From Geodermatophilus amargosae (GTDB lineage Bacteria; Actinomycetota; Actinomycetes; Mycobacteriales; Geodermatophilaceae): DNA of 64,000 nucleotides. Positions 1 through 64,000 of the stretch are shown here, one piece after another. The DNA lies in assembly GCF_900116515.1 (NCBI RefSeq), contig NZ_FPBA01000001.1:372001-436000 (forward strand), given 5' to 3'. Positions within the stretch are counted from its first letter, which is position 1; the number at the start of each line of letters is the position of its first letter. The notes under the pieces were generated by a model that worked only from the letters and a program-made list of their open reading frames with translations, was not told where the DNA came from and did not search any database. A program made the position numbers and the translations under genes.

Positions 1-2
1 CG

Positions 3-188
3 GCCCAGCCCGTCGTCGCCATGATCCCGCTGGTGCGCGAGCCGCGTGCCAGCGTCCTCGCCGCGTTCCAGCTGGTCGAGGACGCCCGCTATCTCGGGAC
101 CGAGCGCAGACCCCGCCGCAGCCGCACGCGCCGGATCGCCGAGCGGACCGTCGTCTCCCGCCGCCTCGCCCGCGACCTGCGCGCCTAG
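3..188 (+). CDS. C-terminal end of an unidentified protein (cut by the window edge)
   Basis: An open frame enters from the left edge and stops at TAG 186-188, giving about 61 residues. It begins AQPVVAMIPLVREPR and ends in an Arg-rich tail (RRPRRSRTRRIAERTVVSRR), with codon use like the neighbouring genes. I do not recognise the family and there is too little sequence to assign one. The basic tail could be a cytoplasmic end or nucleic-acid-facing segment, but that is only a guess. The following gene is convergent, 23 bp away. Confidence 0.5.
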   Translation, partial: AQPVVAMIPLVREPRASVLAAFQLVEDARYLGTERRPRRSRTRRIAERTVVSRRLARDLRA

Positions 189-211
189 CGCCGGCGGCCG
201 CACCGCGGCCG

Positions 212-637
212 TCACGCCACGCAGAACTCGTTGCCCTCGGGGTCGGCCATCGTCACCCACGAGAACGGGCCCTGGGAGGCGCGCCACAGCTCGGTGGCGC
301 CCATGCCGGTCAGCCGCGCCACCTCGGCCTCGCGCCGCTCGTCGCCCACCCGCAGGTCCAGGTGCACGCGGTTCTTGATCGTCTTGGCCTCCGGCACGGA
401 CTGGAAGAGCACCCGCGGCCGGTCCGGGTCCGGCGAGGTGATCGCCGCCCCGCCGGCCCAGACCAGGTGCCCGCGGTGCGTCGTCGTCTGCTCCTCGGTC
501 GCGTGCCCGGCCTCGACCGTGCGCCGGATGAACGCCTCGTCCTGCGGCTCGACCTGCCAGCCGAGCGCCTCGGCCCACCAGTCGGCGAGCACGTGCGGCT
601 CGGTGCAGTCCACGGTCACCTGGAAGTCGGTCGCCAT
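212..637 (-). CDS. VOC (glyoxalase-like) family protein
   Basis: This 141-residue protein has the shape of a single glyoxalase/bleomycin-resistance (VOC) module pair: N-terminal DFQVTVDCTEPHVLADWW, a central VHLDLRVGDERR strand and the C-terminal MADPEGNEFCV motif, all typical of actinobacterial VOC proteins. The His in VHLDL and the Glu in GNEFCV sit where VOC metal ligands usually lie. Substrate is unknown; members range from dioxygenases to antibiotic-binding proteins. It stands alone, convergent with the partial gene on its left, and its start is about 30 bp from the stop of the flavin-binding protein gene upstream on the same strand. Confidence 0.85.
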   Translation of the reverse strand: MATDFQVTVDCTEPHVLADWWAEALGWQVEPQDEAFIRRTVEAGHATEEQTTTHRGHLVWAGGAAITSPDPDRPRVLFQSVPEAKTIKNRVHLDLRVGDERREAEVARLTGMGATELWRASQGPFSWVTMADPEGNEFCVA

Positions 638-668
638 GCGCGCAGCCTGGCAGGACGCACCGACAGGC

Positions 669-1274
669 CTACAGCTCCAGGGCGAGTTCCGCGCGGAGGG
701 TGGCGTCGTCGGGCAGCGGCGACTCCAGCCGGCAGTGGTCGCGGATCATCGTGCCGAAGGGCGGCAGGGCGCCGCGGTCGATGCGGCTGGCCGGGTCCCA
801 CAGGCCCGAGCGCATGACCGCCTTTGCGCACTGCAGGTAGGCCCGCTGCACGGTGACGACCAGCACCGAGCGCGGCGCCCGGCCGAACTCGGTGAGGTCG
901 ACGTCCAGCGCGTCGGCGGCGAGCAGCTCGGCGGTGCCGAACACCTTGAGGGTCTCCTCGACGCCGGGCACGAAGAACAGCAGCGCGACCCGCGGGTTGA
1001 CCGCCACCTTGCGCAGGCTGTCGAGCCGGTTGTTGCCCTGACGGTCGGGCAGCACCAGCCGGTGCTCGTCCAGCACCTTCACGAAGCCCGGGTCCCCGCC
1101 GCGCGGGGAGATCTCCGGCCAGCCGTCGGCGTCGGCGGTGGACAGCGTGAGGAACGGTGAGAGCCCGATGAACGCCCGGCAGTGGACGTCGAGGTGGTCG
1201 ATCTCCTTGTCCACCACCAGCTGCGAGGGCGGGCGGTAGGAGGCGAGGACCGGGTCGGCGCCGTCGTCGTGCAT
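669..1274 (-). CDS. Pyridoxamine 5'-phosphate oxidase-like flavin/F420-binding protein
   Basis: The roughly 200-residue protein has the split-barrel PPOX fold pattern: FLTLSTADADGWPEISPRGGDPGFV near residues 40-70, then LVLPDRQGNNRLDSLRKVAVNPRVALLFFVPG, the strand region that binds the flavin phosphate in this superfamily. It resembles the MSMEG_1061-type subgroup rather than true PdxH, so an FMN- or F420-dependent reductase role is more likely than vitamin B6 synthesis (inference). A TACCGT hexamer lies 7 bp before ATG 1274, fitting a leaderless transcript. A GTG at 1283 is an alternative start. It is divergent from the thioesterase gene. Confidence 0.85.
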   Translation of the reverse strand: MHDDGADPVLASYRPPSQLVVDKEIDHLDVHCRAFIGLSPFLTLSTADADGWPEISPRGGDPGFVKVLDEHRLVLPDRQGNNRLDSLRKVAVNPRVALLFFVPGVEETLKVFGTAELLAADALDVDLTEFGRAPRSVLVVTVQRAYLQCAKAVMRSGLWDPASRIDRGALPPFGTMIRDHCRLESPLPDDATLRAELALEL

Positions 1275-1295
1275 GGGCAGCACGGTAGCCCCGGC

Positions 1296-1301
1296 TAGCG
1301 T
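1296..1301 (+). promoter_or_regulatory. Likely -10 element (TAGCGT) of a leaderless promoter
   Basis: TAGCGT lies 8 bp before the GTG start of the thioesterase gene, and no Shine-Dalgarno sequence fits between them. The same hexamer at the same distance precedes several other genes in this window, so transcription probably starts at or next to the start codon. Confidence 0.5.
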
Positions 1302-1309
1302 CGCTCCCC

Positions 1310-1708
1310 GTGGCCGTTCCCTGGAGCTCCCCGGTCCGCTTCGTCGAGTGCGACCAGCAGGGCGTCGTCTTCAACGCGCACTACCTCGTCTGGGCCGACG
1401 AGGCCTCGACCCTCTGGTGGGCGTCCCTCGGCCTGCCGTGGGACGAGCTGTCGGCGCGGGTCGAGCCGGTGGTCAAGGCCAGCACGCTGGAGTGGTCGTC
1501 GTCGGCCCGCTGGGGCGACACGGTCACCGTCGACGCCGCGGCCGAGCGGCTCGGGCGCACCAGCGTGACCGTGCGGTTCACCGTCCGCGTGGGCGAGCGG
1601 GTCTGCTGCGTCGTCCGCAACACCTACGTCGGCACCGCGGGCGGGACGTCCACGCCCTGGCCCGACGACGTCCGCGAGCGCCTGCAGGCCGCACTCAGCG
1701 CGGGCTGA
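1310..1708 (+). CDS. Acyl-CoA thioesterase, 4HBT hotdog family (YbgC/FadM-like)
   Basis: The 132-residue protein is a single hotdog domain. The signature [21 protein letters not shown] (residues about 11-31) carries the conserved Asp and the GVVxNAHY helix start of the YbgC/FadM branch, which hydrolyses acyl-CoA thioesters. The end, RNTYVG, matches the last strand of the fold. The substrate cannot be told from sequence. Translation starts at GTG 1310 with no leader for a ribosome site. Its 3' end overlaps the convergent cobQ by 14 bp, which is common in this compact genome. Confidence 0.88.
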
Positions 1709-3200
1709 GCGCGTCCCCCGGCGGCAGCAGCGGCAGGTCCGCGGGCGGGCCGTCCTCGAGCAGCCGCCAGAGCGCGTCGGTGTCGGCGTGCTCGGCCACC
1801 AGGTCGCCGAGGGCGTCGAGGCGCTGCTCGCGGATCCCCGCGAAGGAGGTGTCCGGTGCCGGGGTGAACCGGCGGCCGGTGGCGCGGGCGACCTCGGCGA
1901 GGAAGGCCCGGCGGAAGCCGTCGTTCTCCAGCGCCCCGTGCCAGGTGGTGCCCCACACCGACCCGGCCCGGCCGCCGTCGAGGAAGGGGTCGGCACCGTC
2001 GGCGTAGGTGACCACGCCGTGGTGGATCTCGTAGGCGTGGACCGGGTGCCCCAGCGCCGTGCCGGTGGGGCGCCCCAGCGTCTTCTCCCGCGCGAACCGG
2101 ACGTCGGCCGGCAGCAGCCTCAGCCCCTCGACGGTCCCCGCCCGCGACTCGACGTCGTCGGTGATGGTGCGCGCGAGCATCTGGTGCCCGCCGCAGATCC
2201 CGAGCACCGGGCGGCCCTCGGCGGCGCGGCGGGCCACCGCCCCCGCCAGCCCGGTCGAGCGCAGCCAGGCGAGATCGGCGACCGTCGACCGGGTGCCGGG
2301 CAGCACCAGAAGGTCGGCGTCGGCCGCCTCCTCGGGGCGGGTGACGAACCGGACGAGGACGCCGGGCTCGGCGGCCAGCGCGTCGACGTCGGTGGAGTTC
2401 GACAGCCGGGGCAGCCGCGCCACGGCCACCCGCAGCACCTCCTCGCCGTGCGGCGGGCCGGCCGAGGAGACGCCGGTGGGGATGCCGAGGGAGTCCTCGA
2501 CGTCCAGCGCGGCGCCGGGCAGCCACGGCAGCACGCCGAGCGTCGGCCGCCCGGTGAGCGTGGTGAGCTGCTCGAGGCCGGGCCGCAGCAGCCGCACGTC
2601 GCCGCGGAACTTGTTCACCAGGAACCCCGCCACCAGCCGCTGGTCGCCCGGCGGCATGAGCGCGACGGTGCCGTACAGCGCCGGGAACACCCCGCCGCGG
2701 TCGATGTCGCCGACGACGACCACCGGCAGCCCCGCGGCGGTGGCCAGCCCCATGTTGGCGATGTCGTCGGCGCGCAGGTTGATCTCGGTGGGGGAGCCGG
2801 CCCCCTCGCAGACGACGACGTCGAAGCGGCTGCGCAGGTCGGCCAGGCACGCCAGCGCCTGCTCCAGCAGCGCCGCCTTCATCGGCCGGTAGGACAGGGC
2901 GGTGACGTCGGCGACCGGCCGGCCGAGCACCACGACCTGGCTGGCGTCCTCGCCGCCGGGCTTGAGCAGCACCGGGTTCATCGCCGCCTCGGGCTCGACC
3001 CGGGCCGCGGCGGCCTGCATGACCTGCGCACGGCCGATCTCGGCGCCGTCGGCGGTCACCACCGAGTTGTTGCTCATGTTCTGCGCCTTGAACGGCGCGA
3101 CCCGCACGCCCTGGCGGGCCAGCCACCGGCAGATGCCCGCCGTGACCACCGACTTCCCGGCGTCCGACGTCGTCCCGGCGACGAGGAGCGCGCCGCTCAT
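1695..3200 (-). CDS. cobQ: Cobyric acid synthase CobQ
   Basis: The enzyme amidates four side chains (b, d, e, g) of adenosylcobyrinate a,c-diamide using glutamine and ATP, late in cobalamin synthesis. The N-terminal half is the ATP-dependent ligase domain ([17 protein letters not shown] at residues 9-25; [12 protein letters not shown] near 135). The C-terminal half is a class I glutamine amidotransferase with the nucleophile in GICGGHQML and the His in YEIHHG. The 501-residue length is normal for the family. ATG 3200 lies inside a 17-bp tandem repeat that also covers the end of the upstream plsC-like gene, so the genuine initiation site is not certain to a few codons. Confidence 0.95.
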
Positions 3201-3258
3201 GCCGTGCCGCCGCTCACGCCGTGCCGCCGCTCATGCCGTGCCACCGCTCACGCCACGG
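3191..3258. repeat. 17-bp tandem repeat (4 units) across the plsC stop and cobQ start
   Basis: Four units of 17 bp (3191-3207, 3208-3224, 3225-3241 and a more diverged 3242-3258) read cgccgctcaNgccgtgc on the plus strand. On the coding strand each unit contains an ATG or GTG followed by AGCGGC, so the cobQ start codon context is repeated in shifting frames. The fourth unit contains the stop codon of the acyltransferase gene. This looks like a small slippage expansion of the junction. Confidence 0.8.
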
Positions 3259-3913
3259 ATCGCGGGGTTCCCCAGCCGGCCTTCTCCTGTCCCGAGAGCT
3301 CCGCGATCGCCTCCATGATCCGGTCGGTGACCTCGCGGCGGGCCGGGCCGTTGCGGGCCTTCCCGGCGTGCTCGGGGAACGTCAGCGGCTCGCCGAAGGT
3401 GACCGAGAAGCGGTGCGGCCGCGGCCAGCGGGCGCCGACCGGCTGGATGCGGTCGGTGCCGGTGACGCCGACCGGCACGACCGGGCAGCCGGCGGTGAGC
3501 GCCAGCCAGGCGACACCGGTCTTGCCCCGCGCCAGCCGGCCGTCGCGGGAGCGGGTGCCCTCGGGGTAGATGCCGAAGCCCTCGCCGGCGCGCAGCACGC
3601 CGAGGGCCGTGTCGAGCGCCTCCTGCGCGGCCCGGGAGGCCTCCCGCTGCACCGGCATGGCGCCCAGGGCCGTGAACAGGTTCCGGGTGGCCCACCCGCC
3701 GACGCCGCGGCCGGTGAAGTACTCGTCCTTGGCCAGGTAGCGGACCCGGCGCGGGGCCGACAGCGGGATGGCCATGCTGTCGATGAACGACAGGTGGTTG
3801 CTGGCGATGATGAAGGCCCCGGTGTCCGGGACGTTCTGGCGCCCCTTGACCCGCGGCCGGAACACGATGCGGAACAGCGGCCGCAGCAGCAACCGCGCGA
3901 GCAGGTAGATCAC
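3248..3913 (-). CDS. 1-acyl-sn-glycerol-3-phosphate acyltransferase (PlsC-like)
   Basis: This 221-residue membrane-associated enzyme is predicted to transfer an acyl chain to lysophosphatidic acid or a related acceptor. It has the four acyltransferase blocks in order: NHLSFIDS (an NHxxxxD motif, with Asn before the His), GAMPVQRE, IYPEGTRSRDG and VVPVGVTGTD. The N-terminus (IYLLARLLLRPLFRIVF) is a short hydrophobic membrane-binding helix. I chose GTG 3913 because GGGAGG lies about 8 bp upstream and the frame further upstream has no family similarity. It precedes cobQ on the same strand with 47 bp of repeats between, but no functional link is evident. Confidence 0.9.
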   Translation of the reverse strand: MIYLLARLLLRPLFRIVFRPRVKGRQNVPDTGAFIIASNHLSFIDSMAIPLSAPRRVRYLAKDEYFTGRGVGGWATRNLFTALGAMPVQREASRAAQEALDTALGVLRAGEGFGIYPEGTRSRDGRLARGKTGVAWLALTAGCPVVPVGVTGTDRIQPVGARWPRPHRFSVTFGEPLTFPEHAGKARNGPARREVTDRIMEAIAELSGQEKAGWGTPRSVA

Positions 3914-3999
3914 GCGTCCGCCCCCTCCCAGGAGCCGGGGCCGGCGTCTGCCCGCCGGTCCGGCCCCGGGCATCCTCCCCCGCGGACCCTGCTCCCCGG

Positions 4000-4713
4000 T
4001 CAGTGCCCCCCGTGCCCGGGCGGGCAGGCGTCGCGCAGGATCGCGCGCACCTCGGCCGGCAGCGGCCGCTGACCCGCCGCGGAGGCGACCAGGTCGAGGG
4101 CGACCTCGCGCAGCTTGCGGTGGGTGTGGCTGGAGATGTGCGCCAGCAGGTCGAAGGCCACCTGCTCGCCGCACCCGGTCAGCAGCATGAGCACGCCCTT
4201 GGCCTGCTCGATCGGTGCCCGGCCGGCCATCGCCGTGCGCAGCTGCGCGACCTCGGTCTCCAGGGCGCGGACCCGGTCGTCGGCCGGCCGCGGGGCCTCG
4301 ACGAGCAGGCCCTCGACCGCGGTGACCCGGCCCTCGTCGTCGAGCTGCGGCTCACCGAGGAGGACGACGGGCAGCTCGCCGTCACCGGACTGCAGCCGGA
4401 CCTCCAGGCAGAACCCCTGCCCCCCGGTGACGGCGGCCGAGAGGGCGTCGAGCGTGCGCGGCCGGTCGTCGGGGTGCTGGGCGGCGACGAGGACCTCGGT
4501 GCAGGGGCCGCGGCCGTCGGTGGCCAGGCCGTACAGCGTGGACATCTCCGGCGACCACCACCACTCGCCGCTCGGGCGGTCGTAACGCCACCGGCCGGCC
4601 ACCCGGGTGCGCCGCTGGGGCTGGGGGGCCGGGGCAGGGGGACGGGGCGGGAGGGCCGCGGCCCGCTCCGCGGAGGAGGGGCGGGGGACGACGCGCGACT
4701 GGGTGGACGTCAT
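4000..4713 (-). CDS. PAS-ANTAR antitermination regulator
   Basis: The protein of about 237 residues starts with a low-complexity Pro/Ala/Arg segment, followed by a PAS-like sensor (RWRYDRPSGEWWWSPEMSTLYGL, about residues 40-65). A coiled-coil-like linker (DDRVRALETEVAQLRTAMAGR) leads to a C-terminal ANTAR domain (APIEQAKGVLMLLTGC, then AFDLLAHISSHTHRKLREVA, about residues 165-215). ANTAR domains bind paired hairpins in mRNA leaders and prevent termination. The signal and RNA targets are unknown. ATG 4713 is preceded by GGAG. No histidine kinase or receiver domain is encoded nearby, so it probably senses its ligand directly. Confidence 0.88.
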   Translation of the reverse strand: MTSTQSRVVPRPSSAERAAALPPRPPAPAPQPQRRTRVAGRWRYDRPSGEWWWSPEMSTLYGLATDGRGPCTEVLVAAQHPDDRPRTLDALSAAVTGGQGFCLEVRLQSGDGELPVVLLGEPQLDDEGRVTAVEGLLVEAPRPADDRVRALETEVAQLRTAMAGRAPIEQAKGVLMLLTGCGEQVAFDLLAHISSHTHRKLREVALDLVASAAGQRPLPAEVRAILRDACPPGHGGH

Positions 4714-4883
4714 GACGAGCTCCGGTGGACGCGCTCCGGGCGGGGCCCGGGGGGAGCGCCGCGCAGCCGGCTGTTCGACCATCTGCGGATGTGCCGGGAG
4801 CCCCCGGCCGCTCGGGATGGAGCCGACGCTAGTCCCCGTCCCCGGTGCGCGCGAGCCGTCGGGACGGAGCCGCCGGTGACCGG

Positions 4884-6341
4884 TCAGACCACCGTCACCG
4901 GCCGCGCGAGGGAGCGCACGGGGGGCCCGCTGCGCAGGGCGGCGTCGACGGCGGCGAGGCCGGCGACGGCGGTGCGCAGGTCGGCGGCGGGGAGCGTGAA
5001 CGGCACCCGGAGGTGGTCGTCGAAGGCCGTCCCGGTGCCGAACGCGCGGCCCTCGGCGAGCACCAGCCCGAGCGGTGCGGCGGCCGCGACCAGCGCGGCC
5101 GAGCTGCTCCCCGGGGGCAGGGCGCACCACACCGACAGGCCACCGCGCGGGCGCGGCGCGGTCCACCCCGGCAGCCGCGCGGCGAGCTCGGCGAGCAGCA
5201 CGTCGCGCCGCTCGCGCAGCAGCGCCCGCCGGCCCTCGAGCACGGCGTCGAGGTCCCGCACGAGGACGGCGGCGGCGAGCTGGTCGAGCAGCCCGACGGA
5301 GAGCTGGCGCCGGCCCAGCGCGGCGCCCAGGGAGGCGGCCAGTGCGGCGTCGGTCCGCAGCCAGCCGACCCGCAGCCCGCCCCACACCGCCTTCGACAGC
5401 CCGCCGACGGTCACCGTCGCGGCGTCGGGCAGCCCGGCGGCGTAGGGCGGCAGCGGCCCGTCGTCGAGGTACAGCTCCGCGGCGACCTCGTCGACGACGG
5501 TCAGCACGCCCTGCTGCCACAGCGTCGCGGCGAGGCGGCGCCGCCCGGCCGCGGACAGGCGGGCGCCGCTGGGGTTGGAGAAGTCGGGCATGAGGAAGGC
5601 GATCCGCGGGCTGCTCTGCCGGACCGCGATGGAGGCCGCTCCGACCACGGCGTCGGGATCCCCGGCGTCCACGGCCACGGGGACGCACCGGCCGCCGGCC
5701 GCGGTGACCAGGGCCAGCGCCCCCGGGTAGGTGGGGTGCTCGACCAGCACGCGGTCGCCGGGCTGCAGCAGCGTCTCGATCACCAGCGCGGTGGCGTCGC
5801 CGGTGCCCGCGGTGACGACCACCTGCTCGGGATCGGTGGGCAGGCCGCGGGCGGTGTAGCGGTCGGCGATCGCCGACCGCAGCTCCGGCAGCCCGCCGGG
5901 CGCGTAACCGTGGCCGGCGGCCACCACGGGCAGCCGGTCCAGCGCCTCGCGGTAGGCCGGCACCAGTTGCGGCGCGGCCTCGGGGGCGGCGTGCGCCAGC
6001 TCGAGGATCGCCGGGTCGGTGCTGGGGGTGGTCCACACCGGGTCGGCGGCGGGCGCCTCGACGACGGTTCCGGCGCCGTGCCGGGTGCTGGCGTGCCCCT
6101 CCTCGCGCAGCAGCCGGTAGGCCGACGCGACGGTCACCCGGCTGACCGCGAGGGCCGCGGCGAGGTCGCGCTCGGCCGGCAGCCGGGTGCCCGGCGGGAG
6201 CTGGCCCAGGGCGGCCAGCTCGCGGACCCGGCGGGCCAGCGCGGCGTAGCGCGGGCCGGGCAGGTTCCCGAGTGGCCCCACCAGTCCGGCCAGCTCGGCG
6301 GCAGTGGACTGATCAGACGCCGATGGCATGCAGGCCACCAT
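4884..6341 (-). CDS. MocR-type regulator: GntR DNA-binding domain fused to aminotransferase fold
   Basis: The 485-residue protein begins with a winged-helix GntR domain (LPPGTRLPAERDLAAALAVS, then VTVASAYRLLREEGH, residues about 48-85). The rest is a fold-type I aminotransferase domain. The PLP lysine is in VGGLSKAVWGG, with MPDFSNPSG and EDHL-like regions around it. MocR proteins use PLP or an aldimine as effector and regulate vitamin B6, GABA, taurine or membrane-protein genes. The target here is probably the divergent small gene and itself (inference from position). An inverted repeat lies in the intergenic gap. GTG 6338 and ATG 6329 are alternative starts. Confidence 0.9.
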   Translation of the reverse strand: MVACMPSASDQSTAAELAGLVGPLGNLPGPRYAALARRVRELAALGQLPPGTRLPAERDLAAALAVSRVTVASAYRLLREEGHASTRHGAGTVVEAPAADPVWTTPSTDPAILELAHAAPEAAPQLVPAYREALDRLPVVAAGHGYAPGGLPELRSAIADRYTARGLPTDPEQVVVTAGTGDATALVIETLLQPGDRVLVEHPTYPGALALVTAAGGRCVPVAVDAGDPDAVVGAASIAVRQSSPRIAFLMPDFSNPSGARLSAAGRRRLAATLWQQGVLTVVDEVAAELYLDDGPLPPYAAGLPDAATVTVGGLSKAVWGGLRVGWLRTDAALAASLGAALGRRQLSVGLLDQLAAAVLVRDLDAVLEGRRALLRERRDVLLAELAARLPGWTAPRPRGGLSVWCALPPGSSSAALVAAAAPLGLVLAEGRAFGTGTAFDDHLRVPFTLPAADLRTAVAGLAAVDAALRSGPPVRSLARPVTVV

Positions 6342-6347
6342 GCCGGA

Positions 6348-6366
6348 TTGGACCGCTTTCGTCCAG
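6348..6366. promoter_or_regulatory. Probable MocR operator: inverted repeat TTGGAC-N7-GTCCAG
   Basis: TGGAC (6349-6353) and GTCCA (6361-6365) form an inverted repeat with a 7-bp spacer just upstream of the mocR-type gene. The minus-strand text AAAGCGGTCCAA resembles the AAAGTGGTCTA-like boxes I recall for PdxR, a MocR relative. On the plus strand TTGGAC followed 17 bp later by GATGGT could also be a -35/-10 pair for the divergent gene. Confidence 0.4.
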
Positions 6367-6391
6367 GCTGGATGGTGCCACTGTCTCTGCC

Positions 6392-6742
6392 ATGACTCCT
6401 GCTGCCGTCCTCGTCCTGCTCCTCTTGCTGGCCATGGCCGGGCTCGCGGTGACCACCCTCGTGGTCGCCGTCCGCGGTGGCCGCGGCCCGGCCGACCCGC
6501 CGGCCAGCCACCCGCGGGTCGACCCGTCCGGGTTCCCCGTGCTGCCCTCGCCCCGCGGCGTCCTGCACGCGCGCGGGCCGCTGACCCGTCCTCAGCCCCG
6601 CCGGGCGAGCCTGCTCACCACCGCGAGGGCCGCGGCGGCCAGGCACACCGCGCGCGAGAGCCGCACCGCGCGGGCGACGTCGCTGCTGTCCGGCGCCCGG
6701 CCGTCGCCGAGCACCGGCCGCTCCTCCACCCTGCTGCCGTAG
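6392..6742 (+). CDS. Small putative single-pass membrane protein, divergent from the MocR gene
   Basis: ATG 6392 opens a 116-residue frame. It starts with a strong hydrophobic segment (PAAVLVLLLLLAMAGLAVTTLVVAV, residues 3-27) followed by basic and Pro-rich sequence. The last 50 codons run antisense over the end of cobD, and their composition looks like a shadow frame, so the true protein may be shorter or the gene may not exist. Its position opposite a MocR regulator suggests it could be the regulated target, in the way yczE-type membrane genes are. I do not recognise a family. Confidence 0.35.
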   Translation: MTPAAVLVLLLLLAMAGLAVTTLVVAVRGGRGPADPPASHPRVDPSGFPVLPSPRGVLHARGPLTRPQPRRASLLTTARAAAARHTARESRTARATSLLSGARPSPSTGRSSTLLP

Positions 6743-7554
6743 ACGTTGCGCCCACCCAGCCGCAGCCCCAGGGCGCCGGCCGCCGCGGCCTCGCAGCGGC
6801 CGGCGTTCGGGCTGGGGTGGGCGGCGCCGTCGCGGCGCCACACCCGCAGCGCGTCGCGCGCCGAGCCCCCGGCCAGCGGCGCGCACGCCACGGTCAGCGC
6901 CGCGGTGAGCCGGGCGGGCAGCCAGTTGGCGACGTCGTCGGTGCGGGCGGCCGCCCAGCCGAACCGGGCGTACCGCGGGGACCGGTGGCCGACCATCGCG
7001 TCGAGGGTGTTGACGGCGCGGTAGCCGAGCAGGCCCGGCAGCCCGGCGAGCGCGCCCCACACCAGCGGCGCGACCGCGGCGTCGGAGGTGTTCTCCGCGA
7101 CCGACTCCACCGTGGCCCGGGCCAGCTCACCGGCGCCGAGCGTGGACGGGTCCCGCCCGGCGAGGGTGGGGAGCAGGGCGCGGGCGGCAGGCAGGTCGCC
7201 CGCGTCGAGGGCCCCGGCCATCGCGGTGGCCGCGCGGCCCAGCGAGGTGCCGCCGAGCACCGCCCAGGTGGCGGCCGCGACGGCGAGGGTGCGCGCGGCC
7301 GGACGGTCGAGGGTGGCGCGGTCCGCCGCCGCTCCCAGGCCCGCCGCGCCCGCCACGAGGACCGCCGCGTGGCCGGCCCCGGCCGGGCGCGAGTCCCGCC
7401 AGGCCCGCCGCTCCAGCGCCGCGGCGACCGTGCCGAACCCGGCGACGGGGTGGCGGCGGCGCGGGTCGGCGAGCAGCAGGTCGGCACCCGCGCCGAGCGC
7501 CAGGCCGAGGGCGGTGGGCACGTCCCGTCGGCTGCGTCGTCGGCGGTGGGGCAC
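6592..7554 (-). CDS. cobD: Adenosylcobinamide-phosphate synthase CobD/CbiB
   Basis: This membrane protein attaches (R)-1-amino-2-propanol (phosphate) to adenosylcobyric acid, giving adenosylcobinamide(-phosphate). Recognisable blocks are DLLLADPRRRHPVAGFG near the start, ATVESVAENTSDAAVAPL in the middle, YRAVNTLDAMVGHRSPRYARFGWAAARTDD split over the next loop, and AHPSPNAGRCEAAAAGAL near the end; all are typical of CbiB. GGGGAGG directly abuts ATG 7563, which is too close to work. GTG 7554, 9 bp after it, is therefore my chosen start (320 residues). It is divergent from def, across 40 bp. Confidence 0.93.
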   Translation of the reverse strand: MPHRRRRSRRDVPTALGLALGAGADLLLADPRRRHPVAGFGTVAAALERRAWRDSRPAGAGHAAVLVAGAAGLGAAADRATLDRPAARTLAVAAATWAVLGGTSLGRAATAMAGALDAGDLPAARALLPTLAGRDPSTLGAGELARATVESVAENTSDAAVAPLVWGALAGLPGLLGYRAVNTLDAMVGHRSPRYARFGWAAARTDDVANWLPARLTAALTVACAPLAGGSARDALRVWRRDGAAHPSPNAGRCEAAAAGALGLRLGGRNVYGSRVEERPVLGDGRAPDSSDVARAVRLSRAVCLAAAALAVVSRLARRG

Positions 7555-7581
7555 GGCGACCATCCTCCCCAGCGCGCTTCC

Positions 7582-7587
7582 TAGGAT
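7582..7587 (+). promoter_or_regulatory. Likely -10 element (TAGGAT) before def
   Basis: TAGGAT sits 7 bp before ATG 7595 with no room for a ribosome site, the spacing repeated at other leaderless-looking starts in this window. It would drive def and the overlapping cobL. Confidence 0.4.
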
Positions 7588-7594
7588 CGCGGCC

Positions 7595-8152
7595 ATGCGT
7601 CTGCCCGGCCGTTACGACGGCGTCGCCCGGCCGATCGTCACCTACGGCAGCGACCAGGTCCTGCACCGCGCCTGCGCTCCGGTGGCCGAGTTCGACGAGC
7701 GGCTGCGGCGGCTGGTGCTCGACATGTTCGCCTCGATGCGCGAGGCCGACGGCGTGGGCCTGGCGGCCAACCAGATCGGCATCGACGCGCGGGTGTTCGT
7801 CATCGACTGTCCCGACGCCGAGGGCGAGGACGTCGTCGGGTACGTGGTCAACCCGCGGCTGACGGTCCTGCCGCCCGTCGACGGCGAGCCGGCCGAGGAG
7901 GTCACCGAGGAGGGCTGCCTGTCGGTGCCCGGCCCCTACGCCGACCTCGCGCGCGCCTTCCGCGCCCGGGTCGACGGCGTCGACGTCAAGGGGAAGCCGG
8001 TCTCCATCGAGGCGACCGGCATGGCGGCGCGCTGCCTGCAGCACGAGGTCGACCACCTCGACGGCGTCGTCTACGTGGACCGGCTGCCCGAGGACCTGCG
8101 CGAGCGGCTGCTCGCCGAGGCCGCCGGGCCCCAGGGGGAGCTGCCGGCATGA
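7595..8152 (+). CDS. def: Peptide deformylase
   Basis: The enzyme removes the N-formyl group from nascent proteins using a catalytic metal (usually Fe2+). All three family motifs are present: GVGLAANQIG (residues 50-59), EGCLS with the metal-ligand Cys, and QHEVDHLDG with the HExxH pair and catalytic Glu. Length (185 residues) is normal. Its ATGA overlap with cobL implies translational coupling of a housekeeping protein-maturation gene to cobalamin synthesis, which is unusual company. Actinobacteria often hold more than one deformylase, so this may be a second copy (inference). Confidence 0.95.
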   Translation: MRLPGRYDGVARPIVTYGSDQVLHRACAPVAEFDERLRRLVLDMFASMREADGVGLAANQIGIDARVFVIDCPDAEGEDVVGYVVNPRLTVLPPVDGEPAEEVTEEGCLSVPGPYADLARAFRARVDGVDVKGKPVSIEATGMAARCLQHEVDHLDGVVYVDRLPEDLRERLLAEAAGPQGELPA

Positions 8153-9393
8153 GCGAGACGGTGGAGGAGGTCGTGGAGGAGGCCCCGGCCGCGCCGATCG
8201 TCGTCGTCGGGATCGGCGCCGACGGCTGGGAGGGGCTGGCACCCACCTCGCGGGCGGAGGTCGAGCGCGCCGAGGTGCTGCTGGGCAGCGCCCGGCAGCT
8301 GGACCTGGTGCCGGAGGACGTGCCCGCCGCGCGGGTGCCCTGGCCCTCGCCGCTGACCGAGGCGCTGCCCGGGCTGGTCGAGGAGCACGCCGGGCGCGCG
8401 CTGGTGGTGCTGGCCAGCGGCGACCCGATGCTGTCGGGCATCGGCACCACGCTGACCCGGCTGCTCGGCGCGGACCGGGTGCGGGTGCTGCCGGCGCCGT
8501 CGTCGGTGTCGCTGGCCTGCGCGCGGCTCGGCTGGGCGGTCGAGGACACCGAGGTGGTCACCCTGGTGGGCCGGCCGATCGAGCTGCTGCACCCGCACGT
8601 GCAGCCCGGCCGGCGGCTGCTGGTACTCGGGTCCGACGGCGGGACGCCGGCGCAGGTGGCCGCGCTGCTGGCCGGGCGCGGCTACGGGCAGAGCCTGGTC
8701 ACCGTGCTCGGCGGGCTGGGCGGCCCCGATGAGGAGGTGCGCACCGGCACCGCCGCCACCTGGTCGCAGCCGGCGCCCGCGCTCGTGGTCACCGCCGTCG
8801 AGTGCCGGGCCGACCGCGGCACCATGCCGCTGCCCACCACGCCCGGCCTGCCCGACGGCGCCTACGAGTCCGACGGTCAGCTGACGAAGTCAGAGGTCCG
8901 CGCCGTGACGCTGGCGCGGCTGGCCGCCGTCCCCGGGCAGCTGCTGTGGGACGTCGGCGCCGGCGCCGGGTCGATCGGCATCGAGTGGATGCGGGCGCAC
9001 CCCACCTGCCGCGCCGTCGCGGTGGAGGCCTCCGCCGAGCGCGCCGAGCGGATCGCCCGCAACGCCGCGCGGCTCGGCGTCCCGTACCTGCGCGTGGTGC
9101 ACGGGCACGCGCCGGACGTGCTGTCCCGGCTCGGGGCTCCCGACGCGGTGTTCATCGGCGGCGGGCTGACCACGCCACTGCTGGTCGAGTCCTGCTGGGA
9201 CGCCCTCCCCGTGGGCGGCCGCCTGGTCGCCAACGCCGTCACCGTGGAGAGCGAGGCGGTGCTCGTCCAGTGGCACGCCGAGGTCGGCGGCGAGCTGGTG
9301 CGGATCGAGGTCTCGCGCGCCGAGCCGGTCGGCTCGTTCACCGGCTGGAAGCCCGCGATGCCCGTGACGATCTGGTCGGTGACCCGGTGGTGA
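8149..9393 (+). CDS. cobL: Precorrin-6Y C5,15-methyltransferase (decarboxylating) CobL, CbiE-CbiT fusion
   Basis: CobL methylates C5 and C15 of the corrin ring and removes the acetate carboxyl at C12. Residues 20-220 form the CbiE-type methyltransferase (VVVGIGADGWEGL, then LASGDPMLSGIG, the SGDP loop). Residues 235-414 form the CbiT-type Rossmann methyltransferase (KSEVRAVTLARL, then the SAM loop VGAGAGSIGIEW). The 414-residue length matches the fused aerobic-type enzyme. It overlaps def by ATGA and is followed by cobM after a 133-bp gap in which I see no riboswitch. Confidence 0.94.
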   Translation: MSETVEEVVEEAPAAPIVVVGIGADGWEGLAPTSRAEVERAEVLLGSARQLDLVPEDVPAARVPWPSPLTEALPGLVEEHAGRALVVLASGDPMLSGIGTTLTRLLGADRVRVLPAPSSVSLACARLGWAVEDTEVVTLVGRPIELLHPHVQPGRRLLVLGSDGGTPAQVAALLAGRGYGQSLVTVLGGLGGPDEEVRTGTAATWSQPAPALVVTAVECRADRGTMPLPTTPGLPDGAYESDGQLTKSEVRAVTLARLAAVPGQLLWDVGAGAGSIGIEWMRAHPTCRAVAVEASAERAERIARNAARLGVPYLRVVHGHAPDVLSRLGAPDAVFIGGGLTTPLLVESCWDALPVGGRLVANAVTVESEAVLVQWHAEVGGELVRIEVSRAEPVGSFTGWKPAMPVTIWSVTRW

Positions 9394-9526
9394 GCGCCAC
9401 GCCCTCCGGGCGTCGGTGGGCGCGGTGTGCGGCCGGACGCTCCCGCCGCGCACGCCGGGGTGGGCTCCGCGCGGGCCGGGGACGGCACCTGGCCGCGGTG
9501 TCGTCCGGTGGGACGACGGTGTCGTC

Positions 9527-10270
9527 GTGACGGTCTTCTTCATCGGGGCGGGGCCCGGAGCGGCGGACCTCGTCACGCTCCGGGCGGCGCGGGTCATCGC
9601 GAGCGCCCCGGTCTGCCTCTACGCCGGCGCGCTGGTGCCCCGCGAGCTGCTCGACACCGCCCCGCCCGGTGCCCGGCTGGTCGACACCGCCGACCTCGAC
9701 CTCGACCGGATCACCGCCGAGCTGGTCGCCGCGCACGAGGCCGGCCTCGACGTCGCCCGGCTGCACTCCGGCGACCCCAGCGTGTACAGCGCGATGGCCG
9801 AGCAGATGCGCCGGCTCGACGCCGCCGGCGTGCCCTACGACGTCGTCCCGGGGGTCCCCGCCTTCGCGGCGGCGGCCGCGTCGCTCAAGCGGGAGCTGAC
9901 CGTGCCCGGGGTGGGGCAGACCGTCGTCCTCACCCGCACGTCGGCCCGCTCGACGCCGATGCCGCCGGGGGAGGAGCTGGCCGCCTACGCCGCCACCGGC
10001 GCCACCCTCGTGCTGCACCTGGCCGTCCAGCGGATCGCCGAGCTCGCCCCGCAGCTGGCCGAGCACTACGGCCCCGACGGCCCGGTCGCCGTCGTCGCCC
10101 GGGCCAGCCGCGACGACGAGCTGGTGCTGCGCGGCACGCTCGCCGACATCGCCGGCCAGGTCGAGGCCGCGGGGGTGCGGCGGACGGCGGTGGTGGTCGT
10201 GGGCCCGGTGCTGACCGCGGAGCAGTTCCCCGACAGCCACCTGTACTCGACGACGAGATGCCGCGGTTAG
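9527..10270 (+). CDS. cobM: Precorrin-4 C11-methyltransferase CobM
   Basis: CobM adds the C11 methyl group to precorrin-4. The protein is a two-domain tetrapyrrole methyltransferase: FFIGAGPGAADLVTLRAAR at the start (SAM-side glycine loop), ARLHSGDPSVYSAMAEQ at about residues 77-93, and DVVPGVPAFAAAAA, all CobM/CbiF hallmarks. GTG 9527 was chosen because family similarity begins with TVFFIGAGPG right after it, giving 247 residues. The stop overlaps the convergent cbiD stop by 4 bp. Confidence 0.93.
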   Translation: MTVFFIGAGPGAADLVTLRAARVIASAPVCLYAGALVPRELLDTAPPGARLVDTADLDLDRITAELVAAHEAGLDVARLHSGDPSVYSAMAEQMRRLDAAGVPYDVVPGVPAFAAAAASLKRELTVPGVGQTVVLTRTSARSTPMPPGEELAAYAATGATLVLHLAVQRIAELAPQLAEHYGPDGPVAVVARASRDDELVLRGTLADIAGQVEAAGVRRTAVVVVGPVLTAEQFPDSHLYSTTRCRG

Positions 10271-11349
10271 GCGCGGCCGACGATCGTCCCCGCGCGGTCG
10301 ATCACCACGACGTCGACCGCCACCGGGGCGCCGAGGAGCACGCCGAGCGCCGTCTCGCGGGCGCCGGCGGCCACCAGGTCGCCCAGCGGCAGCCCGGCCG
10401 CCTGGCACTGCCGCAGCGCGTCCAGCGCCGTGTTGGCGCCGCGCACGCCCTCCACCAGTCGGGGGGAGCCGCCGGCGGCGGCCACCCGGGCGGCCAGCGA
10501 GTCGAAGGAGACCTGCGACCGGCCCGAGTGCAGGTCGAGGTGGCCGTCGGCGAGCTTGGCCAGCTTGCCGATCCCGCCGGCCACGGTCAGCCGCGGCACC
10601 GGGTGGCGGCGCAGGTACTTGAGCACCGCGCCGGCGAAGTCGCCCATGTCGAGCAGCGCGTCCTCGGGCAGGCCGTGGAGCTCCTGCACCGTCCGCTCGC
10701 TGGTCGAGCCGGTGCACCCCGCCACGTGCTCGTGCCCGGCGGCCCGGGCGACGTCGATGCCGCGGCGGATCGAGTCGATCCACGACGAGCAGGAGTACGG
10801 GACGACGACTCCGGTCGTGCCGAGCACCGACAGCCCGCCGAGGATCCCCAGCCGCGGGTTCCAGGTCCTCCGGGCGAGCTCCGCGCCGTCCTCGATGGAC
10901 ACCTCGACGACGACGTCGCCGCTGCCGCCGTGCCGCTGCGCCACCGCCGCGACGTGCTCGCGCATGAACTGCCGCGGCATCGGGTTGATCGCCGGCTCGC
11001 CCACCGCCAGCGGCAGCCCGGGCTTGGTCACCGTGCCCACGCCCTCGCCGGCCCGGAAGACCACGCCGCCGCCCGGCTCCCCGTGCGTCACCCGCACGCT
11101 GACCAGCGCGCCGTGGGTGACGTCGGGGTCGTCGCCGGCGTCCTTGACCACGCCCGCCCAGGCGCCGCCCTCGTCGAGGCCCTCGCGGGACAGCGCGAAG
11201 GAGGGGTGCCGGCCGCCCGGCAGGTCGATGGTCACCGGGTCGGGGAAGTCGCCGGTGAGCAGCGCGGTGTAGGCCGCGGTGGTGGCCGCCGTCGCGCACG
11301 CGCCGGTGGTCCAGCCGTGCCGCAGCCCGGAGGCGCCGTCCCTGCTCAC
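10267..11349 (-). CDS. cbiD: Cobalt-precorrin-5B (C1)-methyltransferase CbiD
   Basis: CbiD methylates C1 of the ring in the cobalt-early (anaerobic) route. The family signature LRHGWTTGACATAAT lies at residues 9-23, and VVPYSCSSWIDSIRRGIDVA and VAGGIGKLAKLADGHLDLHS follow in the usual order. Length of 360 is normal. No CobF, the aerobic-route enzyme doing the equivalent C1 step, is visible in this window. CbiD therefore probably fills that step alongside CobG and CobN, giving a hybrid pathway (inference). GTG 11349 faces cobK across 26 bp, so the two share a very small divergent control region. Confidence 0.95.
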   Translation of the reverse strand: MSRDGASGLRHGWTTGACATAATTAAYTALLTGDFPDPVTIDLPGGRHPSFALSREGLDEGGAWAGVVKDAGDDPDVTHGALVSVRVTHGEPGGGVVFRAGEGVGTVTKPGLPLAVGEPAINPMPRQFMREHVAAVAQRHGGSGDVVVEVSIEDGAELARRTWNPRLGILGGLSVLGTTGVVVPYSCSSWIDSIRRGIDVARAAGHEHVAGCTGSTSERTVQELHGLPEDALLDMGDFAGAVLKYLRRHPVPRLTVAGGIGKLAKLADGHLDLHSGRSQVSFDSLAARVAAAGGSPRLVEGVRGANTALDALRQCQAAGLPLGDLVAAGARETALGVLLGAPVAVDVVVIDRAGTIVGRA

Positions 11350-11375
11350 CGGCCCATGATCCCCGGCGGCGCGGC

Positions 11376-12110
11376 ATGAGCGGTCAGGTGCTCGTGCTCG
11401 GCGGCACGGGGGAGGCCCGCCGGCTGGCCGCGGCGCTGGTGGCCGCCGGCGTCGACGTCCTCTCCAGCCTCGCCGGGCGGGTGGCCGACCCCGTGCTGCC
11501 GGAGGGCGACGTGCGCGTCGGCGGGTTCGGCGGCGCCGGCGGGCTGGCCGACTGGCTGGCCACGCACCGGCCGCGCGCCGTCGTGGACGCGACCCACCCC
11601 TTCGCCGCCCGGATCACCGCCTCCGCGGCGGCCGCCGCCGCCCGGCACGGCACCCCGCTGCTGCGGCTGCAGCGGCCGGGCTGGACGCCGGGGCCGGGGG
11701 ACCGGTGGACGTACGTCGACTCGCTGGACGACGCGGCGCGGGCGGTGCACGACGCCGGCACGGTCTTCCTCACCACCGGCCGGCAGGGCGTGGCCGCGTT
11801 CGCCGCGCTGCCGGGGCGGGTGCTGGTGCGCGCGGTCGACCCGCCCGACGGGCCGCTGCCCGCGGGCGCGGTGCTGCTGCTCGCCCGCGGCCCGTTCACC
11901 GTGGACGAGGAGGCCGCGCTGATGCGGGAGCACGGCGTCGACGTCGTCGTCACCAAGGACTCCGGCGGCGCGATGACCGAGGCCAAGCTGGTCGCCGCCC
12001 GGCGGCTGGGGCTGCCGGTGGTGCTCGTCCGCCGGCCGCCGCTGCCCGCCGGGGTCGAGGTGGTGACGACGGTGGAGGCGGCGGTGACCTGGGTGACGGG
12101 GCCGGGATAA
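11376..12110 (+). CDS. cobK: Precorrin-6A reductase CobK
   Basis: CobK reduces precorrin-6A to precorrin-6B with NADPH. It shows the nucleotide-binding start VLVLGGTGEARRLAAAL (residues 5-21), the conserved VVDATHPFAARIT, the central FLTTGRQGVAAFA, and the C-terminal VTKDSGGAMTEAKLVAARRL used to hold the tetrapyrrole. The 244-residue length is standard. It is divergent from cbiD with a 26-bp gap. GATAA at 12106-12110 contains its stop. Confidence 0.94.
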   Translation: MSGQVLVLGGTGEARRLAAALVAAGVDVLSSLAGRVADPVLPEGDVRVGGFGGAGGLADWLATHRPRAVVDATHPFAARITASAAAAAARHGTPLLRLQRPGWTPGPGDRWTYVDSLDDAARAVHDAGTVFLTTGRQGVAAFAALPGRVLVRAVDPPDGPLPAGAVLLLARGPFTVDEEAALMREHGVDVVVTKDSGGAMTEAKLVAARRLGLPVVLVRRPPLPAGVEVVTTVEAAVTWVTGPG

Positions 12111-12152
12111 CCCGTTGAGACGCAGCGGTGCCGGAACGGACACTGGCTCCTC

Positions 12153-12644
12153 GTGGAACCGATGACCGAGCAGCAGGTGCGGCGCTCCTTCGTGAACTGC
12201 TCGAAGGGCGAGGCGAACTCCGCCACCCTCCCGCGCGACCTCGCCGACCTGCCGTGGGGCGAGCTCGAGGTGCTCGGCTGGCGCGACCCGAAGGCGCCCC
12301 TGCGCGGCTACCTCGTCGTGCAGCGGGAGGGCCGGCCGGTGGGCGTGGCGCTGCGGGCCGCCGACACGAGGATGTCGGCCCGCCGCACGGTGATGTGCCT
12401 GCTCTGCCAGTCGACGCACTCCGGCGACGCCGTCTCGCTGTGCACCGCCCGGCGGGCCGGGGAGGCCGGCCGCAACGGCAACACCGTGGGCACCTACGTG
12501 TGCGCCGACCTGGGCTGCGCCGCCCGGGCGCGCAGCGAGATCCCGCCGTGGCTGCGCGAGCGGGACCCGGCCGAGGTGGGCGAGGAGCGCGCCGCCGAGC
12601 TGCGCGGGCAGGTGGAGACCTTCCTGGACGCCGTGCTGCGCTGA
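12153..12644 (+). CDS. FBP-domain zinc-finger protein (FusB/EF-G-binding-like)
   Basis: The 163-residue protein resembles the C-terminal treble-clef zinc-finger domain of FusB-type EF-G-binding proteins (FBP). Likely zinc ligands are the Cys pairs in VMCLLCQST and in TYVCADLGC, separated by RAGEAGRNGNTVGT. Members bind ribosomes or elongation factor G, and fusidic-acid resistance is known for the Firmicute relatives. Whether this actinobacterial form binds EF-G is not shown by sequence. Start at GTG 12153; ATG 12162 is an alternative. It stands between cobK and a LysE-type exporter, transcribed in the same direction. Confidence 0.8.
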   Translation: MEPMTEQQVRRSFVNCSKGEANSATLPRDLADLPWGELEVLGWRDPKAPLRGYLVVQREGRPVGVALRAADTRMSARRTVMCLLCQSTHSGDAVSLCTARRAGEAGRNGNTVGTYVCADLGCAARARSEIPPWLRERDPAEVGEERAAELRGQVETFLDAVLR

Positions 12645-12704
12645 CCCCCTCGCCGGCCGGGAACGCGGTCGACCGCCGGACCGCCCGCTGGCACCCTGCG
12701 CGGC

Positions 12705-13346
12705 GTGGACGCGATCCCCTCGTGGCCGGCGTTCCTGCTCGCCGTCGTGCTGATCGCGGCGTCCCCGGGGCCGGCGATGGCCCTGATCCTGCGCCGCGCC
12801 GCCCTCGGCGGGTTCCGGGCCGCCGTCCCGACGGTGCTGGGCCTGGAGCTCGGGCTCTACGCCTGGGCGCTGCTGGCCGCGGCGGGCTTCGCCGGTCTGG
12901 TCGCCGCCTCCGAGGTGGCCTTCCTCGTGCTGCGGGTGGTCGGTGCCGCGGTCCTGTGCTGGCTGGGCGTCCAGGCGCTGCGCGCGGCCTGGTGCGAGCG
13001 GTCCGCCGGCCGGTCCGGGACGACGGCGCTCCCGTCATCCCGCCGGGGCGGCTGGGCCGGGTTCGGCGAGGGCGTCATCGTGCAGCTGGCCAACCCCAAG
13101 GCCGCGGTGTTCGTGATCGCCTTCTACCCCCAGTTCGTGCCCGCGGACCGGCCGCTGTTCGCCACCACCGCGGTGTTCGCGCTCGTGCAGGTGGCGCTGG
13201 AGACGGTGCTGTACCTGTTGCTGGCGGCCGGTGTGGCGCGCGCCGGCACCTGGTTCCGCCGTCCGCGGGTGCGGGCGTGGCTGGAGGGCGTCAGCGGCAC
13301 GGTCCTCGTCGGGCTGGGCCTGCGGGTCGCCGTCACCAGCCGGTGA
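12705..13346 (+). CDS. LysE/RhtB-family amino-acid exporter
   Basis: This 213-residue integral membrane protein has the LysE/RhtB layout of about six hydrophobic helices. The N-terminal motif FLLAVVLIAASPGPAMALILRRAALGGFRA and the central GFGEGVIVQLANPKAAVFVIAFYPQF (the NPK element) are diagnostic. Such proteins export basic or hydrophilic amino acids or small metabolites by proton exchange. The substrate here is unknown. Start at GTG 12705, 60 bp after the FBP gene, without a good ribosome site. Confidence 0.9.
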   Translation: MDAIPSWPAFLLAVVLIAASPGPAMALILRRAALGGFRAAVPTVLGLELGLYAWALLAAAGFAGLVAASEVAFLVLRVVGAAVLCWLGVQALRAAWCERSAGRSGTTALPSSRRGGWAGFGEGVIVQLANPKAAVFVIAFYPQFVPADRPLFATTAVFALVQVALETVLYLLLAAGVARAGTWFRRPRVRAWLEGVSGTVLVGLGLRVAVTSR

Positions 13347-13385
13347 CCCGTTCCGCGACGGCTCCCGCGGCGGGAGGACTCCCGC

Positions 13386-13757
13386 ATGGCCGAGGACTCC
13401 CCGCACCGGCACCACGCCCTCGACCACGTCGAGCTGACCGTGACCGACCTCGCCGCCGCCGAGCGCTTCTACGGCGAGGCGTTCGGCTGGCGGTTCACCT
13501 CCTACGGGCCGGACTACTCCGGCATCCGCGACCCGCGGGACGACGCCGGGGAGGTGGGCGGCCTGCGACGGGACGACGAGGTGCGTCCCGGCGGGCCGCT
13601 GGTCCTGCTGTTCTCGGCCGACCTGGACGCCTCCGTGGCCGCGGTGCGGCGTGCGGGCGGGGAGGTCGTCGAGGAGCCGTACGCGTTCCCCGGCGGGCGC
13701 CGCTTCCACTTCGCCGACCCGTCGGGCAACGAGCTCGGCGTCTGGTCGGAGCAGTGA
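13386..13757 (+). CDS. VOC family protein
   Basis: The 123-residue single-domain VOC protein has HALDHVELTVTDLAAAERFYGEAFGW at residues 10-35 and the terminal HFADPSGNELGVWSE, both classic. The first His (LDHVEL) and the last Glu (GNELGVW) are in metal-ligand positions. It resembles glyoxalase-like proteins rather than a defined enzyme. GGGAGG about 8 bp before ATG 13386 is a clear ribosome site. The gene lies just upstream of the broken peptide-binding lipoprotein gene. Confidence 0.88.
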   Translation: MAEDSPHRHHALDHVELTVTDLAAAERFYGEAFGWRFTSYGPDYSGIRDPRDDAGEVGGLRRDDEVRPGGPLVLLFSADLDASVAAVRRAGGEVVEEPYAFPGGRRFHFADPSGNELGVWSEQ

Positions 13758-13784
13758 CCGCAGGGCGGTCCTGAGCGGCTCCCC

Positions 13785-15403
13785 GTGCACCCCGGACTCC
13801 GCTCGCCCGTCCTGGTGGCGCTCGCCGTCGTGGACCTCGCGCTGCTCCCGGCCTGCGGCGGGTCGCCGCCGGACGGGACGGGGCCGGAGGCGGTGAGCAT
13901 CGCGATCGGCGAGCCGGCGGCCCCACTGGTCCCCGGCGACACCATGGACGACGCAGGTCTGCAGGTGCTCGACTCGCTGTGGACCGGTCTGGTCGAGTAC
14001 GCCCCGGACGGCCGGGTCCGGTACACCGGCGTCGCCGAGTCGGTCGAGTCCACCGACAACTCGACGTGGACGATCCGGCTGCGGGAGGGCTGGACCTTCC
14101 ACGACGGCTCGGCGGTCACCGCGTCGTCCTACGTCGACGCCTGGAACGCCACCGCGTACGGGCCGAACGGGATGACCGGGTCCTACGCCCTCGCCGACGT
14201 CGCCGGCTACACGGACCTCCAGCCCCCTGACGGAGGCGGCGAGCCGGCCGCCACGGAGCTGAGCGGGTTGCGGGTCTCGACGACCTGACGTTCACCGTGA
14301 CGCTGACCGCGCCCTTCGCCCAGCTCCCGGTCACCCGGGGGCAGCGGGTCCTGCTGCCCCTGCCGGAGGCCTACTCCGCCGACCCCGAGGCCTTCGGTCG
14401 CCGGCCGGTCGGGAACGGCCCGTTCCGGGCGGAGGCCGACCACGTCCCCGGCCAGGGCATCACGCTGCGCCGCTACGACGACTACGCCGGCCCGCGACCG
14501 GCCGCGGTGGAGGCGATCGAGTACCGCGTCTACCTCGACGAGGACACCGCGTACACCGAGCTCCTGTCGGGGGACCTCGACGTCCTCCCGGGCGCCTCGC
14601 CGGACGTGGTCGCGCGGGCGGAGCGCGACGTCGCCGGCCGGGTCGTCGACACCCCGACCGCGGGCCTCACGTACCTCGCCCTGCCGCTGTACGACGCACG
14701 CTGGGCCGACCCCCGCGTCCGGCGGGGGCTGTCGATGGCGATCGACCGGGCGGCCATCACCGAGACGGTCCTCGCGGGCACCCGGCGTCCGGCGGACTCC
14801 CTGATCGCTCCGGGTCTGCTGGGGCACCGGGACGGGGCCTGTGGCTACTGCGTCCTGGACGTGGACCGGGCGAACGCACTGCTCGACCGGGCGGGCTTCG
14901 ACCGCAGCCGGCCGGTCGAGCTGTGGTTCAACGCCGGCTCGGGCAACGAGGCCTGGGTCGAGGCGGTGCGCAACCAGCTGCGTGCCAACCTGGGGGTCGA
15001 CTACGTCCTGCACGGGGCCCTGGCCCCCGCGGAGTACCTCGGGCTCATCGCCGAGCAGGGGATGACCGGGCCGTTCCGCCACGGCTGGGCCCCGGACACC
15101 CCGAGCCCGCGCAGCGCCCTGGAGCCGCTGTTCTCGACGCTGGCGCTGCCCCCGGCGGGCGCGAACGCCAGCTCCTACAGCGACCCGGCGTTCGACGCGT
15201 TGCTCGCCCGTGCCGATGCCGCCCCCACCGAGGAGGAGGCGCTCGCCGCCTACGCCATGGCCGAGGACGTCGTGCTCGCGGACATGCCGGTCATCCCGCT
15301 GTTCGTCGACGTCACCCAGACGATCCACTCCGCGGACGTCGAGGACGTCGTCGTCGAGGCCTTCGGCGGGGTGGACGCCGCCGCGCTCCGGGAGGCGGGG
15401 TGA
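13785..15403 (+). pseudogene. Peptide/nickel ABC transporter solute-binding lipoprotein (SBP_bac_5), frameshifted
   Basis: Two frames together give a family 5 extracellular solute-binding protein of about 535 residues. The first (13785-14288) has a lipoprotein-like signal (LALLPACGG, Cys about 25), then VLDSLWTGLVEYAPDG and the SBP_bac_5 motif WTIRLREGWTFHDGSAVTASSYVDAWN. The second (up to 15403) continues with FTVTLTAPFAQLPV through to IPLFVDVTQTIHS. Inserting one G near 14279-14280 would restore GLRVSDDLTFTV across the join. No permease or ATPase genes are adjacent, so it is an orphan binding protein. It may be a real mutation or a base lost in sequencing. Confidence 0.8.
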
Positions 15404-15417
15404 CAGGCTGACGTCCG

Positions 15418-15501
15418 ATGCCGCAGCGAGGGGGTCGGATGCCGAGTCGTCCCGGTCCGGTCCTGTTCGACCTCGATGGGACACGGCGTGTCAGCGAGTG
15501 A
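15418..15501 (+). pseudogene. Truncated 5' end of a HAD hydrolase gene
   Basis: A 27-codon frame (ATG 15418, or ATG 15439) contains GPVLFDLDGTRR and then stops at TGA 15499-15501. FDLDGT is the catalytic motif I of HAD phosphatases, and the same beginning recurs 1.08 kb downstream in the intact HAD gene (GPPLVLFDLDGTLVD). After this stub, 15502-15725 has no convincing gene, RNA or terminator. The simplest reading is that the stub is the old start of the HAD gene or a close paralogue, separated from its body by the insert carrying the secreted protein gene. Confidence 0.55.
15459..15476 (+). repeat. 18-bp direct repeat, left copy (partner at 16537-16554)
   Basis: The 18 bases ggtcctgttcgacctcga occur here and again exactly at 16537-16554, 1078 bp apart. 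Both lie in the motif I region of a HAD coding sequence. The DNA between carries the oppositely oriented secreted protein gene. The match could mark a duplication or insertion boundary, or simply reflect two conserved HAD starts. Confidence 0.7.
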
Positions 15502-15725
15502 CTGCAGGCAGCGGATGCGCAGGTCGGGTCGGGTGTCGTTCGTCGGTCCCGGCGTGTCCTCCAGGACTGGTCCGGGCTCTGACGTGCACCCGTCGTGTAC
15601 CCGAGATCGTTCCGACGAACGGCTGCGCTCGGTGGCGGCTCTGGGGTACCACCCCGACAGGGGCGCCGGTGGGCCGCCGACCCTGTCGGGGATCACAGGA
15701 CGTGGCCGCCCTGCGAGCTGTCGCC

Positions 15726-16370
15726 TCAGCCGTTGTTCCAGTGGATCCTGATGCCGTCCTTCACCCGCTCGTCCCGGCAGCCGTTGGCGTCGGCGTCGGC
15801 GCACCAGACGACGTGCTGGACGCCCGGCATGGTGGTGTTGTTGAGCCGGGCGTGGAACTCCAGGTCCCCGGCTGCGCCGGTCATCTGGTAGCTGGACTGG
15901 AAGCAGAGGTCGTTGCGGCCGTCGCCGTTGGTGTCGCTGAGCCGGGAGTACTGGGGCCCTGTGCCGTCGGGGTCGGGGCAGGCGCTGATGAAGCCGACGC
16001 CGGAGCTCTGGAAGGAGGCCGGCCCGTTGACCTTCTGGCCGCGGTCGTCGAGGAAGCAGGCGTCGTTGTGCACGTTGCGGTTGGCGGTGCCGGGGTCGCT
16101 GAGCCGCTGCTGGTCGCGGTGGTCGGGGTTGGCGCAGGAGGACCCTCGGTCGACGTCGGGGTTCTCTGTCGCTGCTCCCGTGTCGCGGTTGATGTAGGAG
16201 GCGGCGCGGACGCCGTCGCGGCCGCTCCCGCGGTCGTGACTGGCGCCGTAGCTGCCTCCGCCACCGCTGGTGCCGCCTCCGTCTCCGTGCGCGAGGGCGA
16301 GCGGGCTGCCGAGGCCCATGGCGGTGATGCTGAGGGTGGCGATTGCTGCAGTGCGGAAGGCGAGTCGCAT
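15726..16370 (-). CDS. Secreted protein with calcium-binding-like Asp/Asn loops
   Basis: The 214-residue protein has a signal peptide (MRLAFRTAAIATLSITAMGL, then a cleavage site near ALA-HGD, residues 26-28). A Gly/Ser-rich linker follows, then a Cys-containing domain. Two EF-hand-like loops stand out: DTNGDGRNDLCF (about residue 143) and DADANGCRDERV (about 195). Four to six Cys suggest disulfides in the secreted form. I do not recognise a named family. AAGGAG 8 bp before ATG 16370 is the best ribosome site in the region. Codon use appears less GC-extreme than the neighbours, and the gene is flanked by a split HAD start, so recent acquisition is plausible. Confidence 0.7.
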   Translation of the reverse strand: MRLAFRTAAIATLSITAMGLGSPLALAHGDGGGTSGGGGSYGASHDRGSGRDGVRAASYINRDTGAATENPDVDRGSSCANPDHRDQQRLSDPGTANRNVHNDACFLDDRGQKVNGPASFQSSGVGFISACPDPDGTGPQYSRLSDTNGDGRNDLCFQSSYQMTGAAGDLEFHARLNNTTMPGVQHVVWCADADANGCRDERVKDGIRIHWNNG

Positions 16371-16444
16371 GACGAACTCCTTGCGATGTCGGCCGAGCGG
16401 CCGGACCCGGCTCTGCGGGTCACTGGTACGTACGGGGCGTCGGT

Positions 16445-17176
16445 GTGATGCGTTCAACACCGCAGGACCCAGCTCGTGGCGCGGTGAGCGCTCGTGAGCT
16501 GGGTGGGACTCCTGCGAGCACCTCGGGCCCCCCGCTGGTCCTGTTCGACCTCGACGGCACGCTGGTCGACTCGACCCCGGGCATCTGGGCGTCGGTGCGG
16601 GTCGCCGCGGCCGGGCTCGGGCTGCCGGAGCCGACGCCGGCGCAGGTGCGCGCCATGGTCGGCCCGCCGCTGCAGGACGGCTTCGCCACCGTGTTCGGGC
16701 TGACCGGCGACGACGTCGGGCGCGCGGTGGCCGCCTACCGCGCCCACTACTCGTCCGGGGCGCTGCTCGACGTGGCCGTGTACGACGGCGTGCCGCAGCT
16801 GCTGCGGACCCTCCGCGACGGCGGCGCCGTGCTCGCCGTGGCCACCAGCAAGCCGCAGGTGTTCGCCGTCCGCGTGCTGGGGCACGTGGGCCTGCTACGC
16901 GCCTTCGCCAGCGTCCACGGCGCCGGCCTCGACGGCGCCGTCCGGCACAAGGACCAGGTGGTCGCCGCCGCGCTGGCCGCCCACCCGGGCACCCGCGCGG
17001 TGGCGCTGGTCGGCGACCGGGAGCACGACGTCCTCGGCGCCGCGGCGCACGGTCTGCCGTGCGTCGGCGCGGGCTGGGGCCCGGGCGGTGCCGGCGAGCT
17101 CACCGCGGCCGGCGCGGCCGTCGTCGTCGCGACGCCGGGGGAGGTGCCCGCGGCGCTGCGGACGCTGGAGGGGTAG
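16445..17176 (+). CDS. HAD-family phosphatase, phosphoglycolate phosphatase-like
   Basis: A subfamily IA HAD hydrolase of about 243 residues. Motif I is LVLFDLDGTLVDS (residues 31-43), motif II the VLAVATSKP strand, motif III the Lys in RHKDQVV and motif IV LVGDREHDVLGAAAHG. The cap between motifs I and II (GIWASVRVAAAGLGLPEPTPAQVRAMVGPPL) resembles Gph-type enzymes, which dephosphorylate 2-phosphoglycolate or nucleotides. The N-terminus before the HAD domain is poorly conserved; GTG 16445, ATG 16448 and GTG 16481 are all possible starts. A truncated copy of the same 5' region lies at 15418-15501. Confidence 0.85.
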   Translation: MMRSTPQDPARGAVSARELGGTPASTSGPPLVLFDLDGTLVDSTPGIWASVRVAAAGLGLPEPTPAQVRAMVGPPLQDGFATVFGLTGDDVGRAVAAYRAHYSSGALLDVAVYDGVPQLLRTLRDGGAVLAVATSKPQVFAVRVLGHVGLLRAFASVHGAGLDGAVRHKDQVVAAALAAHPGTRAVALVGDREHDVLGAAAHGLPCVGAGWGPGGAGELTAAGAAVVVATPGEVPAALRTLEG

Positions 17177-17205
17177 CGCGGCGCCGTCCGGGCAAGGAAC
17201 CAGGT

Positions 17206-18903
17206 GTGACCGCGCCCGTGCTGTTGACCGATGCCCTCCAGGAGCTGCGCGATGCGGTCGCCGCGGCCCCTCTCGGCCTGGCCACCCCCGGACGGGACGC
17301 CACCGCGCGCACCGCCCGGGCGGTGGTGGACCAGGTCGACGACTACCTGCTGCCGCGGCTGCGCGACCTCGACGCCCCGCTGCTCGCCGTCGTCGGTGGC
17401 TCCACCGGCGCGGGCAAGTCCACGCTGGTCAACAGCGTGCTCGGCGCGCGGGTGACCGCGCCCGGCGTGCTGCGGCCGACCACCCGCGCACCCGTGCTGG
17501 TCTGCTCCCCGGTCGACCTCCCGGCGTTCTCCGGCGACCGCGTGCTGCCCGGCATGCCCCGCACCACCGGGGAGGGGGACGTCGCCGGCGGCCTGCGGCT
17601 CGTGCCGACCGAGGCGCTGCCGCCGGGGCTGGCGCTCATCGACGCCCCCGACGTCGACTCGGTGGTCGAGGCCAACCGCGACCTCGCCGGGCAGCTGCTC
17701 TCGGCGGCGGACCTGTGGGTCTTCGTCACGACGGCGGCCCGCTACGCTGACGCCGTCCCGTGGGACCTGCTGCGGACGGCGCAGGAGCGGGGGACGGCGC
17801 TGGCGGTCGTGCTGGACCGGACGCCGCCCGAGGCGGTGAGCGAGGTGGCCGCCGACCTCGCCGCCATGCTGCAGCGCGGCGGGCTGGGGTCGGCGCGGCT
17901 GTTCGTCGTCGAGGAGCGGCCGCTGCACGACGGGTTCCTGCCCGAGGCGCAGGTCGCGCAGCTGCGCGACTGGCTGCGCGGGCTGGCCGCCGACCAGGAG
18001 CAGCGCGCCGCCGTCGTCCGGCAGACGCTGGCCGGGGCGCTGGAGAGCCTCGACGGGCGGGTGGCCGCGGTCGCGGCCGGCGTGGAGGAGCAGGCGGCGA
18101 CCGCGATCGCCCTGCGCGACGCCGCCGACGCCGCCTACGACGGCGCGCGGCAGGCGGTGGGCGAGGGCGTCGGCAACGGCAGCCTGCTGCGCGGTGAGGT
18201 GATGGCCCGCTGGCAGGACTTCGTCGGCACGGGTGAGTGGATGCGCTCGCTGCAGAGCCGGGTGGGCTGGCTGCGCGACCGGCTGGGGGCGGCGCTGAGC
18301 GGCCGGCCGTCGACGGCGGACTCGCTGCACGGCGCGCTGGAGTCGGGGGTGGAGACGCTGCTGCGCTCCGAGGCGGAGCGGGCCGCCGACCGCACGGTGA
18401 CCGCGTGGCGCTCGCTGCCCGGCGGTGGGGCGCTGGTCGCGGGCCGGGAGGTGGAGCTCGGGACGGTGTCGCCGGACTTCGCGCCCGCGGCCGCCGACGA
18501 GGTGCGCGACTGGCAGGGCTACGTGCTCGAACTGGTGCGCGAGGAGGGCGCGGGCAAGCGCTCGCAGGCACGGCTGCTGTCCTGGGGCGTCAACGGGGCC
18601 GGCGCGGTGGTGATGGTCGCCGTCTTCGCCTCGACGGCGGGCCTGTCGGGCGCCGAGCTCGCCATCGCCGGCGGGACGACGGCGGTGGGGCAGCGGGTGC
18701 TCGAGGCGGTGTTCGGCGACGCCGCGGTGCGCGCGCTGGCCGCGCGGGCGCGCGCCGACCTCGATGCCCGCGCCGACCGGCTGCTGGCCGCCGAGGAGGA
18801 CCGCTTCGACGAGCTGCTGGTCGTGGCCGAGGACGCACCCGACGCGGCCGGGCGGCTGCGCGCGGCCGTGGCCGCGCTGGCCGCGGCGCGGAGGTCGGCG
18901 TGA
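17206..18903 (+). CDS. Dynamin-like large GTPase (first of a pair)
   Basis: The 565-residue protein has an N-terminal GTPase domain with P-loop VVGGSTGAGKSTLVN (residues about 62-76), a switch Thr in RPTTRAPV and G3-like LIDAPDVDSV. The usual G4 NKxD is replaced by VVLDRTPPE, so nucleotide specificity may be altered. The middle is long helical sequence. Near the C-terminus hydrophobic segments (GAGAVVMVAVFASTAGLSG) could insert in the membrane. AAGGA precedes GTG 17206 by 7 bp. It overlaps the second GTPase by GTGA, so both are co-translated. Streptomyces DynA/DynB, which act at FtsZ rings, are the nearest described pair I know; homology is inferred. Confidence 0.82.
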   Translation: MTAPVLLTDALQELRDAVAAAPLGLATPGRDATARTARAVVDQVDDYLLPRLRDLDAPLLAVVGGSTGAGKSTLVNSVLGARVTAPGVLRPTTRAPVLVCSPVDLPAFSGDRVLPGMPRTTGEGDVAGGLRLVPTEALPPGLALIDAPDVDSVVEANRDLAGQLLSAADLWVFVTTAARYADAVPWDLLRTAQERGTALAVVLDRTPPEAVSEVAADLAAMLQRGGLGSARLFVVEERPLHDGFLPEAQVAQLRDWLRGLAADQEQRAAVVRQTLAGALESLDGRVAAVAAGVEEQAATAIALRDAADAAYDGARQAVGEGVGNGSLLRGEVMARWQDFVGTGEWMRSLQSRVGWLRDRLGAALSGRPSTADSLHGALESGVETLLRSEAERAADRTVTAWRSLPGGGALVAGREVELGTVSPDFAPAAADEVRDWQGYVLELVREEGAGKRSQARLLSWGVNGAGAVVMVAVFASTAGLSGAELAIAGGTTAVGQRVLEAVFGDAAVRALAARARADLDARADRLLAAEEDRFDELLVVAEDAPDAAGRLRAAVAALAAARRSA

Positions 18904-20483
18904 GGGCGCGGGAGCTGTCGCTGGCCGACCGGCTGGCGGCGCTGCGCGAGGCGGTCGGGGTGGCCGAGGGCCGGCTGGAGGTGCCCGAGGTCGGGGCGGC
19001 GCGGTCGCTGCTGGCCAAGGCCGGTGCCCGCGAGGCGCTGGGCGACGCGACCGTCGTCGCGCTGGCGGGGGCCACCGGCAGCGGCAAGTCCACGCTGTTC
19101 AACGCGCTGTCCGGCGCCGAGGTGAGCACGCCGGGCGTGCGCCGGCCGACCACCGGCGTCGCGCACGCGACCATCTGGGGCGAGAACGGCGCCGACCGGC
19201 TGCTCGACTGGCTCGAGGTGCCGCGCCGGCACCGGGTGACCGACGGCGACCCCGCGCTGGACGGGCTGGTGCTGCTCGACCTGCCCGACCACGACAGCGT
19301 GCGGCTGGAGAACCGGCTGGAGGTCGACCGGCTGGTGCAGCTGGTCGACGTCCTGGTGTGGGTGCTCGATCCGCAGAAGTACGCCGACGACGCCGTGCAC
19401 ACCCGCTACCTGGCGCCGCTGGCGGGGCACTCCGGCGTGCTGCTCGTGGTGCTCAACCAGGTCGACCGGCTCGACGAGGCCGCCGCGGTGGCCTGCCTGA
19501 CCGACCTGCGCCGGCTGCTCGACGAGGAGGGGCTGACCGGCACGCCGGTGCTGCCCACCGCGGCCCGCACCGGACTCGGCCTGCCGGAGCTGCGCGCCGA
19601 GCTGGCCCGCCGGGTGGGGGCGCGGAAGGCCGCCACCGACCGGCTCACCGCCGACGCCCGCGCCGCCGCCGGGGCCCTGGCCGCGCACTGCGCGACCGAC
19701 GCCGGCCGGGACCGCGGGCCGGACCGGGCGGCGCGCGAGTCCCTCGCCGGCGCGCTCGCCGACGCCGCCGGGGTGCCGGCCGTCGTCGCGGCCGTCGAGC
19801 GCTCCGCCCGCCGCAACGGCAACACGCACACCGGCTGGCCGGTGGTGCGCTGGACGTCGAAGCTGCGGGCCGACCCGCTGGACCGGCTGCACCTGGGCGA
19901 CGAGCGCTCGCGCACCTCGCTGCCGCAGGCCGGGGCGGTGCAGCGGGCCGGGATGGACGCAGCGCTGCGCCGGGCACGCGACGAGGCCGGCCGGGGACTG
20001 CCGCCGGCCTGGCGTGACGAGTTGCGCCGCACGTCGGAGGACACCGAGGAGCGGCTGCCCGACCGGCTCGACCGCGCCGTCGCCGGCACCGACCTCGGCC
20101 CGGACCGCACGCCGATCTGGCAGCGCGCCGTGGGCGGCCTGCAGTGGCTGCTCGTGCTGACCGCTCTGGTGGGCGCGCTGTGGCTGCTCGCCCTCGTGGG
20201 GCTGGGGCTGCTGCAGCTCGACGACGTCCTCCCGCTGCCCCGGGTGCAGGGGATCCCGCTGCCCACGCTGCTGCTGGTCGGCGGCTTGCTGGCCGGGTTG
20301 CTGCTGGCGCTGCTGTGCCGGCCGCTGGTGGCGGCCGGGGCCAGACGTCGGGCGCGGACCGCGCGGCGCCGGCTCACCGCCCGGGTCGCGGAGGTCGCCG
20401 ACGAGGAGGTCCTGGCGCCACTGTCCGAAGCGCGCGCCGACCACGACCGGTACTGCGCCGCGGTGGGTCGCGCACGATCCTGA
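18900..20483 (+). CDS. Dynamin-like large GTPase (second of a pair), membrane-anchored
   Basis: A 527-residue GTPase whose motifs are more complete than its partner's: P-loop LAGATGSGKSTLFNALSG (residues about 57-74), RPTTGVAHA, G3 LLDLPDHDSVRLENR and G4 VVLNQVDRLD (NQxD, a variant of NKxD). Two strong transmembrane helices, WLLVLTALVGALWLLALVGLG and LLLVGGLLAGLLLALLC, lie near residues 416-475 and are joined by a short loop, as in bacterial dynamin-like pairs that work on membranes. A basic stretch follows. Coupled translation with the upstream GTPase supports a heteromeric machine in membrane remodelling or division (inference). Confidence 0.84.
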   Translation: MRARELSLADRLAALREAVGVAEGRLEVPEVGAARSLLAKAGAREALGDATVVALAGATGSGKSTLFNALSGAEVSTPGVRRPTTGVAHATIWGENGADRLLDWLEVPRRHRVTDGDPALDGLVLLDLPDHDSVRLENRLEVDRLVQLVDVLVWVLDPQKYADDAVHTRYLAPLAGHSGVLLVVLNQVDRLDEAAAVACLTDLRRLLDEEGLTGTPVLPTAARTGLGLPELRAELARRVGARKAATDRLTADARAAAGALAAHCATDAGRDRGPDRAARESLAGALADAAGVPAVVAAVERSARRNGNTHTGWPVVRWTSKLRADPLDRLHLGDERSRTSLPQAGAVQRAGMDAALRRARDEAGRGLPPAWRDELRRTSEDTEERLPDRLDRAVAGTDLGPDRTPIWQRAVGGLQWLLVLTALVGALWLLALVGLGLLQLDDVLPLPRVQGIPLPTLLLVGGLLAGLLLALLCRPLVAAGARRRARTARRRLTARVAEVADEEVLAPLSEARADHDRYCAAVGRARS

Positions 20484-20486
20484 TAC

Positions 20487-20970
20487 ATGGCACCTACCCC
20501 CGTCGGGACGTCAAGCCGGGCGTGGAGGTGGACATGGGCGAGGGCGACGCGTGGCCGGGCATCCGCGAGAAGCTCATGGCCGCCGACGTCCTCGTCGTCT
20601 CGACGCCGACCTGGGTCGGCCACATGAGCAGCGTGGCCCAGCGGGTGCTGGAGCGGCTGTACGGCGAGCTGTCCGAGACCGACGACTCCGGCCGGCCGCT
20701 GGTCACCGGCAAGGTCGCGGTGGTGTGCGTGGTCGGCAACGAGGACGGCGCGCACAAGATCAGCGCCGACCTCTTCCGGGCCTCGACGACATCGGGTTCA
20801 CCATCCCGGCGCAGGGCGCCACCTACTGGAACGACGAGGCGATGGGCAGCCGCGACTACAACGACCTCGACGAGACCCCCGAGGCGGTCGCGTCCACGAC
20901 GAAGACGCTGGCCGAGAACGCCGCGCACCTGGCCCGCGCGCTCAAGGCGCAGCCCTACCCGGGCCGGTAG
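20487..20970 (+). pseudogene. Flavodoxin/NADPH-dependent FMN reductase-like gene, 5'-truncated and frameshifted
   Basis: Two frames together resemble flavodoxin-family oxidoreductases: DVKPGVEVDMGEGDAWPGIREKLMAADVLVVSTPTWVGHMSS, broken into shorter runs, then KVAVVCVVGNEDGAH, followed in a second frame by DIGFTIPAQGATYW. The phosphate-binding N-terminal strand and loop that should come first are missing. The sequence begins only 4 bp after the GTPase gene stop. One missing C near 20781-20783 explains the frame change. With both a lost 5' end and a frameshift this is probably a real remnant rather than only a sequencing error. Confidence 0.75.
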
Positions 20971-21020
20971 GCGGTCGCGGGCTCCCCGTCCGGTGGGGGC
21001 CCGCTCCCTGACCTGCTGGA

Positions 21021-22516
21021 TCAGAAGGGCGGCGGATCGTCCGTCGGTTCTGTCGGGAGCGGCTTGGTGTCGTCCGGCGGTGGGGCGGGTGCTGGTGGCG
21101 GGCGCAGGCCCGGCGGGCGGGTCGTCCGCGTGATCCCGGAGGGCGTGGTGACGGTGAGGACGCCGTCGGGACTCATGGTGAAACGCCAGCCGTGGGCGAA
21201 GGTCTTGAGGCGGTGGTGGCTGCGACACAGGCAGCACAGGTTCGCGCAGTCCGTGACGCCACCGTGGGCGTGCGGGACGACGTGGTCGGCATCGGCCCAC
21301 CCGACGCGTTGCCCACAGGTGGGGAACCGGCAGGTGCGGTCGCGGGTGCGCACGAACCGCTCCTGCGCCGCCGAGGGGCCGTAGCGGTCGACCGGCTCGG
21401 GACGGTCGAGAACGGCACAGCCGCAGTCGCCACTCGGGTGGTCGGGGCAGCCGCGGCGAGCCAGGCGGCGCAGCTGGTCCAGCGTGCTGGTCGCCCGCAG
21501 CGCGCCGTCCTCGTCGGTCAGCGCCAGCGTCACCGACCCGCCCTCGGGAGCGCGCACACCGAGCCCGTCCAGCTGTCGGAGCAGCTCGCGCAGTTGGCCG
21601 GCGGTGATCGGCAGCCCGTTGTCCTCACCCGGCTCGTCGGACTGCCCGGCGAGTGCCGCCAATGAGGCGATGATCTGCAGATGCGCCGTCACCGGCGGGC
21701 GGCTGTCGTCCCACGGCCGCTGCAGCAGGTCGGCGAACACCGCGGTACGGATCTTCCCGATCGGGCGCTCGTCACCGTCGGCCTTGAGCATCCGCGCGAG
21801 CTGGTCGACCAGGGCGTGGCAGGCCGCGGCGGTCCCGGCGGGCAGGTCGGCGGCCAAGGTGGCCATGCCCTCCTGCGGTGAGGGATAGACCCGGACGTCG
21901 GCGCGCCGCTCGGCCTGCTCCCGTCGCCGGTCGGCGGTCTCGGCGTCCAGCTCGATCAGCAGCTCCAGCGCCTTTTTCTTCAGCCGGCCCGCCGTCAGGT
22001 CGGCCGCCTCGGGGAGCAGTCGGGACTCCACGGCTCGGGCAGCAGCCGGGTCGGTGTGCTGCAGCACCTCGACCAGCGTCATGGCCCGGTACTCGTCCAG
22101 CTCCCCGCCGCGCATCGCGGCCCACGTCGCCGGCAGGTGCGTCCGATACGTCCACGCGCGGTGCGCCCGCTGACTGGCCGACAGGCGGCCGCAGTTGAGC
22201 ACCACCGCCAGCTCGGCGGGGAAGAACTCCGACACCCCGGGCAGCTCGGGATCGGGCTTCCACGACCGCGCCCGCGCACCCGGTGTGCCAGGTGGCGGGT
22301 CGTCGTCATCGGGGACTGGTCGGCCAGCTGGAGGATGAGCTCGGCCTCGTAGGCGGCGTCCATCGCCTTACGTGCCTGCAGACGCTGCAGTTCTGCGGCC
22401 GTCTGCTCTCGCGAGAGCAGCGCCACCGGTAGCCGCTGAGCACGCACCGGCCGCTCGAGCAGCACGCCGACGAGCGCCCGCTCGATCGGTGACACGTACT
22501 CCGCGACCTCCTGCAC
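21021..22516 (-). pseudogene. DUF222/HNH-motif protein, interrupted by a frameshift
   Basis: The N-terminal part (22516 down to about 22312) and the C-terminal part (to 21021) join into a DUF222 protein of about 499 residues ending in an HNH nuclease motif. Key text is CRFPTCGQRVGWADADHVVPHAHGG, in which DADHVVPH supplies the first His pair, followed by NLCCLCRSHHRLK. Adding one C to the CCCC run at 22311-22314 (minus strand) restores QSPDDDDPPPG. Such genes occur in many copies in actinobacteria, sometimes near mobile DNA. Their function is unproven. The C-terminus is a Pro/Thr-rich tail. Confidence 0.82.
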
Positions 22517-22579
22517 GACCCTGAACCTACGGGCGGGGTACGACAGTTCCCGCAGGTCAGACGGACGAGGCGGGACCCC

Positions 22580-23845
22580 TCAGGCCGCGAGCGACTCCGC
22601 GGGCTCCTCGGCCGCGACGGCGGCGGGCCTGCGGGGGCGGGACAGCCGCAGGCCCGCCGCAGCCACCAACGCCAGCGCGATGACGACCACGCCGTAGACC
22701 TCCGCGACCACCCGCAGCCCCAGGGTGTTCACGGCCAGGCCGGCGATGATCGCCGGGATGCTGAAGGCCAGGTAGCCGACGACGAAGATGCTCGACAGCA
22801 GGCCCCCGCGGTGACCCGGCGAGACGCCCGCCGTCACGGTGGCCACGGAGCCGAGGAAGGCCGCGCCGAAGCCCAGGCCGGCCACACCCGCGGCGACGAA
22901 GAACAGCCAGAGCGTCCCGGAGACCAGCCCGACCAGCAGGCCGACGATGGCGGTGGCGAACACGAGGCAGCCTCCGGCCATCGCCCGGCGCGGGGCGAGG
23001 TCACGGGCGAGCACGCTCCCGACGGCCGCCGAGCCCTGCATGCACAGGATCAGCAGGCTCCCGACCAGGTGGTCCTCGACGCCGAACACCCCGGCGGTCA
23101 GCGACGGGCCGAGGGAGAGCACCAGCCCGCCCATCGCCCACAGCGCGACCAGGGCCGGGGTGGCGACGAGGAACGCCCGGCGCTGCGGCTGGGGCACCGC
23201 GACCCGGGGCCGCAGCGAGGCGAGCGCGCCCGGCAGCCGCGGCGAGGTCTCCGGCAGCGCCCAGGCCAGCACCGCACCGAGCACGAACACGACGGTGAGC
23301 ACGCCGAACACCCACGGGGTCGGGCTGACGACCGTCTCGATGGCCAGGCCGGCCCCGAACGCCCCGAGCGAGAGCCCGAGGCCGGGGGCGACGCTGTTGA
23401 GCAGCGCGCCGAGCGGGCGGTCGCGGCGCTGCATGTCGAGCAGCGCCGCACCGAGCGAGCCGGTGAGCGCACCCGTGGACAGCCCCTGGAGCACGCGGGC
23501 GGCCAGCAGCCAGCCGACGCCGTCGGCGACGAGGAAGGCCACCATCGCGACCGCCTGCAGCAGCAGCGCCCCGGCGAGCACCGGCCGACGCCCGACGTGG
23601 TCGGACAGGCTGCCCACCACGAGCAGCGCGGCCAGCAGCGCGAGGGCGTAGATGCCGAACACCAGCGTCAGGACGCCGGCGCCGAACCCGAACTGCTCCT
23701 GGTAGACGCGGTAGAGCGGCGACGGGACGCCGGAGGCGGCCAGCACCAGCACGAGGAGTCCGGCCACCGACCAGAACGCGAGCGGACGGGGGAGTCGGGG
23801 CACGCCAGGAGGCAAGGCGCCGCGCGAGCCGGTTGTTCCCCGCAA
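22580..23845 (-). CDS. MFS transporter
   Basis: The protein of about 421 residues has roughly twelve hydrophobic helices. It carries the loop 2-3 signature LSDHVGRRPVLAGALLLQ (residues about 80-97) and a second-half LARDLAPRRAMAGG copy, as in major facilitator proteins of drug-efflux type. The substrate is unknown. Its frame opens only 7 bp after the cobIJ stop, so it probably lies at the end of the cobH-cobIJ operon, and export or uptake of a corrinoid intermediate is conceivable but unproven. The start is uncertain: TTG 23845 or GTG 23803, neither with a clear ribosome site. Confidence 0.88.
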   Translation of the reverse strand: MRGTTGSRGALPPGVPRLPRPLAFWSVAGLLVLVLAASGVPSPLYRVYQEQFGFGAGVLTLVFGIYALALLAALLVVGSLSDHVGRRPVLAGALLLQAVAMVAFLVADGVGWLLAARVLQGLSTGALTGSLGAALLDMQRRDRPLGALLNSVAPGLGLSLGAFGAGLAIETVVSPTPWVFGVLTVVFVLGAVLAWALPETSPRLPGALASLRPRVAVPQPQRRAFLVATPALVALWAMGGLVLSLGPSLTAGVFGVEDHLVGSLLILCMQGSAAVGSVLARDLAPRRAMAGGCLVFATAIVGLLVGLVSGTLWLFFVAAGVAGLGFGAAFLGSVATVTAGVSPGHRGGLLSSIFVVGYLAFSIPAIIAGLAVNTLGLRVVAEVYGVVVIALALVAAAGLRLSRPRRPAAVAAEEPAESLAA

Positions 23846-23852
23846 CGGTGTG

Positions 23853-25349
23853 TCAGGACGGATGACGCCGCGGCGTGTACACCTGCCCGGACGGCGTGAC
23901 CCGCGTCTGCGAGGACCCGACGAGCAGCAGGCAGCGCATGTCCACCGTCTCCGGGTCCAGGTCGCCGAGCGTGGTCACCCGGACCTGCTCCTCCGGCCCG
24001 CCGACGTCGCGGCCGACGACGACCACCGTCTCCGGCTCGCGCACCTCGCGCAGCGCGTCCAGGGCCTTGGCGAGCTGGTGCGGGCGGGCCTTCGACCGCG
24101 GGTTGTAGAGGGCGAGGACCAGGTCGGCGGCCGCCGCGGACCGCAGCCGGTCGAGGACGACGTCGAGCGGCTTGAGCACGTCGGAGAGGCTGATGACCGC
24201 GAAGTCGTGTCCCAGCGGGGCGCCCACGCGGGAGGCCACCGCCTGCGCCGCGGTCAGCCCGGGCAGCACCCGCACCCGGACGCCGGCGTGCTCGGGAGCA
24301 GCGGCCACCTCCAGCACCGCGGCGGCCATGGCGAAGACGCCGGGGTCGCCGCTGGAGACCACCGCGACCCGCCGTCCGGACCGGGCCAGCTCCAGGGCGT
24401 GCGCGGCCCGCTCGGCCTCCACCCGGTTACCGCTGGCGTGGCGGGTCTGCCGCGGGTTGGCCGGCACGCGGTCGAGGTAGGGGCCGTAGCCGACCAGGTC
24501 GTCGGCGCGGGCGAGAGCGTCGGCGACCTCGGGGGTGGTCCAGCCGCGGGCACCGGGGCCGAGGCCCACGACGACCACCTCGCCGGCGCGCGCCTCGTCG
24601 TCGCGCGGCTGCTCGGGACCCGGGGTCGGCCCGGTGAGCGGTGAGGGCAGCAGGGCCAGCGAGAAGTACGGGACGGTGGCCGGGTCGACGTCGGCCAGCG
24701 GGGCGACCCGCTGCCGGTCGGTGGTGGCCCGCTCGACGTAGAGGGCGCGGTCGAGGACGCCGGCGGCGTCGAATGCCTCGCGGACCTGGGCGAACGTGCG
24801 CCCGAGCTTCATCACCGCGGCGGAGTCGGTGGTGGCCAGCCACTCGGCCAGCTCGTCGGCGGGCAGCGTGCCGGGCAGCACGGTGAGCACCTCGTCGCGC
24901 TCCACCAGCGGCCGCCCCACGACCGCCGCGGCGCCGCTGACGCTGGTCACGCCGGGCACCACCTCGGTCGGGTAGCGGTGCGCGAGCCGCTTGTGCATGT
25001 GCATGTAGGAGCCGTAGAAGAACGGGTCGCCCTCGGCCAGCACGACGACGTCGCGACCAGCGTCGAGGTGCGCGGCCAGCCGGGCGGCAGCGGCCTCGTA
25101 GAACTCGTCGATGGCGCCCTGGTAGCCGCCGGGGTGGTCGGTGGTCTCGGTGGTGACCGGGTAGACCAGCAGCTCCTCGACCTGTCCCTCGCGCAGGTAC
25201 GGCGCGGCCAGCGCGCGGGCCACCGAGCGGCCGTGCTGCGCGGCGTGGAAGGCGACGACGTCGGCGGCGGCGATCAGCCGTGCGGCCTTGACGGTGACCA
25301 GCTCGGGGTCGCCGGGCCCCAGCCCGACGCCGTACAGGCGCCCGCTCAC
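23853..25349 (-). CDS. cobIJ: Precorrin-2 C20-methyltransferase / precorrin-3B C17-methyltransferase fusion CobIJ
   Basis: Two tetrapyrrole methyltransferases are fused in one 498-residue chain. Residues 1-235 are CobI ([38 protein letters not shown]), adding the C20 methyl. Residues 255-498 are CobJ ([50 protein letters not shown]), which methylates C17 and drives ring contraction. The fusion is common in actinobacteria. A linker rich in Pro/Glu/Asp (about 236-252) joins them. GTG 25349 overlaps the cobH stop by GTGA, so cobH and cobIJ are translationally coupled. Confidence 0.95.
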
Positions 25350-25966
25350 TCGACGTCGCTCGCGATCGCGTTGACGGCCGCCGCGGTCATCGCGCTGCCG
25401 CCGCGCCGGCCGCGCACGACGAGGAAGTCGAGGTCGGAGGCGGCCAGCGCCTCCTTGGACTCCGCGGCACCGATGAAGCCGACCGGGATCCCGAGGACGA
25501 CGGCCGGGCGCGGGGCGCCGGCGGCGACCATCTCGAGCAGGTGGAACAGCGCGGTGGGCGCGTTGCCGATCGCCACGACGGCGCCGTCGAGCCGGTCGCG
25601 CCACAACTCCAGCGCGGCGGCGGTGCGCGTGGTGCCGAGGTCGGCGGCCAGCGCCGGGACCCGCGGGTCGGTCAGCGTGCAGACGACGTCGTTGTCCTTC
25701 GGCAGCCGGCGCCGGGTGACGCCCGAGGCGACCATCTGCGCGTCGCACAGGACCGGGGCGCCGGCGTCGAGGGCCTCGCGGGCGCGCCGGACGACGTCGG
25801 GGCTCGCCGCGACGTCGGCGACGAGGTCCACCTGACCGCAGGCGTGGATCATCCGGACCACCACCCGCGCGAGGTCCTCGGGCAGGCCGGTGAGATCCGC
25901 CTCGGCGCGGATCGTGGCGAACGACTGCCGGTAGATCTCGGCGCCGTCCTTCTCGTAGTCGTACAT
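25346..25966 (-). CDS. cobH: Precorrin-8X methylmutase CobH
   Basis: CobH moves the methyl group from C11 to C12, giving hydrogenobyrinate. The 206-residue protein carries the catalytic His in [12 protein letters not shown] (His41, matching the family's active-site His), followed by [19 protein letters not shown] and the C-terminal [29 protein letters not shown] and [14 protein letters not shown] blocks. It starts at ATG 25966 behind a TAGCCT hexamer 8 bp away, and is divergent from the GlgC-like gene across 86 bp. It is first in the cobH-cobIJ-(MFS) operon. Confidence 0.95.
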
Positions 25967-25974
25967 CGGCAGCG

Positions 25975-25980
25975 AGGCTA
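25975..25980 (-). promoter_or_regulatory. Likely -10 element (TAGCCT) before cobH
   Basis: On the minus strand TAGCCT ends 8 bp before ATG 25966, with no ribosome site in between. It matches the TAnnnT-N7/8-start arrangement seen at several genes here and would start a leaderless cobH transcript. Confidence 0.4.
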
Positions 25981-26052
25981 CGGCCCGCGGGCGGCCGGGC
26001 AGCGGGACGGGCAGCCCGGGTAGCCGGGGTCAGGGCGGGTAGCGGGGACACC

Positions 26053-27231
26053 ATGGCCCTCCCCCGTCTGCTCGTCCTCGTGCTCGCCGGTGGCGCCGGC
26101 GGCCGCCTGCAGCTGCTGACCGAGCACCGCGCCAAGCCCGCCGTCCCCTTCGCCGGCGTCTACCGGCTGATCGACTTCCCGCTGAGCAACTGCGAGCACT
26201 CCGGGATCGCCGACGTCTGGGTGTCGATCCAGCAGCACCCGACATCGCTGGCCGACCACCTGGCCAACGGCCGGCCGTGGGACCTCGACCGCACGACCGG
26301 CGGGCTGATGACCCTGCCGCCGTTCCAGGGCACCGAGCGCGGCGGGTGGAACACCGGCACCGCCAACTCCCTGTGGCGGCAGGCCGACCTCATCCGCGGG
26401 TTCGGGGCCGACGCGCTCGTCGTCGTCAGCTCCGACGCCGTCTACCAGCTCGACTACCGGGAGGTCGCCGAGGCCCACCTGGAGTCCGGCGCCGAGGTGA
26501 CGATGGTGACCACGGAGGTCGAGGCCGACGACGCCTCTCGCTACGGGATCGTCGAGGTCGACGGCGACCGGGTCACCGGTTACGCCTACAAGCCCGACGA
26601 GCCGGCGACGACCACGGCCACCAACGAGGTGTTCGTGTTCGACCCGGGGCCGACGCTCGACCGGCTCGAGCAGCTGCAGTCGGAGATCGGCGAGGAGGGG
26701 CTCGAGGACCTGGGCAGTCACCTGCTGCCGGCGCAGACGAGCGACGGGCTGGCCCGGGCGTACCCGCTCAAGGGCTACTGGCGCGACGTCGGCACGGTGG
26801 AGTCGTACTGGGAGGCGCACCAGGAGTTCCTGTCCGACGAGCCGCCGATCGACCTCGACGCCCCGGCCTGGCCGGTCCACACCCGCGGCGGCCGGCACAG
26901 CGCGGCCCGGGTGCTCGACGACGGCCAGATCGAGAACAGCCTGCTCTCCGGCGGCACCCGGGTCTCCGGCAACGTGCGCGGCTCGGTGATCTCGCCCGGC
27001 GTGGTGGTGGAGGCCGGGGCGACCGTCGTGGACTCGGTGCTGCTGCCCGGCGTGCGGGTGCGCTCAGGTGCGACCGTGACCCGCTCGGTGGTCGACGACC
27101 GCGTCGACGTCGGCCGCGGGGCCACCGTGGGCGGCGACGGGGACATCACGCTGGTCGGCCGGGCGGTGGCGATCGCCGAGGGCACCGGGATCCCCGCCGG
27201 TGCCCGCCACCCCGACCCCGAGGACGACTGA
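26053..27231 (+). CDS. Glucose-1-phosphate adenylyltransferase-like sugar nucleotidyltransferase (GlgC family)
   Basis: The 392-residue protein has an N-terminal nucleotidyltransferase domain (LAGGAGGRLQLLTEHRAKPAVPFAG at residues 11-35, shown in two parts by GRLQLLT and RAKPAVPF), ADHLANGRPWDLDR and YPLKGYWRDVGTVESYW. A C-terminal left-handed beta-helix of hexapeptides follows (SVISPGVVVEAGATV). GlgC makes ADP-glucose for glycogen. Here two usual spots differ: the GxGTRL loop reads GAGGRL, and the YQGTADA loop reads NTGTANS. It may therefore act on another sugar phosphate or be a paralogue rather than the main GlgC. Confidence 0.85.
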   Translation: MALPRLLVLVLAGGAGGRLQLLTEHRAKPAVPFAGVYRLIDFPLSNCEHSGIADVWVSIQQHPTSLADHLANGRPWDLDRTTGGLMTLPPFQGTERGGWNTGTANSLWRQADLIRGFGADALVVVSSDAVYQLDYREVAEAHLESGAEVTMVTTEVEADDASRYGIVEVDGDRVTGYAYKPDEPATTTATNEVFVFDPGPTLDRLEQLQSEIGEEGLEDLGSHLLPAQTSDGLARAYPLKGYWRDVGTVESYWEAHQEFLSDEPPIDLDAPAWPVHTRGGRHSAARVLDDGQIENSLLSGGTRVSGNVRGSVISPGVVVEAGATVVDSVLLPGVRVRSGATVTRSVVDDRVDVGRGATVGGDGDITLVGRAVAIAEGTGIPAGARHPDPEDD

Positions 27232-27237
27232 GGGCGG

Positions 27238-28383
27238 TCAGCCGACGCGGTAGCCGACCGGCGTGGCGACGACGTCCAGCACGTCGCCACGCGGCCGGCC
27301 GCAGCGGCGCTCGCAGCCGGCCCAGTGCACGCGGGAGTCCTCGGGAACCGCTCCTGACGCGACCGCCGCGGCGGCGTCGGCGCGGACGTCGGCCAGCGAC
27401 CGCGCGCAGCCGGGCCGGCCCGCGCACGCGGTGACCCGCACCCACGGGCTGGCGGCGTCGAACACGATCCCGGTCCGGTGCAGGTCGACGGCGGCGTCGT
27501 CCACGCGGTCCTCGGCGAGGTCGGGCACCATGACGCTGCGCCACGGGGTCAGCTGGACCTCCCCGGTGAGCGAGCCCAGCAGGTCGGCCTGGCCGGCGGC
27601 GATCCGGCCCAGCGGGACGACGCCGGTCAGCGCCGTCCGCCCGTCGGCCTGCGTCTCGGCGCCCACGGGCCCGGCCGCCGGGGCGGCGGGGACGGCGACC
27701 GGCGCGGAGCGGGGCCCGTCGAGGCGGGCGGCCACGCGGGCGACGCCGTCGTCGAGCTCGGCCAGCCGCCAGGCGGTGCCGCCCTGGGCGTCGCGCTCGG
27801 CGAGGAACGCACGGGTGGCGGCGAGCAGCAGGTCGACGGCGCCGGCGGAGGCGGCGCGCAGCCCGCTGTCCTCGCCGGCGAGCAGCAGCGCCACCGACGA
27901 CGGCGACAGCGCGAGCAGGCCGACGTCGCCGCCGAGGCCGGACACGTCGCCGCGGCCGTCGTCGAGCGTGGCCAGGTAGCGGCCGGGCAGCGCGGCCAGG
28001 GCGGGGTCGGCGCACAGGCCGGCGTCGAGCGCGGTGGTCCACGGGCGGGCGTCGAGCAGGCCGCCGGCGCGGCCGGTGAGCGCGCTGGCCAGCACGTTGC
28101 GCACCCGCTCGTGCGTCTCGCTGGGCAGCAGGCCGGCCGCGGCCAATCGGTCGCCGAGCTCGCGGGCGGCGCCGGACGCCAGGCCGCGCAGCTGCAGGTT
28201 GCCCCGGCTGGTCATCTCCAGCGCGCCGTCGCCGAGGTCGCGCGCCGCGGCGGCGAGCGCTCGCAGCTGGGCGGCGGTCAGCAGGCCGCCGGGCACCCGC
28301 ACGCGCGCGAGTTCGCCGTCGGCCGCGGAATGCGTCTGGAGGGCGCCGGGACAGGCGTCGGCGCGGGGGCGGGCGGTGGTCAT
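27238..28383 (-). CDS. cobG: Precorrin-3B synthase CobG
   Basis: CobG is the oxygen-dependent monooxygenase that hydroxylates precorrin-3A and forms its gamma-lactone, the step that defines the aerobic cobalamin route. The 381-residue protein has the sulfite/nitrite-reductase fold: DGALEMTSRGNLQLRGL near residue 55 and the Fe-S/siroheme-type Cys set CAGRPGC and GCERRCG near the C-terminus. ATG 28383 is the first start after a stretch that belongs, in the same frame, to the broken desulfhydrase gene, so the continuous open frame reaching 29337 is not a fusion. A 13-bp gap separates the two. Confidence 0.9.
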   Translation of the reverse strand: MTTARPRADACPGALQTHSAADGELARVRVPGGLLTAAQLRALAAAARDLGDGALEMTSRGNLQLRGLASGAARELGDRLAAAGLLPSETHERVRNVLASALTGRAGGLLDARPWTTALDAGLCADPALAALPGRYLATLDDGRGDVSGLGGDVGLLALSPSSVALLLAGEDSGLRAASAGAVDLLLAATRAFLAERDAQGGTAWRLAELDDGVARVAARLDGPRSAPVAVPAAPAAGPVGAETQADGRTALTGVVPLGRIAAGQADLLGSLTGEVQLTPWRSVMVPDLAEDRVDDAAVDLHRTGIVFDAASPWVRVTACAGRPGCARSLADVRADAAAAVASGAVPEDSRVHWAGCERRCGRPRGDVLDVVATPVGYRVG

Positions 28384-28396
28384 GGCGCCCGCGAGG

Positions 28397-29337
28397 CTAC
28401 GACGACTCCAGGACCTCGGCGGCGAGCTCGGCGGCCAGCGGGTGCCCGAAGAGCCCGGGCAGGCCGCCGGTGTGCACGAACACGGTCGGCTCGCCCGGCC
28501 GGATCGAGCCGTCGGCCACCGCGGCGGCCAGTCCCGCCAGCGCCTTGGCCGTGTACACGGGGTCGAGCAGCAGCCCCTCCGTGCGGGCCGCCGTCCGCAG
28601 CGCGGTCCCGGCTGCCTCGGTGGGTGCCCCGTAGCCGCTGCCGACCTGGTCCCGGCGCAGCCGAGCGGTGCCTCGGGGCACCCCAGCGCCGCGGCCAGCG
28701 CGGTCACCCGCTCCACCGGATCGGGCACCGCGCCGGTGTCCACGCCGAGCACCCGGTCGGCACCCAGCCCGGCGACCAGCCCGGCCATCGTGCCGCCGGA
28801 ACCGACCGCGACGACGACGTGCCGGGCGTCGGGCGCCTGCTGCTGCAGCTCAGCCGCGCAGGCCAGGTAGCCGCGCGCGCCGGTCACCGACGAGCCGCCG
28901 AGGGGCAGGACCGCGGGGACCTCGCCGGCCGCGCGCAGGTCCCCGGCCACCTCGGCCACGCGGGCGTCGACGTCGGCGGGGTCGGCGACGACCACCACCC
29001 GCGCGCCGAGGGCGCCTTCCAGCACCAGGTTGCCGGGCCGGTCCCGCGCCGGGGTTCCGCCGAGGACGAGGACCGCGCGCAGGCCCAGCCGGGCGGCGGC
29101 CGCGGCGGTCATCCGCGCGTGGTTGCTCTGCATGCCGCCCTGGGTCACGAGGACCGTGGCGCCGTCGCGCACCGCCTCGGCGACGAGGTGCTCGAGTTTG
29201 CGGACCTTGTTGCCACCGCCGAGGTCGATGAGGTCGTCACGCTTGACCGACAGGTCCCCGGGACGCAGACCGAGCGCCGCGGACAACCGCGGCGCCCGGT
29301 CCAGTGGAGTGGGCCAGTGCGAGAGCGGGACGGTCAC
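28397..29337 (-). pseudogene. D-cysteine desulfhydrase / ACC deaminase-like PLP enzyme, frameshifted
   Basis: The N-terminal part (29337 to about 28668) shows the PLP-lysine region LIDLGGGNKVRKLEHLV, then GGMQSNHARMTAAAA and VAVGSGGTMAGLVAGL, typical of PLP-dependent D-cysteine desulfhydrases and ACC deaminases. The last third (DQVGSGYGAPTEAA, then LLLDPVYTAKALAGL and VFVHTGGLPGLFG, ending at 28397) lies in another frame. Adding one base near 28664-28667 rejoins them into a normal-length protein of about 313 residues. The conserved C-terminus argues for a recent mutation or a sequencing error rather than long decay. It lies directly upstream of cobG. Confidence 0.85.
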
Positions 29338-29361
29338 CCGGTGATCGTCCCGCTCCCGGGC

Positions 29362-30231
29362 TCAGGCGTCCCTGCGGGCGCGGTCGAAGGACGTCCAGAT
29401 CGCGCGGCGCTCCTTGCGGCTGGTCACCTGGGACATCGCGGCCACCCGGCGGCGCTGGTCGAAGGTCGCGATGTGCTGGACGACGGCGACCTCGGCCTCG
29501 CGCATGGCCCGCTCGACGGCGAACTCGGCCGGGGTCGAGGGGTACTCGTCGGCCGAGACGGGCGGCACGTCGCCGCTGTTGTCACGGGCGTAGGGGCTGT
29601 CGGCGGGCAGGTTGCCGCTCACCCGGCCGTAGGCGCCGAGCATGAGCAGCACCAGGCCGGCGACGACGGAGAAGGCGACGTTGCTCAGCCGGAAGGCCAG
29701 GAAGTTCCAGCTGGTGTTGAGCACGGCCAGGTTGGCCAGCGCCGACACCAGGAACAGCACGCCGATGACGATCATGACCGTCGAGGCGACCCGCGGGCCG
29801 CGCAACGCGGCGACGACCAGGACCACCGCGGTGACCAGCGAGATCACCGACAGCAGGCCGTTGGACGACAGGCCGAGGACGCGCTCGCCGGCGGTGGAGA
29901 AGAAGGCGAGGCCGTTGAGCAGGCCGAGGACGCCGAAGACGGCGATGACCCCGGCGACGACGAAGGCGCCGATGCGCTGGACGGTGTAGACGCGGTTGGC
30001 ACCGCCAGGGGAGCGCCCTGCGTCAGAAGGCCCCTGCTCCTCGGTGCCGGCAGGCGCGGTCTCGGCTGGTGCGGTGTCGACCGGTGCGGTGTCGACGGAC
30101 GCGGTCTCGGCTGGTGCGGTGTCGACCGGTGCGGCACCGGCGGGTGGGGGCCCGGGGGGTGCGGAGGCGGTGGAGGTGGGGGTCGCCGGCATGCGGGCGG
30201 CCGTCCGCTTCCGGTGCAGGGAGAGGGCCAC
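29362..30231 (-). CDS. DUF4383 membrane protein with repetitive N-terminus
   Basis: The 289-residue protein has a cytosolic-looking N-terminal 75 residues made of Ala/Pro/Thr/Asp repeats (VDTAP, AETAP). A DUF4383-type membrane domain of four helices follows: RIGAFVVAGVIAVFGVLGLL, LLSVISLVTAVVLVVAAL, STVMIVIGVLFLVSALANL and NVAFSVVAGLVLLMLG, about residues 85-205. The charged tail (RAMREAEVAVVQHIATFDQRRRVAAMSQVTSRKERRA, seen in parts) is helical. Function of the family is unknown. The start at ATG 30231 could also be Met14. It is convergent with nothing and divergent from the TPR gene. Confidence 0.8.
   Translation of the reverse strand: MALSLHRKRTAARMPATPTSTASAPPGPPPAGAAPVDTAPAETASVDTAPVDTAPAETAPAGTEEQGPSDAGRSPGGANRVYTVQRIGAFVVAGVIAVFGVLGLLNGLAFFSTAGERVLGLSSNGLLSVISLVTAVVLVVAALRGPRVASTVMIVIGVLFLVSALANLAVLNTSWNFLAFRLSNVAFSVVAGLVLLMLGAYGRVSGNLPADSPYARDNSGDVPPVSADEYPSTPAEFAVERAMREAEVAVVQHIATFDQRRRVAAMSQVTSRKERRAIWTSFDRARRDA
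30056..30130. repeat. Five 15-bp tandem repeats inside the DUF4383 gene
   Basis: Five units of 15 bp, alternating gcggtctcggctggt and gcggtgtcgaccggt with small changes, encode the five-residue VDTAP/AETAS units on the minus strand. Unit number is likely to vary between strains because in-frame slippage costs nothing. Confidence 0.8.
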
Positions 30232-30399
30232 GGCGTGCTCCTAGCGTCGAGTGGTGCTGACACCGGTTGTTCCCAATCCGGTCGTGTCCAGACGCATCTG
30301 GTTCCGGACTTTCCTCGTCCGCATGTCCGCCGGGCGTGTCGTGATCTCCCCGGTGGGCCTCGGTGGGAAGAGCGGAGGCCCCTTCCCGGTTCAGCGGGC

Positions 30400-30744
30400 G
30401 TGATCCAGCCGTTCGAGACCCAGCCGTTCGAGTCCGACCTGCACTCCGACTTCCTGCGCGCCGACCTGTTCTTCTCCATGGGGCAGCCGGTCGAGGCCGC
30501 GCGCGTCCTCGAGCCGCTCGTGGCGGCCGAGCCGGGCAACGAGGCGGCGCTGGAGCTCCTGGCGCGCAGCTACTTCGGCTCGGCGCAGCTGCAGAAGGCC
30601 GAGGACGCACTGCGCCGGCTGGTCGAGCTGGCGCCGGCCAACGGGTGGGCGCGCCGGGCGCTGGCGCGCACGCTGGAGCGGCGGAGCCGCCGGGACGAGG
30701 CCGTCGCCCACCACCGGATGGCCGACGCCCTCGGCGCCGGGTGA
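30400..30744 (+). CDS. TPR-repeat protein
   Basis: A 114-residue protein made mostly of tetratricopeptide-like helices: LRADLFFSMGQPVEAARVLEPLVAAEPGNEAALELLARSY (residues 19-58, shown here as two helix pairs) and AQLQKAEDALRRLVELAPANGWARRALARTLERRSRRDEAVAHH. TPRs mediate protein contacts, and no partner is obvious. Start at GTG 30400. The first codons contain a short direct repeat (cagccgttcgag twice, encoding QPFE/TQPFE). The 168 bp between this and the DUF4383 gene holds both promoters, and I see no other feature there. Confidence 0.75.
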   Translation: MIQPFETQPFESDLHSDFLRADLFFSMGQPVEAARVLEPLVAAEPGNEAALELLARSYFGSAQLQKAEDALRRLVELAPANGWARRALARTLERRSRRDEAVAHHRMADALGAG

Positions 30745-30796
30745 CCGTTCTTGCCGGAAGCGCGGGAGAGCTTGACCTCGAGCCGGCTTGAGGTCC

Positions 30797-30802
30797 TAGC
30801 GT
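30797..30802 (+). promoter_or_regulatory. Likely -10 element (TAGCGT) before the ABC exporter gene
   Basis: TAGCGT ends 7 bp before GTG 30810, and no ribosome site fits. The hexamer and spacing are the same as at the thioesterase and cobN genes. Confidence 0.5.
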
Positions 30803-30809
30803 CGCCGGC

Positions 30810-32684
30810 GTGAGCATGGAGATGACCGCGTGGTCGGCGCTGTCGCGGGCCACGCACGCCCGCGACGACCGGCGCGGGATCTCCCGCGCCACGCTGCGGC
30901 GGGTGATGACGTACGCGCGGCCGCACCGCGCCCGCATCGCCGCCTTCGTGGCCGTCGGCGTCGTCGAGGCGGTGCTCGCGGTGGCCACCCCGCTGCTGGC
31001 GGGGCGGGTGGTGAACGAGATCGTCGCCGGCGGGAGCACCTCGACCGTCGTCGGCCTCGCCGTCCTCATCGCCGGGCTCGCCCTCGCCGGGACGGCGCTG
31101 GGCCTGCTCGGCCGGTGGCTGTCGTCCACGCTCGGGGAGGGGCTGATCCTCGACCTGCGCACCGCCGTCTTCGACCACGTGCAGCGGATGCCGGTCGCCT
31201 TCTTCACCCGGACCCGCACCGGCGCGCTGGTGTCCCGCCTCGACAACGACGTCCTCGGGGCCCAGCGCGCCTTCAGCGACACGCTGTCGGGGATCGTCAG
31301 CAACACGGTGACGCTGCTGCTCGCGCTGGCGGCGATGCTGACGCTGTCCTGGCAGGTCACCGTCCTGGCCCTGCTCCTGCTGCCGGTGTTCCTGCTCCCG
31401 GCGCGCCGGATCGGCCGGCAGTTGGCCGGCCTGCAGCGGGTGGCCGCGGAGTCCAACGCCGCGATGACCGGGCAGACGACGGAGCGCTTCTCCGCACCCG
31501 GCGCCACGCTGGTCAAGCTCTACGGCAGCCCCGACGCCGAGTCGGCCCGGTTCGCCGCCCGGGCGCGGGCGGTGCGGGACGTCGGCGTGCGGACGGCGAT
31601 GGTGCAGTGGACCTTCATCAGCGCGCTCACGCTGGTGTCGGCGCTGGCGCTCGCGCTCGTCTACGGCCTGGGCGGCACGTACGCGCTGGGCGGCTCGCTC
31701 GAGCCCGGCGCCGTCGTCGCGCTGGCCCTGCTGCTCACCCGGCTGTACGCGCCGCTGACCGCGCTGGCCAGTGCACGGGTCGACATCGCCTCGGCCGTGG
31801 TCAGCTTCGAGCGGGTCTTCGAGGTGCTCGATCTGGTGCCGCTGGTGCGGGAGCGCCCGGACGCCCGCGAGGTCCCCGACGGCCCGGTGTCGGTGGAGCT
31901 CGACGGCGTCACCTTCGCCTACCCCGCGGCCGACCGCGTCTCGCTCGCCTCCCTCGAGGACGTCGCCCGGCTCGACGGCCGCGGCGGCGTCGACGTCCTG
32001 CACGACGTGTCCTTCGCCGTGCAGCCGGGCCAGGTCGTCGCCCTCGTCGGGTCCTCCGGCGCGGGGAAGTCGACGATCGCCTCGCTGGTGCCGCGCCTCT
32101 ACGACGCCGACGCCGGGGCCGTGCGGCTGGGCGGCGTCGACGTGCGCGACCTGACCGCCGCCTCGATCCGGCGCACCGTCGGCGTGGTCACCCAGGACGG
32201 GCACCTGTTCCACGAGTCGCTGCGGGACAACCTGCTGCTGGCCGCCCCCGGGGCGACCGACGACGACCTGTGGGACGCGCTCACCCGCGCCCGGCTGGCC
32301 GACCTCGTCGCCGCGCTGCCCGACGGGCTGGACACCGTGGTCGGCGAGCGCGGCTACCGCTTCTCCGGCGGCGAGCGGCAGCGGCTGACCATCGCCCGGC
32401 TGCTGCTGGCCCGCCCCCGTGTCGTGCTGCTCGACGAGGCCACCGCCCACCTCGACGCCACGTCGGAGGCCGCCGTGCAGGAGGCCCTGGACGAGGCGCT
32501 CGAGGGGCGGACGGCGATCGTCATCGCGCACCGGCTGTCGACCGTGCGCGCGGCCGACTGCATCCTCGTGCTGGAGGGCGGCCGGGTCGTCGAGCGCGGC
32601 CGGCACGAGGAGCTGCTCGCCCTCGGCGGGCGCTACGCCGAGCTGTACCGCACCCAGTTCGGTCAGCCGGTCGCGGTGGCCTGA
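30810..32684 (+). CDS. ABC exporter, fused permease and ATPase
   Basis: A 624-residue half-transporter. Residues 35-340 hold six transmembrane helices of the exporter type, with VAFFTRTRTGALVSRLDNDV as the coupling region. Residues 365-620 hold the ATPase: Walker A VALVGSSGAGKSTIAS, Q-loop VTQDGHLF, signature FSGGERQRL, Walker B VVLLDEATAHLD and H-loop IAHRLSTV. It should act as a homodimer or with an unlinked partner. The substrate is unknown; lipids and drugs are usual for this type. An inserted stretch (DRVSLASLEDVARLDGRGGVDVL) before the first core strand is longer than usual. The 3' end overlaps the convergent nitroreductase gene by 22 bp. Confidence 0.93.
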   Translation: MSMEMTAWSALSRATHARDDRRGISRATLRRVMTYARPHRARIAAFVAVGVVEAVLAVATPLLAGRVVNEIVAGGSTSTVVGLAVLIAGLALAGTALGLLGRWLSSTLGEGLILDLRTAVFDHVQRMPVAFFTRTRTGALVSRLDNDVLGAQRAFSDTLSGIVSNTVTLLLALAAMLTLSWQVTVLALLLLPVFLLPARRIGRQLAGLQRVAAESNAAMTGQTTERFSAPGATLVKLYGSPDAESARFAARARAVRDVGVRTAMVQWTFISALTLVSALALALVYGLGGTYALGGSLEPGAVVALALLLTRLYAPLTALASARVDIASAVVSFERVFEVLDLVPLVRERPDAREVPDGPVSVELDGVTFAYPAADRVSLASLEDVARLDGRGGVDVLHDVSFAVQPGQVVALVGSSGAGKSTIASLVPRLYDADAGAVRLGGVDVRDLTAASIRRTVGVVTQDGHLFHESLRDNLLLAAPGATDDDLWDALTRARLADLVAALPDGLDTVVGERGYRFSGGERQRLTIARLLLARPRVVLLDEATAHLDATSEAAVQEALDEALEGRTAIVIAHRLSTVRAADCILVLEGGRVVERGRHEELLALGGRYAELYRTQFGQPVAVA

Positions 32685-33031
32685 GCCGGGGACAGCCGCA
32701 CCACCGCGATGCGCCGCGAGACCCTCGCCCGGTAGCCGTCGTAGGCGTCGCAGCGCGCCATCAGCGCCGCCCACAGGCGGGGCCGGTCGGCGTCGATGCC
32801 GCCGTCGGACGCCGCCACCACCAGGTCGGCACCGTCGCGGACGTGCAGCAGGGGCGTGGTGCGCGGCTGCCCGGACCGCCAGCCGCGGCAGGTCACCAGG
32901 ACGACGTCGCCGCCGCGGAAGCGGTTGCCCACCCGGCCGCCGGTGCGGCGCAGCAGCGCGGTGTGCAGCGCCGCGACCCGGCGGAACAGCACCGTGGCCG
33001 CCCGGTCGGCTCGGGACAGGGCCGCGGTCAC
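32663..33031 (-). CDS. Deazaflavin-dependent (DDN-type) nitroreductase, internally shortened
   Basis: The 122-residue protein resembles the F420-dependent nitroreductase family: VVLVTCRGWRSGQPRTTPLLHVRDG matches the first strands, and RLWAALMARCDAYDGYRARVSRRIAVVRL matches the end. Between VVAASDGG and DADRPRLW the family normally has about 30 residues (the HPAWYxNLxANP segment), which are missing here without breaking the frame. That segment helps bind F420, so activity is doubtful. GTG 33031 overlaps the stop of the broken hemerythrin gene by GTGA. It belongs to a cluster of damaged genes. Confidence 0.65.
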   Translation of the reverse strand: MTAALSRADRAATVLFRRVAALHTALLRRTGGRVGNRFRGGDVVLVTCRGWRSGQPRTTPLLHVRDGADLVVAASDGGIDADRPRLWAALMARCDAYDGYRARVSRRIAVVRLSPAQATATG

Positions 33032-33514
33032 CGGGCGGTCCCGAACAGGCGGGCGTCGGCGCGGGCGGCGCGGCGGCCGAGGAGGCGGGCGACGGCGAGC
33101 AGTGCCGGGTGGGGGACCGGGAGCCGGTCGACGACCTCCGGCGGGATCGCCGACACGGTCCAGCCCAGCGCCCCCGGGACGTCGCGCGGGCCGTACTCCT
33201 TGGCGAAGACCCCACGGTCGAGGCGGTCCCAGTCCTCCGGCGTGAGGTGCTGCTGCACCAGCGCCATCCCGTCTCTCCTCGTGCGCGGGGTGGGCGGCCA
33301 GCCCGTCGCGCAGCGCCACCGTCCGGGCCGCGAGCCCGGCACGGGTCGCCTCGTCGCCGCGGCCGGCGGTCAGCGCCTCCAGTCCCGCGGTGACGGCGGC
33401 CGGCGCCGGGTCGATGCCGGCGTGCTCGGCCTCCAGCGCGTCGAGGACGCCCGCATCGGCGCCGCGCTCGGCGAGCAGCGGCCACACCCCCGCGTCCTCG
33501 CCCGAGTGGTGCCC
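33028..33514 (-). pseudogene. Hemerythrin-like gene, 5'-truncated and frameshifted
   Basis: From about 33514 the minus strand reads GHHSGEDAGVWPLLAERG, matching the HHxxGED iron-ligand helix of actinobacterial hemerythrin-like proteins, then VLDALEAEHAGID and LAAHPAHEER. The helix that should precede HH is absent, because the reading meets the opposite-strand TetR fragment there. After HEER the frame is lost near 33267-33277 and continues in the GMALVQQHLTPEDW frame to 33028. Seven bases lie where a multiple of three is expected. Two separate lesions suggest real decay. Confidence 0.7.
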
Positions 33515-33990
33515 GCGGCCGCTGCCGGCGTCTCGGTCCCCACCGTGTTCGCGCAGGGAGCAAGGCGGCGCTGCTGCTGGCCTGCGTCGACCGCTCGCTG
33601 GTCGGCAGCGACGACGACCGGCCGGTGCGCGAGCTGGGCGCCTTCGAGGAGCTCCTGGCCGCGCCGGACCGGGCGGGCAAGCTCGCCGCCCAGCGCCGGC
33701 TGGCTGCCGGCGTCTCGCCTGCCCACGCCGCGATGCAGGTGGTCTTCGCCGACGCGGCGGCGGTCGGGGCCGCCTACACCGAGTACGAGGGCCGCAGGCG
33801 GGCGGACATGGCCGTGCTGGTCGGCGCCTTCGGGCGCTGGCTGCGCGACGACCCCGAGACCGCGCTCGACGTCTGCTGGTCGGTCTTCTCCCCGCACACG
33901 ATGGTGCGGCTGCTGCGCGACTGCGGATGGTCGGTCGAGCGCTACGCGGACTGGCTCGTCGGCGCCGTCGACCGGCTGCTCCTGCGCTGA
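33509..33990 (+). pseudogene. TetR-family regulator gene, 5'-truncated and frameshifted
   Basis: The plus strand shows the recognition helix of a TetR DNA-binding domain (AAAGVSVPTVFAQ) at 33515-33556. Then, one frame over, comes SKAALLLACVDRSLVG followed by a TetR-type ligand-binding domain ending DWLVGAVDRLLLR at 33990. One missing G near 33555-33558 explains the frame change. The first 30-40 residues of the HTH are gone, and upstream sequence is the 5' part of the hemerythrin fragment on the other strand. The two genes were probably divergent before a deletion removed both 5' ends. Confidence 0.7.
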
Positions 33991-34038
33991 GTCCTGCCGG
34001 GGCGCCGCGTGCCGGCCCTCCCTGGGAGGCTGCCGCAC

Positions 34039-34449
34039 GTGCTCCCCCTCGACGAGGTGACCGCCGCCGTCCGCGCCTCCTGGTGCCGCAAGACCTGCGA
34101 CGTCAGCGACCTGGCCGACTGGTCGCCGGCCAACCCCTCCCGCGGCCAGTGCGGTGCCACCGCGCTGGTCGTCCACGACCTGTTCGGCGGGGACCTGCTG
34201 CTGGCCGAGGTGCTGCGGCCCGACGGTTCGCGGCAGGGGGTGCACTGGTGGAACCGGCTGCCCGACGGCCGCGAGGTCGACCTGACGCGCGAGCAGTTCG
34301 CGCCGACCGAGGTGGTGCAGCAGCCGCGGGTCGTCGTCCGCCCGGAGGGGCTGCCCCGCTACGGGGCCGACCAGTACCTCCGGCTGCGCGCGGCGGTCCT
34401 CACCCGGCTCGGCTGGACGACCGGGACCTGGATCGCGAACGCCCGGTGA
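34039..34449 (+). CDS. YunG-like protein with a cysteine-peptidase-like Cys/His/Asp pattern
   Basis: A 136-residue protein. SRGQCGATALVVHDLFGGDLL (residues 34-54; the core is QCGATA), GVHWWNRLPDGREVDLTREQF and a C-terminal helix match the YunG-like family as I remember it. The order of Cys (QCGATA), His (VHWWN) and Asp (EVDLT) resembles the triad of papain or transglutaminase folds, so a thiol hydrolase or amidase role is possible (inference). GTG 34039 was chosen because GGGAGG lies 8 bp upstream. Its stop is 65 bp before cobN. Confidence 0.7.
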   Translation: MLPLDEVTAAVRASWCRKTCDVSDLADWSPANPSRGQCGATALVVHDLFGGDLLLAEVLRPDGSRQGVHWWNRLPDGREVDLTREQFAPTEVVQQPRVVVRPEGLPRYGADQYLRLRAAVLTRLGWTTGTWIANAR

Positions 34450-34499
34450 CGGCTTCCGGGGCCTGCGCCGACCGGCCGGGACGACCGGGACCCGGCGGG

Positions 34500-34505
34500 T
34501 AGCGT
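34500..34505 (+). promoter_or_regulatory. Likely -10 element (TAGCGT) before cobN
   Basis: TAGCGT ends 8 bp before the cobN GTG start. The short gap carries no ribosome site and no riboswitch-like structure, so cobN appears to be transcribed as a leaderless mRNA from its own promoter. Confidence 0.5.
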
Positions 34506-34513
34506 CTGCCCGC

Positions 34514-37500
34514 GTGTTCGTCCTGCTCTCCACCAGCGACACCGACCTCCTCTCCGCCCGCGCCAGCGGTGCCAACTGGCGGCTGGGCAACCCCGTCCGG
34601 CTCGGCGACGACGGCATCGCGGCCCTGACCGACGGCGCGCAGCTGGTCGTCGTCCGGATCCTCGGCGTGCGGCGGCAGTACGAGGGGATGCTCGCGCCGC
34701 TGCTGGCCGGGCCGGCGCCGGTCGTCGTCCTCGGCGGGGAGCAGGTGCCCGACGCCGAGCTGATGGAGCTGTCCACCGTCCCGATGGGCGTGGCCACCGA
34801 GGCGCACGGCTACCTCGCACAGGGCGGGCCGGACAACCTCGTCCAGCTGCACCGGTTCCTCTCCGACACGGTGCTGCTGACCGGGGAGGGCTTCGAGCCG
34901 CCGACGGTGGCGCCGGACTGGGGCGTCCTGGAGCGGGCCGCGCGCACCGCCGGGTCCTCGCCCGGCCACCCGCCGCGGATCGCCGTCCTCTACTACCGGG
35001 CGCACCACCTGGCGGGGAACACCGCCTTCGTGGAGTCGCTGTGCACGGCGGTCGAGGACGCCGGCGGACAGGCGCTGCCGGTGTTCGTCAGCTCGCTGCG
35101 CAGCGTCCCCGACGACCTCGTCGACGTGCTGCGCACCGCCGACGCCCTCGTCGTCACCGTGCTCGCCGCCGGCGGCTCCCGGCCGGCCACCGCGTCGGCC
35201 GGGGGCGACGACGGCGCCTGGGACGTCGGCCAGCTCGCCGCGCTCGACGTGCCGGTGGTCCAGGGGCTGTGCCTCACGCGGTCGCGCGCGGACTGGCTGG
35301 CCGACGACGACGGCCTCTCGCCGCTCGACGTCGGCAACCAGGTGGCGATCCCGGAGTTCGACGGACGGCTGATCAGCGTGCCGTTCTCCTTCAAGGAGAC
35401 CGACGAGGACGGCCTGACCAGCTACGTCGCCGACCCCGAGCGGGCCGCGCGGGTGGCCGGGACCGCGGTGGCCCACGCGCGGCTGCGGCACACCCCGCCC
35501 GCCGAGCGCCGCATCGTGGTGATGCTGTCGGCCTACCCGACCAAGCACGCGCGGATCGGCAACGCCGTCGGCCTGGACACCCCGGCGTCGGTCGTGCGGC
35601 TGCTGGCCGCGATGCAGGGGCAGGGCTACGACGTCGGCCCGTTCGACGGCCCCGACGCGCTGCCGGGCGTGGCCGACCTCGACGGCGACGCGCTGTTCCA
35701 CGCGCTCATCGCCGCCGGCGGGCAGGACGCCGACTGGCTCACCGAGGAGCAGCTGTCGGGCAACCCGGTGCGCATCCCGGGCGCGGAGTACCGCGCCTTC
35801 TTCGACACGCTGCCCGCCGACCTCCGCGACGCGATGACCGAGCACTGGGGCGAGGCGCCGGGCTCGCTGTTCGTGGACGGCGGCGACATCGTCTTCGCGG
35901 CGCTGCGCGCGGGCAACGTCGTCGTGATGGTGCAGCCGCCGCGCGGCTTCGGGGAGAACCCCATCGCGATCTACCACGACCCCGACCTGCCGCCCTCGCA
36001 CCACTACCTGGCCGCCTACTGGTGGCTGCGCTCGGTCTTCGACGCGCACGCGGTGGTGCACGTGGGCAAGCACGGCAACCTCGAGTGGCTGCCGGGCAAG
36101 ACGGTGGGCCTGTCGGCCTCCTGCGGCCCGGACGCCGCGATCGGCGACCTGCCGCTGGTCTACCCGTTCCTGGTCAACGACCCGGGTGAGGGCTCGCAGG
36201 CCAAGCGCCGGGCGCACGCCACGCTGGTCGACCACATGGTGCCGCCGATGGCGCGCGCCGACTCCTACGGCGACATCGCGCGCCTGGAGCAGCTGCTCGA
36301 CGAGCACGCCAACGTGGCCGCGATGGACCCGGCGAAGCTGCCCGCGGTGCGCGCGCAGATCTGGACGCTGCTGCAGGCCGCGAAGCTCGACCACGACCTG
36401 GGGCTGCACGAGCGGCCGGAGGACGACCACTTCGACGAGATGATCCTGCACGTCGACGGCTGGCTCTGTGAGATCAAGGACTCGCAGATCCGCGACGGCC
36501 TGCACGTGCTCGGGACGCCCCCGTCGGGCTCCGACCGGGTCGACCTGGTGCTGGCGATCCTGCGGGCGCGGCAGATCTGGGGCGGGGCGGTGGCGCTGCC
36601 CGGCCTGCGCGAGGCGCTCGGCCTGACCGAGGACGGCACCGCGGGCCTCAAGGCCACCGACGCCGTCGAGACGCAGGCCGAGGCCCTCGTCGCCGGCATG
36701 GAGGAGGCGGGCTGGACCATCGGCGCCGTCGGGCCGGTGGTCCGTGAGGTCCTCGGCCGCGAGGACGAGGGCGTCGCCGCCGTCCTGCGGTTCGCCGTCG
36801 ACGAGGTGGTGCCGCGACTGGAGCGCACCACCGACGAGCTCGACGCCACGCTGCACGCCCTCGACGGCGGCTACGTGCCGGCCGGGCCGTCGGGCTCGCC
36901 GCTGCGCGGGCTGGTCAACGTGCTGCCGACCGGGCGCAACTTCTACTCGGTGGACCCGCGGGCGGTCCCGTCGCGGCTGGCCTGGGAGACCGGGCAGGCG
37001 ATGGCCGAGTCGCTGGTCGAGCGGTACCTGGCCGACACGGGGGAGTACCCGCCGTCGGTGGGCCTGTCGGTGTGGGGGACCTCGGCGATGCGGACCTCCG
37101 GCGACGACGTCGCCGAGGTGCTCGCGCTGCTCGGCGTCCGCCCGGTGTGGGACGACGCCTCGCGGCGGGTGACGTCGCTGGAGCCGGTGCCGCTGGAGGA
37201 GCTCGACCGGCCGCGGATCGACGTCACGGTGCGCATCTCCGGGTTCTTCCGGGACGCCTTCCCGCACGTGGTGACCATGCTCGACGACGCCGTGACGCTC
37301 GTGGCGGGACTGGACGAGCCGGCGTCGCAGAACTTCGTCCGGGCCCACGTGGACGCCGACGTGGCCGGGCACGGCGACCGGCGGCGGGCGACCACCCGCG
37401 TGTTCGGCTCCAAGCCCGGTGCCTACGGGGCGGGGCTGCTGTCGCTGATCGACTCGCGGAACTGGCGCGGCGACGCCGACCTGGCCGAGGTCTACGCGGT

Positions 37501-38143
37501 CTGGGGCGGCTACGCCTACGGCCGCGACCTCGACGGCGTGCAGGCCCGGCCGGACATGGAGACGGCCTACCGGCGGATCGCGGTGGCGGCGAAGAACGTC
37601 GACACCCGTGAGCACGACATCGCCGACTCCGACGACTACTTCCAGTACCACGGGGGGATGGTGGCGACCGTCCGCGCGCTGACCGGGGCCGCGCCGCGGG
37701 CCTACATCGGCGACTCGACCCGTCCCGAGCAGGTGCGCACCCGGTCGCTGACCGAGGAGACCTCGCGCGTCTTCCGGGCGCGGGTGGTCAACCCCAAGTG
37801 GCTCTCGGCGATGCGCCGGCACGGCTACAAGGGCGCCTTCGAGCTGGCCGCGACCGTCGACTACCTGTTCGGCTACGACGCCACGACCGGCGTGGTCGCC
37901 GACTGGATGTACGAGAAGCTCACCCAGACCTACGTGCTCGACCCGGAGAACCGCGAGTTCATGGAGCGGTCCAACCCGTGGGCGCTGCACGGCATCGCCG
38001 AGCGGCTGCTCGAGGCGGTCGACCGTGGCATGTGGGCCGAGCCGGACCCCGCGCTGCTGGCCGAGCTGCGACAGGCCTACCTCGACACCGAGGGCGACCT
38101 CGAGGGAGGCGAGACCCCGGCGCAGTCGGGCGCGCCTGCTTGA
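34514..38143 (+). CDS. cobN: Aerobic cobaltochelatase subunit CobN
   Basis: CobN is the large subunit of the ATP-dependent chelatase that inserts Co2+ into hydrogenobyrinate a,c-diamide. It works with AAA+ and VWA partners (chelatase CobS/CobT or ChlID-like), which are not in this window. The 1209-residue chain shows the CobN/BchH signature VHVGKHGNLEWLPGK (about residue 517), YPTKHARIGNAVGLDTP, VNVLPTGRNFYSVDPRA and WGGYAYGRD, with an intact C-terminal PWALHGIAERLLEA. Length is normal. It fixes the late cobalt-insertion, oxygen-dependent type of pathway. It is probably monocistronic, since the next gene starts 84 bp on. Confidence 0.95.
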   Translation: MFVLLSTSDTDLLSARASGANWRLGNPVRLGDDGIAALTDGAQLVVVRILGVRRQYEGMLAPLLAGPAPVVVLGGEQVPDAELMELSTVPMGVATEAHGYLAQGGPDNLVQLHRFLSDTVLLTGEGFEPPTVAPDWGVLERAARTAGSSPGHPPRIAVLYYRAHHLAGNTAFVESLCTAVEDAGGQALPVFVSSLRSVPDDLVDVLRTADALVVTVLAAGGSRPATASAGGDDGAWDVGQLAALDVPVVQGLCLTRSRADWLADDDGLSPLDVGNQVAIPEFDGRLISVPFSFKETDEDGLTSYVADPERAARVAGTAVAHARLRHTPPAERRIVVMLSAYPTKHARIGNAVGLDTPASVVRLLAAMQGQGYDVGPFDGPDALPGVADLDGDALFHALIAAGGQDADWLTEEQLSGNPVRIPGAEYRAFFDTLPADLRDAMTEHWGEAPGSLFVDGGDIVFAALRAGNVVVMVQPPRGFGENPIAIYHDPDLPPSHHYLAAYWWLRSVFDAHAVVHVGKHGNLEWLPGKTVGLSASCGPDAAIGDLPLVYPFLVNDPGEGSQAKRRAHATLVDHMVPPMARADSYGDIARLEQLLDEHANVAAMDPAKLPAVRAQIWTLLQAAKLDHDLGLHERPEDDHFDEMILHVDGWLCEIKDSQIRDGLHVLGTPPSGSDRVDLVLAILRARQIWGGAVALPGLREALGLTEDGTAGLKATDAVETQAEALVAGMEEAGWTIGAVGPVVREVLGREDEGVAAVLRFAVDEVVPRLERTTDELDATLHALDGGYVPAGPSGSPLRGLVNVLPTGRNFYSVDPRAVPSRLAWETGQAMAESLVERYLADTGEYPPSVGLSVWGTSAMRTSGDDVAEVLALLGVRPVWDDASRRVTSLEPVPLEELDRPRIDVTVRISGFFRDAFPHVVTMLDDAVTLVAGLDEPASQNFVRAHVDADVAGHGDRRRATTRVFGSKPGAYGAGLLSLIDSRNWRGDADLAEVYAVWGGYAYGRDLDGVQARPDMETAYRRIAVAAKNVDTREHDIADSDDYFQYHGGMVATVRALTGAAPRAYIGDSTRPEQVRTRSLTEETSRVFRARVVNPKWLSAMRRHGYKGAFELAATVDYLFGYDATTGVVADWMYEKLTQTYVLDPENREFMERSNPWALHGIAERLLEAVDRGMWAEPDPALLAELRQAYLDTEGDLEGGETPAQSGAPA

Positions 38144-38227
38144 TCAGTTCCGTGCGCGCTGGGTGACGACGCGCCGAGCAGGCGGGTCCCCGGCGCGTGG
38201 ACCTGGCCGGATGGGTACCCCACCTCC

Positions 38228-38503
38228 ATGGGCATCCTGAACCGACTCCTCGGAACTGCTGAGACCACGGCTCGTCGGGGCGCCGCCACAGGCCGCGGCG
38301 CGGCGGGTCGTGCGACGACCGGCCGTGGCATGAGTGGCCGTGGCATGAGCAGCCGCGGCACGAGCGCCGGCCGCAGCGCCGGCATGGGCCGGACCCGCAT
38401 GTCGGCCGGCACCCCGACCCGGCGCATGGGCCGCGGCGCGCCGACCACGGCGGCCTCGGGCGGGCTGGGCCGGCTGCTCGGCTCGCTGACCGGCCGCCGC
38501 TGA
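38228..38503 (+). CDS. Small, very basic Gly/Arg/Thr-rich protein of unknown function
   Basis: This 91-residue protein has two near-identical amphipathic ends, MGILNRLLGT at the start and GLGRLLGSLTGRR at the end. They flank a low-complexity core built from GRGMSGRGMSSRG-like repeats with about 20 Arg and hardly any acidic residue. Such RG-rich cores commonly bind RNA or DNA. No family is recognised. Position fits a gene (it sits between the cobN stop and the convergent cobS stop), but there is no clear ribosome site before ATG 38228 and an antisense frame also exists, so I am not certain it is translated. Confidence 0.45.
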   Translation: MGILNRLLGTAETTARRGAATGRGAAGRATTGRGMSGRGMSSRGTSAGRSAGMGRTRMSAGTPTRRMGRGAPTTAASGGLGRLLGSLTGRR

Positions 38504-38565
38504 AGCAAGGACCTCCCTGCCCCCCACCGCTCACAGGCTCGCGGCGGGTCCCTGCAGAGAGGCCG

Positions 38566-39345
38566 CTAGGGCATCGAGGCGGCGGCGACCAGCAGCACGA
38601 CGGTCGCCGCCGCCTCGCCCATCGCCCCCATCACGTCCCCGGTGACCCCCCCGAGGCGTGCTGACGCACGAGCACGCACCGCCTCGCCGGCCAGCAGCCC
38701 CGCCGCCAGGGCCCCGACCAGGACCGCCGCCGCGGCCGGGCCGGTCAGCAGCCAGGCCGCCGCTGCCGCCAGCGCCGCGCAGATCAGCACCCACCCGACC
38801 AGCCACGGCCGCGACACGGTGCCGGCCACCGCGCGCCCCAGCGACGAGCCCTCCGCCGTCGGCGTCCCGGGCAGGCCGGCGCGTGCCATCGCCAGCCGGG
38901 CCACCACCACCGCCGTCCACAGCGCGAGCCAGCCGCCGTCCCGGGCCAGCAGCGCCGCCCCCGCCGCCGCCTGCAGCAGCAGCGTGAGGACGAGCGTCAC
39001 CACCCCGAACGGGCCGACGTCGCCCTGGTGCATCACCTGCAGCGCCCGCTCCCGGCCGCGCAGGGGACCCAGGCCGTCGGCGGTGTCGGCGAGCCCGTCG
39101 AGGTGCAGCGCCCGGGTGAGCGTCGCCAGGAGGGCGAGGGCCGTAACCGCGCCGGCCAGCGGGGACACCAGGTGCGCCCCGAGGACGCCGACCCCGGCCG
39201 CCACCCCGCCCAGCGCCAGCCCGACCAGCGGCGCCCACGGCAGCACGCCGCGCGTCGACGTCGTCCCGGCCGCGGGCACGCGGACCACGGTCAGCAGCGC
39301 GACCGACTCCAGCGGGCCGGCCCACCACGCGCGCCGGTCGCTCAC
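38566..39345 (-). CDS. cobS: Adenosylcobinamide-GDP ribazoletransferase (cobalamin synthase) CobS
   Basis: This integral membrane enzyme joins adenosylcobinamide-GDP with alpha-ribazole (5'-phosphate), the last assembly step of cobalamin. The family hallmark HLDGLADTADGLG is at residues 83-95, followed by MHQGDVGPFGVV and several hydrophobic helices. The C-terminal GVTGDVMGAMGEAAATVVLL carries the second conserved acidic site. 259 residues is normal. GTG 39345 overlaps the cobU stop by GTGA. With cobC and cobU it forms a nucleotide-loop operon read cobC-cobU-cobS. Confidence 0.94.
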   Translation of the reverse strand: MSDRRAWWAGPLESVALLTVVRVPAAGTTSTRGVLPWAPLVGLALGGVAAGVGVLGAHLVSPLAGAVTALALLATLTRALHLDGLADTADGLGPLRGRERALQVMHQGDVGPFGVVTLVLTLLLQAAAGAALLARDGGWLALWTAVVVARLAMARAGLPGTPTAEGSSLGRAVAGTVSRPWLVGWVLICAALAAAAAWLLTGPAAAAVLVGALAAGLLAGEAVRARASARLGGVTGDVMGAMGEAAATVVLLVAAASMP

Positions 39346-39863
39346 CGCAGGCGCTGGGGCAGGCCCGCCACGACGAACCAGACCTCGTCGGCGGTCCCGG
39401 CCAGCCGCTGGTTGACCTCGCCGAGGGTGTCGCGGAACAGCCGCCCCGCCCGGGTCTCGGGGACCACCCCGAGCCCCACCTCGTCGCTGACCGCGACCAC
39501 GTGCGCCGGGGTCATCGCCCAGGCGTTGACCAGCGCGTCGATGCGGCCGGCCAGCCGGCCGGGGGAGCCGGGCTCGTCGGTCCACACGCCCGTCTCGTCC
39601 ATGAGCGCGGCGACCCACGTGGTCACGCTGTCGACCAGCACGGTCCCGCCGCGCAGCAGCTCGCTGGGGGCCGTCGTCTCGAGCGTGGTCCAGGCGGCCG
39701 GCCGGCGGGCGCGGTGCGCGGCGACCCGGCGGGACCACTCGGCGTCGTCCGGTGCGGCGGCCGAGGTGGCCAGGTAGATGACGTCGGGCCGGGCGGCGAC
39801 CAGCGACTCGGCGTGTGCCGACTTGCCCGACCGCGAGCCGCCCAGGACCAGCACCCTGCTCAC
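39342..39863 (-). CDS. cobU: Adenosylcobinamide kinase / phosphate guanylyltransferase CobU
   Basis: The bifunctional enzyme phosphorylates adenosylcobinamide and transfers GMP to it. The 173-residue protein has the P-loop VLGGSRSGKSAHAESLV at residues 5-21, the guanylylation His in AAHRARRPAAWTTLE, Walker B-like VLVDSVTTWVAAL and the family end VSDEVGLGVVPETRAGRLFRD followed by GEVNQRLA. The GTG 39863 start overlaps the cobC stop by GTGA, and its own stop overlaps cobS, so all three are coupled. Confidence 0.94.
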   Translation of the reverse strand: MSRVLVLGGSRSGKSAHAESLVAARPDVIYLATSAAAPDDAEWSRRVAAHRARRPAAWTTLETTAPSELLRGGTVLVDSVTTWVAALMDETGVWTDEPGSPGRLAGRIDALVNAWAMTPAHVVAVSDEVGLGVVPETRAGRLFRDTLGEVNQRLAGTADEVWFVVAGLPQRLR

Positions 39864-40423
39864 CGGGCGACCGCCGCCCCGAGCTGCAGCCGGGTGACCG
39901 TGCCGTTGTGCGGCGTGACCGCGGGCATGTCCGCCGGACCGAGTCCGGCCACCACCGCCTGCGCGGCGCGGATGGTGTCGCCGTGGGTGACCAGCGCGAC
40001 GACGTCGGCCGGCGGGTCCTCGCGCAGCCGCGTCAGGAAGGCCGCGACCCGGGCGTGCAGGTCGGCCAGGCTCTCGCCGCCCTCGGCCGCCCAGTGCGGG
40101 TCGGTCCAGTCGACGACGTCCCACAGCTCCCGTGACGGCCGGCCCTCGAGCACCCCGTAGCCCTGCTCGCGCAGCGCCGGCGTGGTGGTGAACGGCAGCC
40201 CGGTGGCCTCAGCGCAGTGCTCGGCGGTCTGCACCGCGCGCAGCAGGTCCGACGACAGCATCGCCCCCGGCCGGAGGGCGGCCAGCTCCCGGGCCGCGGT
40301 GGCGGCCTGCTCGTGCCCGAGGCCGGTGAGCGGGACGTGCGCCGTCTGGCCCTGCATGAGCCCGGCGGCGTTCCACTCGCTCTGGCCGTGGCGGACGAGG
40401 AGGAGGGTGAGCGGGCGGGCCAT
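39860..40423 (-). CDS. cobC: Histidine phosphatase, probable alpha-ribazole phosphatase CobC
   Basis: A 187-residue phosphoglycerate-mutase-type phosphatase. The catalytic motif is LLLVRHGQSEWNAAGLMQG (the RHG His about residue 12), with later residues SSDLLRAVQTAEH and the second His in ALVTHGDTIRAA. Its place at the head of cobC-cobU-cobS with overlapping stops and starts supports action on alpha-ribazole 5'-phosphate or cobalamin phosphate. Sequence alone cannot exclude another substrate. ATG 40423 lies 65 bp from the divergent Fic-like gene. Confidence 0.85.
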   Translation of the reverse strand: MARPLTLLLVRHGQSEWNAAGLMQGQTAHVPLTGLGHEQAATAARELAALRPGAMLSSDLLRAVQTAEHCAEATGLPFTTTPALREQGYGVLEGRPSRELWDVVDWTDPHWAAEGGESLADLHARVAAFLTRLREDPPADVVALVTHGDTIRAAQAVVAGLGPADMPAVTPHNGTVTRLQLGAAVAR

Positions 40424-40475
40424 GGTGGTCGCCGAGCGTAGGACAGGAGGGGGGAGGGCTCTGCGCCGGTGCTCG

Positions 40476-40481
40476 TACCGT
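40476..40481 (+). promoter_or_regulatory. Likely -10 element (TACCGT) before the Fic-like gene
   Basis: TACCGT ends 7 bp before GTG 40489 with no ribosome site between, which is the same geometry as the other leaderless-type starts in the window. Confidence 0.4.
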
Positions 40482-40488
40482 CGCAGAC

Positions 40489-41286
40489 GTGAGCATCCCC
40501 GTCCGTCCCGGTGCCGCCCGTCCCGCCGCCCGTCCCGCCGCGGCCGCCGGCCCCGACCCGCTGGCCCCGCTGCTCGACCTGCCCGGCGTCCGGGACGCCG
40601 CCGACGCCGCCCGCGCCGGCATCGACCGGCTGCTGGCGCACCGGCTCATGCGCAACCGGTCGGCCGAGGTCAGCGGCGAGTCGGCGCTGCGCGGCGCCCG
40701 CGCCTCCGCCGCGCTCGACGGGGTCGACGTCCCGCTGGCGGACCTGCGGGCCGGCTCGGTCGACGACCCGGTCGTGCAGGGGTCGCTGCGGGTCTCGGTC
40801 GGGCTGGGCTCGATGGTCGACACGTGGGCGAAGGCGCCCGGGCAGGTGCTGGCCCGGCTGCACGTGCTGGCCGCCGCCGACGTCGCCGACCGGGGCGAGC
40901 TCGGCCGCCCCGGACCGCACGCCGGGCCTCGCCTGAACGGCCTGTTCCAGGTGGTGACCGGCACCTCCACGGTGCCGGCGGTGCTCGTGGCCGGCCTGGT
41001 GCACGGCGAGCTCGCGGCACTGGCGCCCTTCGGCACCGCCGACGGCGTCGTCGCCCGGGCCGCCGGCCGGCTGACGACGATCGGCCGCGGGCTGGACCCC
41101 AAGGCGGTCTCGGTGCCCGAGGTCGGCTTCGCCGAGCTGGGCGCAGACGCCTACCGCGAACGGCTGGCCGGCTACGCCGCGGGCGGTCCCGACGGCGTCG
41201 CGGCGTGGCTGGTGCACTGCTGCCGCGCCACCGAGCTCGGCGCCCGGGAGGGCCTGGCGATCGCCGAGGCCATCCTGCGCGGCTGA
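40489..41286 (+). CDS. Fic-fold-like protein with a degenerate active-site motif
   Basis: The 265-residue protein starts with a Pro/Ala-rich segment, then ARAGIDRLLAHRLMRNRSAEVSGESALRGARASAALDG (residues about 43-80), which resembles the N-terminal helix region of Fic proteins. Where Fic AMP-transferases have HPFxxGNGR, this reads LAPFGTADGVVARAAG: the catalytic His is Ala and the GNGR turn is absent. AMP transfer is therefore unlikely. Similar proteins lie upstream of the ssd/tad genes in other actinobacteria as I recall, sometimes labelled oxidoreductase. Its function is unknown. It is divergent from cobC. Confidence 0.6.
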   Translation: MSIPVRPGAARPAARPAAAAGPDPLAPLLDLPGVRDAADAARAGIDRLLAHRLMRNRSAEVSGESALRGARASAALDGVDVPLADLRAGSVDDPVVQGSLRVSVGLGSMVDTWAKAPGQVLARLHVLAAADVADRGELGRPGPHAGPRLNGLFQVVTGTSTVPAVLVAGLVHGELAALAPFGTADGVVARAAGRLTTIGRGLDPKAVSVPEVGFAELGADAYRERLAGYAAGGPDGVAAWLVHCCRATELGAREGLAIAEAILRG

Positions 41287-41331
41287 CCGGCCCGCCCTGC
41301 GCCCGGCGGGGGCGCGGGGGAGAGTGGGGCG

Positions 41332-42321
41332 ATGCGCTTCCTCGACGTCGACGGGCTCGGCCGGGTCAGCCGGATCGGGCTGGGCACCTGGCAGTTCGGC
41401 TCCCGCGAGTGGGGCTACGGCGAGGGCTACGCCGAGGGTGCCGCGCGCGACATCGTCCGCCGCGCCCGCGACCTCGGCGTCACGCTGTTCGACACCGCCG
41501 AGGTCTACGGCTTCGGGCGCAGCGAGCGGATCCTCGGCGAGGCACTGGGCGAGGAGCGCACCGAGGTCGTCGTCGCCTCGAAGATCTTCCCGGTCGCGCC
41601 GTTCCCGCCGGTGGTCCGGTCCCGGCTGGAGAGCAGTGCCAAGCGGCTCGGGCTACAGAGGATCCCGCTCTACCAGGTGCACCAGCCCAACCCGGTCGTC
41701 CCCGACAGCGTGATCATGCCGGGGCTGCGGCAGCTGCTCGACGAAGACCGCATCGGCGCCGCAGGCGTCTCGAACTACTCGCTGGCCCGCTGGCGCGCGG
41801 CTGACGCGGCACTGGGCAGGCCGGTGCTGAGCAACCAGGTGCAGTTCTCGCTGGCCCGGCCCGGGGCGCTCGAGGACCTCGTGCCCTTCGCCGAGCGCGA
41901 GGGACGGATCGTCATCGCCTACAGCCCGCTGGCGCAGGGACTGCTCGGCGGCCGCTACGACGTCGGCAACCGGCCCGGCGGGGTGCGCGCGGCCAACCCG
42001 CTGTTCGGCACGGAGAACCTGCGCCGGGTCCAGCCGCTGCTCGACGTCCTGCGGGAGGTCGCCGACGCGCACGGGGTCCGGCCGGGGGCGATCGCGCTGG
42101 CCTGGCTGGTCTCGCTGCCGCAGGTGGTGGTCATCCCGGGCGCCTCCACCGTGGAGCAGATGGAGGCCAACGCCGCTGCCGGCGACATCGACCTGCGGCC
42201 GGACGAGCAGCAGGCGCTGACCTCGGCGGCGCGGGCGTTCACGCCGGTGTCGGCCGTCCGCACGCTGGCCGACGGCGTGCGCGAACGGCTCGACGGTGTG
42301 CGGGAGCGGCTCGGGGTCTGA
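41332..42321 (+). CDS. Aldo/keto reductase
   Basis: A 329-residue (beta/alpha)8 NADPH-dependent oxidoreductase. Motifs in order: IGLGTWQFGS, then LFDTAEVYGFGRSERILGEAL with the catalytic Asp/Tyr region (residues 53-73), VVVASKIFP with the catalytic Lys, YQVHQPNP with the His, and the cofactor loops IAYSPLAQGLL and VVIPGASTVEQM. It is close to the YghZ/potassium-channel-beta-like branch. The substrate is unknown. GGGGAG precedes ATG 41332. It follows the Fic-like gene by 45 bp and is probably co-transcribed with it. Confidence 0.93.
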   Translation: MRFLDVDGLGRVSRIGLGTWQFGSREWGYGEGYAEGAARDIVRRARDLGVTLFDTAEVYGFGRSERILGEALGEERTEVVVASKIFPVAPFPPVVRSRLESSAKRLGLQRIPLYQVHQPNPVVPDSVIMPGLRQLLDEDRIGAAGVSNYSLARWRAADAALGRPVLSNQVQFSLARPGALEDLVPFAEREGRIVIAYSPLAQGLLGGRYDVGNRPGGVRAANPLFGTENLRRVQPLLDVLREVADAHGVRPGAIALAWLVSLPQVVVIPGASTVEQMEANAAAGDIDLRPDEQQALTSAARAFTPVSAVRTLADGVRERLDGVRERLGV

Positions 42322-42374
42322 GGGGCGGGCGTCCGAGTGGCGGGGGTCCGAGCGGCCGGCGTGCGGCCGGGGCC

Positions 42375-43247
42375 TCAGGCGCCCCGGTGCCGCCACCGGC
42401 CGGCGGCCGTGACCGCGACCGGTGCGGTGGTGGCAGCCGCCGTGGACGCCGCAGCGGCCACCGCGCGCAGCGCCCGCCGCCGCGCGTACCAGGCCAGCCC
42501 GGCGACCGCCGCGCCCACGCCCATCGCGGCACCGGTGACCACCGGGGCCGGCGGCACGGCGAAGCGCGAGCGCATCGACACCGGCCGGGTGAACTCCAGC
42601 ACCGGCCAGCCGCGCTCGGCGGCCGCCTTGCGCAGCGCCCGGTCGGGGTTGACCGCCGTCGGGTGCCCGACCGCCGAGAGCATCGGCAGGTCGGTGACCG
42701 AGTCGCTGTAGGCGTAGCAGTCGGCCAGGTCGTAGCCGCTCTCGGCGGCGACCTGCCGCATCGCCTCGGCCTTGTTCTCCCCGTAGGCGTAGAACGCGAT
42801 CTCGCCGGTGTAGTGGCCGTCGGCGGTCACCATGCGGGTGGCCACCACCCGGTCGGCGCCGAGCATCTCGCCGATCGGCTCGACCATCTCCGCGCCGCTG
42901 CTGGAGACGATGACGATCTCCCGCCCCGCCGCCCGGTGGAACTCGATGAGGTCGGCGGCCTCGGCGTAGACCAGCGGGTCGACGACCTCGTGCAGCGCCT
43001 CGGAGACGATCTCGTGCACCGTCGCGACGTCCCAGCCGGTCGCCATGTCGGTGATCTGCGCCCGCATCCGCTCCATCTGCGTGGCGTCGGCGCCGGCGAG
43101 GGAGAAGACGAACTGCGCGTATGCGCCCTTGAGCACGGCGCGGCGGTTGATCAGCCCGCCCGCGAAGAAGGGGCGGCCGAAGGCCAGGGTGCTGGACTTG
43201 GCGATGACCGTCTTGTCCAGGTCGAAGAACGCCGCGGCGCGGGTCAC
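42375..43247 (-). CDS. HAD-IB family phosphatase with C-terminal membrane anchor
   Basis: The 290-residue protein is a SerB-like HAD subfamily IB hydrolase: motif I AAFFDLDKTVIAKSS (residues 5-19), motif II IVIVSSSGAEMVEP, the Lys of motif III in GENKAEAM and motif IV CYAYSDSVTDLPML. A C-terminal hydrophobic stretch (VVTGAAMGVGAAVAGLAWYA) probably anchors it in the membrane, and basic residues follow. HAD-IB phosphatases of this type regularly sit beside ssd/tad in actinobacteria (remembered context). A lysophospholipid or phosphoserine-like substrate is possible. GTG 43247 is preceded by TACAGT. Confidence 0.9.
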   Translation of the reverse strand: MTRAAAFFDLDKTVIAKSSTLAFGRPFFAGGLINRRAVLKGAYAQFVFSLAGADATQMERMRAQITDMATGWDVATVHEIVSEALHEVVDPLVYAEAADLIEFHRAAGREIVIVSSSGAEMVEPIGEMLGADRVVATRMVTADGHYTGEIAFYAYGENKAEAMRQVAAESGYDLADCYAYSDSVTDLPMLSAVGHPTAVNPDRALRKAAAERGWPVLEFTRPVSMRSRFAVPPAPVVTGAAMGVGAAVAGLAWYARRRALRAVAAAASTAAATTAPVAVTAAGRWRHRGA

Positions 43248-43255
43248 AGCTCACG

Positions 43256-43261
43256 ACTGTA
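43256..43261 (-). promoter_or_regulatory. Likely -10 element (TACAGT) before the HAD-IB gene
   Basis: On the minus strand TACAGT ends 8 bp before GTG 43247. The 126-bp gap to ssd on the other strand should also hold the promoter of the Tad operon, but I see no equally clear element there. Confidence 0.4.
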
Positions 43262-43373
43262 AGGGCACGGCGGGGGGGTGACGGGTCCCCGCACGCCGTC
43301 CACACCCCTCCGGGTCATCCACAGGCCGCCGCCGCGCGGACCGGGTGCCTCGGCGGTGCGCTGGGCTCGGCGC

Positions 43374-44455
43374 GTGCTTCCGCCTCCCGTCCCCCCGCCG
43401 TCCCGCCCGCTGGTCGTCAGCGCCGACGAGGACCTGCTCGACGACGTCCTGCGCGTCCTGGCCGCCGCCGGCACGGAGGCGGAGGTCGCCACCGGCGGTC
43501 CGGCGCTGCGCCGCGCGCACCGCGAGGCCGGGCTGGTGCTCCTCGGCGCCGACGTCCTCGGCGCCGCGCCGGTCCGCGCGCTGCCGCGGCGCCCGGGCGT
43601 GGTCGTGGTCGCGGCGGGAGCGGTCCCGGCACCGGCGTGGGCCGCGGCGGTCGAGCTGGGTGCCGAGCGGGTCGCCGTCCTGCCCGACGACGAGGCGTGG
43701 CTGGCCGCCCGCGCGGGTGAGGCGGTGCGCTCCCCGGTGGACCGCGGCTGGCTCGCCGTCGTCGGGGGCGCCTGCGGCGGAGCGGGTGCGAGCACGCTGG
43801 CCACCGCCCTCGCCGTCGCCACCGCGGCCCGCGGCGAGGGCGTCCTGCTCCTCGACGCCGACCCGTGGGGCGGCGGGCTCGACCTGCTGCTCGGTGCCGA
43901 GGACGCCAAGGGCCTGCGCTGGCCGGCGCTGGCCGGTGTGCGCGGGAGGCTGGCCGGGGACGCGCTGCTCGCGGCCCTGCCCGAGGCCGCCGGCGTGCAC
44001 GTGCTGGCCGCCGCGCGCGACGAGCCGGCGCCGGTGGCCGCCGAGGCTCTCGCGGTGGTCGTCGAGGCCGCGCGCGGGTGCGGACTGGCCGTGGTGGTCG
44101 ACCTGCCGCGGGGCGCCGGGCCCGACCCCGCGGCCGAGGCGGTGCTCGCCGAGGCCGACCTCGCCCTGCTGGTCGTGCCCGCCGGCTGCGGGCTGCCTCG
44201 GCCGCGCGCTCCCTGATGGCCGCGGGTCCCTGGTCGGCGGCCCGGCTGGTGGTGCGCACCGTGCCCGGCGGCCTGTCGGCCGCGGAGGTCGCCGCCGTGA
44301 CCGGGTCCACGGTGCTCGCCGAGCTGGGGCACGACCGCGGCGCCCCGTCCCGCGGCGAGCGCGGTGAGCCGCCCGCGGTGGCGCCGCGCAGCCCGCTGGG
44401 CGCGGTGACCCGGCTTCTGCTCGGAGAACTCGCCCGGCCGGAGCGCGCGGCGTGA
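43374..44455 (+). pseudogene. ssd: Septum-site-determining protein Ssd / TadZ-CpaE-like ATPase, frameshifted
   Basis: Two frames combine to a protein of about 360 residues. The first has a receiver-like N-terminus (LVVSADEDLLDDVLRVLAAAG), then a MinD/CpaE-type P-loop region GGACGGAGASTLATALAV and VLLLDADPWGGGLDLLLG, up to ALLVVPAG. The second frame continues LRAASAARSLMAAG and ends at 44455, overlapping tadA by GTGA. One missing G near 44185-44186 explains the break. Because the downstream part is conserved and the tad genes look intact, a sequencing error or very recent mutation is more likely than old decay. GTG 43374 is the probable start; GTG 43278 is possible. Confidence 0.82.
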
Positions 44456-45591
44456 GCGGCCTGCCGCTGGTCGAGCGGGTGCGCGCCCGGCTGGCGCTGG
44501 AGTCCGGGCCGCCGAGCCGGGCTGCGGTCGCGGCCCTCGTGCGGGAGGAGGCCGGCCTGCTCGGGGAGACCGACGTCCTCGAGGCGGTGCGCGACGCGGT
44601 GTCCGAGCTGGCCGGCGCCGGGCCGCTCGAGCCGCTGCTGAGAGCGCCCGGCGTCACCGACGTGCTGGTCAACGGCCCCGGCGAGGTGTGGGTGGACCGG
44701 GGGACCGGCCTGGAGCCCGCGGACGTGCGCTTCCCCGACGAGGACGCCGTCCGCCGCCTGGCGGTGCGGCTGGCCGCCAGCGCCGGCCACCGGCTCGACG
44801 ACGCCGCGCCGTGGGTCGACGCCGGCCTGCCCGACGGCACGCGGCTGCACGCGGTGCTGCCCCCGGTGTCGGGCGGGGGCACCTGCCTGTCGCTGCGGGT
44901 GCTGCGCCGGTGCGCGCTGGACCTGGCCGACCTCGCCGCGCGCGGGACGCTGCCTGGGGACTCGGAGGCTCTGCTGCGGGCGGTCGTGCGCCGGCGGCTG
45001 GCCTTCCTGGTCACCGGCGGCACCGGGTCGGGCAAGACGACGCTGCTGTCGGCGCTGCTCGGGGAGGTGCCGCCGGGCGAGCGGATGGTGCTCTGCGAGG
45101 ACGCGCCGGAGCTCACCCCGGCGCACCCGCACGTGGTCCGGCTGCTCACCCGGCCGCCCAACGTGGAGGGCGCCGGCCAGGTGACGCTGCGCGACCTGGT
45201 GCGCCAGGCGCTGCGGATGCGGCCCGACCGGCTCGTCGTGGGGGAGGTGCGCGGCGCGGAGGTCACCGACCTGCTGGCCGCGCTGAACACCGGGCACGAC
45301 GGCGGCTGCGGCACCCTGCACGCCAACCGGCCGGCCGAGGTACCGGCGCGGCTGGAGGCGCTGGGCGTGGCCGCGGGCCTGGACCGGCGGGCCGTGCACA
45401 GCCAGGCCGCGGCCGCGCTCGCCGCCGTCGTCCACCTCCGGCGCACTCCGGAGGGCCGGCAGGTGGCCGAGGTCGGCGTGGTGCGCCGCGACGGCGACCT
45501 GGTCGCCGTGGACGCCGGCTGGCGGGCCGACGGAGGCCCGTGTCCGGGCGCGGACCGGCTGGCCGGCCTGCTCGACGGCGGTCCGGCGTGA
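44452..45591 (+). CDS. tadA: Tad secretion ATPase TadA/CpaF
   Basis: The hexameric ATPase powers assembly of Flp-type pili. The 379-residue protein has the N-terminal domain block LLRAPGVTDVLVNGPGEVWVDRG (residues about 63-85), an Asp box-like VLCEDAPELTP, Walker A FLVTGGTGSGKTTLLSALLG and Walker B-region RPDRLVVGEVRGAEV, then NTGHDGGCGTLHANRP with the His box. GTG 44452 overlaps the ssd stop, and its own stop overlaps tadB by GTGA, so ssd-tadA-tadB-tadC is one coupled unit. Confidence 0.94.
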   Translation: MSGLPLVERVRARLALESGPPSRAAVAALVREEAGLLGETDVLEAVRDAVSELAGAGPLEPLLRAPGVTDVLVNGPGEVWVDRGTGLEPADVRFPDEDAVRRLAVRLAASAGHRLDDAAPWVDAGLPDGTRLHAVLPPVSGGGTCLSLRVLRRCALDLADLAARGTLPGDSEALLRAVVRRRLAFLVTGGTGSGKTTLLSALLGEVPPGERMVLCEDAPELTPAHPHVVRLLTRPPNVEGAGQVTLRDLVRQALRMRPDRLVVGEVRGAEVTDLLAALNTGHDGGCGTLHANRPAEVPARLEALGVAAGLDRRAVHSQAAAALAAVVHLRRTPEGRQVAEVGVVRRDGDLVAVDAGWRADGGPCPGADRLAGLLDGGPA

Positions 45592-46385
45592 CCGCGGCGC
45601 TGGTGGCCGGCGCCCTCGCGCTGCTCGCCTGGCCCGGCGCGGCATCCCGGCGGCGGGAGCGACTGCGGCGGCTCGCGGGCGGACCGCGGGCGGCCGCAGC
45701 GTGGTCCGCGGCCGGCACCCCGGCCGCCTGGCCGGTCCTGGCCGGGGCAGCAGGGATGGTCGCGGGCGCGCTGGCCGGTCCGCTGCTGGTGGCCGTCCTC
45801 GCGGGGGCGGTCGCAGCGGGAGCGGCCCGTGCCGTGCTCCGGCAGCGCGAGGGTCACCGGGAGGAGGAGTCGCTCGAGGTCCTCGCCGATGCCCTCGCCG
45901 CGCTGGCCGCCGAGCTCCGCAGCGGCCGGCCGCTGGAGGCGGCCACCGCGTCAGCCGTGGCGGTCGTCCCCGATCCCGGAGCGGCGCGGGAACTCGCTCG
46001 TGCCCTGCGCGCCCCGGAGGCGGTCCCGGCGGAGGCGTCGTCGGAGCTCGGCCGGGCGCACGAGCGGCTCGCGGCGGCCGTGCGGCTCAGCAACCGCACG
46101 GGGTGCTCGCTCGCCGCCGTCGCCGGCGCGGTGGAGGACGACCTGCGCGCTCGCCGGCGTCAGCGCGACGAGCTGCGCTCGGCGACCGCCGGCCCGCGGG
46201 CGAGCGCCGCGCTGCTGGCCGGGCTGCCGCTGCTGGCGCTGGCGATGGGCGGCGGCATCGGCGCCCGTCCGTGGGCGGTGCTCACCACGACCGTCGTCGG
46301 CCAGGTGCTCCTCGTGGCCGGGGTGGCCCTGGAGGCCGCCGGGCTGGCCTGGTCGGCGCGGCTGGTCCGCCGGGCGCTGCGGTGA
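45588..46385 (+). CDS. tadB: Tad secretion inner-membrane protein TadB
   Basis: A 265-residue type II secretion F-domain protein. The N-terminal helices (ALVAGALALLAWPG; WPVLAGAAGMVAGALAGPLLVAVLAGAVAAG) are followed by a cytosolic four-helix F domain (LEVLADALAALAAELRSGRPLEAAT, then AHERLAAAVRLSNRTGCSLAAVAGAVEDDLRARRRQRDELRSATA). Two more helices (ASAALLAGLPLLALAMGGGIG; TTTVVGQVLLVAGVALEAAGL) end the chain. It is expected to form the platform for TadA. GTG 45588 overlaps the tadA stop and the tadC start overlaps its own stop. Confidence 0.9.
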   Translation: MTAALVAGALALLAWPGAASRRRERLRRLAGGPRAAAAWSAAGTPAAWPVLAGAAGMVAGALAGPLLVAVLAGAVAAGAARAVLRQREGHREEESLEVLADALAALAAELRSGRPLEAATASAVAVVPDPGAARELARALRAPEAVPAEASSELGRAHERLAAAVRLSNRTGCSLAAVAGAVEDDLRARRRQRDELRSATAGPRASAALLAGLPLLALAMGGGIGARPWAVLTTTVVGQVLLVAGVALEAAGLAWSARLVRRALR

Positions 46386-47095
46386 CGCAGGCCGGAGCGC
46401 TGCTGGCGGTCGCCGGTGCGCTGCTGGCGTGGCCGTCCCCGGGCGGGCGCCGCAGCGCCCGGCTGCACGCGGCGGGCATGCCGCGGACGCTTCGCAGGGC
46501 CGGGGCGGCCGGGCCGGCCCGGCGCCCGGTGCTGCCGGTCCTCGCCGGCCTGGGCGCGGCGCTGCTCGTCGGCGGCGAGACCGGGGTGGCGCTCGGAGCC
46601 GGGGTGGCGGTGCTCGCCGACCGGTGGCTGCGGCGGGTCCCCCGCGACGAGCCGGCCGCCGGTCACCTGGCCGCGGAGCTGCCGGTGGCGTGTGACCTGC
46701 TGGGTGTCTGCCTCGCCGCCGGGCTGACCGTGGGCGGCGCGCTGACCGCCGTCGCGACCGCGCTGCCCGGGCCGCTGGGGGACGCGCTGGCCGCCGTCGC
46801 CGGCCGGCTGCGGCTGGGCGCGGCGCCCCGCACGGCCTGGCACGACACGCCGCCGGAGCTGGCCGGGCTGGGCCGGGTCCTGGTCCGGGCGGGGGAGTCG
46901 GGAGCGGCGGCGGTGCCGCTGCTGCGCGGCCTCGCGGCGGAGGCACGGGCCGCGGCCCGCAGCCGCGCCGAGGCGGGGGTGCGCCGGGCCGGCGTCTGGG
47001 TGCTGGCCCCGCTGGGTCTGTGCTTCCTGCCGGCCTTCGTGTGCCTCGGGATCGCGCCGATGGTCATCGGCATCGCGGGCCAGGTCTTCGGGTGA
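46382..47095 (+). CDS. tadC: Tad secretion inner-membrane protein TadC
   Basis: The second F-domain platform protein, 237 residues. N-terminal hydrophobic segments (LLAVAGALLAWPSPGG; VLPVLAGLGAALLVGGETGVALGAGVAVLAD) lead to the cytosolic domain AELPVACDLLGVCLAAGLTVGGALTAVATALPGPLGDAL. The final helices are WVLAPLGLCFLPAFVCLGIAPMVIGIAGQVFG. In most actinobacteria the Flp/DUF4244 gene follows directly. Here the next 7.8 kb run on the opposite strand and the plus-strand series resumes at 55102. The stop is 24 bp from the convergent PIG-L gene. Confidence 0.9.
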   Translation: MTQAGALLAVAGALLAWPSPGGRRSARLHAAGMPRTLRRAGAAGPARRPVLPVLAGLGAALLVGGETGVALGAGVAVLADRWLRRVPRDEPAAGHLAAELPVACDLLGVCLAAGLTVGGALTAVATALPGPLGDALAAVAGRLRLGAAPRTAWHDTPPELAGLGRVLVRAGESGAAAVPLLRGLAAEARAAARSRAEAGVRRAGVWVLAPLGLCFLPAFVCLGIAPMVIGIAGQVFG

Positions 47096-47118
47096 CGACC
47101 CGTGTCAGGCGGGAGGGG

Positions 47119-47853
47119 TCAGCGGACGCGGACCGGCATCGACGCGGTGTGCGCCGGCACCAAGGACCACGCGGCCGGGACCGACGCGGGCACGGACCGG
47201 GCGGCGGGGGCGAGGTCGAGCACCATGCGCGTGGGCTGGAAGGCCTCGGCGTAACCGATCCGCGCCTGCGCGCCCCAGTGGCGGGCGGAGGCCACGATCG
47301 CGTCGGGCTCCACCATCGCCGAGCGCTCCACCTGCGAGGCGTGCGCGGCCAGGGCGGCCAGCTTGCCGCTGAGGTGGGCGGTCACGTCGACGTAGACGGT
47401 CGGCGCGAAGGTCAGCGTCGAGGGGCTCTGGTAGTGCAGCACCCGCGGCAGGCGGCGGGCCGCGCCCAGCGTGGCCGCGGCGACGGCGCGGTGGTCCTGG
47501 TGGCTGTCGTCGGGAGCGTGCACGTACACGAGGTCGGCGGCCGTGGCCTGCAGGACCTGCTCGACGCGGCGGATGGCGGCGGAGTCGGCCACGACCTCGC
47601 AGTCGCGCAGCCCGCCCCACACCACCGTGGCGCCGATGACGCCCGCCGCCCGCTCCTGCTCGGCGCGCCGGCCGATGCCCTGTGCGTCGTCGCCGGGGCC
47701 GTTCTCGCCGCCGGTCATCACCAGCATCGTCACCGTGTCGCCGGCCGCCACGTGCGCCAGCAGGGCGCCCCCGCAGCCCAGCTCGATGTCGTCGGGGTGC
47801 GCCCCGATGGCCAGGACGCTGCGTCCCGTGCTCCGCGTGCCTGCGCCGTCCAT
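47119..47853 (-). CDS. PIG-L/LmbE-family N-acetylglucosaminyl deacetylase
   Basis: The family removes acetyl groups from GlcNAc-containing molecules (GlcNAc-PI, GlcNAc-Ins, bacillithiol and mycothiol precursors, antibiotics) with a Zn2+ site. The 244-residue protein has the metal motif LAIGAHPDDIELGCGG (residues 15-30, AHPDD) and the second site PDDSHQDHRAVAAAT (HxDH). ATG 47853 gives a start just before the domain; the longer upstream frame lacks similarity. It is the last gene of the minus-strand insert in the Tad locus. Next to a UDP-GlcNAc 2-epimerase and a GT2 enzyme, action on an amino-sugar polysaccharide or its precursor is a reasonable inference. Confidence 0.88.
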   Translation of the reverse strand: MDGAGTRSTGRSVLAIGAHPDDIELGCGGALLAHVAAGDTVTMLVMTGGENGPGDDAQGIGRRAEQERAAGVIGATVVWGGLRDCEVVADSAAIRRVEQVLQATAADLVYVHAPDDSHQDHRAVAAATLGAARRLPRVLHYQSPSTLTFAPTVYVDVTAHLSGKLAALAAHASQVERSAMVEPDAIVASARHWGAQARIGYAEAFQPTRMVLDLAPAARSVPASVPAAWSLVPAHTASMPVRVR

Positions 47854-47982
47854 GGCCGCTGTCCCGTCCGTCCGGGGCGGTGGTCCCGCCTGTCGTCCTC
47901 CCATCGGCGGCCGCGGCCGCCCGCTCCACCCCGGCGACCGGCACCCCCCTCGATGGGGGGAGGACCGGTCGTGCACGACGTT

Positions 47983-48531
47983 TCAGTCCGCGGTGGCGGC
48001 CGCAGCGAGCGCCGCGCGGTGCTGCGTTCGGCGCTGGGCGAGCCACATGGAGCCCCCCGCGACGGCCCCCGAGGCGGCCAGCGCGATCACGATGCCCAGG
48101 CCGTTGCCGTCGGCCGGCAACTCGGTGGAGGCGGGGCAGGGGGTGCTGCGGTCGCGGTAGGCGGTGACGCGCCGGTCTCCGAGCTCCCACTGGATGCTCG
48201 AGTACCCCGACGGGACGCTCACCGAGAAGGCGCCCTGGTACGCCCCCGGCCGGAAGGTCTCGATCTGGGGACCGTTGAAGCGGTCGGGGTCGAAGTCGTT
48301 GTCGCCGCCCCGGCGCACGGTGAGGGCCGACGACGACGTGTTCGTGTAGCCGAAGACCGCCGTCCAGGAGCCGTTCGGGGCCTGCTGGACGCAGGTCACC
48401 GTCGGGGTGAGCGGGTCGCCGGTGGCCATCGCCGGCCCCGGCGTCGCGAGCACCACCGCGGCGCCGATCCCGGCGGTCACCGCCAGCCGCGTCCTCAGCG
48501 ACGGTCGTGCCCGCCGCGTGCTGCCTGCCAT
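47983..48531 (-). CDS. Secreted protein with an LPADG-hydrophobic-Arg C-terminal tail
   Basis: The 182-residue protein has a signal peptide (TRLAVTAGIGAAVVLATPGPAMA, cleavage near residue 36). A single beta-rich extracellular domain follows (VTCVQQAPNGSWTAVFGYTN; FRPGAYQGAFSVSVPSGYSSIQWEL). The C-terminus is tripartite: LPADGNGLG, a hydrophobic span IVIALAASGAVAGGSMWLA and the basic stop QRR. That layout is shared by sortase and exosortase substrates. LPADG is not the standard LPxTG, and an exosortase-like gene lies in the same minus-strand block, so this is its best visible candidate substrate (inference). GGAGG lies upstream of ATG 48531. A damaged tandem paralogue is next to it. Confidence 0.8.
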   Translation of the reverse strand: MAGSTRRARPSLRTRLAVTAGIGAAVVLATPGPAMATGDPLTPTVTCVQQAPNGSWTAVFGYTNTSSSALTVRRGGDNDFDPDRFNGPQIETFRPGAYQGAFSVSVPSGYSSIQWELGDRRVTAYRDRSTPCPASTELPADGNGLGIVIALAASGAVAGGSMWLAQRRTQHRAALAAAATAD

Positions 48532-48676
48532 GCCAGGCCTCCTCTCGTCCGGTGGGGCGCACCTCGCCCACCGGAGGGCCATCGGCCGGTCCGGGGGACG
48601 GGTGGAGGCGGGCGCGCGGGCCGTCACCCGGAGGAGGGGCCCCGGCGGCGGCCCCGCGACGTCCTGCGCGGGCGGC

Positions 48677-49218
48677 TCAGGTCGCCGACGCCGCGGCGGT
48701 GACCTGCGCGGGATCGCGGCGCCGCCGCGCGACCCACGCCGACCCGCCCGCGACCGCGCCCGAGGCGACCAGCGCGATGACCATGCCGAGGCCGTTGCCG
48801 TCGGCCGGCAGCGGCGTCGAGGCGGGCACCGCGGGCTGCTGTCCCGGCGCGCGATCCCGTACATCCCGAGGACCTGCCACTGCACGGCCGACACCGAGGA
48901 CGGGACACGCACGGAGAACGCGGCCTGCCGGGTCCCCGACGAGAAGCGCGTGACCTGCTGACCGTCGAACCGGTCCGGGGTCATGTCGTTGTTGCTCCCG
49001 CGGGCCACCGAGAACGCCTACGACGTCGTGTTCGTGTAGCCGAAGGCCGCCGTCCAGTAGCCGTCCTGGACCGGCGTCACGCAGGTGACCAGCGGCCGCA
49101 CCCAGCCGTAGTGCGCGCTCGCCGGCCAGGGCGTGCAGAGGACCACGGCGAGGGCGACCGTGGCCACCACCGCGAGACGTGTCCCGCGCGGCCCCCGCCG
49201 TCCCGCGTCGCCTGCCAT
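48677..49218 (-). pseudogene. Broken tandem paralogue of the LPADG-tail secreted protein
   Basis: From ATG 49218 the frame gives a signal peptide (LAVVATVALAVVLCTPWPASA), then PLVTCVTPVQDGYWTAAFGYTNTTS. It meets a TAG at 49018-49020, where the intact neighbour has Ser. Reading on gives the rest of the domain (GTRQAAFSVRVPSSVSAVQWQVLG). A second lesion near 48821-48826 (one missing base) shifts into the tail STPLPADGNGLGMVIALVASG. One stop substitution plus one frameshift make this a real pseudogene by sequence. The upstream stretch (49221-49330) resembles that of the neighbour (48541-48640), so the duplication of about 680 bp included the 5' region. Confidence 0.82.
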
Positions 49219-49331
49219 GTGGACCCCTCTGACCGGGGCCTCCGCCGGCCCCACCGTGGGGCCATCGGACGGGCCGGGCGGCGGGTGCAGGCGACAGGGA
49301 CCGGGGGTCACCCGCGGAGGGAGCCGGGTGG

Positions 49332-50069
49332 TCAGCCGGCGACGGCCACCGGGGCTCTCAGGACGGCCAGCGCCAGGGCCGCGGCGGAGGGGAGGTCCCC
49401 GGTGACCGCCCAGGCGGCCGGGTCGTCGACGGCCGAGGAGTACTCGCCCCGCCGCACGCGGATCGCCCGGGCGCCCACCGCGGCCGCGACCGCGACGTCC
49501 TTGCCCGGCCGGTCACCGATGACCAGCACCCGGTCGGCAGGCACACCGAGCCGAGCGGCCAGCACCCGCAGCCCCTCCGGAGCCGGCTTGCGGGACGCCC
49601 GGCCGCCGAGCGTGTCGGTGACCAGCACCTCGGACAGCAGCGGGAGCAGGCCCGTTGCGGCGAGCTTGGCGTCCTGGATCACCGGGTTGCCGTCGGTCAG
49701 GCAGCCCACCGGCACGACCGCGCCGAGCGCCGCCAACGCCTCCGGGACACCCGGGTAGGTCGGGAGCGACGCCGGCACGTGAGCGGTGAACGCGGCGACC
49801 AGCGGCGGCACCAGGATCGGCAGGTCGCCGGCCGGCACGCCCGCGGCCAGCAGCGCGCGGTCGATCGTGCCGCCGCGGTCGGAGCCGGCCGCCAGCTCCC
49901 GGACGAGCGCGGCGTGCACCGCTGGGCCGTCCAGGCCCGCTTCCGTGGCGGCCGCGCCCACGTCGGCCGCGGCGCCGGCCAGGTAGGCCGCCTGTGGGTA
50001 CAGCGTGTCGTCGAGGTCGACCACCACCGCCAGCGGCGGGAGGCCGTCCCAGGTCGGCGCCGCCGTCAC
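49332..50069 (-). CDS. HAD-family hydrolase, last gene of the exosortase operon
   Basis: The 245-residue protein is a HAD subfamily IA phosphatase: motif I AVVVDLDDTLYPQAAYL (residues 14-30; the second Asp of DLDDT is the acid/base), motif II VPVGCLTDGNP, motif III Lys in SRKPAPEGL and motif IV LVIGDRPGKDVAVAAAVG. The substrate is unknown; a sugar phosphate made by the preceding gene set is plausible. GTG 50069 overlaps the 2-epimerase stop by GTGA, so the two are coupled. Confidence 0.88.
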   Translation of the reverse strand: MTAAPTWDGLPPLAVVVDLDDTLYPQAAYLAGAAADVGAAATEAGLDGPAVHAALVRELAAGSDRGGTIDRALLAAGVPAGDLPILVPPLVAAFTAHVPASLPTYPGVPEALAALGAVVPVGCLTDGNPVIQDAKLAATGLLPLLSEVLVTDTLGGRASRKPAPEGLRVLAARLGVPADRVLVIGDRPGKDVAVAAAVGARAIRVRRGEYSSAVDDPAAWAVTGDLPSAAALALAVLRAPVAVAG

Positions 50070-51217
50070 CACGGCAACCGGCCGTCGGTGAAGTCGGGCT
50101 CCGTGATGGCCAGCAGCGCGTCGGTCGCCGCGTCGGCGAGCAGCGCGGCCACCTGCGGGCCGGTCGTGCCGTCGCCGTAGGGACAGGGGAGGGCGGCCGC
50201 GCGGGCCTGCCCCTCCGCGCTGGTGTGCCGGGCGGCGGCGGCGAGGACGGCGTCGGCGGCGGAGTCGTCGGCGAGCCCGGCCAGGGTCGTCGTGCCGGCC
50301 TCCACGCCCTCCCACCGGGGCGTCGAGCCGCGCAGGACGACGACGGGGACGCCCAGGAACGCCGCCTCCTCCTGGATCCCCCCGGAGTCGGTGACCGCGA
50401 GCCGCGCCGAGGCGAGCGAGGCCAGCAGCGAGTCGTAGCCGACCGGGCCGGTCAGCGTGATCGCCGGGTGCTCGAGCTCGGCGTCCAGGCCGGTGGCCGC
50501 GAGCCGCGCCGCGGTGCGCGGGTGCACCGGGAAGGTGACCGGCCCGACCTCGTCGGCCAGCGCCCGGACGACGCCGACCAGCCGCTTGAGCCGCACGGGG
50601 TCGTCGACGTTGGTCGGGCGGTGCGCGGTCACCAGCACGCCGCGCCGCTGCGCCACCGGCACCGGCCGGACGCCCCGGGCCACGAGCGTGTCGACCACCG
50701 GGTTGCCGACGACGAACACCCGCTCGGCGGGCACGCCCTCGGCGACGAGGAACGCCGCGGCCCGCCGGGTGGGCGCCAGGTGCAGCGCGGCGACCGCCGC
50801 GGCCACCCGCCGGTTGACCTCCTCGACGCTGCGCGGGTTGAGGCTGCGCAGGCCGGCCTCCAGGTGCGCGAACGGCACGCCGGCGCCGCGGGCGGCCAGC
50901 GCGTAGGCGGGGACGGTGTTCGTGTCGCCCAGGGCCAGCACCAGGTCGGGCCGGAACCGCGCCACGGCGCGCGCCGCGTCGGCGTGCAGCGCCCCGTACC
51001 GCGCGGCCGGGTCGTCGGTGGGCAGGCTGAACCGGCACGTGGGCGCCAGCCCGAGCGTCTCCTGCAGGCGTGTGGACAGGTCCGGGTCGGTGTGCTGGCC
51101 GGTGTCGACGACGTCGACCCGGTGCCCCGCCGCGATCAGCGCCGTGACCACCGGGGCGAGCTTCACGACCTCCGGCCGGGTGCCGAAGGGGACGAGGACG
51201 TGCCGCGCGCGGCTCAC
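50066..51217 (-). CDS. UDP-N-acetylglucosamine 2-epimerase (WecB-like)
   Basis: The enzyme interconverts UDP-GlcNAc and UDP-ManNAc, supplying ManNAc for envelope polymers. The 383-residue GT-B-fold protein shows VPFGTRPEVVKLAPVV (residues 8-23), LVLALGDTNTVPAYALAARGAGVPFAHLEAGLRS (parts near 94-127), VTAHRPTNVDD and the UDP-binding end VTDSGGIQEEAAFLGVPVVVLRGSTPRWE. GTG 51217 overlaps the ATP-grasp stop and its own stop overlaps the HAD gene. Coupling to an exosortase and GT2 suggests a ManNAc-containing exopolysaccharide or glycan (inference). Confidence 0.92.
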   Translation of the reverse strand: MSRARHVLVPFGTRPEVVKLAPVVTALIAAGHRVDVVDTGQHTDPDLSTRLQETLGLAPTCRFSLPTDDPAARYGALHADAARAVARFRPDLVLALGDTNTVPAYALAARGAGVPFAHLEAGLRSLNPRSVEEVNRRVAAAVAALHLAPTRRAAAFLVAEGVPAERVFVVGNPVVDTLVARGVRPVPVAQRRGVLVTAHRPTNVDDPVRLKRLVGVVRALADEVGPVTFPVHPRTAARLAATGLDAELEHPAITLTGPVGYDSLLASLASARLAVTDSGGIQEEAAFLGVPVVVLRGSTPRWEGVEAGTTTLAGLADDSAADAVLAAAARHTSAEGQARAAALPCPYGDGTTGPQVAALLADAATDALLAITEPDFTDGRLPW

Positions 51218-52278
51218 GCCCGCACCGCCGTGGCGGCGCAGGGGTCGGCCACCGCACTGCCGTCGTCGGCCGTGTAGGTCTCGGCGAAGTAGCGGCTCAT
51301 CCGCACCCCCGGGGTGAACCACAGGTGGGGGAGGACGGCACGCCGGTCGCGGATGCCGGTCAGGTACGCGCTGACGACGTCGGCGCCCGCGGCCAGGGTC
51401 AGCGGCAGCCCGCCGGAGAAACGCGGGTTGACCTCGACGACGGTCGCCCGGCCGTCGTCGGCCACGAACCCCTGCACGTTGGCCGGGCCGGTGAGCTGCA
51501 CCGCCTCGAGCGCGGCGGCCACGACCGTGGTCACCTCGGCCGAGTCGAAGGTGGTGCCCTTCACCGAGATGCCGGCGCGGGTGTCGTCGCGCCAGCGCGG
51601 GACGACGGTGACCAGCTCGCCGTCGCGGCCGACGAGGGCGTCAGCGGTGAACTCGCGGCCCGACAGCCGGGTCTGGGTGATGAGCGCGGGGTCGGCGTGC
51701 ATCGCCTCGACGACGTCGGCGCGGGAGTCCAGCAGGCGCACGCCGCGGCTGCCCCGGCCGGCGCGGGGCTTGACGACCCAGGGGCCGGGGACGGTAACGA
51801 GGCCGGCGGGGGTGTCGGTGGTCGCGGGGTGCGGCACACCGGCGGTGCGCAGGGCGCGGGCGAAGGCGGCCTTGTCACAGCACACCTCGACGGCGGCCGG
51901 GTCGGGCAGCCAGGTGGCCACACCGGCCGCGGCGAGCCGGTCGGCGCCCGCGGCGAGGGCGGGCAGCTCCTCGGCGACGGTGCCGATGAGGGCGTCGGCG
52001 CCGTGCGCGGTGGCCAGCGCCAGGAGGGCGTCGACGAAGCGGACGTGGTCGGCGCGCGGGACGACCGCGCCGACGGTGGCCAGCGCCGCGCCGGCCGCGG
52101 TCGCGTCGGCGTCCACCCCGACGACGCGGTGACCCAGCGCGGTCAGCCGGCGGACGACGGCGACGCCGGCCGGGCCACCGGCGCCGGTGACGAGCACTGC
52201 GGGCCGGCCGGGGCGGTCCCGCTCGTCGGGCAGCGGAGGGACGGGCGAGGTCGTCCGGCTCGGCAGGGTCGAGGTCAC
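51214..52278 (-). CDS. ATP-grasp ligase
   Basis: A 354-residue protein. A Rossmann-like N-domain (AVLVTGAGGPAGVAVVRRLTALGHRVVGVD, in part) is followed by an ATP-grasp fold: CCDKAAFARALRTAGVPHP (lid helix), GPWVVKPRAGRGSRGVRLL (ATP-binding Lys), the central ADALVGRDGELVTVVPR and the metal-binding end RATVVEVNPRFSGGLPLTLAAG (Glu and Asn ligands). It resembles CarB-like and PylC-like ligases that join a carboxylate to an amine. The product is unknown; it could decorate a sugar or peptide of the locus. GTG 52278 overlaps the exosortase-like gene stop. Confidence 0.87.
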   Translation of the reverse strand: MTSTLPSRTTSPVPPLPDERDRPGRPAVLVTGAGGPAGVAVVRRLTALGHRVVGVDADATAAGAALATVGAVVPRADHVRFVDALLALATAHGADALIGTVAEELPALAAGADRLAAAGVATWLPDPAAVEVCCDKAAFARALRTAGVPHPATTDTPAGLVTVPGPWVVKPRAGRGSRGVRLLDSRADVVEAMHADPALITQTRLSGREFTADALVGRDGELVTVVPRWRDDTRAGISVKGTTFDSAEVTTVVAAALEAVQLTGPANVQGFVADDGRATVVEVNPRFSGGLPLTLAAGADVVSAYLTGIRDRRAVLPHLWFTPGVRMSRYFAETYTADDGSAVADPCAATAVRA

Positions 52279-53471
52279 CGGGGCGTCTCCGGGGGGTGCG
52301 GGGGAGTGGACGGGCGGGCGAAGCTGGCCGGGCCCGGGGACCCGGCGGCGTGCGGGCGGCGGTCCGGCGGGGGCGGTGTGGTCCCGGCGGCCGGCGTCGC
52401 CGGCGGCACCGGGATCCGGGCCACCGCGACCGGGGCGCCGTCGTCGACGGCGGCGCTGTCGGGCACCGGGGAGGAGGTGCCGGCCGTGGGCCGCGCCAGC
52501 AGCCAGCCGCGCGCCCACAGCCGCAGGGCGGTCACCCGGTGGTCGGTCACCGGCTCCCACTGGCGGGCGGCGACGGCGTCGGCGAGGGCGTCGAGGACGA
52601 CCGGGTCGGTCTCGTAGGTGGCCACGGCGACGAGCGAGGCGCTGTGCGCGCCGAGGCCGTCGGCGGCCAGCTCGCGGACCCGCTCGACCCGCCGGTAGGC
52701 CGGCACGTGCCCCAGCCGGTAGTCGACGCGGGCGGCCTCGCGGCGGGCGGCCAGCCAGGCGGAGAGCCGACGGGGCAGGACGTGGCGGTGCAGCAGCCCG
52801 GTCACCGTCGTCCGCCGGCGGCGGAGCCCGGTCTCCTCGGCCGCCACGGTGCGGTAGCCCAGCCCCGGCCGCGCCCAGCTGTCGGGACGGCGGGCGGTGT
52901 GCCGGCCCTCGACGTCCTGCTCGGCCCGCTCGGCGGCCGGGAGGGTGATCCACACCATGACCAGGAAGCCGAGGAGCGTGGCGACCAGGTTCCAGACGGT
53001 GCCGACCCAGTCGTGGAAGAGGACCAGGGCGCCCTCACCCCAGTGCAGACCGGCCAGGGCCGACAGCAGCAGCCGGCCGTGGTTGAGCACGACGACGGCG
53101 ACGATCGCGACCGCCAGGCCGCCGAGCGCGTGCAGCTTTCGCCCGCGCAGGATGACCGCGGTCAGGGCGACCAGGCCCAGGACGGACAGGATCGACGAGC
53201 ACGACGCCGTGACGACCGCGTCGATGATCTCGTCGTCGCCGCGGAACAACAGGATGTGGCCGGGCAGCACGCCCGAGGACCACGCCGGGTCGATCCAGCC
53301 GAGCACAAGGGCGACGCCACGGGCATCGAGGACCTGCAGCGGCCCGGACAGCGTGGCGAAGCCGACGATGCAGATCACCCCGACCAGCGCGAGGTCGAGC
53401 ACGACCGGCAGCAGCCGCTGCGTCGTCCCGCGGGAGAGCCGTCGCCGCCCGACGGCGGGTGCGGTGGTCAC
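52275..53471 (-). CDS. Exosortase-like membrane transpeptidase with a long C-terminal extension
   Basis: The 398-residue protein has about six to eight membrane helices in its first 210 residues and the exosortase catalytic order. Cys is in VTASCSSILSVLGLVALT (about residue 92), Arg in VVVLNHGRLLLSALAG (about 131) and His in LFHDWVGTVWNLVATLLGF (about 152). Exosortases cut a C-terminal sorting tail and anchor the protein outside. I believe actinobacteria have a class of this kind (an XrtP-type name comes to mind, unverified). The C-terminal 190 residues are soluble, Arg/Ala-rich and unusual in length. The gene is translationally coupled to the GT2 and ATP-grasp genes. Confidence 0.78.
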   Translation of the reverse strand: MTTAPAVGRRRLSRGTTQRLLPVVLDLALVGVICIVGFATLSGPLQVLDARGVALVLGWIDPAWSSGVLPGHILLFRGDDEIIDAVVTASCSSILSVLGLVALTAVILRGRKLHALGGLAVAIVAVVVLNHGRLLLSALAGLHWGEGALVLFHDWVGTVWNLVATLLGFLVMVWITLPAAERAEQDVEGRHTARRPDSWARPGLGYRTVAAEETGLRRRRTTVTGLLHRHVLPRRLSAWLAARREAARVDYRLGHVPAYRRVERVRELAADGLGAHSASLVAVATYETDPVVLDALADAVAARQWEPVTDHRVTALRLWARGWLLARPTAGTSSPVPDSAAVDDGAPVAVARIPVPPATPAAGTTPPPPDRRPHAAGSPGPASFARPSTPPHPPETPR

Positions 53472-54880
53472 CGGTCCTCCCCGGGGAGTGCGAAGGAGGG
53501 GGGCCGCGCGGCGGGCTCGGTCGCGGCGGGTGCGGGGGCGGGGACGGCGGGGGCCAGGACCGTCGAGGTGGCGCCCGAGCGCGTGGTCTTCACCCAGCTG
53601 TAGGGCCGGCCGAGCATCCCGTCGAGGTAGGCGCGCGAGGTGATCCAGATCGACAGGGCGAAGGCCGGCAGGAAGCCCAGCAGCCGCCAGGCCGAACGAC
53701 GCTCCACACGGCCGACCAGCAGGCCGACGCACAGCTCGGCGAGCGGGCCGATAAACAACAGCATCGACAGCGGTAGCAGCCCGATCACCGGCAGGTCGCC
53801 GACGCCCAGCGCCCGCAGGACGGTGAGCAGCAGGCCCAGTCCGCTGAGCACCGGCACGTGGTAGACGCCGAGGAACAGCGTCGTCTCCACCTTCTCCAGC
53901 AGGGAGAGGTGCGGCGAGCGCATGAGCGGACGCCAGTAGTCGCGCAGGCACTTCTGGTGACCGCGGGCCCAGCGGTAGCGCTGCTTCCAGAACCGCTGCG
54001 CGCTGACCACCGCCTCCTCGAAGTCGATGGCCGAGACGTCGTAGCGCACCCACTGGCCCATCAGCAGGATGCGCAGGGTCAGGTCGGTGTCCTCGGTGAC
54101 CGTCTCGGGGTTCCACCCGCCGAGCGCGCGCAGCGTGGAGGCCCGGACGGCGCAGTTGGCGCCGCCGTAGGCGGGCAGCTCGAACAGCGCCTGCCGGCCG
54201 TACTCGTTGACGAGGTAGCCGGACAGGTAGTCGACGAAGACCGTGCTGGCCATGGAGGAGTCCTGGCCGTTGCGGATGACGCAGCGGCCCATGACCGCGG
54301 CGACGACGGGGTCGCGGAAGTGCCGCACCAGCCGGCGCAGCGCCGACGGCTCGGGCTCGTGGTCGGCGTCGAAGACCAGCACGATCTCGGACTCGACGAG
54401 GGCCAGCGCCTCGTTGAGCGCGCCGGACTTGCCCCCGCCGGCTCCCGGTGGCCGGTGCAGCACACGCAGCCGCGGGTCGCGGACGGCCCAGGCGTCGAGC
54501 TTGGCGCCGGTCGCGTCGGCCGAGCCGTCGTCGACGACGACGAGGGTGAGCCGGTCGGCCGGGTAGTCCAGCGCCAGCAGCGCCGCGACCATCCCGTCGA
54601 CGACGAGTTCCTCGTCCTTGCATCCGACGAGGACGGCGACCGTCGGTGTGTAGCTGTCCAGCCCGACGTCGGCGGCCACCAGGTCGCGCTCGGCCCAGCG
54701 GGCGGCGGCGACGGCGAAGGCGAGGTGCCGGCAGAAGTAGATGCCGAACACCACGTTGAGCGCACCGGCGACGACACCCAGCGTGCGGTCGAAGCCGAAC
54801 AGGACGGCGGCGCCCGCGAAGGCGACGGCGTAGCCGACGAGCACGAGCGGCCGGCCCTCGGGGCGGTCGGGATGTGCCAC
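53468..54880 (-). CDS. Processive GT2 glycosyltransferase (cellulose/hyaluronan synthase-like)
   Basis: The 470-residue membrane enzyme has two N-terminal helices (LVLVGYAVAFAGAAVLFGF; GVVAGALNVVFGIYF) and a GT-A domain with TLVVVDDGSADATG, VLVFDADHEPEP (DxD), ETVTEDTDLTLR (TED) and the processivity motif FWKQRYRWARGHQ (QxxRW). C-terminal helices (LGVYHVPVLSGLGLLLTVL; LPLSMLLFIGPLAELCVGLLV) form a channel in this family. It should polymerise and extrude a polysaccharide from UDP-sugars. GTG 54880 has GGAGGAGG upstream. It is the first gene of the minus-strand operon in the Tad insert, divergent from the flp-like gene by 221 bp. Confidence 0.92.
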   Translation of the reverse strand: MAHPDRPEGRPLVLVGYAVAFAGAAVLFGFDRTLGVVAGALNVVFGIYFCRHLAFAVAAARWAERDLVAADVGLDSYTPTVAVLVGCKDEELVVDGMVAALLALDYPADRLTLVVVDDGSADATGAKLDAWAVRDPRLRVLHRPPGAGGGKSGALNEALALVESEIVLVFDADHEPEPSALRRLVRHFRDPVVAAVMGRCVIRNGQDSSMASTVFVDYLSGYLVNEYGRQALFELPAYGGANCAVRASTLRALGGWNPETVTEDTDLTLRILLMGQWVRYDVSAIDFEEAVVSAQRFWKQRYRWARGHQKCLRDYWRPLMRSPHLSLLEKVETTLFLGVYHVPVLSGLGLLLTVLRALGVGDLPVIGLLPLSMLLFIGPLAELCVGLLVGRVERRSAWRLLGFLPAFALSIWITSRAYLDGMLGRPYSWVKTTRSGATSTVLAPAVPAPAPAATEPAARPPSFALPGEDR

Positions 54881-55101
54881 GGGTCCTCCTCCCGACGTGC
54901 CGGTGGTGCGGCCGCGCCACCACATGGCTGATACGGCACCTGAGGCGCCCAGCTGAAGCGGAAGGGCCGACAGCTGGCGCGCCGCCGTCCACAGGGCGCC
55001 CGCTGTCCACAGCCGACCCGCGGACGCCGGGCCGGCGGCTCGCGACGGCGAGGGTCGGGGCGTGCCCCGCGTCCGGGGCCGTCCGACCCGAGGAGGACCC
55101 C

Positions 55102-55398
55102 GTGACCGCCGACCCCGTGACCGCCGACCACCCGACCGCCGACCACCCGACCGCCGAACACCCGACCGCCGAGGCCCCGACCACGGGCGCCCCGTCCGCT
55201 GGGCGATCCGGCCGGCTGAGCGGCCGGTGGGCGCGGGTCCGCGCCACCGCCGAGGCGGGCATGAGCACCGCGGAGTACGCCGTCGGGACGGTGGCGGCGT
55301 GCGCCTTCGCCGCCGTCCTCTACCGGGTGGTGACCGGCGGCTCGGTCGTCACCGCGCTGGGCGATCTCGTCGACTCCGCGCTCGGGGTCCTGTCCTGA
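55102..55398 (+). CDS. DUF4244/Flp-like pilin of the Tad system
   Basis: The 98-residue protein begins with tandem repeats of VTADP/HPTAD, then a basic stretch (SGRLSGRWARVRATA). A prepilin-like segment follows: EAGMSTAEYAVGTVAACAFAAVLYRVVTGGS, with the Glu5-like Glu of AEYA, cleaved after Gly in Flp proteins. The hydrophobic helix (AVGTVAACAFAAVLYRVV) is the pilus core. This DUF4244 type is the usual Flp homologue in actinobacterial Tad loci. AGGAGG lies 5 bp before GTG 55102. It resumes the plus-strand Tad series after the insert. Confidence 0.85.
   Translation: MTADPVTADHPTADHPTAEHPTAEAPTTGAPSAGRSGRLSGRWARVRATAEAGMSTAEYAVGTVAACAFAAVLYRVVTGGSVVTALGDLVDSALGVLS
55104..55178 (+). repeat. Five 15-bp tandem repeats in the flp-like 5' end
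   Basis: Five units of 15 bp (gaccgccgaccaccc and close variants) encode the five-residue TADHP-type repeats before the pilin domain. They lengthen the cytosolic leader, in-frame, and are expected to vary in number. Confidence 0.85.
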
Positions 55399-55442
55399 CC
55401 GCGCGGCGAGCCCGGGAGCCGGCCGACCGGGGGGAGGCCGGG

Positions 55443-55775
55443 ATGGTCACCGCCGAGACCGCCGTCGTGCTGCCGGTCCTGCTGCTGGTGCTCGCGGCCG
55501 TCGTCTCCGCCGTCGTGGTGGTCGGTGCCCACCTGCGCTGCGTGGACGCTGCGCGGGAGGGCGCCCGCGCGGCGGCCCGCGGCGAGGACGCGGCGCAGGT
55601 CCGAGCGCTGGCGGCGCGGACGGCTCCCGAGGGGGCGGTGACCGCGGTCGCCGTCGCGGGGGAGGAGGTGCGGGTCACCGTCAGCGCGCGGGTGCCGCCC
55701 CTGGGCGTCGGGCCGGCCGTCGCGGTCGGGGCGAGTGCGGTCGCGCGTCTGGAGCCGGGAGCGGTCCCGGGATGA
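55443..55775 (+). CDS. TadE-like pseudopilin
   Basis: A 110-residue protein whose first residues, MVTAETAVVLPVLLLVLAAVVSAVVVVGA, are the short leader and single helix of a TadE-type minor pilin (the Glu of TAE fits the pilin Glu5 role). The rest is a small extracellular domain (CVDAAREGARAAARGEDAAQVRALA, then VTVSARVPPLG). GGGAGG lies 7 bp before ATG 55443. The same frame extends upstream (EPADRGEAGM) to the end of the flp-like gene, so a CTG start near 55395 is possible. Its stop overlaps the next gene by ATGA. Confidence 0.82.
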   Translation: MVTAETAVVLPVLLLVLAAVVSAVVVVGAHLRCVDAAREGARAAARGEDAAQVRALAARTAPEGAVTAVAVAGEEVRVTVSARVPPLGVGPAVAVGASAVARLEPGAVPG

Positions 55776-56149
55776 GGACGCGCGGGCTCCGGGGAGCGGC
55801 GGCCGAGCGCGGGTCGGCGACGGTCTGGACGGTGGCCCTGGCCGGCGTGCTCGCGGTCGTCGGGCTGGCGGCGGTCCTGGTCGGCGCGGCGGCCGTCGCC
55901 CGCCACCGCGCCGGGTCCGCCGCCGACCTCGCCGCCCTCGCCGCCGCGGCGCGGGCCGCCACCGGCGACCCCGCCGCGTGCCCGGCCGCCGCGCAGGTCG
56001 CGGCGGCCAACGGCGCCACCCTCACCGACTGCACGGTCGGTGAGGGCGCGGTCGTCGACGTGCGGGTGGCCGTCACCGTCCCGCTCGGTCCGCTGGGCAC
56101 CCGCCGGGCCGAGGCCCTCGCCCGCGCCGGGCCGGTTCCGCCGGAAGCC
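55772..56149 (+). CDS. TadE-like/Rv3654c-type secretion-neighbourhood protein, no stop codon near its expected end
   Basis: ATG 55772 starts a protein with TadE-like features: RGSATVWTVALAGVLAVVGLAAVLVGAAAVARHRAGSAADLAALAAA (parts of residues 13-60), Cys in DPAACPAAAQ and TDCTV, and an end VAVTVPLGPLGTRRAEALARAGP. Family proteins stop here at about 120-130 residues. This frame stays open to a stop at 57845-57847, antisense to the helicase, giving 691 codons. I therefore end the feature at the helicase stop and treat the tail as read-through or a lost stop codon. It is coupled to the TadE-like gene by ATGA. Confidence 0.7.
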
Positions 56150-58828
56150 TCAGAAGACCAGGTCGTCCTCGACGTGCCCGCCGCCCGCGTCGGCGGGAGC
56201 ATCCGGGGTGGGCGGGTCCCCGCCGACGTCCTCCTCCGGGCCGGCCGGCCGGCCGACGCCGGGCCGCCGCAGCAGGCCCCGGACCGGACCGGTCGGCATG
56301 ACGTGGGTCGGGACGTCCTCGCCGTCGTCCCCACCGTCGTCGGTGTCCCCGGCCCCGTGCCCGGCCGCGTCCTCGGCCGTGGCCAGCTCGTCGAGGACGA
56401 CGTCGAGCACGCGCACCGCGCCGGCCTTGTCCAGCGGGTCGTTGCCGTTGCCGCACTTCGGCGACTGCACGCAGGAGGGGCAGCCGCTCTCGCACTCGCA
56501 GCTGGACACGGTGGCCCGGGTGGCCCGCACCCACCGCCGCAGCGCCGCGTACCCGCGCTCGGAGAAGCCCGCGCCGCCCGGGTGCCCGTCGTAGACGAAC
56601 ACCGTCGCGGTGCCGGTGTCGGGGTGCAGCGCGGTCGACAGCCCGCCGAGGTCCCAGCGGTCGCAGGTGGCCAGCAGCGGCAGGATCCCGATCGAGGCGT
56701 GCTCGGCCGCGTGCAGCGAGCCGGGCAGCGCCAGGTCGTCGACGTCCGCGCGGGCCACCGCGTCGGCGTCGAGGGTCAGCCAGACCGCGCGGGTGCGCAG
56801 CTGGCGCGGCGGGAGGTCCAGGGGGAACTCCGCGAGCACCTCGCCGGTGCCGGCCCGCCGCCGCTGGTAGGCCACGACCTGGTTGGTGACGTCGACGACG
56901 CCGGTGTGTGCGGTGACCGTCCCCAGCCGGCGGGTCCGCTCGATGGTCACGATGGACAGGTCGGTGACGTCGCGGGCCACGGTGGTCCACTCCGGGCTCT
57001 CGGCGTGCACGACCGCGCAGGCGTCCTCGGGGTCGAACTCGTCGACGACGAAGGTCTCGCCGCGGTGCACGTAGAGCGCGCCGGCGTGCACGGTCGAGTG
57101 CGCCGCCCCGCCGTCGACGGTGCCCAGCAGCCGGCCGGTGTCGCCCTCGATGATCGCCACGGGCTCGCCGCCGCTGCCGCGGATGTCAACGTCGGGTCGC
57201 CCGCGGCCGGCCCAGTACCAGCCGGCCGGGCGCCGCCGCAGGTCCCCGGCGGCGACGAGCTCCTCGAGCCGGGCCTCGGCCACCGGGCCGCCGAAGTCGG
57301 GCAGGTCCTCCGGGGTCAGCGGGAGCTCGGCGGCCGCCGAGCACAGCTGCGGGCCGAGGACGTAGGGGTTGGCGGGGTCGGTGACGGTGGCCTCGACCGG
57401 CCGGCCGAACACCGCGCGCGGGTGGTGGGCCAGGTAGTGGTCCAGCGGGTCGTCCCGGGCCACGAAGACGACGAGGGACTCGCGCTGGGCGCGCCCGGCG
57501 CGGCCGGCCTGCTGCCAGAGGGAGGCCAGCGTGCCCGGGTAACCGGCGAGCACCACGGCGTCGAGGCCGGCGATGTCGATGCCGAGCTCGAGGGCGTTGG
57601 TGGTGGCCACGCCGAGCAGGTCACCCGCGGACAGCGCGCGCTCGAGCTCGCGGCGCTCCTCGGGCAGGTAGCCGCCGCGGTAGGAGTCGACCCGCCGGGT
57701 GAGGTCGCTGCGGCCGCGGTCGGCCAGCAGCCGGCGGGCCTGCTCGGCCACCGTCTCCGCGCTGCGCCGCGACCGGACGAACGCCAGCGTGCGGGCGCCG
57801 CGCTCGACCAGGTCGGCCAGCAGTCCGGCGGTGTCCGCGGCCGCTGACCGGCGCAGCGGCGCACCGTGCTCGCCGGTGTGCTCCGTCAGCGGGGGTTCCC
57901 ACAGCGCGAAGGTGGCACCCGGGCGCGGCGAACCGTCGTCGGTGACGGCGACGACCGGCGCCCCGACCAGCCGGGTCGCCGCCGCGGCCGGCTCGGCCAC
58001 GGTCGCCGAGGCCAGGACGAACACCGGGTCGGCCCCGTAGCGGCGGCAGATGCGGCGCAGCCGCCGCAGCACGTGCCCGACGTGGGAGCCGAACACCCCG
58101 CGATAGGCGTGGCACTCGTCGATGACGACGTAGGCCAGCCGGCGCAGGGTCGACGACCAGCGCTGGTGGGCCGGCAGCACACCGCGGTGCAGCATGTCCG
58201 GGTTGGTGACGATCCACCGCGAGTGGCGGCGCACCCAGTCGCGCTCCTCGGCGGGGGTGTCGCCGTCGTAGGCCGCCGGCCGCACCGACGGATCGGCGAG
58301 GGCGGCCACCGAGGCCAGCTGGTCGCGTGCCAGGGCCTTGGTCGGGGCGAGGTAGAGGACGCAGGCGCGCGGGTCCTCCACGAGGCGGGTGAGCGCCGAC
58401 AGCTGGTAGGCCAGCGACTTGCCCGACGCGGTGCCCGTGGCCACCACGACCGAGGTGCCGTCGTGGGCGAGCTGGGCGGCCTCGACCTGGTGCCGCCACG
58501 GCTCGCGCACGCCCTGCTCGACCAGTCGCTCGCGCAGCGCCGGGTCCACCCACTCCGGCCAGGGCAGCGTCCGGCTCTGGCGCACCGCCAGCCGGTGCAC
58601 GTGGGTGACCGGGGACTCCTCCTCGGCGGTGCCGGCCAGCAGGTCCTCGAGGAGCTCCGCCCCGGGCGGCACGTTGCCCGGGGACACCGCGGCCGACCCG
58701 TGCGCGGCGGCCGACCCGTGGACGGCCGGGGCGCCGCCCGCCCGCGCCTCCCGGGACGCGTCACCCCCCGATGACCCCTCGCGGCCGGATGGGGGAGCAG
58801 CCGGCCGGACCGGGTGGAGCGTGGTCAC
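56150..58828 (-). CDS. DEAD/DEAH-box helicase with DUF1998 C-terminal domain
   Basis: This 892-residue superfamily 2 helicase has motif I ATGTASGKSLAYQL (about residue 129), Ia LYLAPTKALARDQL, II VVIDECHAYRG (DECH), III LASATVAEP, V TTNALELGIDIAGLD and VI QQAGRAGRAQ. The MZB/DUF1998 end contains the Cys cluster CECESGCPSC and SPKCG, a probable zinc site. Related actinobacterial proteins (Rv3649-like) are thought to act in DNA repair (mitomycin responses). The family is always next to the Tad genes in these bacteria, without a known functional tie. Residues 835-892 are acidic and low-complexity. ATG 58828 faces hppA across 200 bp. Confidence 0.92.
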   Translation of the reverse strand: MTTLHPVRPAAPPSGREGSSGGDASREARAGGAPAVHGSAAAHGSAAVSPGNVPPGAELLEDLLAGTAEEESPVTHVHRLAVRQSRTLPWPEWVDPALRERLVEQGVREPWRHQVEAAQLAHDGTSVVVATGTASGKSLAYQLSALTRLVEDPRACVLYLAPTKALARDQLASVAALADPSVRPAAYDGDTPAEERDWVRRHSRWIVTNPDMLHRGVLPAHQRWSSTLRRLAYVVIDECHAYRGVFGSHVGHVLRRLRRICRRYGADPVFVLASATVAEPAAAATRLVGAPVVAVTDDGSPRPGATFALWEPPLTEHTGEHGAPLRRSAAADTAGLLADLVERGARTLAFVRSRRSAETVAEQARRLLADRGRSDLTRRVDSYRGGYLPEERRELERALSAGDLLGVATTNALELGIDIAGLDAVVLAGYPGTLASLWQQAGRAGRAQRESLVVFVARDDPLDHYLAHHPRAVFGRPVEATVTDPANPYVLGPQLCSAAAELPLTPEDLPDFGGPVAEARLEELVAAGDLRRRPAGWYWAGRGRPDVDIRGSGGEPVAIIEGDTGRLLGTVDGGAAHSTVHAGALYVHRGETFVVDEFDPEDACAVVHAESPEWTTVARDVTDLSIVTIERTRRLGTVTAHTGVVDVTNQVVAYQRRRAGTGEVLAEFPLDLPPRQLRTRAVWLTLDADAVARADVDDLALPGSLHAAEHASIGILPLLATCDRWDLGGLSTALHPDTGTATVFVYDGHPGGAGFSERGYAALRRWVRATRATVSSCECESGCPSCVQSPKCGNGNDPLDKAGAVRVLDVVLDELATAEDAAGHGAGDTDDGGDDGEDVPTHVMPTGPVRGLLRRPGVGRPAGPEEDVGGDPPTPDAPADAGGGHVEDDLVF

Positions 58829-59028
58829 CCCACCACTGTCACATCCGGGGGCAACCCGCTGCCCGACCGTCGCCGGCCCTGCACCGAGCGGTTCGGCCGA
58901 AGGGGCAGACGCGGGGTGTGATCTCGCTTACAGTGGCGCGGCGTCCCCGGGCGGTCCGCTCGCCGACGTGCTCTCCGCCGACCGGGGACGCGAGCCGCCC
59001 GGCGGTATCCGACCGCTCGGAGGTACTG

Positions 59029-61284
59029 ATGCCGGACAATGATCTCTCCGGCGGGGACGTCGTCCTCGTGACGGCAGCCCTCGTCGTCTCGCTGGCCGCG
59101 CTCGTCTTCGCCTGGTCCCTCGTGCGCGCCGTCCTGGCCACCGACCAGGGCACCCCCCGCATGCGCGAGATCGCCCAGGCGGTGCAGGAGGGCGCCGGGG
59201 CCTACCTGCGGCGGCAGTTCCGCACCCTCGCGGTCTTCGCCGTCATCGTCTTCCTGCTCCTGCTGGTCCTCCCGGTGTCCGAGGGCGGCTGGGGCACGCG
59301 CCTGGCCCGGGCCGTCTTCTTCCTCGTCGGCGCGCTGTTCTCCGCAGCCGTCGGCTTCATCGGCATGACGCTGGCCACGCGCGGCAACGTCCGGGTCGCG
59401 GCCGCAGCCCAGTCCGGCGGCTACCGGCCGGCCTTCCGCATCGCGTACCGGACCGGCGGGGTCTGCGGGATGATCACCGTCGGCCTGGGCCTGTTCGGCG
59501 CCTCGCTGGCGCTGCTGCTCTTCGACGAGACCGCGCCGGTCGTCCTCGAGGGCTTCGCCTTCGGCGGCGCCCTGCTGGCCATGTTCATGCGCGTCGGCGG
59601 GGGCATCTTCACCAAGGCCGCAGACGTCGGCGCCGACCTCGTCGGCAAGGTCGAGGCCGGCATCCCCGAGGACGACCCGCGCAACGCCGCCACCATCGCC
59701 GACAACGTGGGCGACAACGTGGGCGACTGCGCCGGGATGGCCGCGGACCTCTTCGAGTCCTACGCCGTCACCCTGGTCGCCGCGCTGATCCTGGGGCAGG
59801 TCTTCTTCGGCGCGGACGGCATGGTCTTCCCGATCGTCGTGGCCGCCATCGGCGTGCTCGCCTCCGTCGTCGGCATCCTCGCCAGCAACCCCGGCAAGAA
59901 CGACTCCAGCGGGCTGGCGCCGATCAACCGCGGCTTCTTCACCTCCGCGGTGGTCTCGCTCGTGCTCGTCGTCGTCGCGGCCTTCACCGTGCTGCCGGGC
60001 GTGGCCGACGTCCCCGACTCCGTGGTCAACCCGCAGGTCCTCGGCTTCGTGTCCGTCCTCATCGGCATCGTCCTGGCCGCCGCCATCCAGCAGCTCACCG
60101 GCTACTTCACCGAGACCTCGCGCAAGCCCGTCCGCGACATCGGCCGCAGCTCGCTCACGGGGGCGGCGACCGTCGTCCTCTCGGGCATCTCGCTGGGCCT
60201 GGAGTCGGCGGTCTACGCCGCCCTGCTCATCGGCGGCGCGGTCTACGGCGCCTTCCTCGTCGGTGGCGGCGCCGCGCTCTACGCGGTCGCCCTCGCCGGC
60301 TGCGGGCTGCTCACCACCGCCGGCGTCATCGTCTCCATGGACACCTTCGGGCCGGTCAGCGACAACGCGCAGGGCATCGCGGAGATGTCCGGTGACATCG
60401 ACGAGGAGGGCGCCCGCGTCCTCACCGACCTCGACGCCGTCGGCAACACGACCAAGGCGATCACCAAGGGCATCGCCATCGCGACCGCCGTCCTGGCCGC
60501 GACGGCGCTGTTCGGGTCGTACAACGAGCAGGTCCGCACCGCGCTCGGCGACGTCGACCTGGCGCAGTCGTTCAGCCTGGTCGAACCGGACAACGTCGTC
60601 GGCGCGATCATCGGCGCCGCGGTCGTCTTCCTCTTCTCCGGCCTGGCCATCAGCGCCGTCTCCCGCGCCGCAGGGCGGGTCGTGTTCGAGGTCCGCGAAC
60701 AGTTCCGCACGCGGCCCGGGATCATGGACTACAGCGAGCGGCCCGACTACTCCGCCGTCGTCGACATCTGCACCAAGGACTCGCTGCGGGAGCTGGCCAC
60801 CCCCGGCCTGCTCGCGGTCCTCGCGCCGGTCGCCGTCGGCTTCGGGCTCGGCTTCGGCCCGCTGGCGGCCTACCTCGTCGGCGCCATCGCCACCGGCACG
60901 CTCATGGCCGTGTTCCTCGCCAACTCCGGCGGCGCCTGGGACAACGCGAAGAAGATGGTGGAGGACGGCGCCTACGGCGGGAAGGGCAGCGAGGCGCACG
61001 CGGCGACCGTCATCGGCGACACCGTCGGCGACCCGTTCAAGGACACCGCCGGCCCCGCGATCAACCCGCTGCTCAAGGTGATGAACCTGGTCGCGCTGCT
61101 CATCGCGCCGGCGGTCGTCGGCCTCTCGGTCGGCGAGGACGCCAACACCACGGTGCGGCTGCTCATCGCGGGCGCCGCGGCGCTGGTGGTCATCGGTGCA
61201 GTGATCGTGTCCAAGCGCCGCTCGGTCGTCGTCGGCGGCGCCAGCGAGGAGCCGTCGGACACGCTCACGTCCTCCGCCACCTGA
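59029..61284 (+). CDS. hppA: Membrane-bound H+-translocating pyrophosphatase, K+-independent type
   Basis: The enzyme pumps protons using pyrophosphate hydrolysis. The 751-residue protein has about 16 helices. The substrate motifs are present: ADVGADLVGKVEAGIPEDDPRN (residues about 202-222), DNVGDNVGDCAGMAADLFESY and the C-terminal IGDTVGDPFKDTAGPAINPLLK. The position that marks K+ dependence reads DAVGNTTKAITKG (Lys where K+-dependent enzymes have Ala), so this is the K+-independent class. GGAGG 5 bp before ATG 59029 supports the start. The 200 bp to the divergent helicase gene hold its promoter. Confidence 0.96.
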   Translation: MPDNDLSGGDVVLVTAALVVSLAALVFAWSLVRAVLATDQGTPRMREIAQAVQEGAGAYLRRQFRTLAVFAVIVFLLLLVLPVSEGGWGTRLARAVFFLVGALFSAAVGFIGMTLATRGNVRVAAAAQSGGYRPAFRIAYRTGGVCGMITVGLGLFGASLALLLFDETAPVVLEGFAFGGALLAMFMRVGGGIFTKAADVGADLVGKVEAGIPEDDPRNAATIADNVGDNVGDCAGMAADLFESYAVTLVAALILGQVFFGADGMVFPIVVAAIGVLASVVGILASNPGKNDSSGLAPINRGFFTSAVVSLVLVVVAAFTVLPGVADVPDSVVNPQVLGFVSVLIGIVLAAAIQQLTGYFTETSRKPVRDIGRSSLTGAATVVLSGISLGLESAVYAALLIGGAVYGAFLVGGGAALYAVALAGCGLLTTAGVIVSMDTFGPVSDNAQGIAEMSGDIDEEGARVLTDLDAVGNTTKAITKGIAIATAVLAATALFGSYNEQVRTALGDVDLAQSFSLVEPDNVVGAIIGAAVVFLFSGLAISAVSRAAGRVVFEVREQFRTRPGIMDYSERPDYSAVVDICTKDSLRELATPGLLAVLAPVAVGFGLGFGPLAAYLVGAIATGTLMAVFLANSGGAWDNAKKMVEDGAYGGKGSEAHAATVIGDTVGDPFKDTAGPAINPLLKVMNLVALLIAPAVVGLSVGEDANTTVRLLIAGAAALVVIGAVIVSKRRSVVVGGASEEPSDTLTSSAT

Positions 61285-61301
61285 GCCCACCCCGCGAGCC
61301 T

Positions 61302-61322
61302 CCGCCCGGCCCGGCCGGGCGG
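61302..61322 (+). terminator. GC-rich hairpin after hppA, likely terminator
   Basis: The arms ccgcccggcc (61302-61311) and ggccgggcgg (61313-61322) pair perfectly around one base, so an 8-bp stem with a 5-base loop forms 18 bp after the hppA stop. No T-run follows, as is usual for actinobacterial terminators. Confidence 0.6.
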
Positions 61323-61447
61323 GGGCCCGCGGCGGTGGTTGTGGACGGCCGGCCGGCTGTGGACGACGGGACGGGTCCGGGCGCAGCCCCGCCCTAGCGT
61401 CCGCGGCGCCGGACCACCGTGGTCCGGCGCCGACGCCGGGAGGGCCG

Positions 61448-61771
61448 TTGTCCGTACCGATCGCCATCCAGCTCGACGCCGTCCAGGCGCTGGGCGAGGA
61501 GCTCGCTGCGCTGGCCACCGAGCTGTCCGGGGACGCCGACCTGTGCGGCTCCACCGCCGTGTCGCTGGCGACGGCCGCGCCCGGCGAGGTGTCCGAGCAG
61601 GCCGGCGCCACCGGGCAGCTGTGGGCGGTGCTCGTCGCCGACCTGGTCGCGGGGGCGCAGGCGGCGTCCGTCGCCCTGCTCGGCGCGGTGCTGTCCTACC
61701 GGCTGGCCGACGCCGCCCTCTCCGACCGGCTGCTGGCCGCCCGGACGGCGCCGCCCATGGGCACCCGGTGA
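61448..61771 (+). CDS. Small helical protein, WXG100-like partner of the DUF1023 hydrolase
   Basis: A 107-residue mostly helical protein (PIAIQLDAVQALGEELAALATELSGDADLCGS, in part) with repeated Ala-rich helices and no signal peptide. Size and helix-turn-helix content recall WXG100/ESX-type proteins, but no WxG motif is visible (a LWAVLVADL stretch sits at the turn region). It starts at TTG 61448 with GGGAGGG 3-9 bp upstream, and overlaps the hydrolase gene by GTGA, so the two proteins are probably made together. No family can be named firmly. Confidence 0.6.
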   Translation: MSVPIAIQLDAVQALGEELAALATELSGDADLCGSTAVSLATAAPGEVSEQAGATGQLWAVLVADLVAGAQAASVALLGAVLSYRLADAALSDRLLAARTAPPMGTR

Positions 61772-63333
61772 GCGCCCCGGGCCTGACCGCGGTCGCCGCC
61801 TGGGACGTCGCCCTGTTCGACGGCGCGGTCTACACGCTCGAGGCGGTCACCGAGCGGCTGCCGCCGTGGCGGGCGCGGATGGAGGCGGTGGCGCGCGTCC
61901 TGCACGACGCCGAGTGCTGGTCCGGCGACGCCGCCCAGGCCGCGGCGCGCGCCCTGGGCGAGGTGTCGGGCGTCGTGACGGCGGTGACCGGCGCCCTCGG
62001 CACGTCGCTGGACCGGTTGGAGGACACCGCCCGGGATGCCCGCACCGCCCAGGACCTGGCCGAGCAGGCGCTCGCCGAGGCGGCGGCCCTCGGGGTGACC
62101 GTGGACGAGGCCGGCGGCGTCGTGGTCCCCGCGGCGGCGGCACCGGCCGCCGGCGCGACACCCGAGGCGCTGGCCGACCACTACGAGGCGATCGCCGCGC
62201 AGGCGGCCGCGGCCGAGCGGGTCGCCGGGCTCGCGGCCGACGCACTCCGTGCCGCCGCCCGCGCCGCCTCCGCCGCCGCCGACTCGGCCACGCCACTGGG
62301 CTCCGTCGGCGTCACCAGGGGTGCGGCGCCCCCGGACTACGCCGGGCTCGCGGCCGCCGTCGCCCTCGGCGGCGTCTGGCAGCCCGCGTGCCTGCCCGTG
62401 ACGGGGACGTCGCCGGAGTCCGTCGCCGCCTGGTGGGCCGGGTTGTCCGAGCCGGCCCGGTCGTACCTGACCTCGTCGCAGCCGGTGCTCGTCGGCAGCC
62501 TGGACGGCCTGCCCGCCTGGGCGCGTGACCGGGCCAACCGGCTGCTGCTCGAGCGTGCGCTGGAGGACCCGTCCTCGGCGGGGTACGGGACGGCGGTGGC
62601 CGTGGCGGCGGAGCTGGGCCACGAGGAGGCCGCCGGCCGCCCGGTCCAGCTGTGGTCGTTCGACGCCGACGACTCCCTCGTGGCCGTCGTCTACGGCGAC
62701 CTCGACACCGCCGAGGACGTCGGGGTGCTGGTGCCCGGCGTCGGCAACGGCGTCGACGACGTCGACGACCTGGGGGTCGACGCGCGGGCGGTCGCGGAGG
62801 CCGCCCGGGAGGCCGCGCCGGCCGCGACGGTCGCGACCGTCGCCTGGCTCGGCTACCGGCCGCCGGCGGGACCGGGTCTGTGGCGGGCGGCCGGCCGGGA
62901 CGTGGCCGCGCAGGGTGGTGCGGCGCTGGCCGGTGACCTGGCGGGCCTGGCGGCGTCCCGGGCGGCGGATCCCGTACGCCCCGCCGACCCCCGGGTGACC
63001 GTGGTGGGGCACAGCTACGGCACCGTGGTCGTCGACGAGGCCGGCGACCTGCCGGGTCGGCTGGACACCGACGCCGTCGTGCTGCTCGGGAGCCCGGGGA
63101 TCGAGGAGGACCGGGCTGCCGACCTGGAGGCCGACGAGGTCTACGACGCGACGTCGCCCTTCGACCCCGTCTCCTGGCTCGGGTGGTTCGGCTTCAGCAC
63201 TTGGGAGGAGTCCTTCGGCTCGACGGCCCTGCCGACCGAGTGGCACACCCAGCACGCCGAGTACCACAGCGCCCGCCACCCGACCCTGGCCGCCATCGGG
63301 GAGGTGGTGGCCGGGACGCGGGAACCGGGCTGA
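61768..63333 (+). CDS. DUF1023 alpha/beta hydrolase with an N-terminal helical WXG-like domain
   Basis: The 521-residue protein starts with a helical domain (WDVALFDGAVYTLEAVTERLPPWRARMEAVARVLHDAECWSGDAAQAA, in part), with a WSG turn like that of ESX substrates. An Ala-rich coiled segment follows. The C-terminal half is a DUF1023 alpha/beta hydrolase: PVQLWSFDADDSLVAVVYGD, then VLVPGVGNG, the nucleophile elbow TVVGHSYGTVVVDEA and LGSPGIEED, with a late His in TEWHTQHAEYHS. DUF1023 proteins often sit beside WXG100 proteins and may be exported through ESX systems (family knowledge). No signal peptide is seen. It is coupled to the small upstream gene. Confidence 0.85.
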   Translation: MSAPGLTAVAAWDVALFDGAVYTLEAVTERLPPWRARMEAVARVLHDAECWSGDAAQAAARALGEVSGVVTAVTGALGTSLDRLEDTARDARTAQDLAEQALAEAAALGVTVDEAGGVVVPAAAAPAAGATPEALADHYEAIAAQAAAAERVAGLAADALRAAARAASAAADSATPLGSVGVTRGAAPPDYAGLAAAVALGGVWQPACLPVTGTSPESVAAWWAGLSEPARSYLTSSQPVLVGSLDGLPAWARDRANRLLLERALEDPSSAGYGTAVAVAAELGHEEAAGRPVQLWSFDADDSLVAVVYGDLDTAEDVGVLVPGVGNGVDDVDDLGVDARAVAEAAREAAPAATVATVAWLGYRPPAGPGLWRAAGRDVAAQGGAALAGDLAGLAASRAADPVRPADPRVTVVGHSYGTVVVDEAGDLPGRLDTDAVVLLGSPGIEEDRAADLEADEVYDATSPFDPVSWLGWFGFSTWEESFGSTALPTEWHTQHAEYHSARHPTLAAIGEVVAGTREPG

Positions 63334-63532
63334 GCAGGCCGGGACCTGCACGGAGAGGGAGGGAACAGTCGCGCCGCTGCACCGTTGGACGCGGTGACGG
63401 CGCGCCCGCGCGGGGTCGCCAGCCGGTCGCGTTCCGCAGTCGTGGCCTACCGTGGCCCGCCGAGGGGGCGCACCGCGTGACGACGAGACCGCGCACCGCG
63501 TTGCCGCGACCAGCACCACCGACAGGAGCACC

Positions 63533-64000
63533 GTGCCCACGAAGACCACGAAGAACGGCCAGCCCGCCGACAAGACCGCCGGTGGTACGAGCACGCCTGC
63601 TCGCCGCCGGGGGGCCGCTGCCGGGGGTGGTCGTCCGCTGGTCATCGTGGAGTCGCCCACCAAGGCCGGGAAGATCGCCGGCTACCTGGGCAACGGCTAC
63701 GTCGTGGAGGCCAGCGTCGGCCACATCCGCGACCTCCCGCGCAACGCCGCCGACGTCCCGGCCGAGCACAAGGGCGCCTCGTGGGCCCGGCTCGGCGTCG
63801 ACGTCGACAACTCCTTCGAGCCGTTGTACGTGGTCAGCCCCGACCGCAGGCAGCAGGTGAGCCGGCTCAAGCAGCTGGTCAAGGACGCCAGCGAGGTCTA
63901 CCTCGCCACGGACGAGGACCGCGAGGGCGAGGCCATCGCCTGGCACCTGGTCGACACGCTCAAGCCGCGGGTCCCCGTCCGCCGGATGGTCTTCCACGAG
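63533..64000 (+). CDS. topA: DNA topoisomerase I, N-terminal part (cut by the window edge)
   Basis: The frame from GTG 63533 is open to the last base (156 codons). After a basic Lys/Thr/Gly-rich leader of about 33 residues comes the TOPRIM domain: PLVIVESPTKAGKIAGYLG, SVGHIRDLPRNAADVPAEHKG and ATDEDREGEAIAWHL, whose Glu and DxDxE residues bind Mg2+. This is type IA topoisomerase, which relaxes negative supercoils. AGGAG lies 5 bp upstream of the GTG. The 199 bp before it (63334-63532) show no gene, only the probable promoter. Confidence 0.95.
   Translation, partial: MPTKTTKNGQPADKTAGGTSTPARRRGAAAGGGRPLVIVESPTKAGKIAGYLGNGYVVEASVGHIRDLPRNAADVPAEHKGASWARLGVDVDNSFEPLYVVSPDRRQQVSRLKQLVKDASEVYLATDEDREGEAIAWHLVDTLKPRVPVRRMVFHE

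Follow-up and report, generated by a model that had tools for sequence, protein, structure and literature searches.

In the PEP-CTERM/exosortase (EpsH) systems of Gram-negative bacteria, as described in the literature, a membrane enzyme works on proteins with a tripartite C-terminal signal and is tied to sugar-polymer genes. The archaeosortase ArtA, which like the enzyme described here belongs to superfamily TIGR04178, mediates cleavage and membrane anchoring of PGF-CTERM proteins, and to our knowledge no sugar cassette accompanies it. In haloarchaea, this anchoring is to lipid according to PMC7157517. Actinobacteria have the XrtP system, catalogued as exosortase P (NF012139), the XrtP-associated glycosyltransferase (NF053846) and choice-of-anchor P/CoaP (NF040603/NF053845). 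Type IX secretion uses the sortase PorU. As portrayed in PMC7468200, the C-terminus of type IX cargo, a surface protein, is joined through an amide bond to a 2-N-aminoacyl amino sugar, whose proposed route runs through de-acetylation by VimE and then amino-acid addition by VimA, and the authors speculate that a similar sugar is used by exosortases. The same paper calls the exosortase acceptor compound unidentified, and other sources speak of attachment to "some new moiety" (PMC11980579) or leave the attachment site as the outer membrane, a polysaccharide, or both (PMC12188702).

The window analysed here, a 64,000-nucleotide stretch of the Geodermatophilus amargosae genome, contains a Tad locus in two halves, as the original prediction had described. 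The upstream half (ssd; tadA, 44452-45591; tadB, 45588-46385; tadC, 46382-47095) occupies positions 43278-47095 of the plus strand. The downstream half, on the same strand at 55102-56150, comprises a DUF4244 flp gene (55102-55398; PF14029, 80.4 bits), tadE and a tadE-like gene, the last two names coming from that prediction and a look at the sequence alone. Between tadC and flp lie seven genes, all on the minus strand: a membrane-associated GT2 glycosyltransferase (53468-54880), an exosortase/archaeosortase-superfamily protein (52275-53471), an ATP-grasp carboxylate-amine ligase-like protein (51214-52278), a WecB-type non-hydrolysing UDP-GlcNAc 2-epimerase (50066-51217), a HAD-family phosphatase-like protein (49332-50069), a small, presumably secreted, tail-anchored protein that we label TAP, and a PIG-L-type zinc de-N-acetylase (47119-47853). 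All four junctions linking the first five genes proved on re-checking to be overlaps of exactly 4 bp, while the TAP and PIG-L genes do not overlap adjacent genes.

Profile matches agreed with the families originally named. The GT2 protein (PF00535/PF13641) carries the processive-type signature DDGS, DADH, TEDTD and QRYRW, with D118, D171, D173, T262-E-D, Q300, R303 and W304 invariant in 46/46 sequences; its top NCBIfam match, PgaC (TIGR03937), scored 117 bits, under the cut-off of 422, and the model for the XrtG-associated glycosyltransferase (TIGR03111) gave 49.2 bits against 363.95. The exosortase-like protein exceeded the cut-off of TIGR04178 (32.9 bits against 23), a model that also matches in archaeal controls, fell slightly under that of PF09721 (21.6 against 25.7), and was under the cut-off for every exosortase subtype scanned, including XrtS (NF033767; 38.1 against 145) and XrtR (NF012138; 26.2 against 150). 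Its C91, N130, R133 and H153 are kept in all 46 sequences, and we take the Cys, Arg and His to be the catalytic residues. The AlphaFold2 model of this protein has a mean pLDDT of 78.7, and a conserved C-terminal domain (approximately residues 180-325) is presumably cytoplasmic. The ATP-grasp protein (PRK12767/PF15632/PF02655) has a PylC-like N-terminal domain, and its K170, G174-R-G-S-R178, E209, D213, E282 and N284-PRFSGG are invariant (46/46). WecB scored 226.4 bits against TIGR00236 (cut-off 210.15) and 268 bits against PF02350, with GTRPE, GDT and DSGG-x-QEE kept in 46/46; the HAD protein scored 63 bits against PF00702 and 60.8 against TIGR02253 (under its cut-off of 169.75), with DLDDT, TDG, RKP and G185-D equally conserved (46/46). 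PIG-L scored 82.5 bits against PF02585 and 90.8 against BshB1 (TIGR04001; under its cut-off of 182.5), keeps H19-P-D-D and H118-Q-D-H121 in 45/45 sequences, and showed no signal peptide on inspection by eye. Active-site-type residues are thus seen directly to be intact in all six enzymes.

The same genes stand together at 45 loci in Geodermatophilaceae, Micromonosporaceae and metagenome-assembled genomes, in three main gene orders and with variable flanks, no flanking family being common to more than 10 loci. Because the scan queries were two peptides from the exosortase C-terminal domain, relatives lacking this domain would be missed, and part of its conservation is a selection effect. Exosortase and ATP-grasp form one open frame in 14 of 44 loci, and such fusions also occur among database proteins of 666-742 aa. 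One could suppose that the seven genes are merely co-transcribed neighbours from separate pathways with no joint function, a view to which the restriction of the in-Tad position to a minority of genomes lends something, as that position is unnecessary for the set. The fusion, and the recurrence of the set in 45 loci despite variable flanks and differing orders, both observed directly, place the association beyond chance and make this supposition highly improbable. The claim that the genes form one machine is thereby upheld, and the five core genes are indeed conserved together elsewhere.

The place of the cassette inside the Tad locus is derived. Among 25 same-genus genomes, tadC is followed by flp with no cassette between them in 16, and the cassette lies inside Tad in six (the window bacterium and five close relatives); of the remainder, G011 has approximately 3 kb of other sequence between tadC and flp, G020 has no DUF4244 match, and G016 was left out of this comparison. 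In other genera of the order, tadC adjoins flp in 8 of 10 fetched flp loci, and the other two had no tadC match within the approximately 1.5 kb fetched. The predicted insertion between tadC and flp is therefore supported, and most relatives do not carry these genes here. The trees do not show that the cassette entered only once: the six in-Tad genomes group with a support of 0.600 by host genes and 0.008 by cassette genes. The suggested mobility of the cassette is only partly borne out: no plasmid record matched it, and the cassette and Tad trees disagree in a way that suggests that it was exchanged at this one site.

Two tail-anchored secreted proteins had been predicted; one copy (47983-48531, minus strand) is intact, but the upstream copy (approximately 48677-49218, minus strand) is a pseudogene: TAG interrupts its reading frame at 49018-49020, the frame changes further on, and the TAP profile matches two pieces (49155-48817 and 48850-48701) that lie in different frames. 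The intact TAP consists of a Sec-type signal (by eye), an Ig-like beta-sandwich (residues 41-125), the sorting motif LPADGNGLG (138-146), a tail helix and an Arg-rich end; its predicted model has a mean pLDDT of 80.5 (93-98 in blocks of the beta-domain), and it had no Pfam or NCBIfam match at E<=0.1. The tripartite tail, P-x-x-[G/A]-N-G plus a membrane helix plus basic residues, is directly visible in 47 of 49 cassette TAPs, the exceptions to the exact motif being the first copy in L040, which has GNS, and the most distant TAP (L053 = L168), with PVPVVGSAAG ahead of the helix. When all open reading frames of the 45 loci were scanned for P-x-x-[GA]-N-G, a hydrophobic stretch and a basic end, the 47 hits, from 40 loci, were all TAPs. 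Across 35 aligned TAPs, the motif reads [LMV]PxxGNG or, in Klenkia and one Blastococcus protein, [LM]PxxANG, and no PEP motif precedes the tail helix.

In the genomes searched, TAP was found in 19/19 same-genus genomes with the exosortase and in 0/22 others; in 18 of the 19, the two genes are no more than approximately 5 kb apart. In a draw of 150 genomes from the same order, 12 matched the TAP profile; the cassette is present in 11 of them, and the remaining one has a partial match without the tail. These searches scored at most 90 candidates per genome in the 41 genomes and 24 in the draw, so that absences are not absolute, and related genomes in these counts are not independent. In five genomes, a TAP that has the motif lies apart from the cassette; in G003 (= L011), the sole uncut cassette without a TAP, the distant one is the only one. 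This directly observed co-occurrence makes the pairing of exosortase and TAP well supported, and TAP is very probably the exosortase substrate. TAP might instead be handled in the manner of LPXTG proteins by an ordinary class E/F sortase, with the exosortase-like protein serving glycan assembly, as LPADG/LPATG looks like LPXTG, some sources label TAP homologues "LPXTG cell wall anchor", and one of the 35 members matches the LAETG sortase-substrate model (E 0.004). We regard this as improbable: classical sortases occur in 40/41 genomes, among them the six of the same genus that lack TAP, so that their distribution does not follow that of TAP, which tracks the cassette; TIGR01167 matched just 2/35 members at E<=1 (best 0.043) and PF00746 3/35 (best 0.07), neither matching the window TAP; and [LM]PxxANG is unlike LPXTG.

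The XrtP system is the closest catalogued relative of the cassette. In ten XrtP-like loci, the exosortase is adjoined by GT2 and WecB-like epimerase genes, and L159 has a CoaP substrate with a C-terminal tail beside them. Among the part of these loci scanned for exosortase class, which included L157, L158 and L161, L158 is above the XrtP cut-off, and L157 and L161 are best to XrtS, below its cut-off; the GT2 of L166 is under its own cut-off. The cassette exosortase, however, scored 14.7 bits against NF012139 (cut-off 200) and its GT2 86.9 bits against NF053846 (cut-off 520), and the cassette has another substrate and motif and adds PIG-L, ATP-grasp, HAD and the conserved exosortase C-terminal domain. 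No PIG-L, ATP-grasp or HAD match at E<=1e-3 was found in the fetched stretches of the ten loci; PIG-L and ATP-grasp are therefore not needed by every exosortase. Two genomes (G094 and G135) have both a cassette and an XrtP-like locus. Unlike the PEP-CTERM/EpsH systems, the cassette has one dedicated substrate family, LPxxGNG rather than PEP, a Gram-positive host and the ATP-grasp fusion.

Our main reading, to which we give a probability of roughly 55%, is that the cassette works as a self-contained exosortase system in which TAP is the substrate and the sugar enzymes build an amine-bearing acceptor. For TAP cleavage and transfer, the order of the sugar steps, and the identity and chemistry of the acceptor, we infer that: TAP would leave the cytoplasm through Sec and stay in the membrane by means of its C-terminal helix; the exosortase, acting through Cys91/Arg133/His153, would cut it at or near LPxxGNG and pass the C-terminus so created to an acceptor that bears an amine and is made by the cassette itself; WecB would supply an amino sugar epimerised at position 2 (UDP-ManNAc or similar), which GT2 would put onto a membrane carrier or chain; PIG-L would strip the N-acetyl group, leaving a free amine; ATP-grasp may acylate this amine with an amino acid or another carboxylate, yielding a reactive acceptor for the exosortase; and HAD may take off a phosphate in this route. 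We lean slightly towards the acceptor being an amino sugar of the cassette's own making, whereas its acylation by ATP-grasp is put forward tentatively. This route is best read as analogous to the Wbp/Vim linking-sugar route, the enzymes being non-homologous: when the seven cassette proteins were scanned for families, no VimA-like acyltransferase or VimE-like CE4 deacetylase was found, and where that route has VimE, VimA and PorU, the cassette has PIG-L, ATP-grasp and the exosortase.

Alternatively, the exosortase might process TAP while the product of the sugar enzymes is a surface glycan of its own (PNAG-like or ManNAc-containing), to which TAP does no more than bind; TAP would then be released or lipid-anchored and would not be joined to the cassette's sugar. 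This is unlikely, as the ATP-grasp-exosortase fusion speaks for direct coupling, and no export signal is visible in PIG-L, whereas the deacetylases that act on the polymer in PNAG systems carry one. No flippase or polymerase is encoded within the cassette, which counts against our main reading. Of the combined amino-sugar polysaccharide and surface-protein anchoring system first proposed, amino-sugar anchoring stands as the best-supported reading, but the polymer is unsupported.

A more specific form of the self-contained exosortase system, possible but doubtful, is that exosortase and ATP-grasp constitute one "charge and transfer" machine: cytoplasmic ATP-grasp would acylate the PIG-L-exposed amine of a ManN-type glycolipid, and the resulting aminoacyl-sugar amine would serve the linked exosortase as the nucleophile for the TAP C-terminus. 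If so, this exosortase system would encode every step towards its own acceptor and would reveal one class of acceptors used by bacterial exosortases. The seven genes unite a substrate (of one main family), its enzyme and candidate acceptor-making enzymes in cultured soil bacteria, so that the exosortase acceptor question becomes testable. If our main reading is true, the cassette would reveal a new C-terminal sorting signal and would extend amine-on-sugar protein anchoring to Gram-positives.

Seven minus-strand genes, encoding GT2, an exosortase-like protein, ATP-grasp, WecB, HAD, a small secreted tail-anchored protein (TAP) and PIG-L, lie between tadC, which ends at 47095 on the plus strand, and the plus-strand DUF4244 flp gene (55102-55398). 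The genes from GT2 through HAD are joined by four successive 4-bp overlaps. The minus-strand cassette of the original prediction is confirmed with one correction: of its two tail-anchored secreted genes, one is intact, but the other, a copy upstream of it (48677-49218, minus strand) that had been counted as a gene, carries an in-frame TAG and a frame change that disrupt it. By eye, the readable start of the broken copy is like the single TAP of another cassette locus (L009), while the intact TAP resembles one from Blastococcus (L017; 60%); these sequence likenesses suggest substrate turnover.

The gene set is a real unit, as had been proposed. When a collection of 84,980 species (one genome per species) was scanned with two peptides from the exosortase alignment, 45 loci were obtained, and their gene content was scored by tblastn with the window's proteins. 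GT2 was present in all 45, ATP-grasp and PIG-L each in 44, WecB and HAD each in 43, and TAP in 40. Three loci (L015, L039 and L052) are truncated by contig ends; TAP is present in 41 of the 42 uncut loci, including a divergent, opposite-strand copy recovered by profile at L053, where the exosortase is in two pieces. The sole exception is G. saharensis (L011), whose only TAP lies elsewhere (G003:C12:467765). Carriers include Geodermatophilus, Blastococcus, Modestobacter, Klenkia, Trujillonella, Goekera, Actinoplanes, Micromonospora, Spirilliplanes, Pilimelia and actinobacterial MAGs, with three main gene orders (GT2..HAD-TAP-PIG-L, TAP-PIG-L-GT2..HAD and PIG-L-GT2..HAD-TAP). When all ORFs of the 45 loci were clustered and families judged by the position of their representatives, no flanking family besides the core and its shadow frames occurred in more than 10 loci.

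The position of the cassette within the Tad locus is derived, and a comparison of tadC-flp synteny bears out an insertion there. DUF4244 was matched in 40 of 41 relatives. Among 25 same-genus genomes (G016 was not looked at for tadC-flp and G020 has no DUF4244 match), tadC is followed by flp without the cassette between them in 16, including G001, G005 and G006, where about 0.8 kb separates the two matches. The cassette lies between them in six: the window's own genome (G000), G003, G009, G010, G017 and G019. As about 3 kb of other sequence separates tadC and flp in G011 (L112, 6293-9251), this gap may accept insertions more than once. Elsewhere, the cassette starts about 3.8 kb (G001) or 5.6 kb (G023) past tadE, or lies about 36 kb from flp (G004). 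In a host tree built from TadA, TadB, Ssd and the helicase, the six Tad-inserted genomes fall together with G001, G005, G006 and G023 into one clade with a support of 1.000. A group of just the six has a support of only 0.600, and the cassette tree does not uphold that group (0.008). The window clusters with G009 and G017 by its Tad genes, whereas its cassette genes cluster with G010, G003 and G019 (support 1.000 for both). The simplest reading of this well-supported conflict is that the cassette was swapped in place by homologous recombination, pointing to exchange between species.

TAP is likely the substrate of the exosortase. All 19 same-genus genomes with the exosortase were found to have TAP, within about 5 kb of it by coordinates in 18, and TAP was found neither in the six same-genus genomes without it nor in 16 other genomes (in two of which, G029 and G035, the exosortase is of a different kind or was not examined). 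Classical sortases, the obvious rival enzymes for TAP, are present in 40 of the 41 genomes. In a sample of 150 genomes of the order, the TAP profile matched 12, 11 of which carry the cassette; the twelfth match (G170), to a collagen-like protein that lacks the tail, is partial. This protein is one of two adjoining secreted-looking proteins with collagen-like repeats (L173, ~4956-6480). A 35-row alignment shows no variation at P139, N143, G144 or two cysteines, and P-x-x-[GA]-N-G precedes the helix in 47 of 49 cassette TAP ORFs (48 plus that of L053), the deviations being GNS in the first copy of L040 and VPVVGSAAG in L053. A pattern scan of the ORFs of the 45 loci found no non-TAP ORF with the same tail. 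TAP also occurs away from the cassette in five genomes (G000, G003, G010, G017 and G019), as an extra copy in four, always with the motif; the intact extra copy in the window's own genome (G000:C38:818-1213) has an MPVEGNG tail. The predicted structure is an Ig-like beta-sandwich with a long tail helix. The window TAP had no curated family match at E<=0.1, and the 35 members gave scattered weak matches (best E 0.0016, DUF3995, one member).

The exosortase-like protein passes TIGR04178 and falls below every subtype model tested. C91, N130, R133 and H153 do not vary across 46 exosortase sequences. Conservation is also high beyond the membrane core (about 180-325), partly by selection, as peptides from this segment drove the locus scan. 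Exosortase and ATP-grasp form one open frame in 14 of 44 loci (eight from Actinoplanes, Micromonospora, Spirilliplanes or Pilimelia, three from MAGs, and L030, L031 and L035), and such fusions are also present in the protein database. As the fusion occurs in both groups, a direct working link between the two proteins is suggested.

Ten loci from the same taxonomic order that resemble the known actinobacterial exosortase P (XrtP) system (L157-L161, L165, L166, L171, L172 and L174) pair an exosortase with GT2 and a nearby WecB-like epimerase beside GT2 (36-41% identity to the cassette WecB), and one has a CoaP substrate alongside. Actinobacterial exosortases may therefore generally involve an epimerised amino sugar. 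For the XrtP system, NCBIfam has named models of the exosortase, GT2 and CoaP; none for the epimerase role was seen there. The cassette differs from this system in enzyme type, substrate and motif, and has three extra enzymes; G094 and G135 hold both.

Exosortases are proposed to cleave a protein and join it to a compound not yet identified (PMC7468200, with PMC11980579 in a similar vein). The type IX secretion acceptor is described as an amino sugar with Ser or Gly on its 2-amine, with VimE proposed to de-acetylate and VimA to add the amino acid; the T. forsythia form is a mannuronic acid, its epimerase being predicted and untested (PMC7468200). The cassette's logic is the same and its enzymes are unrelated: WecB would yield the 2-epimer of an amino sugar, GT2 would place the sugar, PIG-L would free the amine, ATP-grasp would acylate and the exosortase would carry out the transfer. 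Enzyme classes, active-site residues and linkage are what is observed; from the enzymes' functions we infer that the cassette may build the acceptor. The earlier reading of a combined amino-sugar and surface-protein anchoring system is supported. What makes the cassette interesting, and can be tested, is this acceptor hypothesis.
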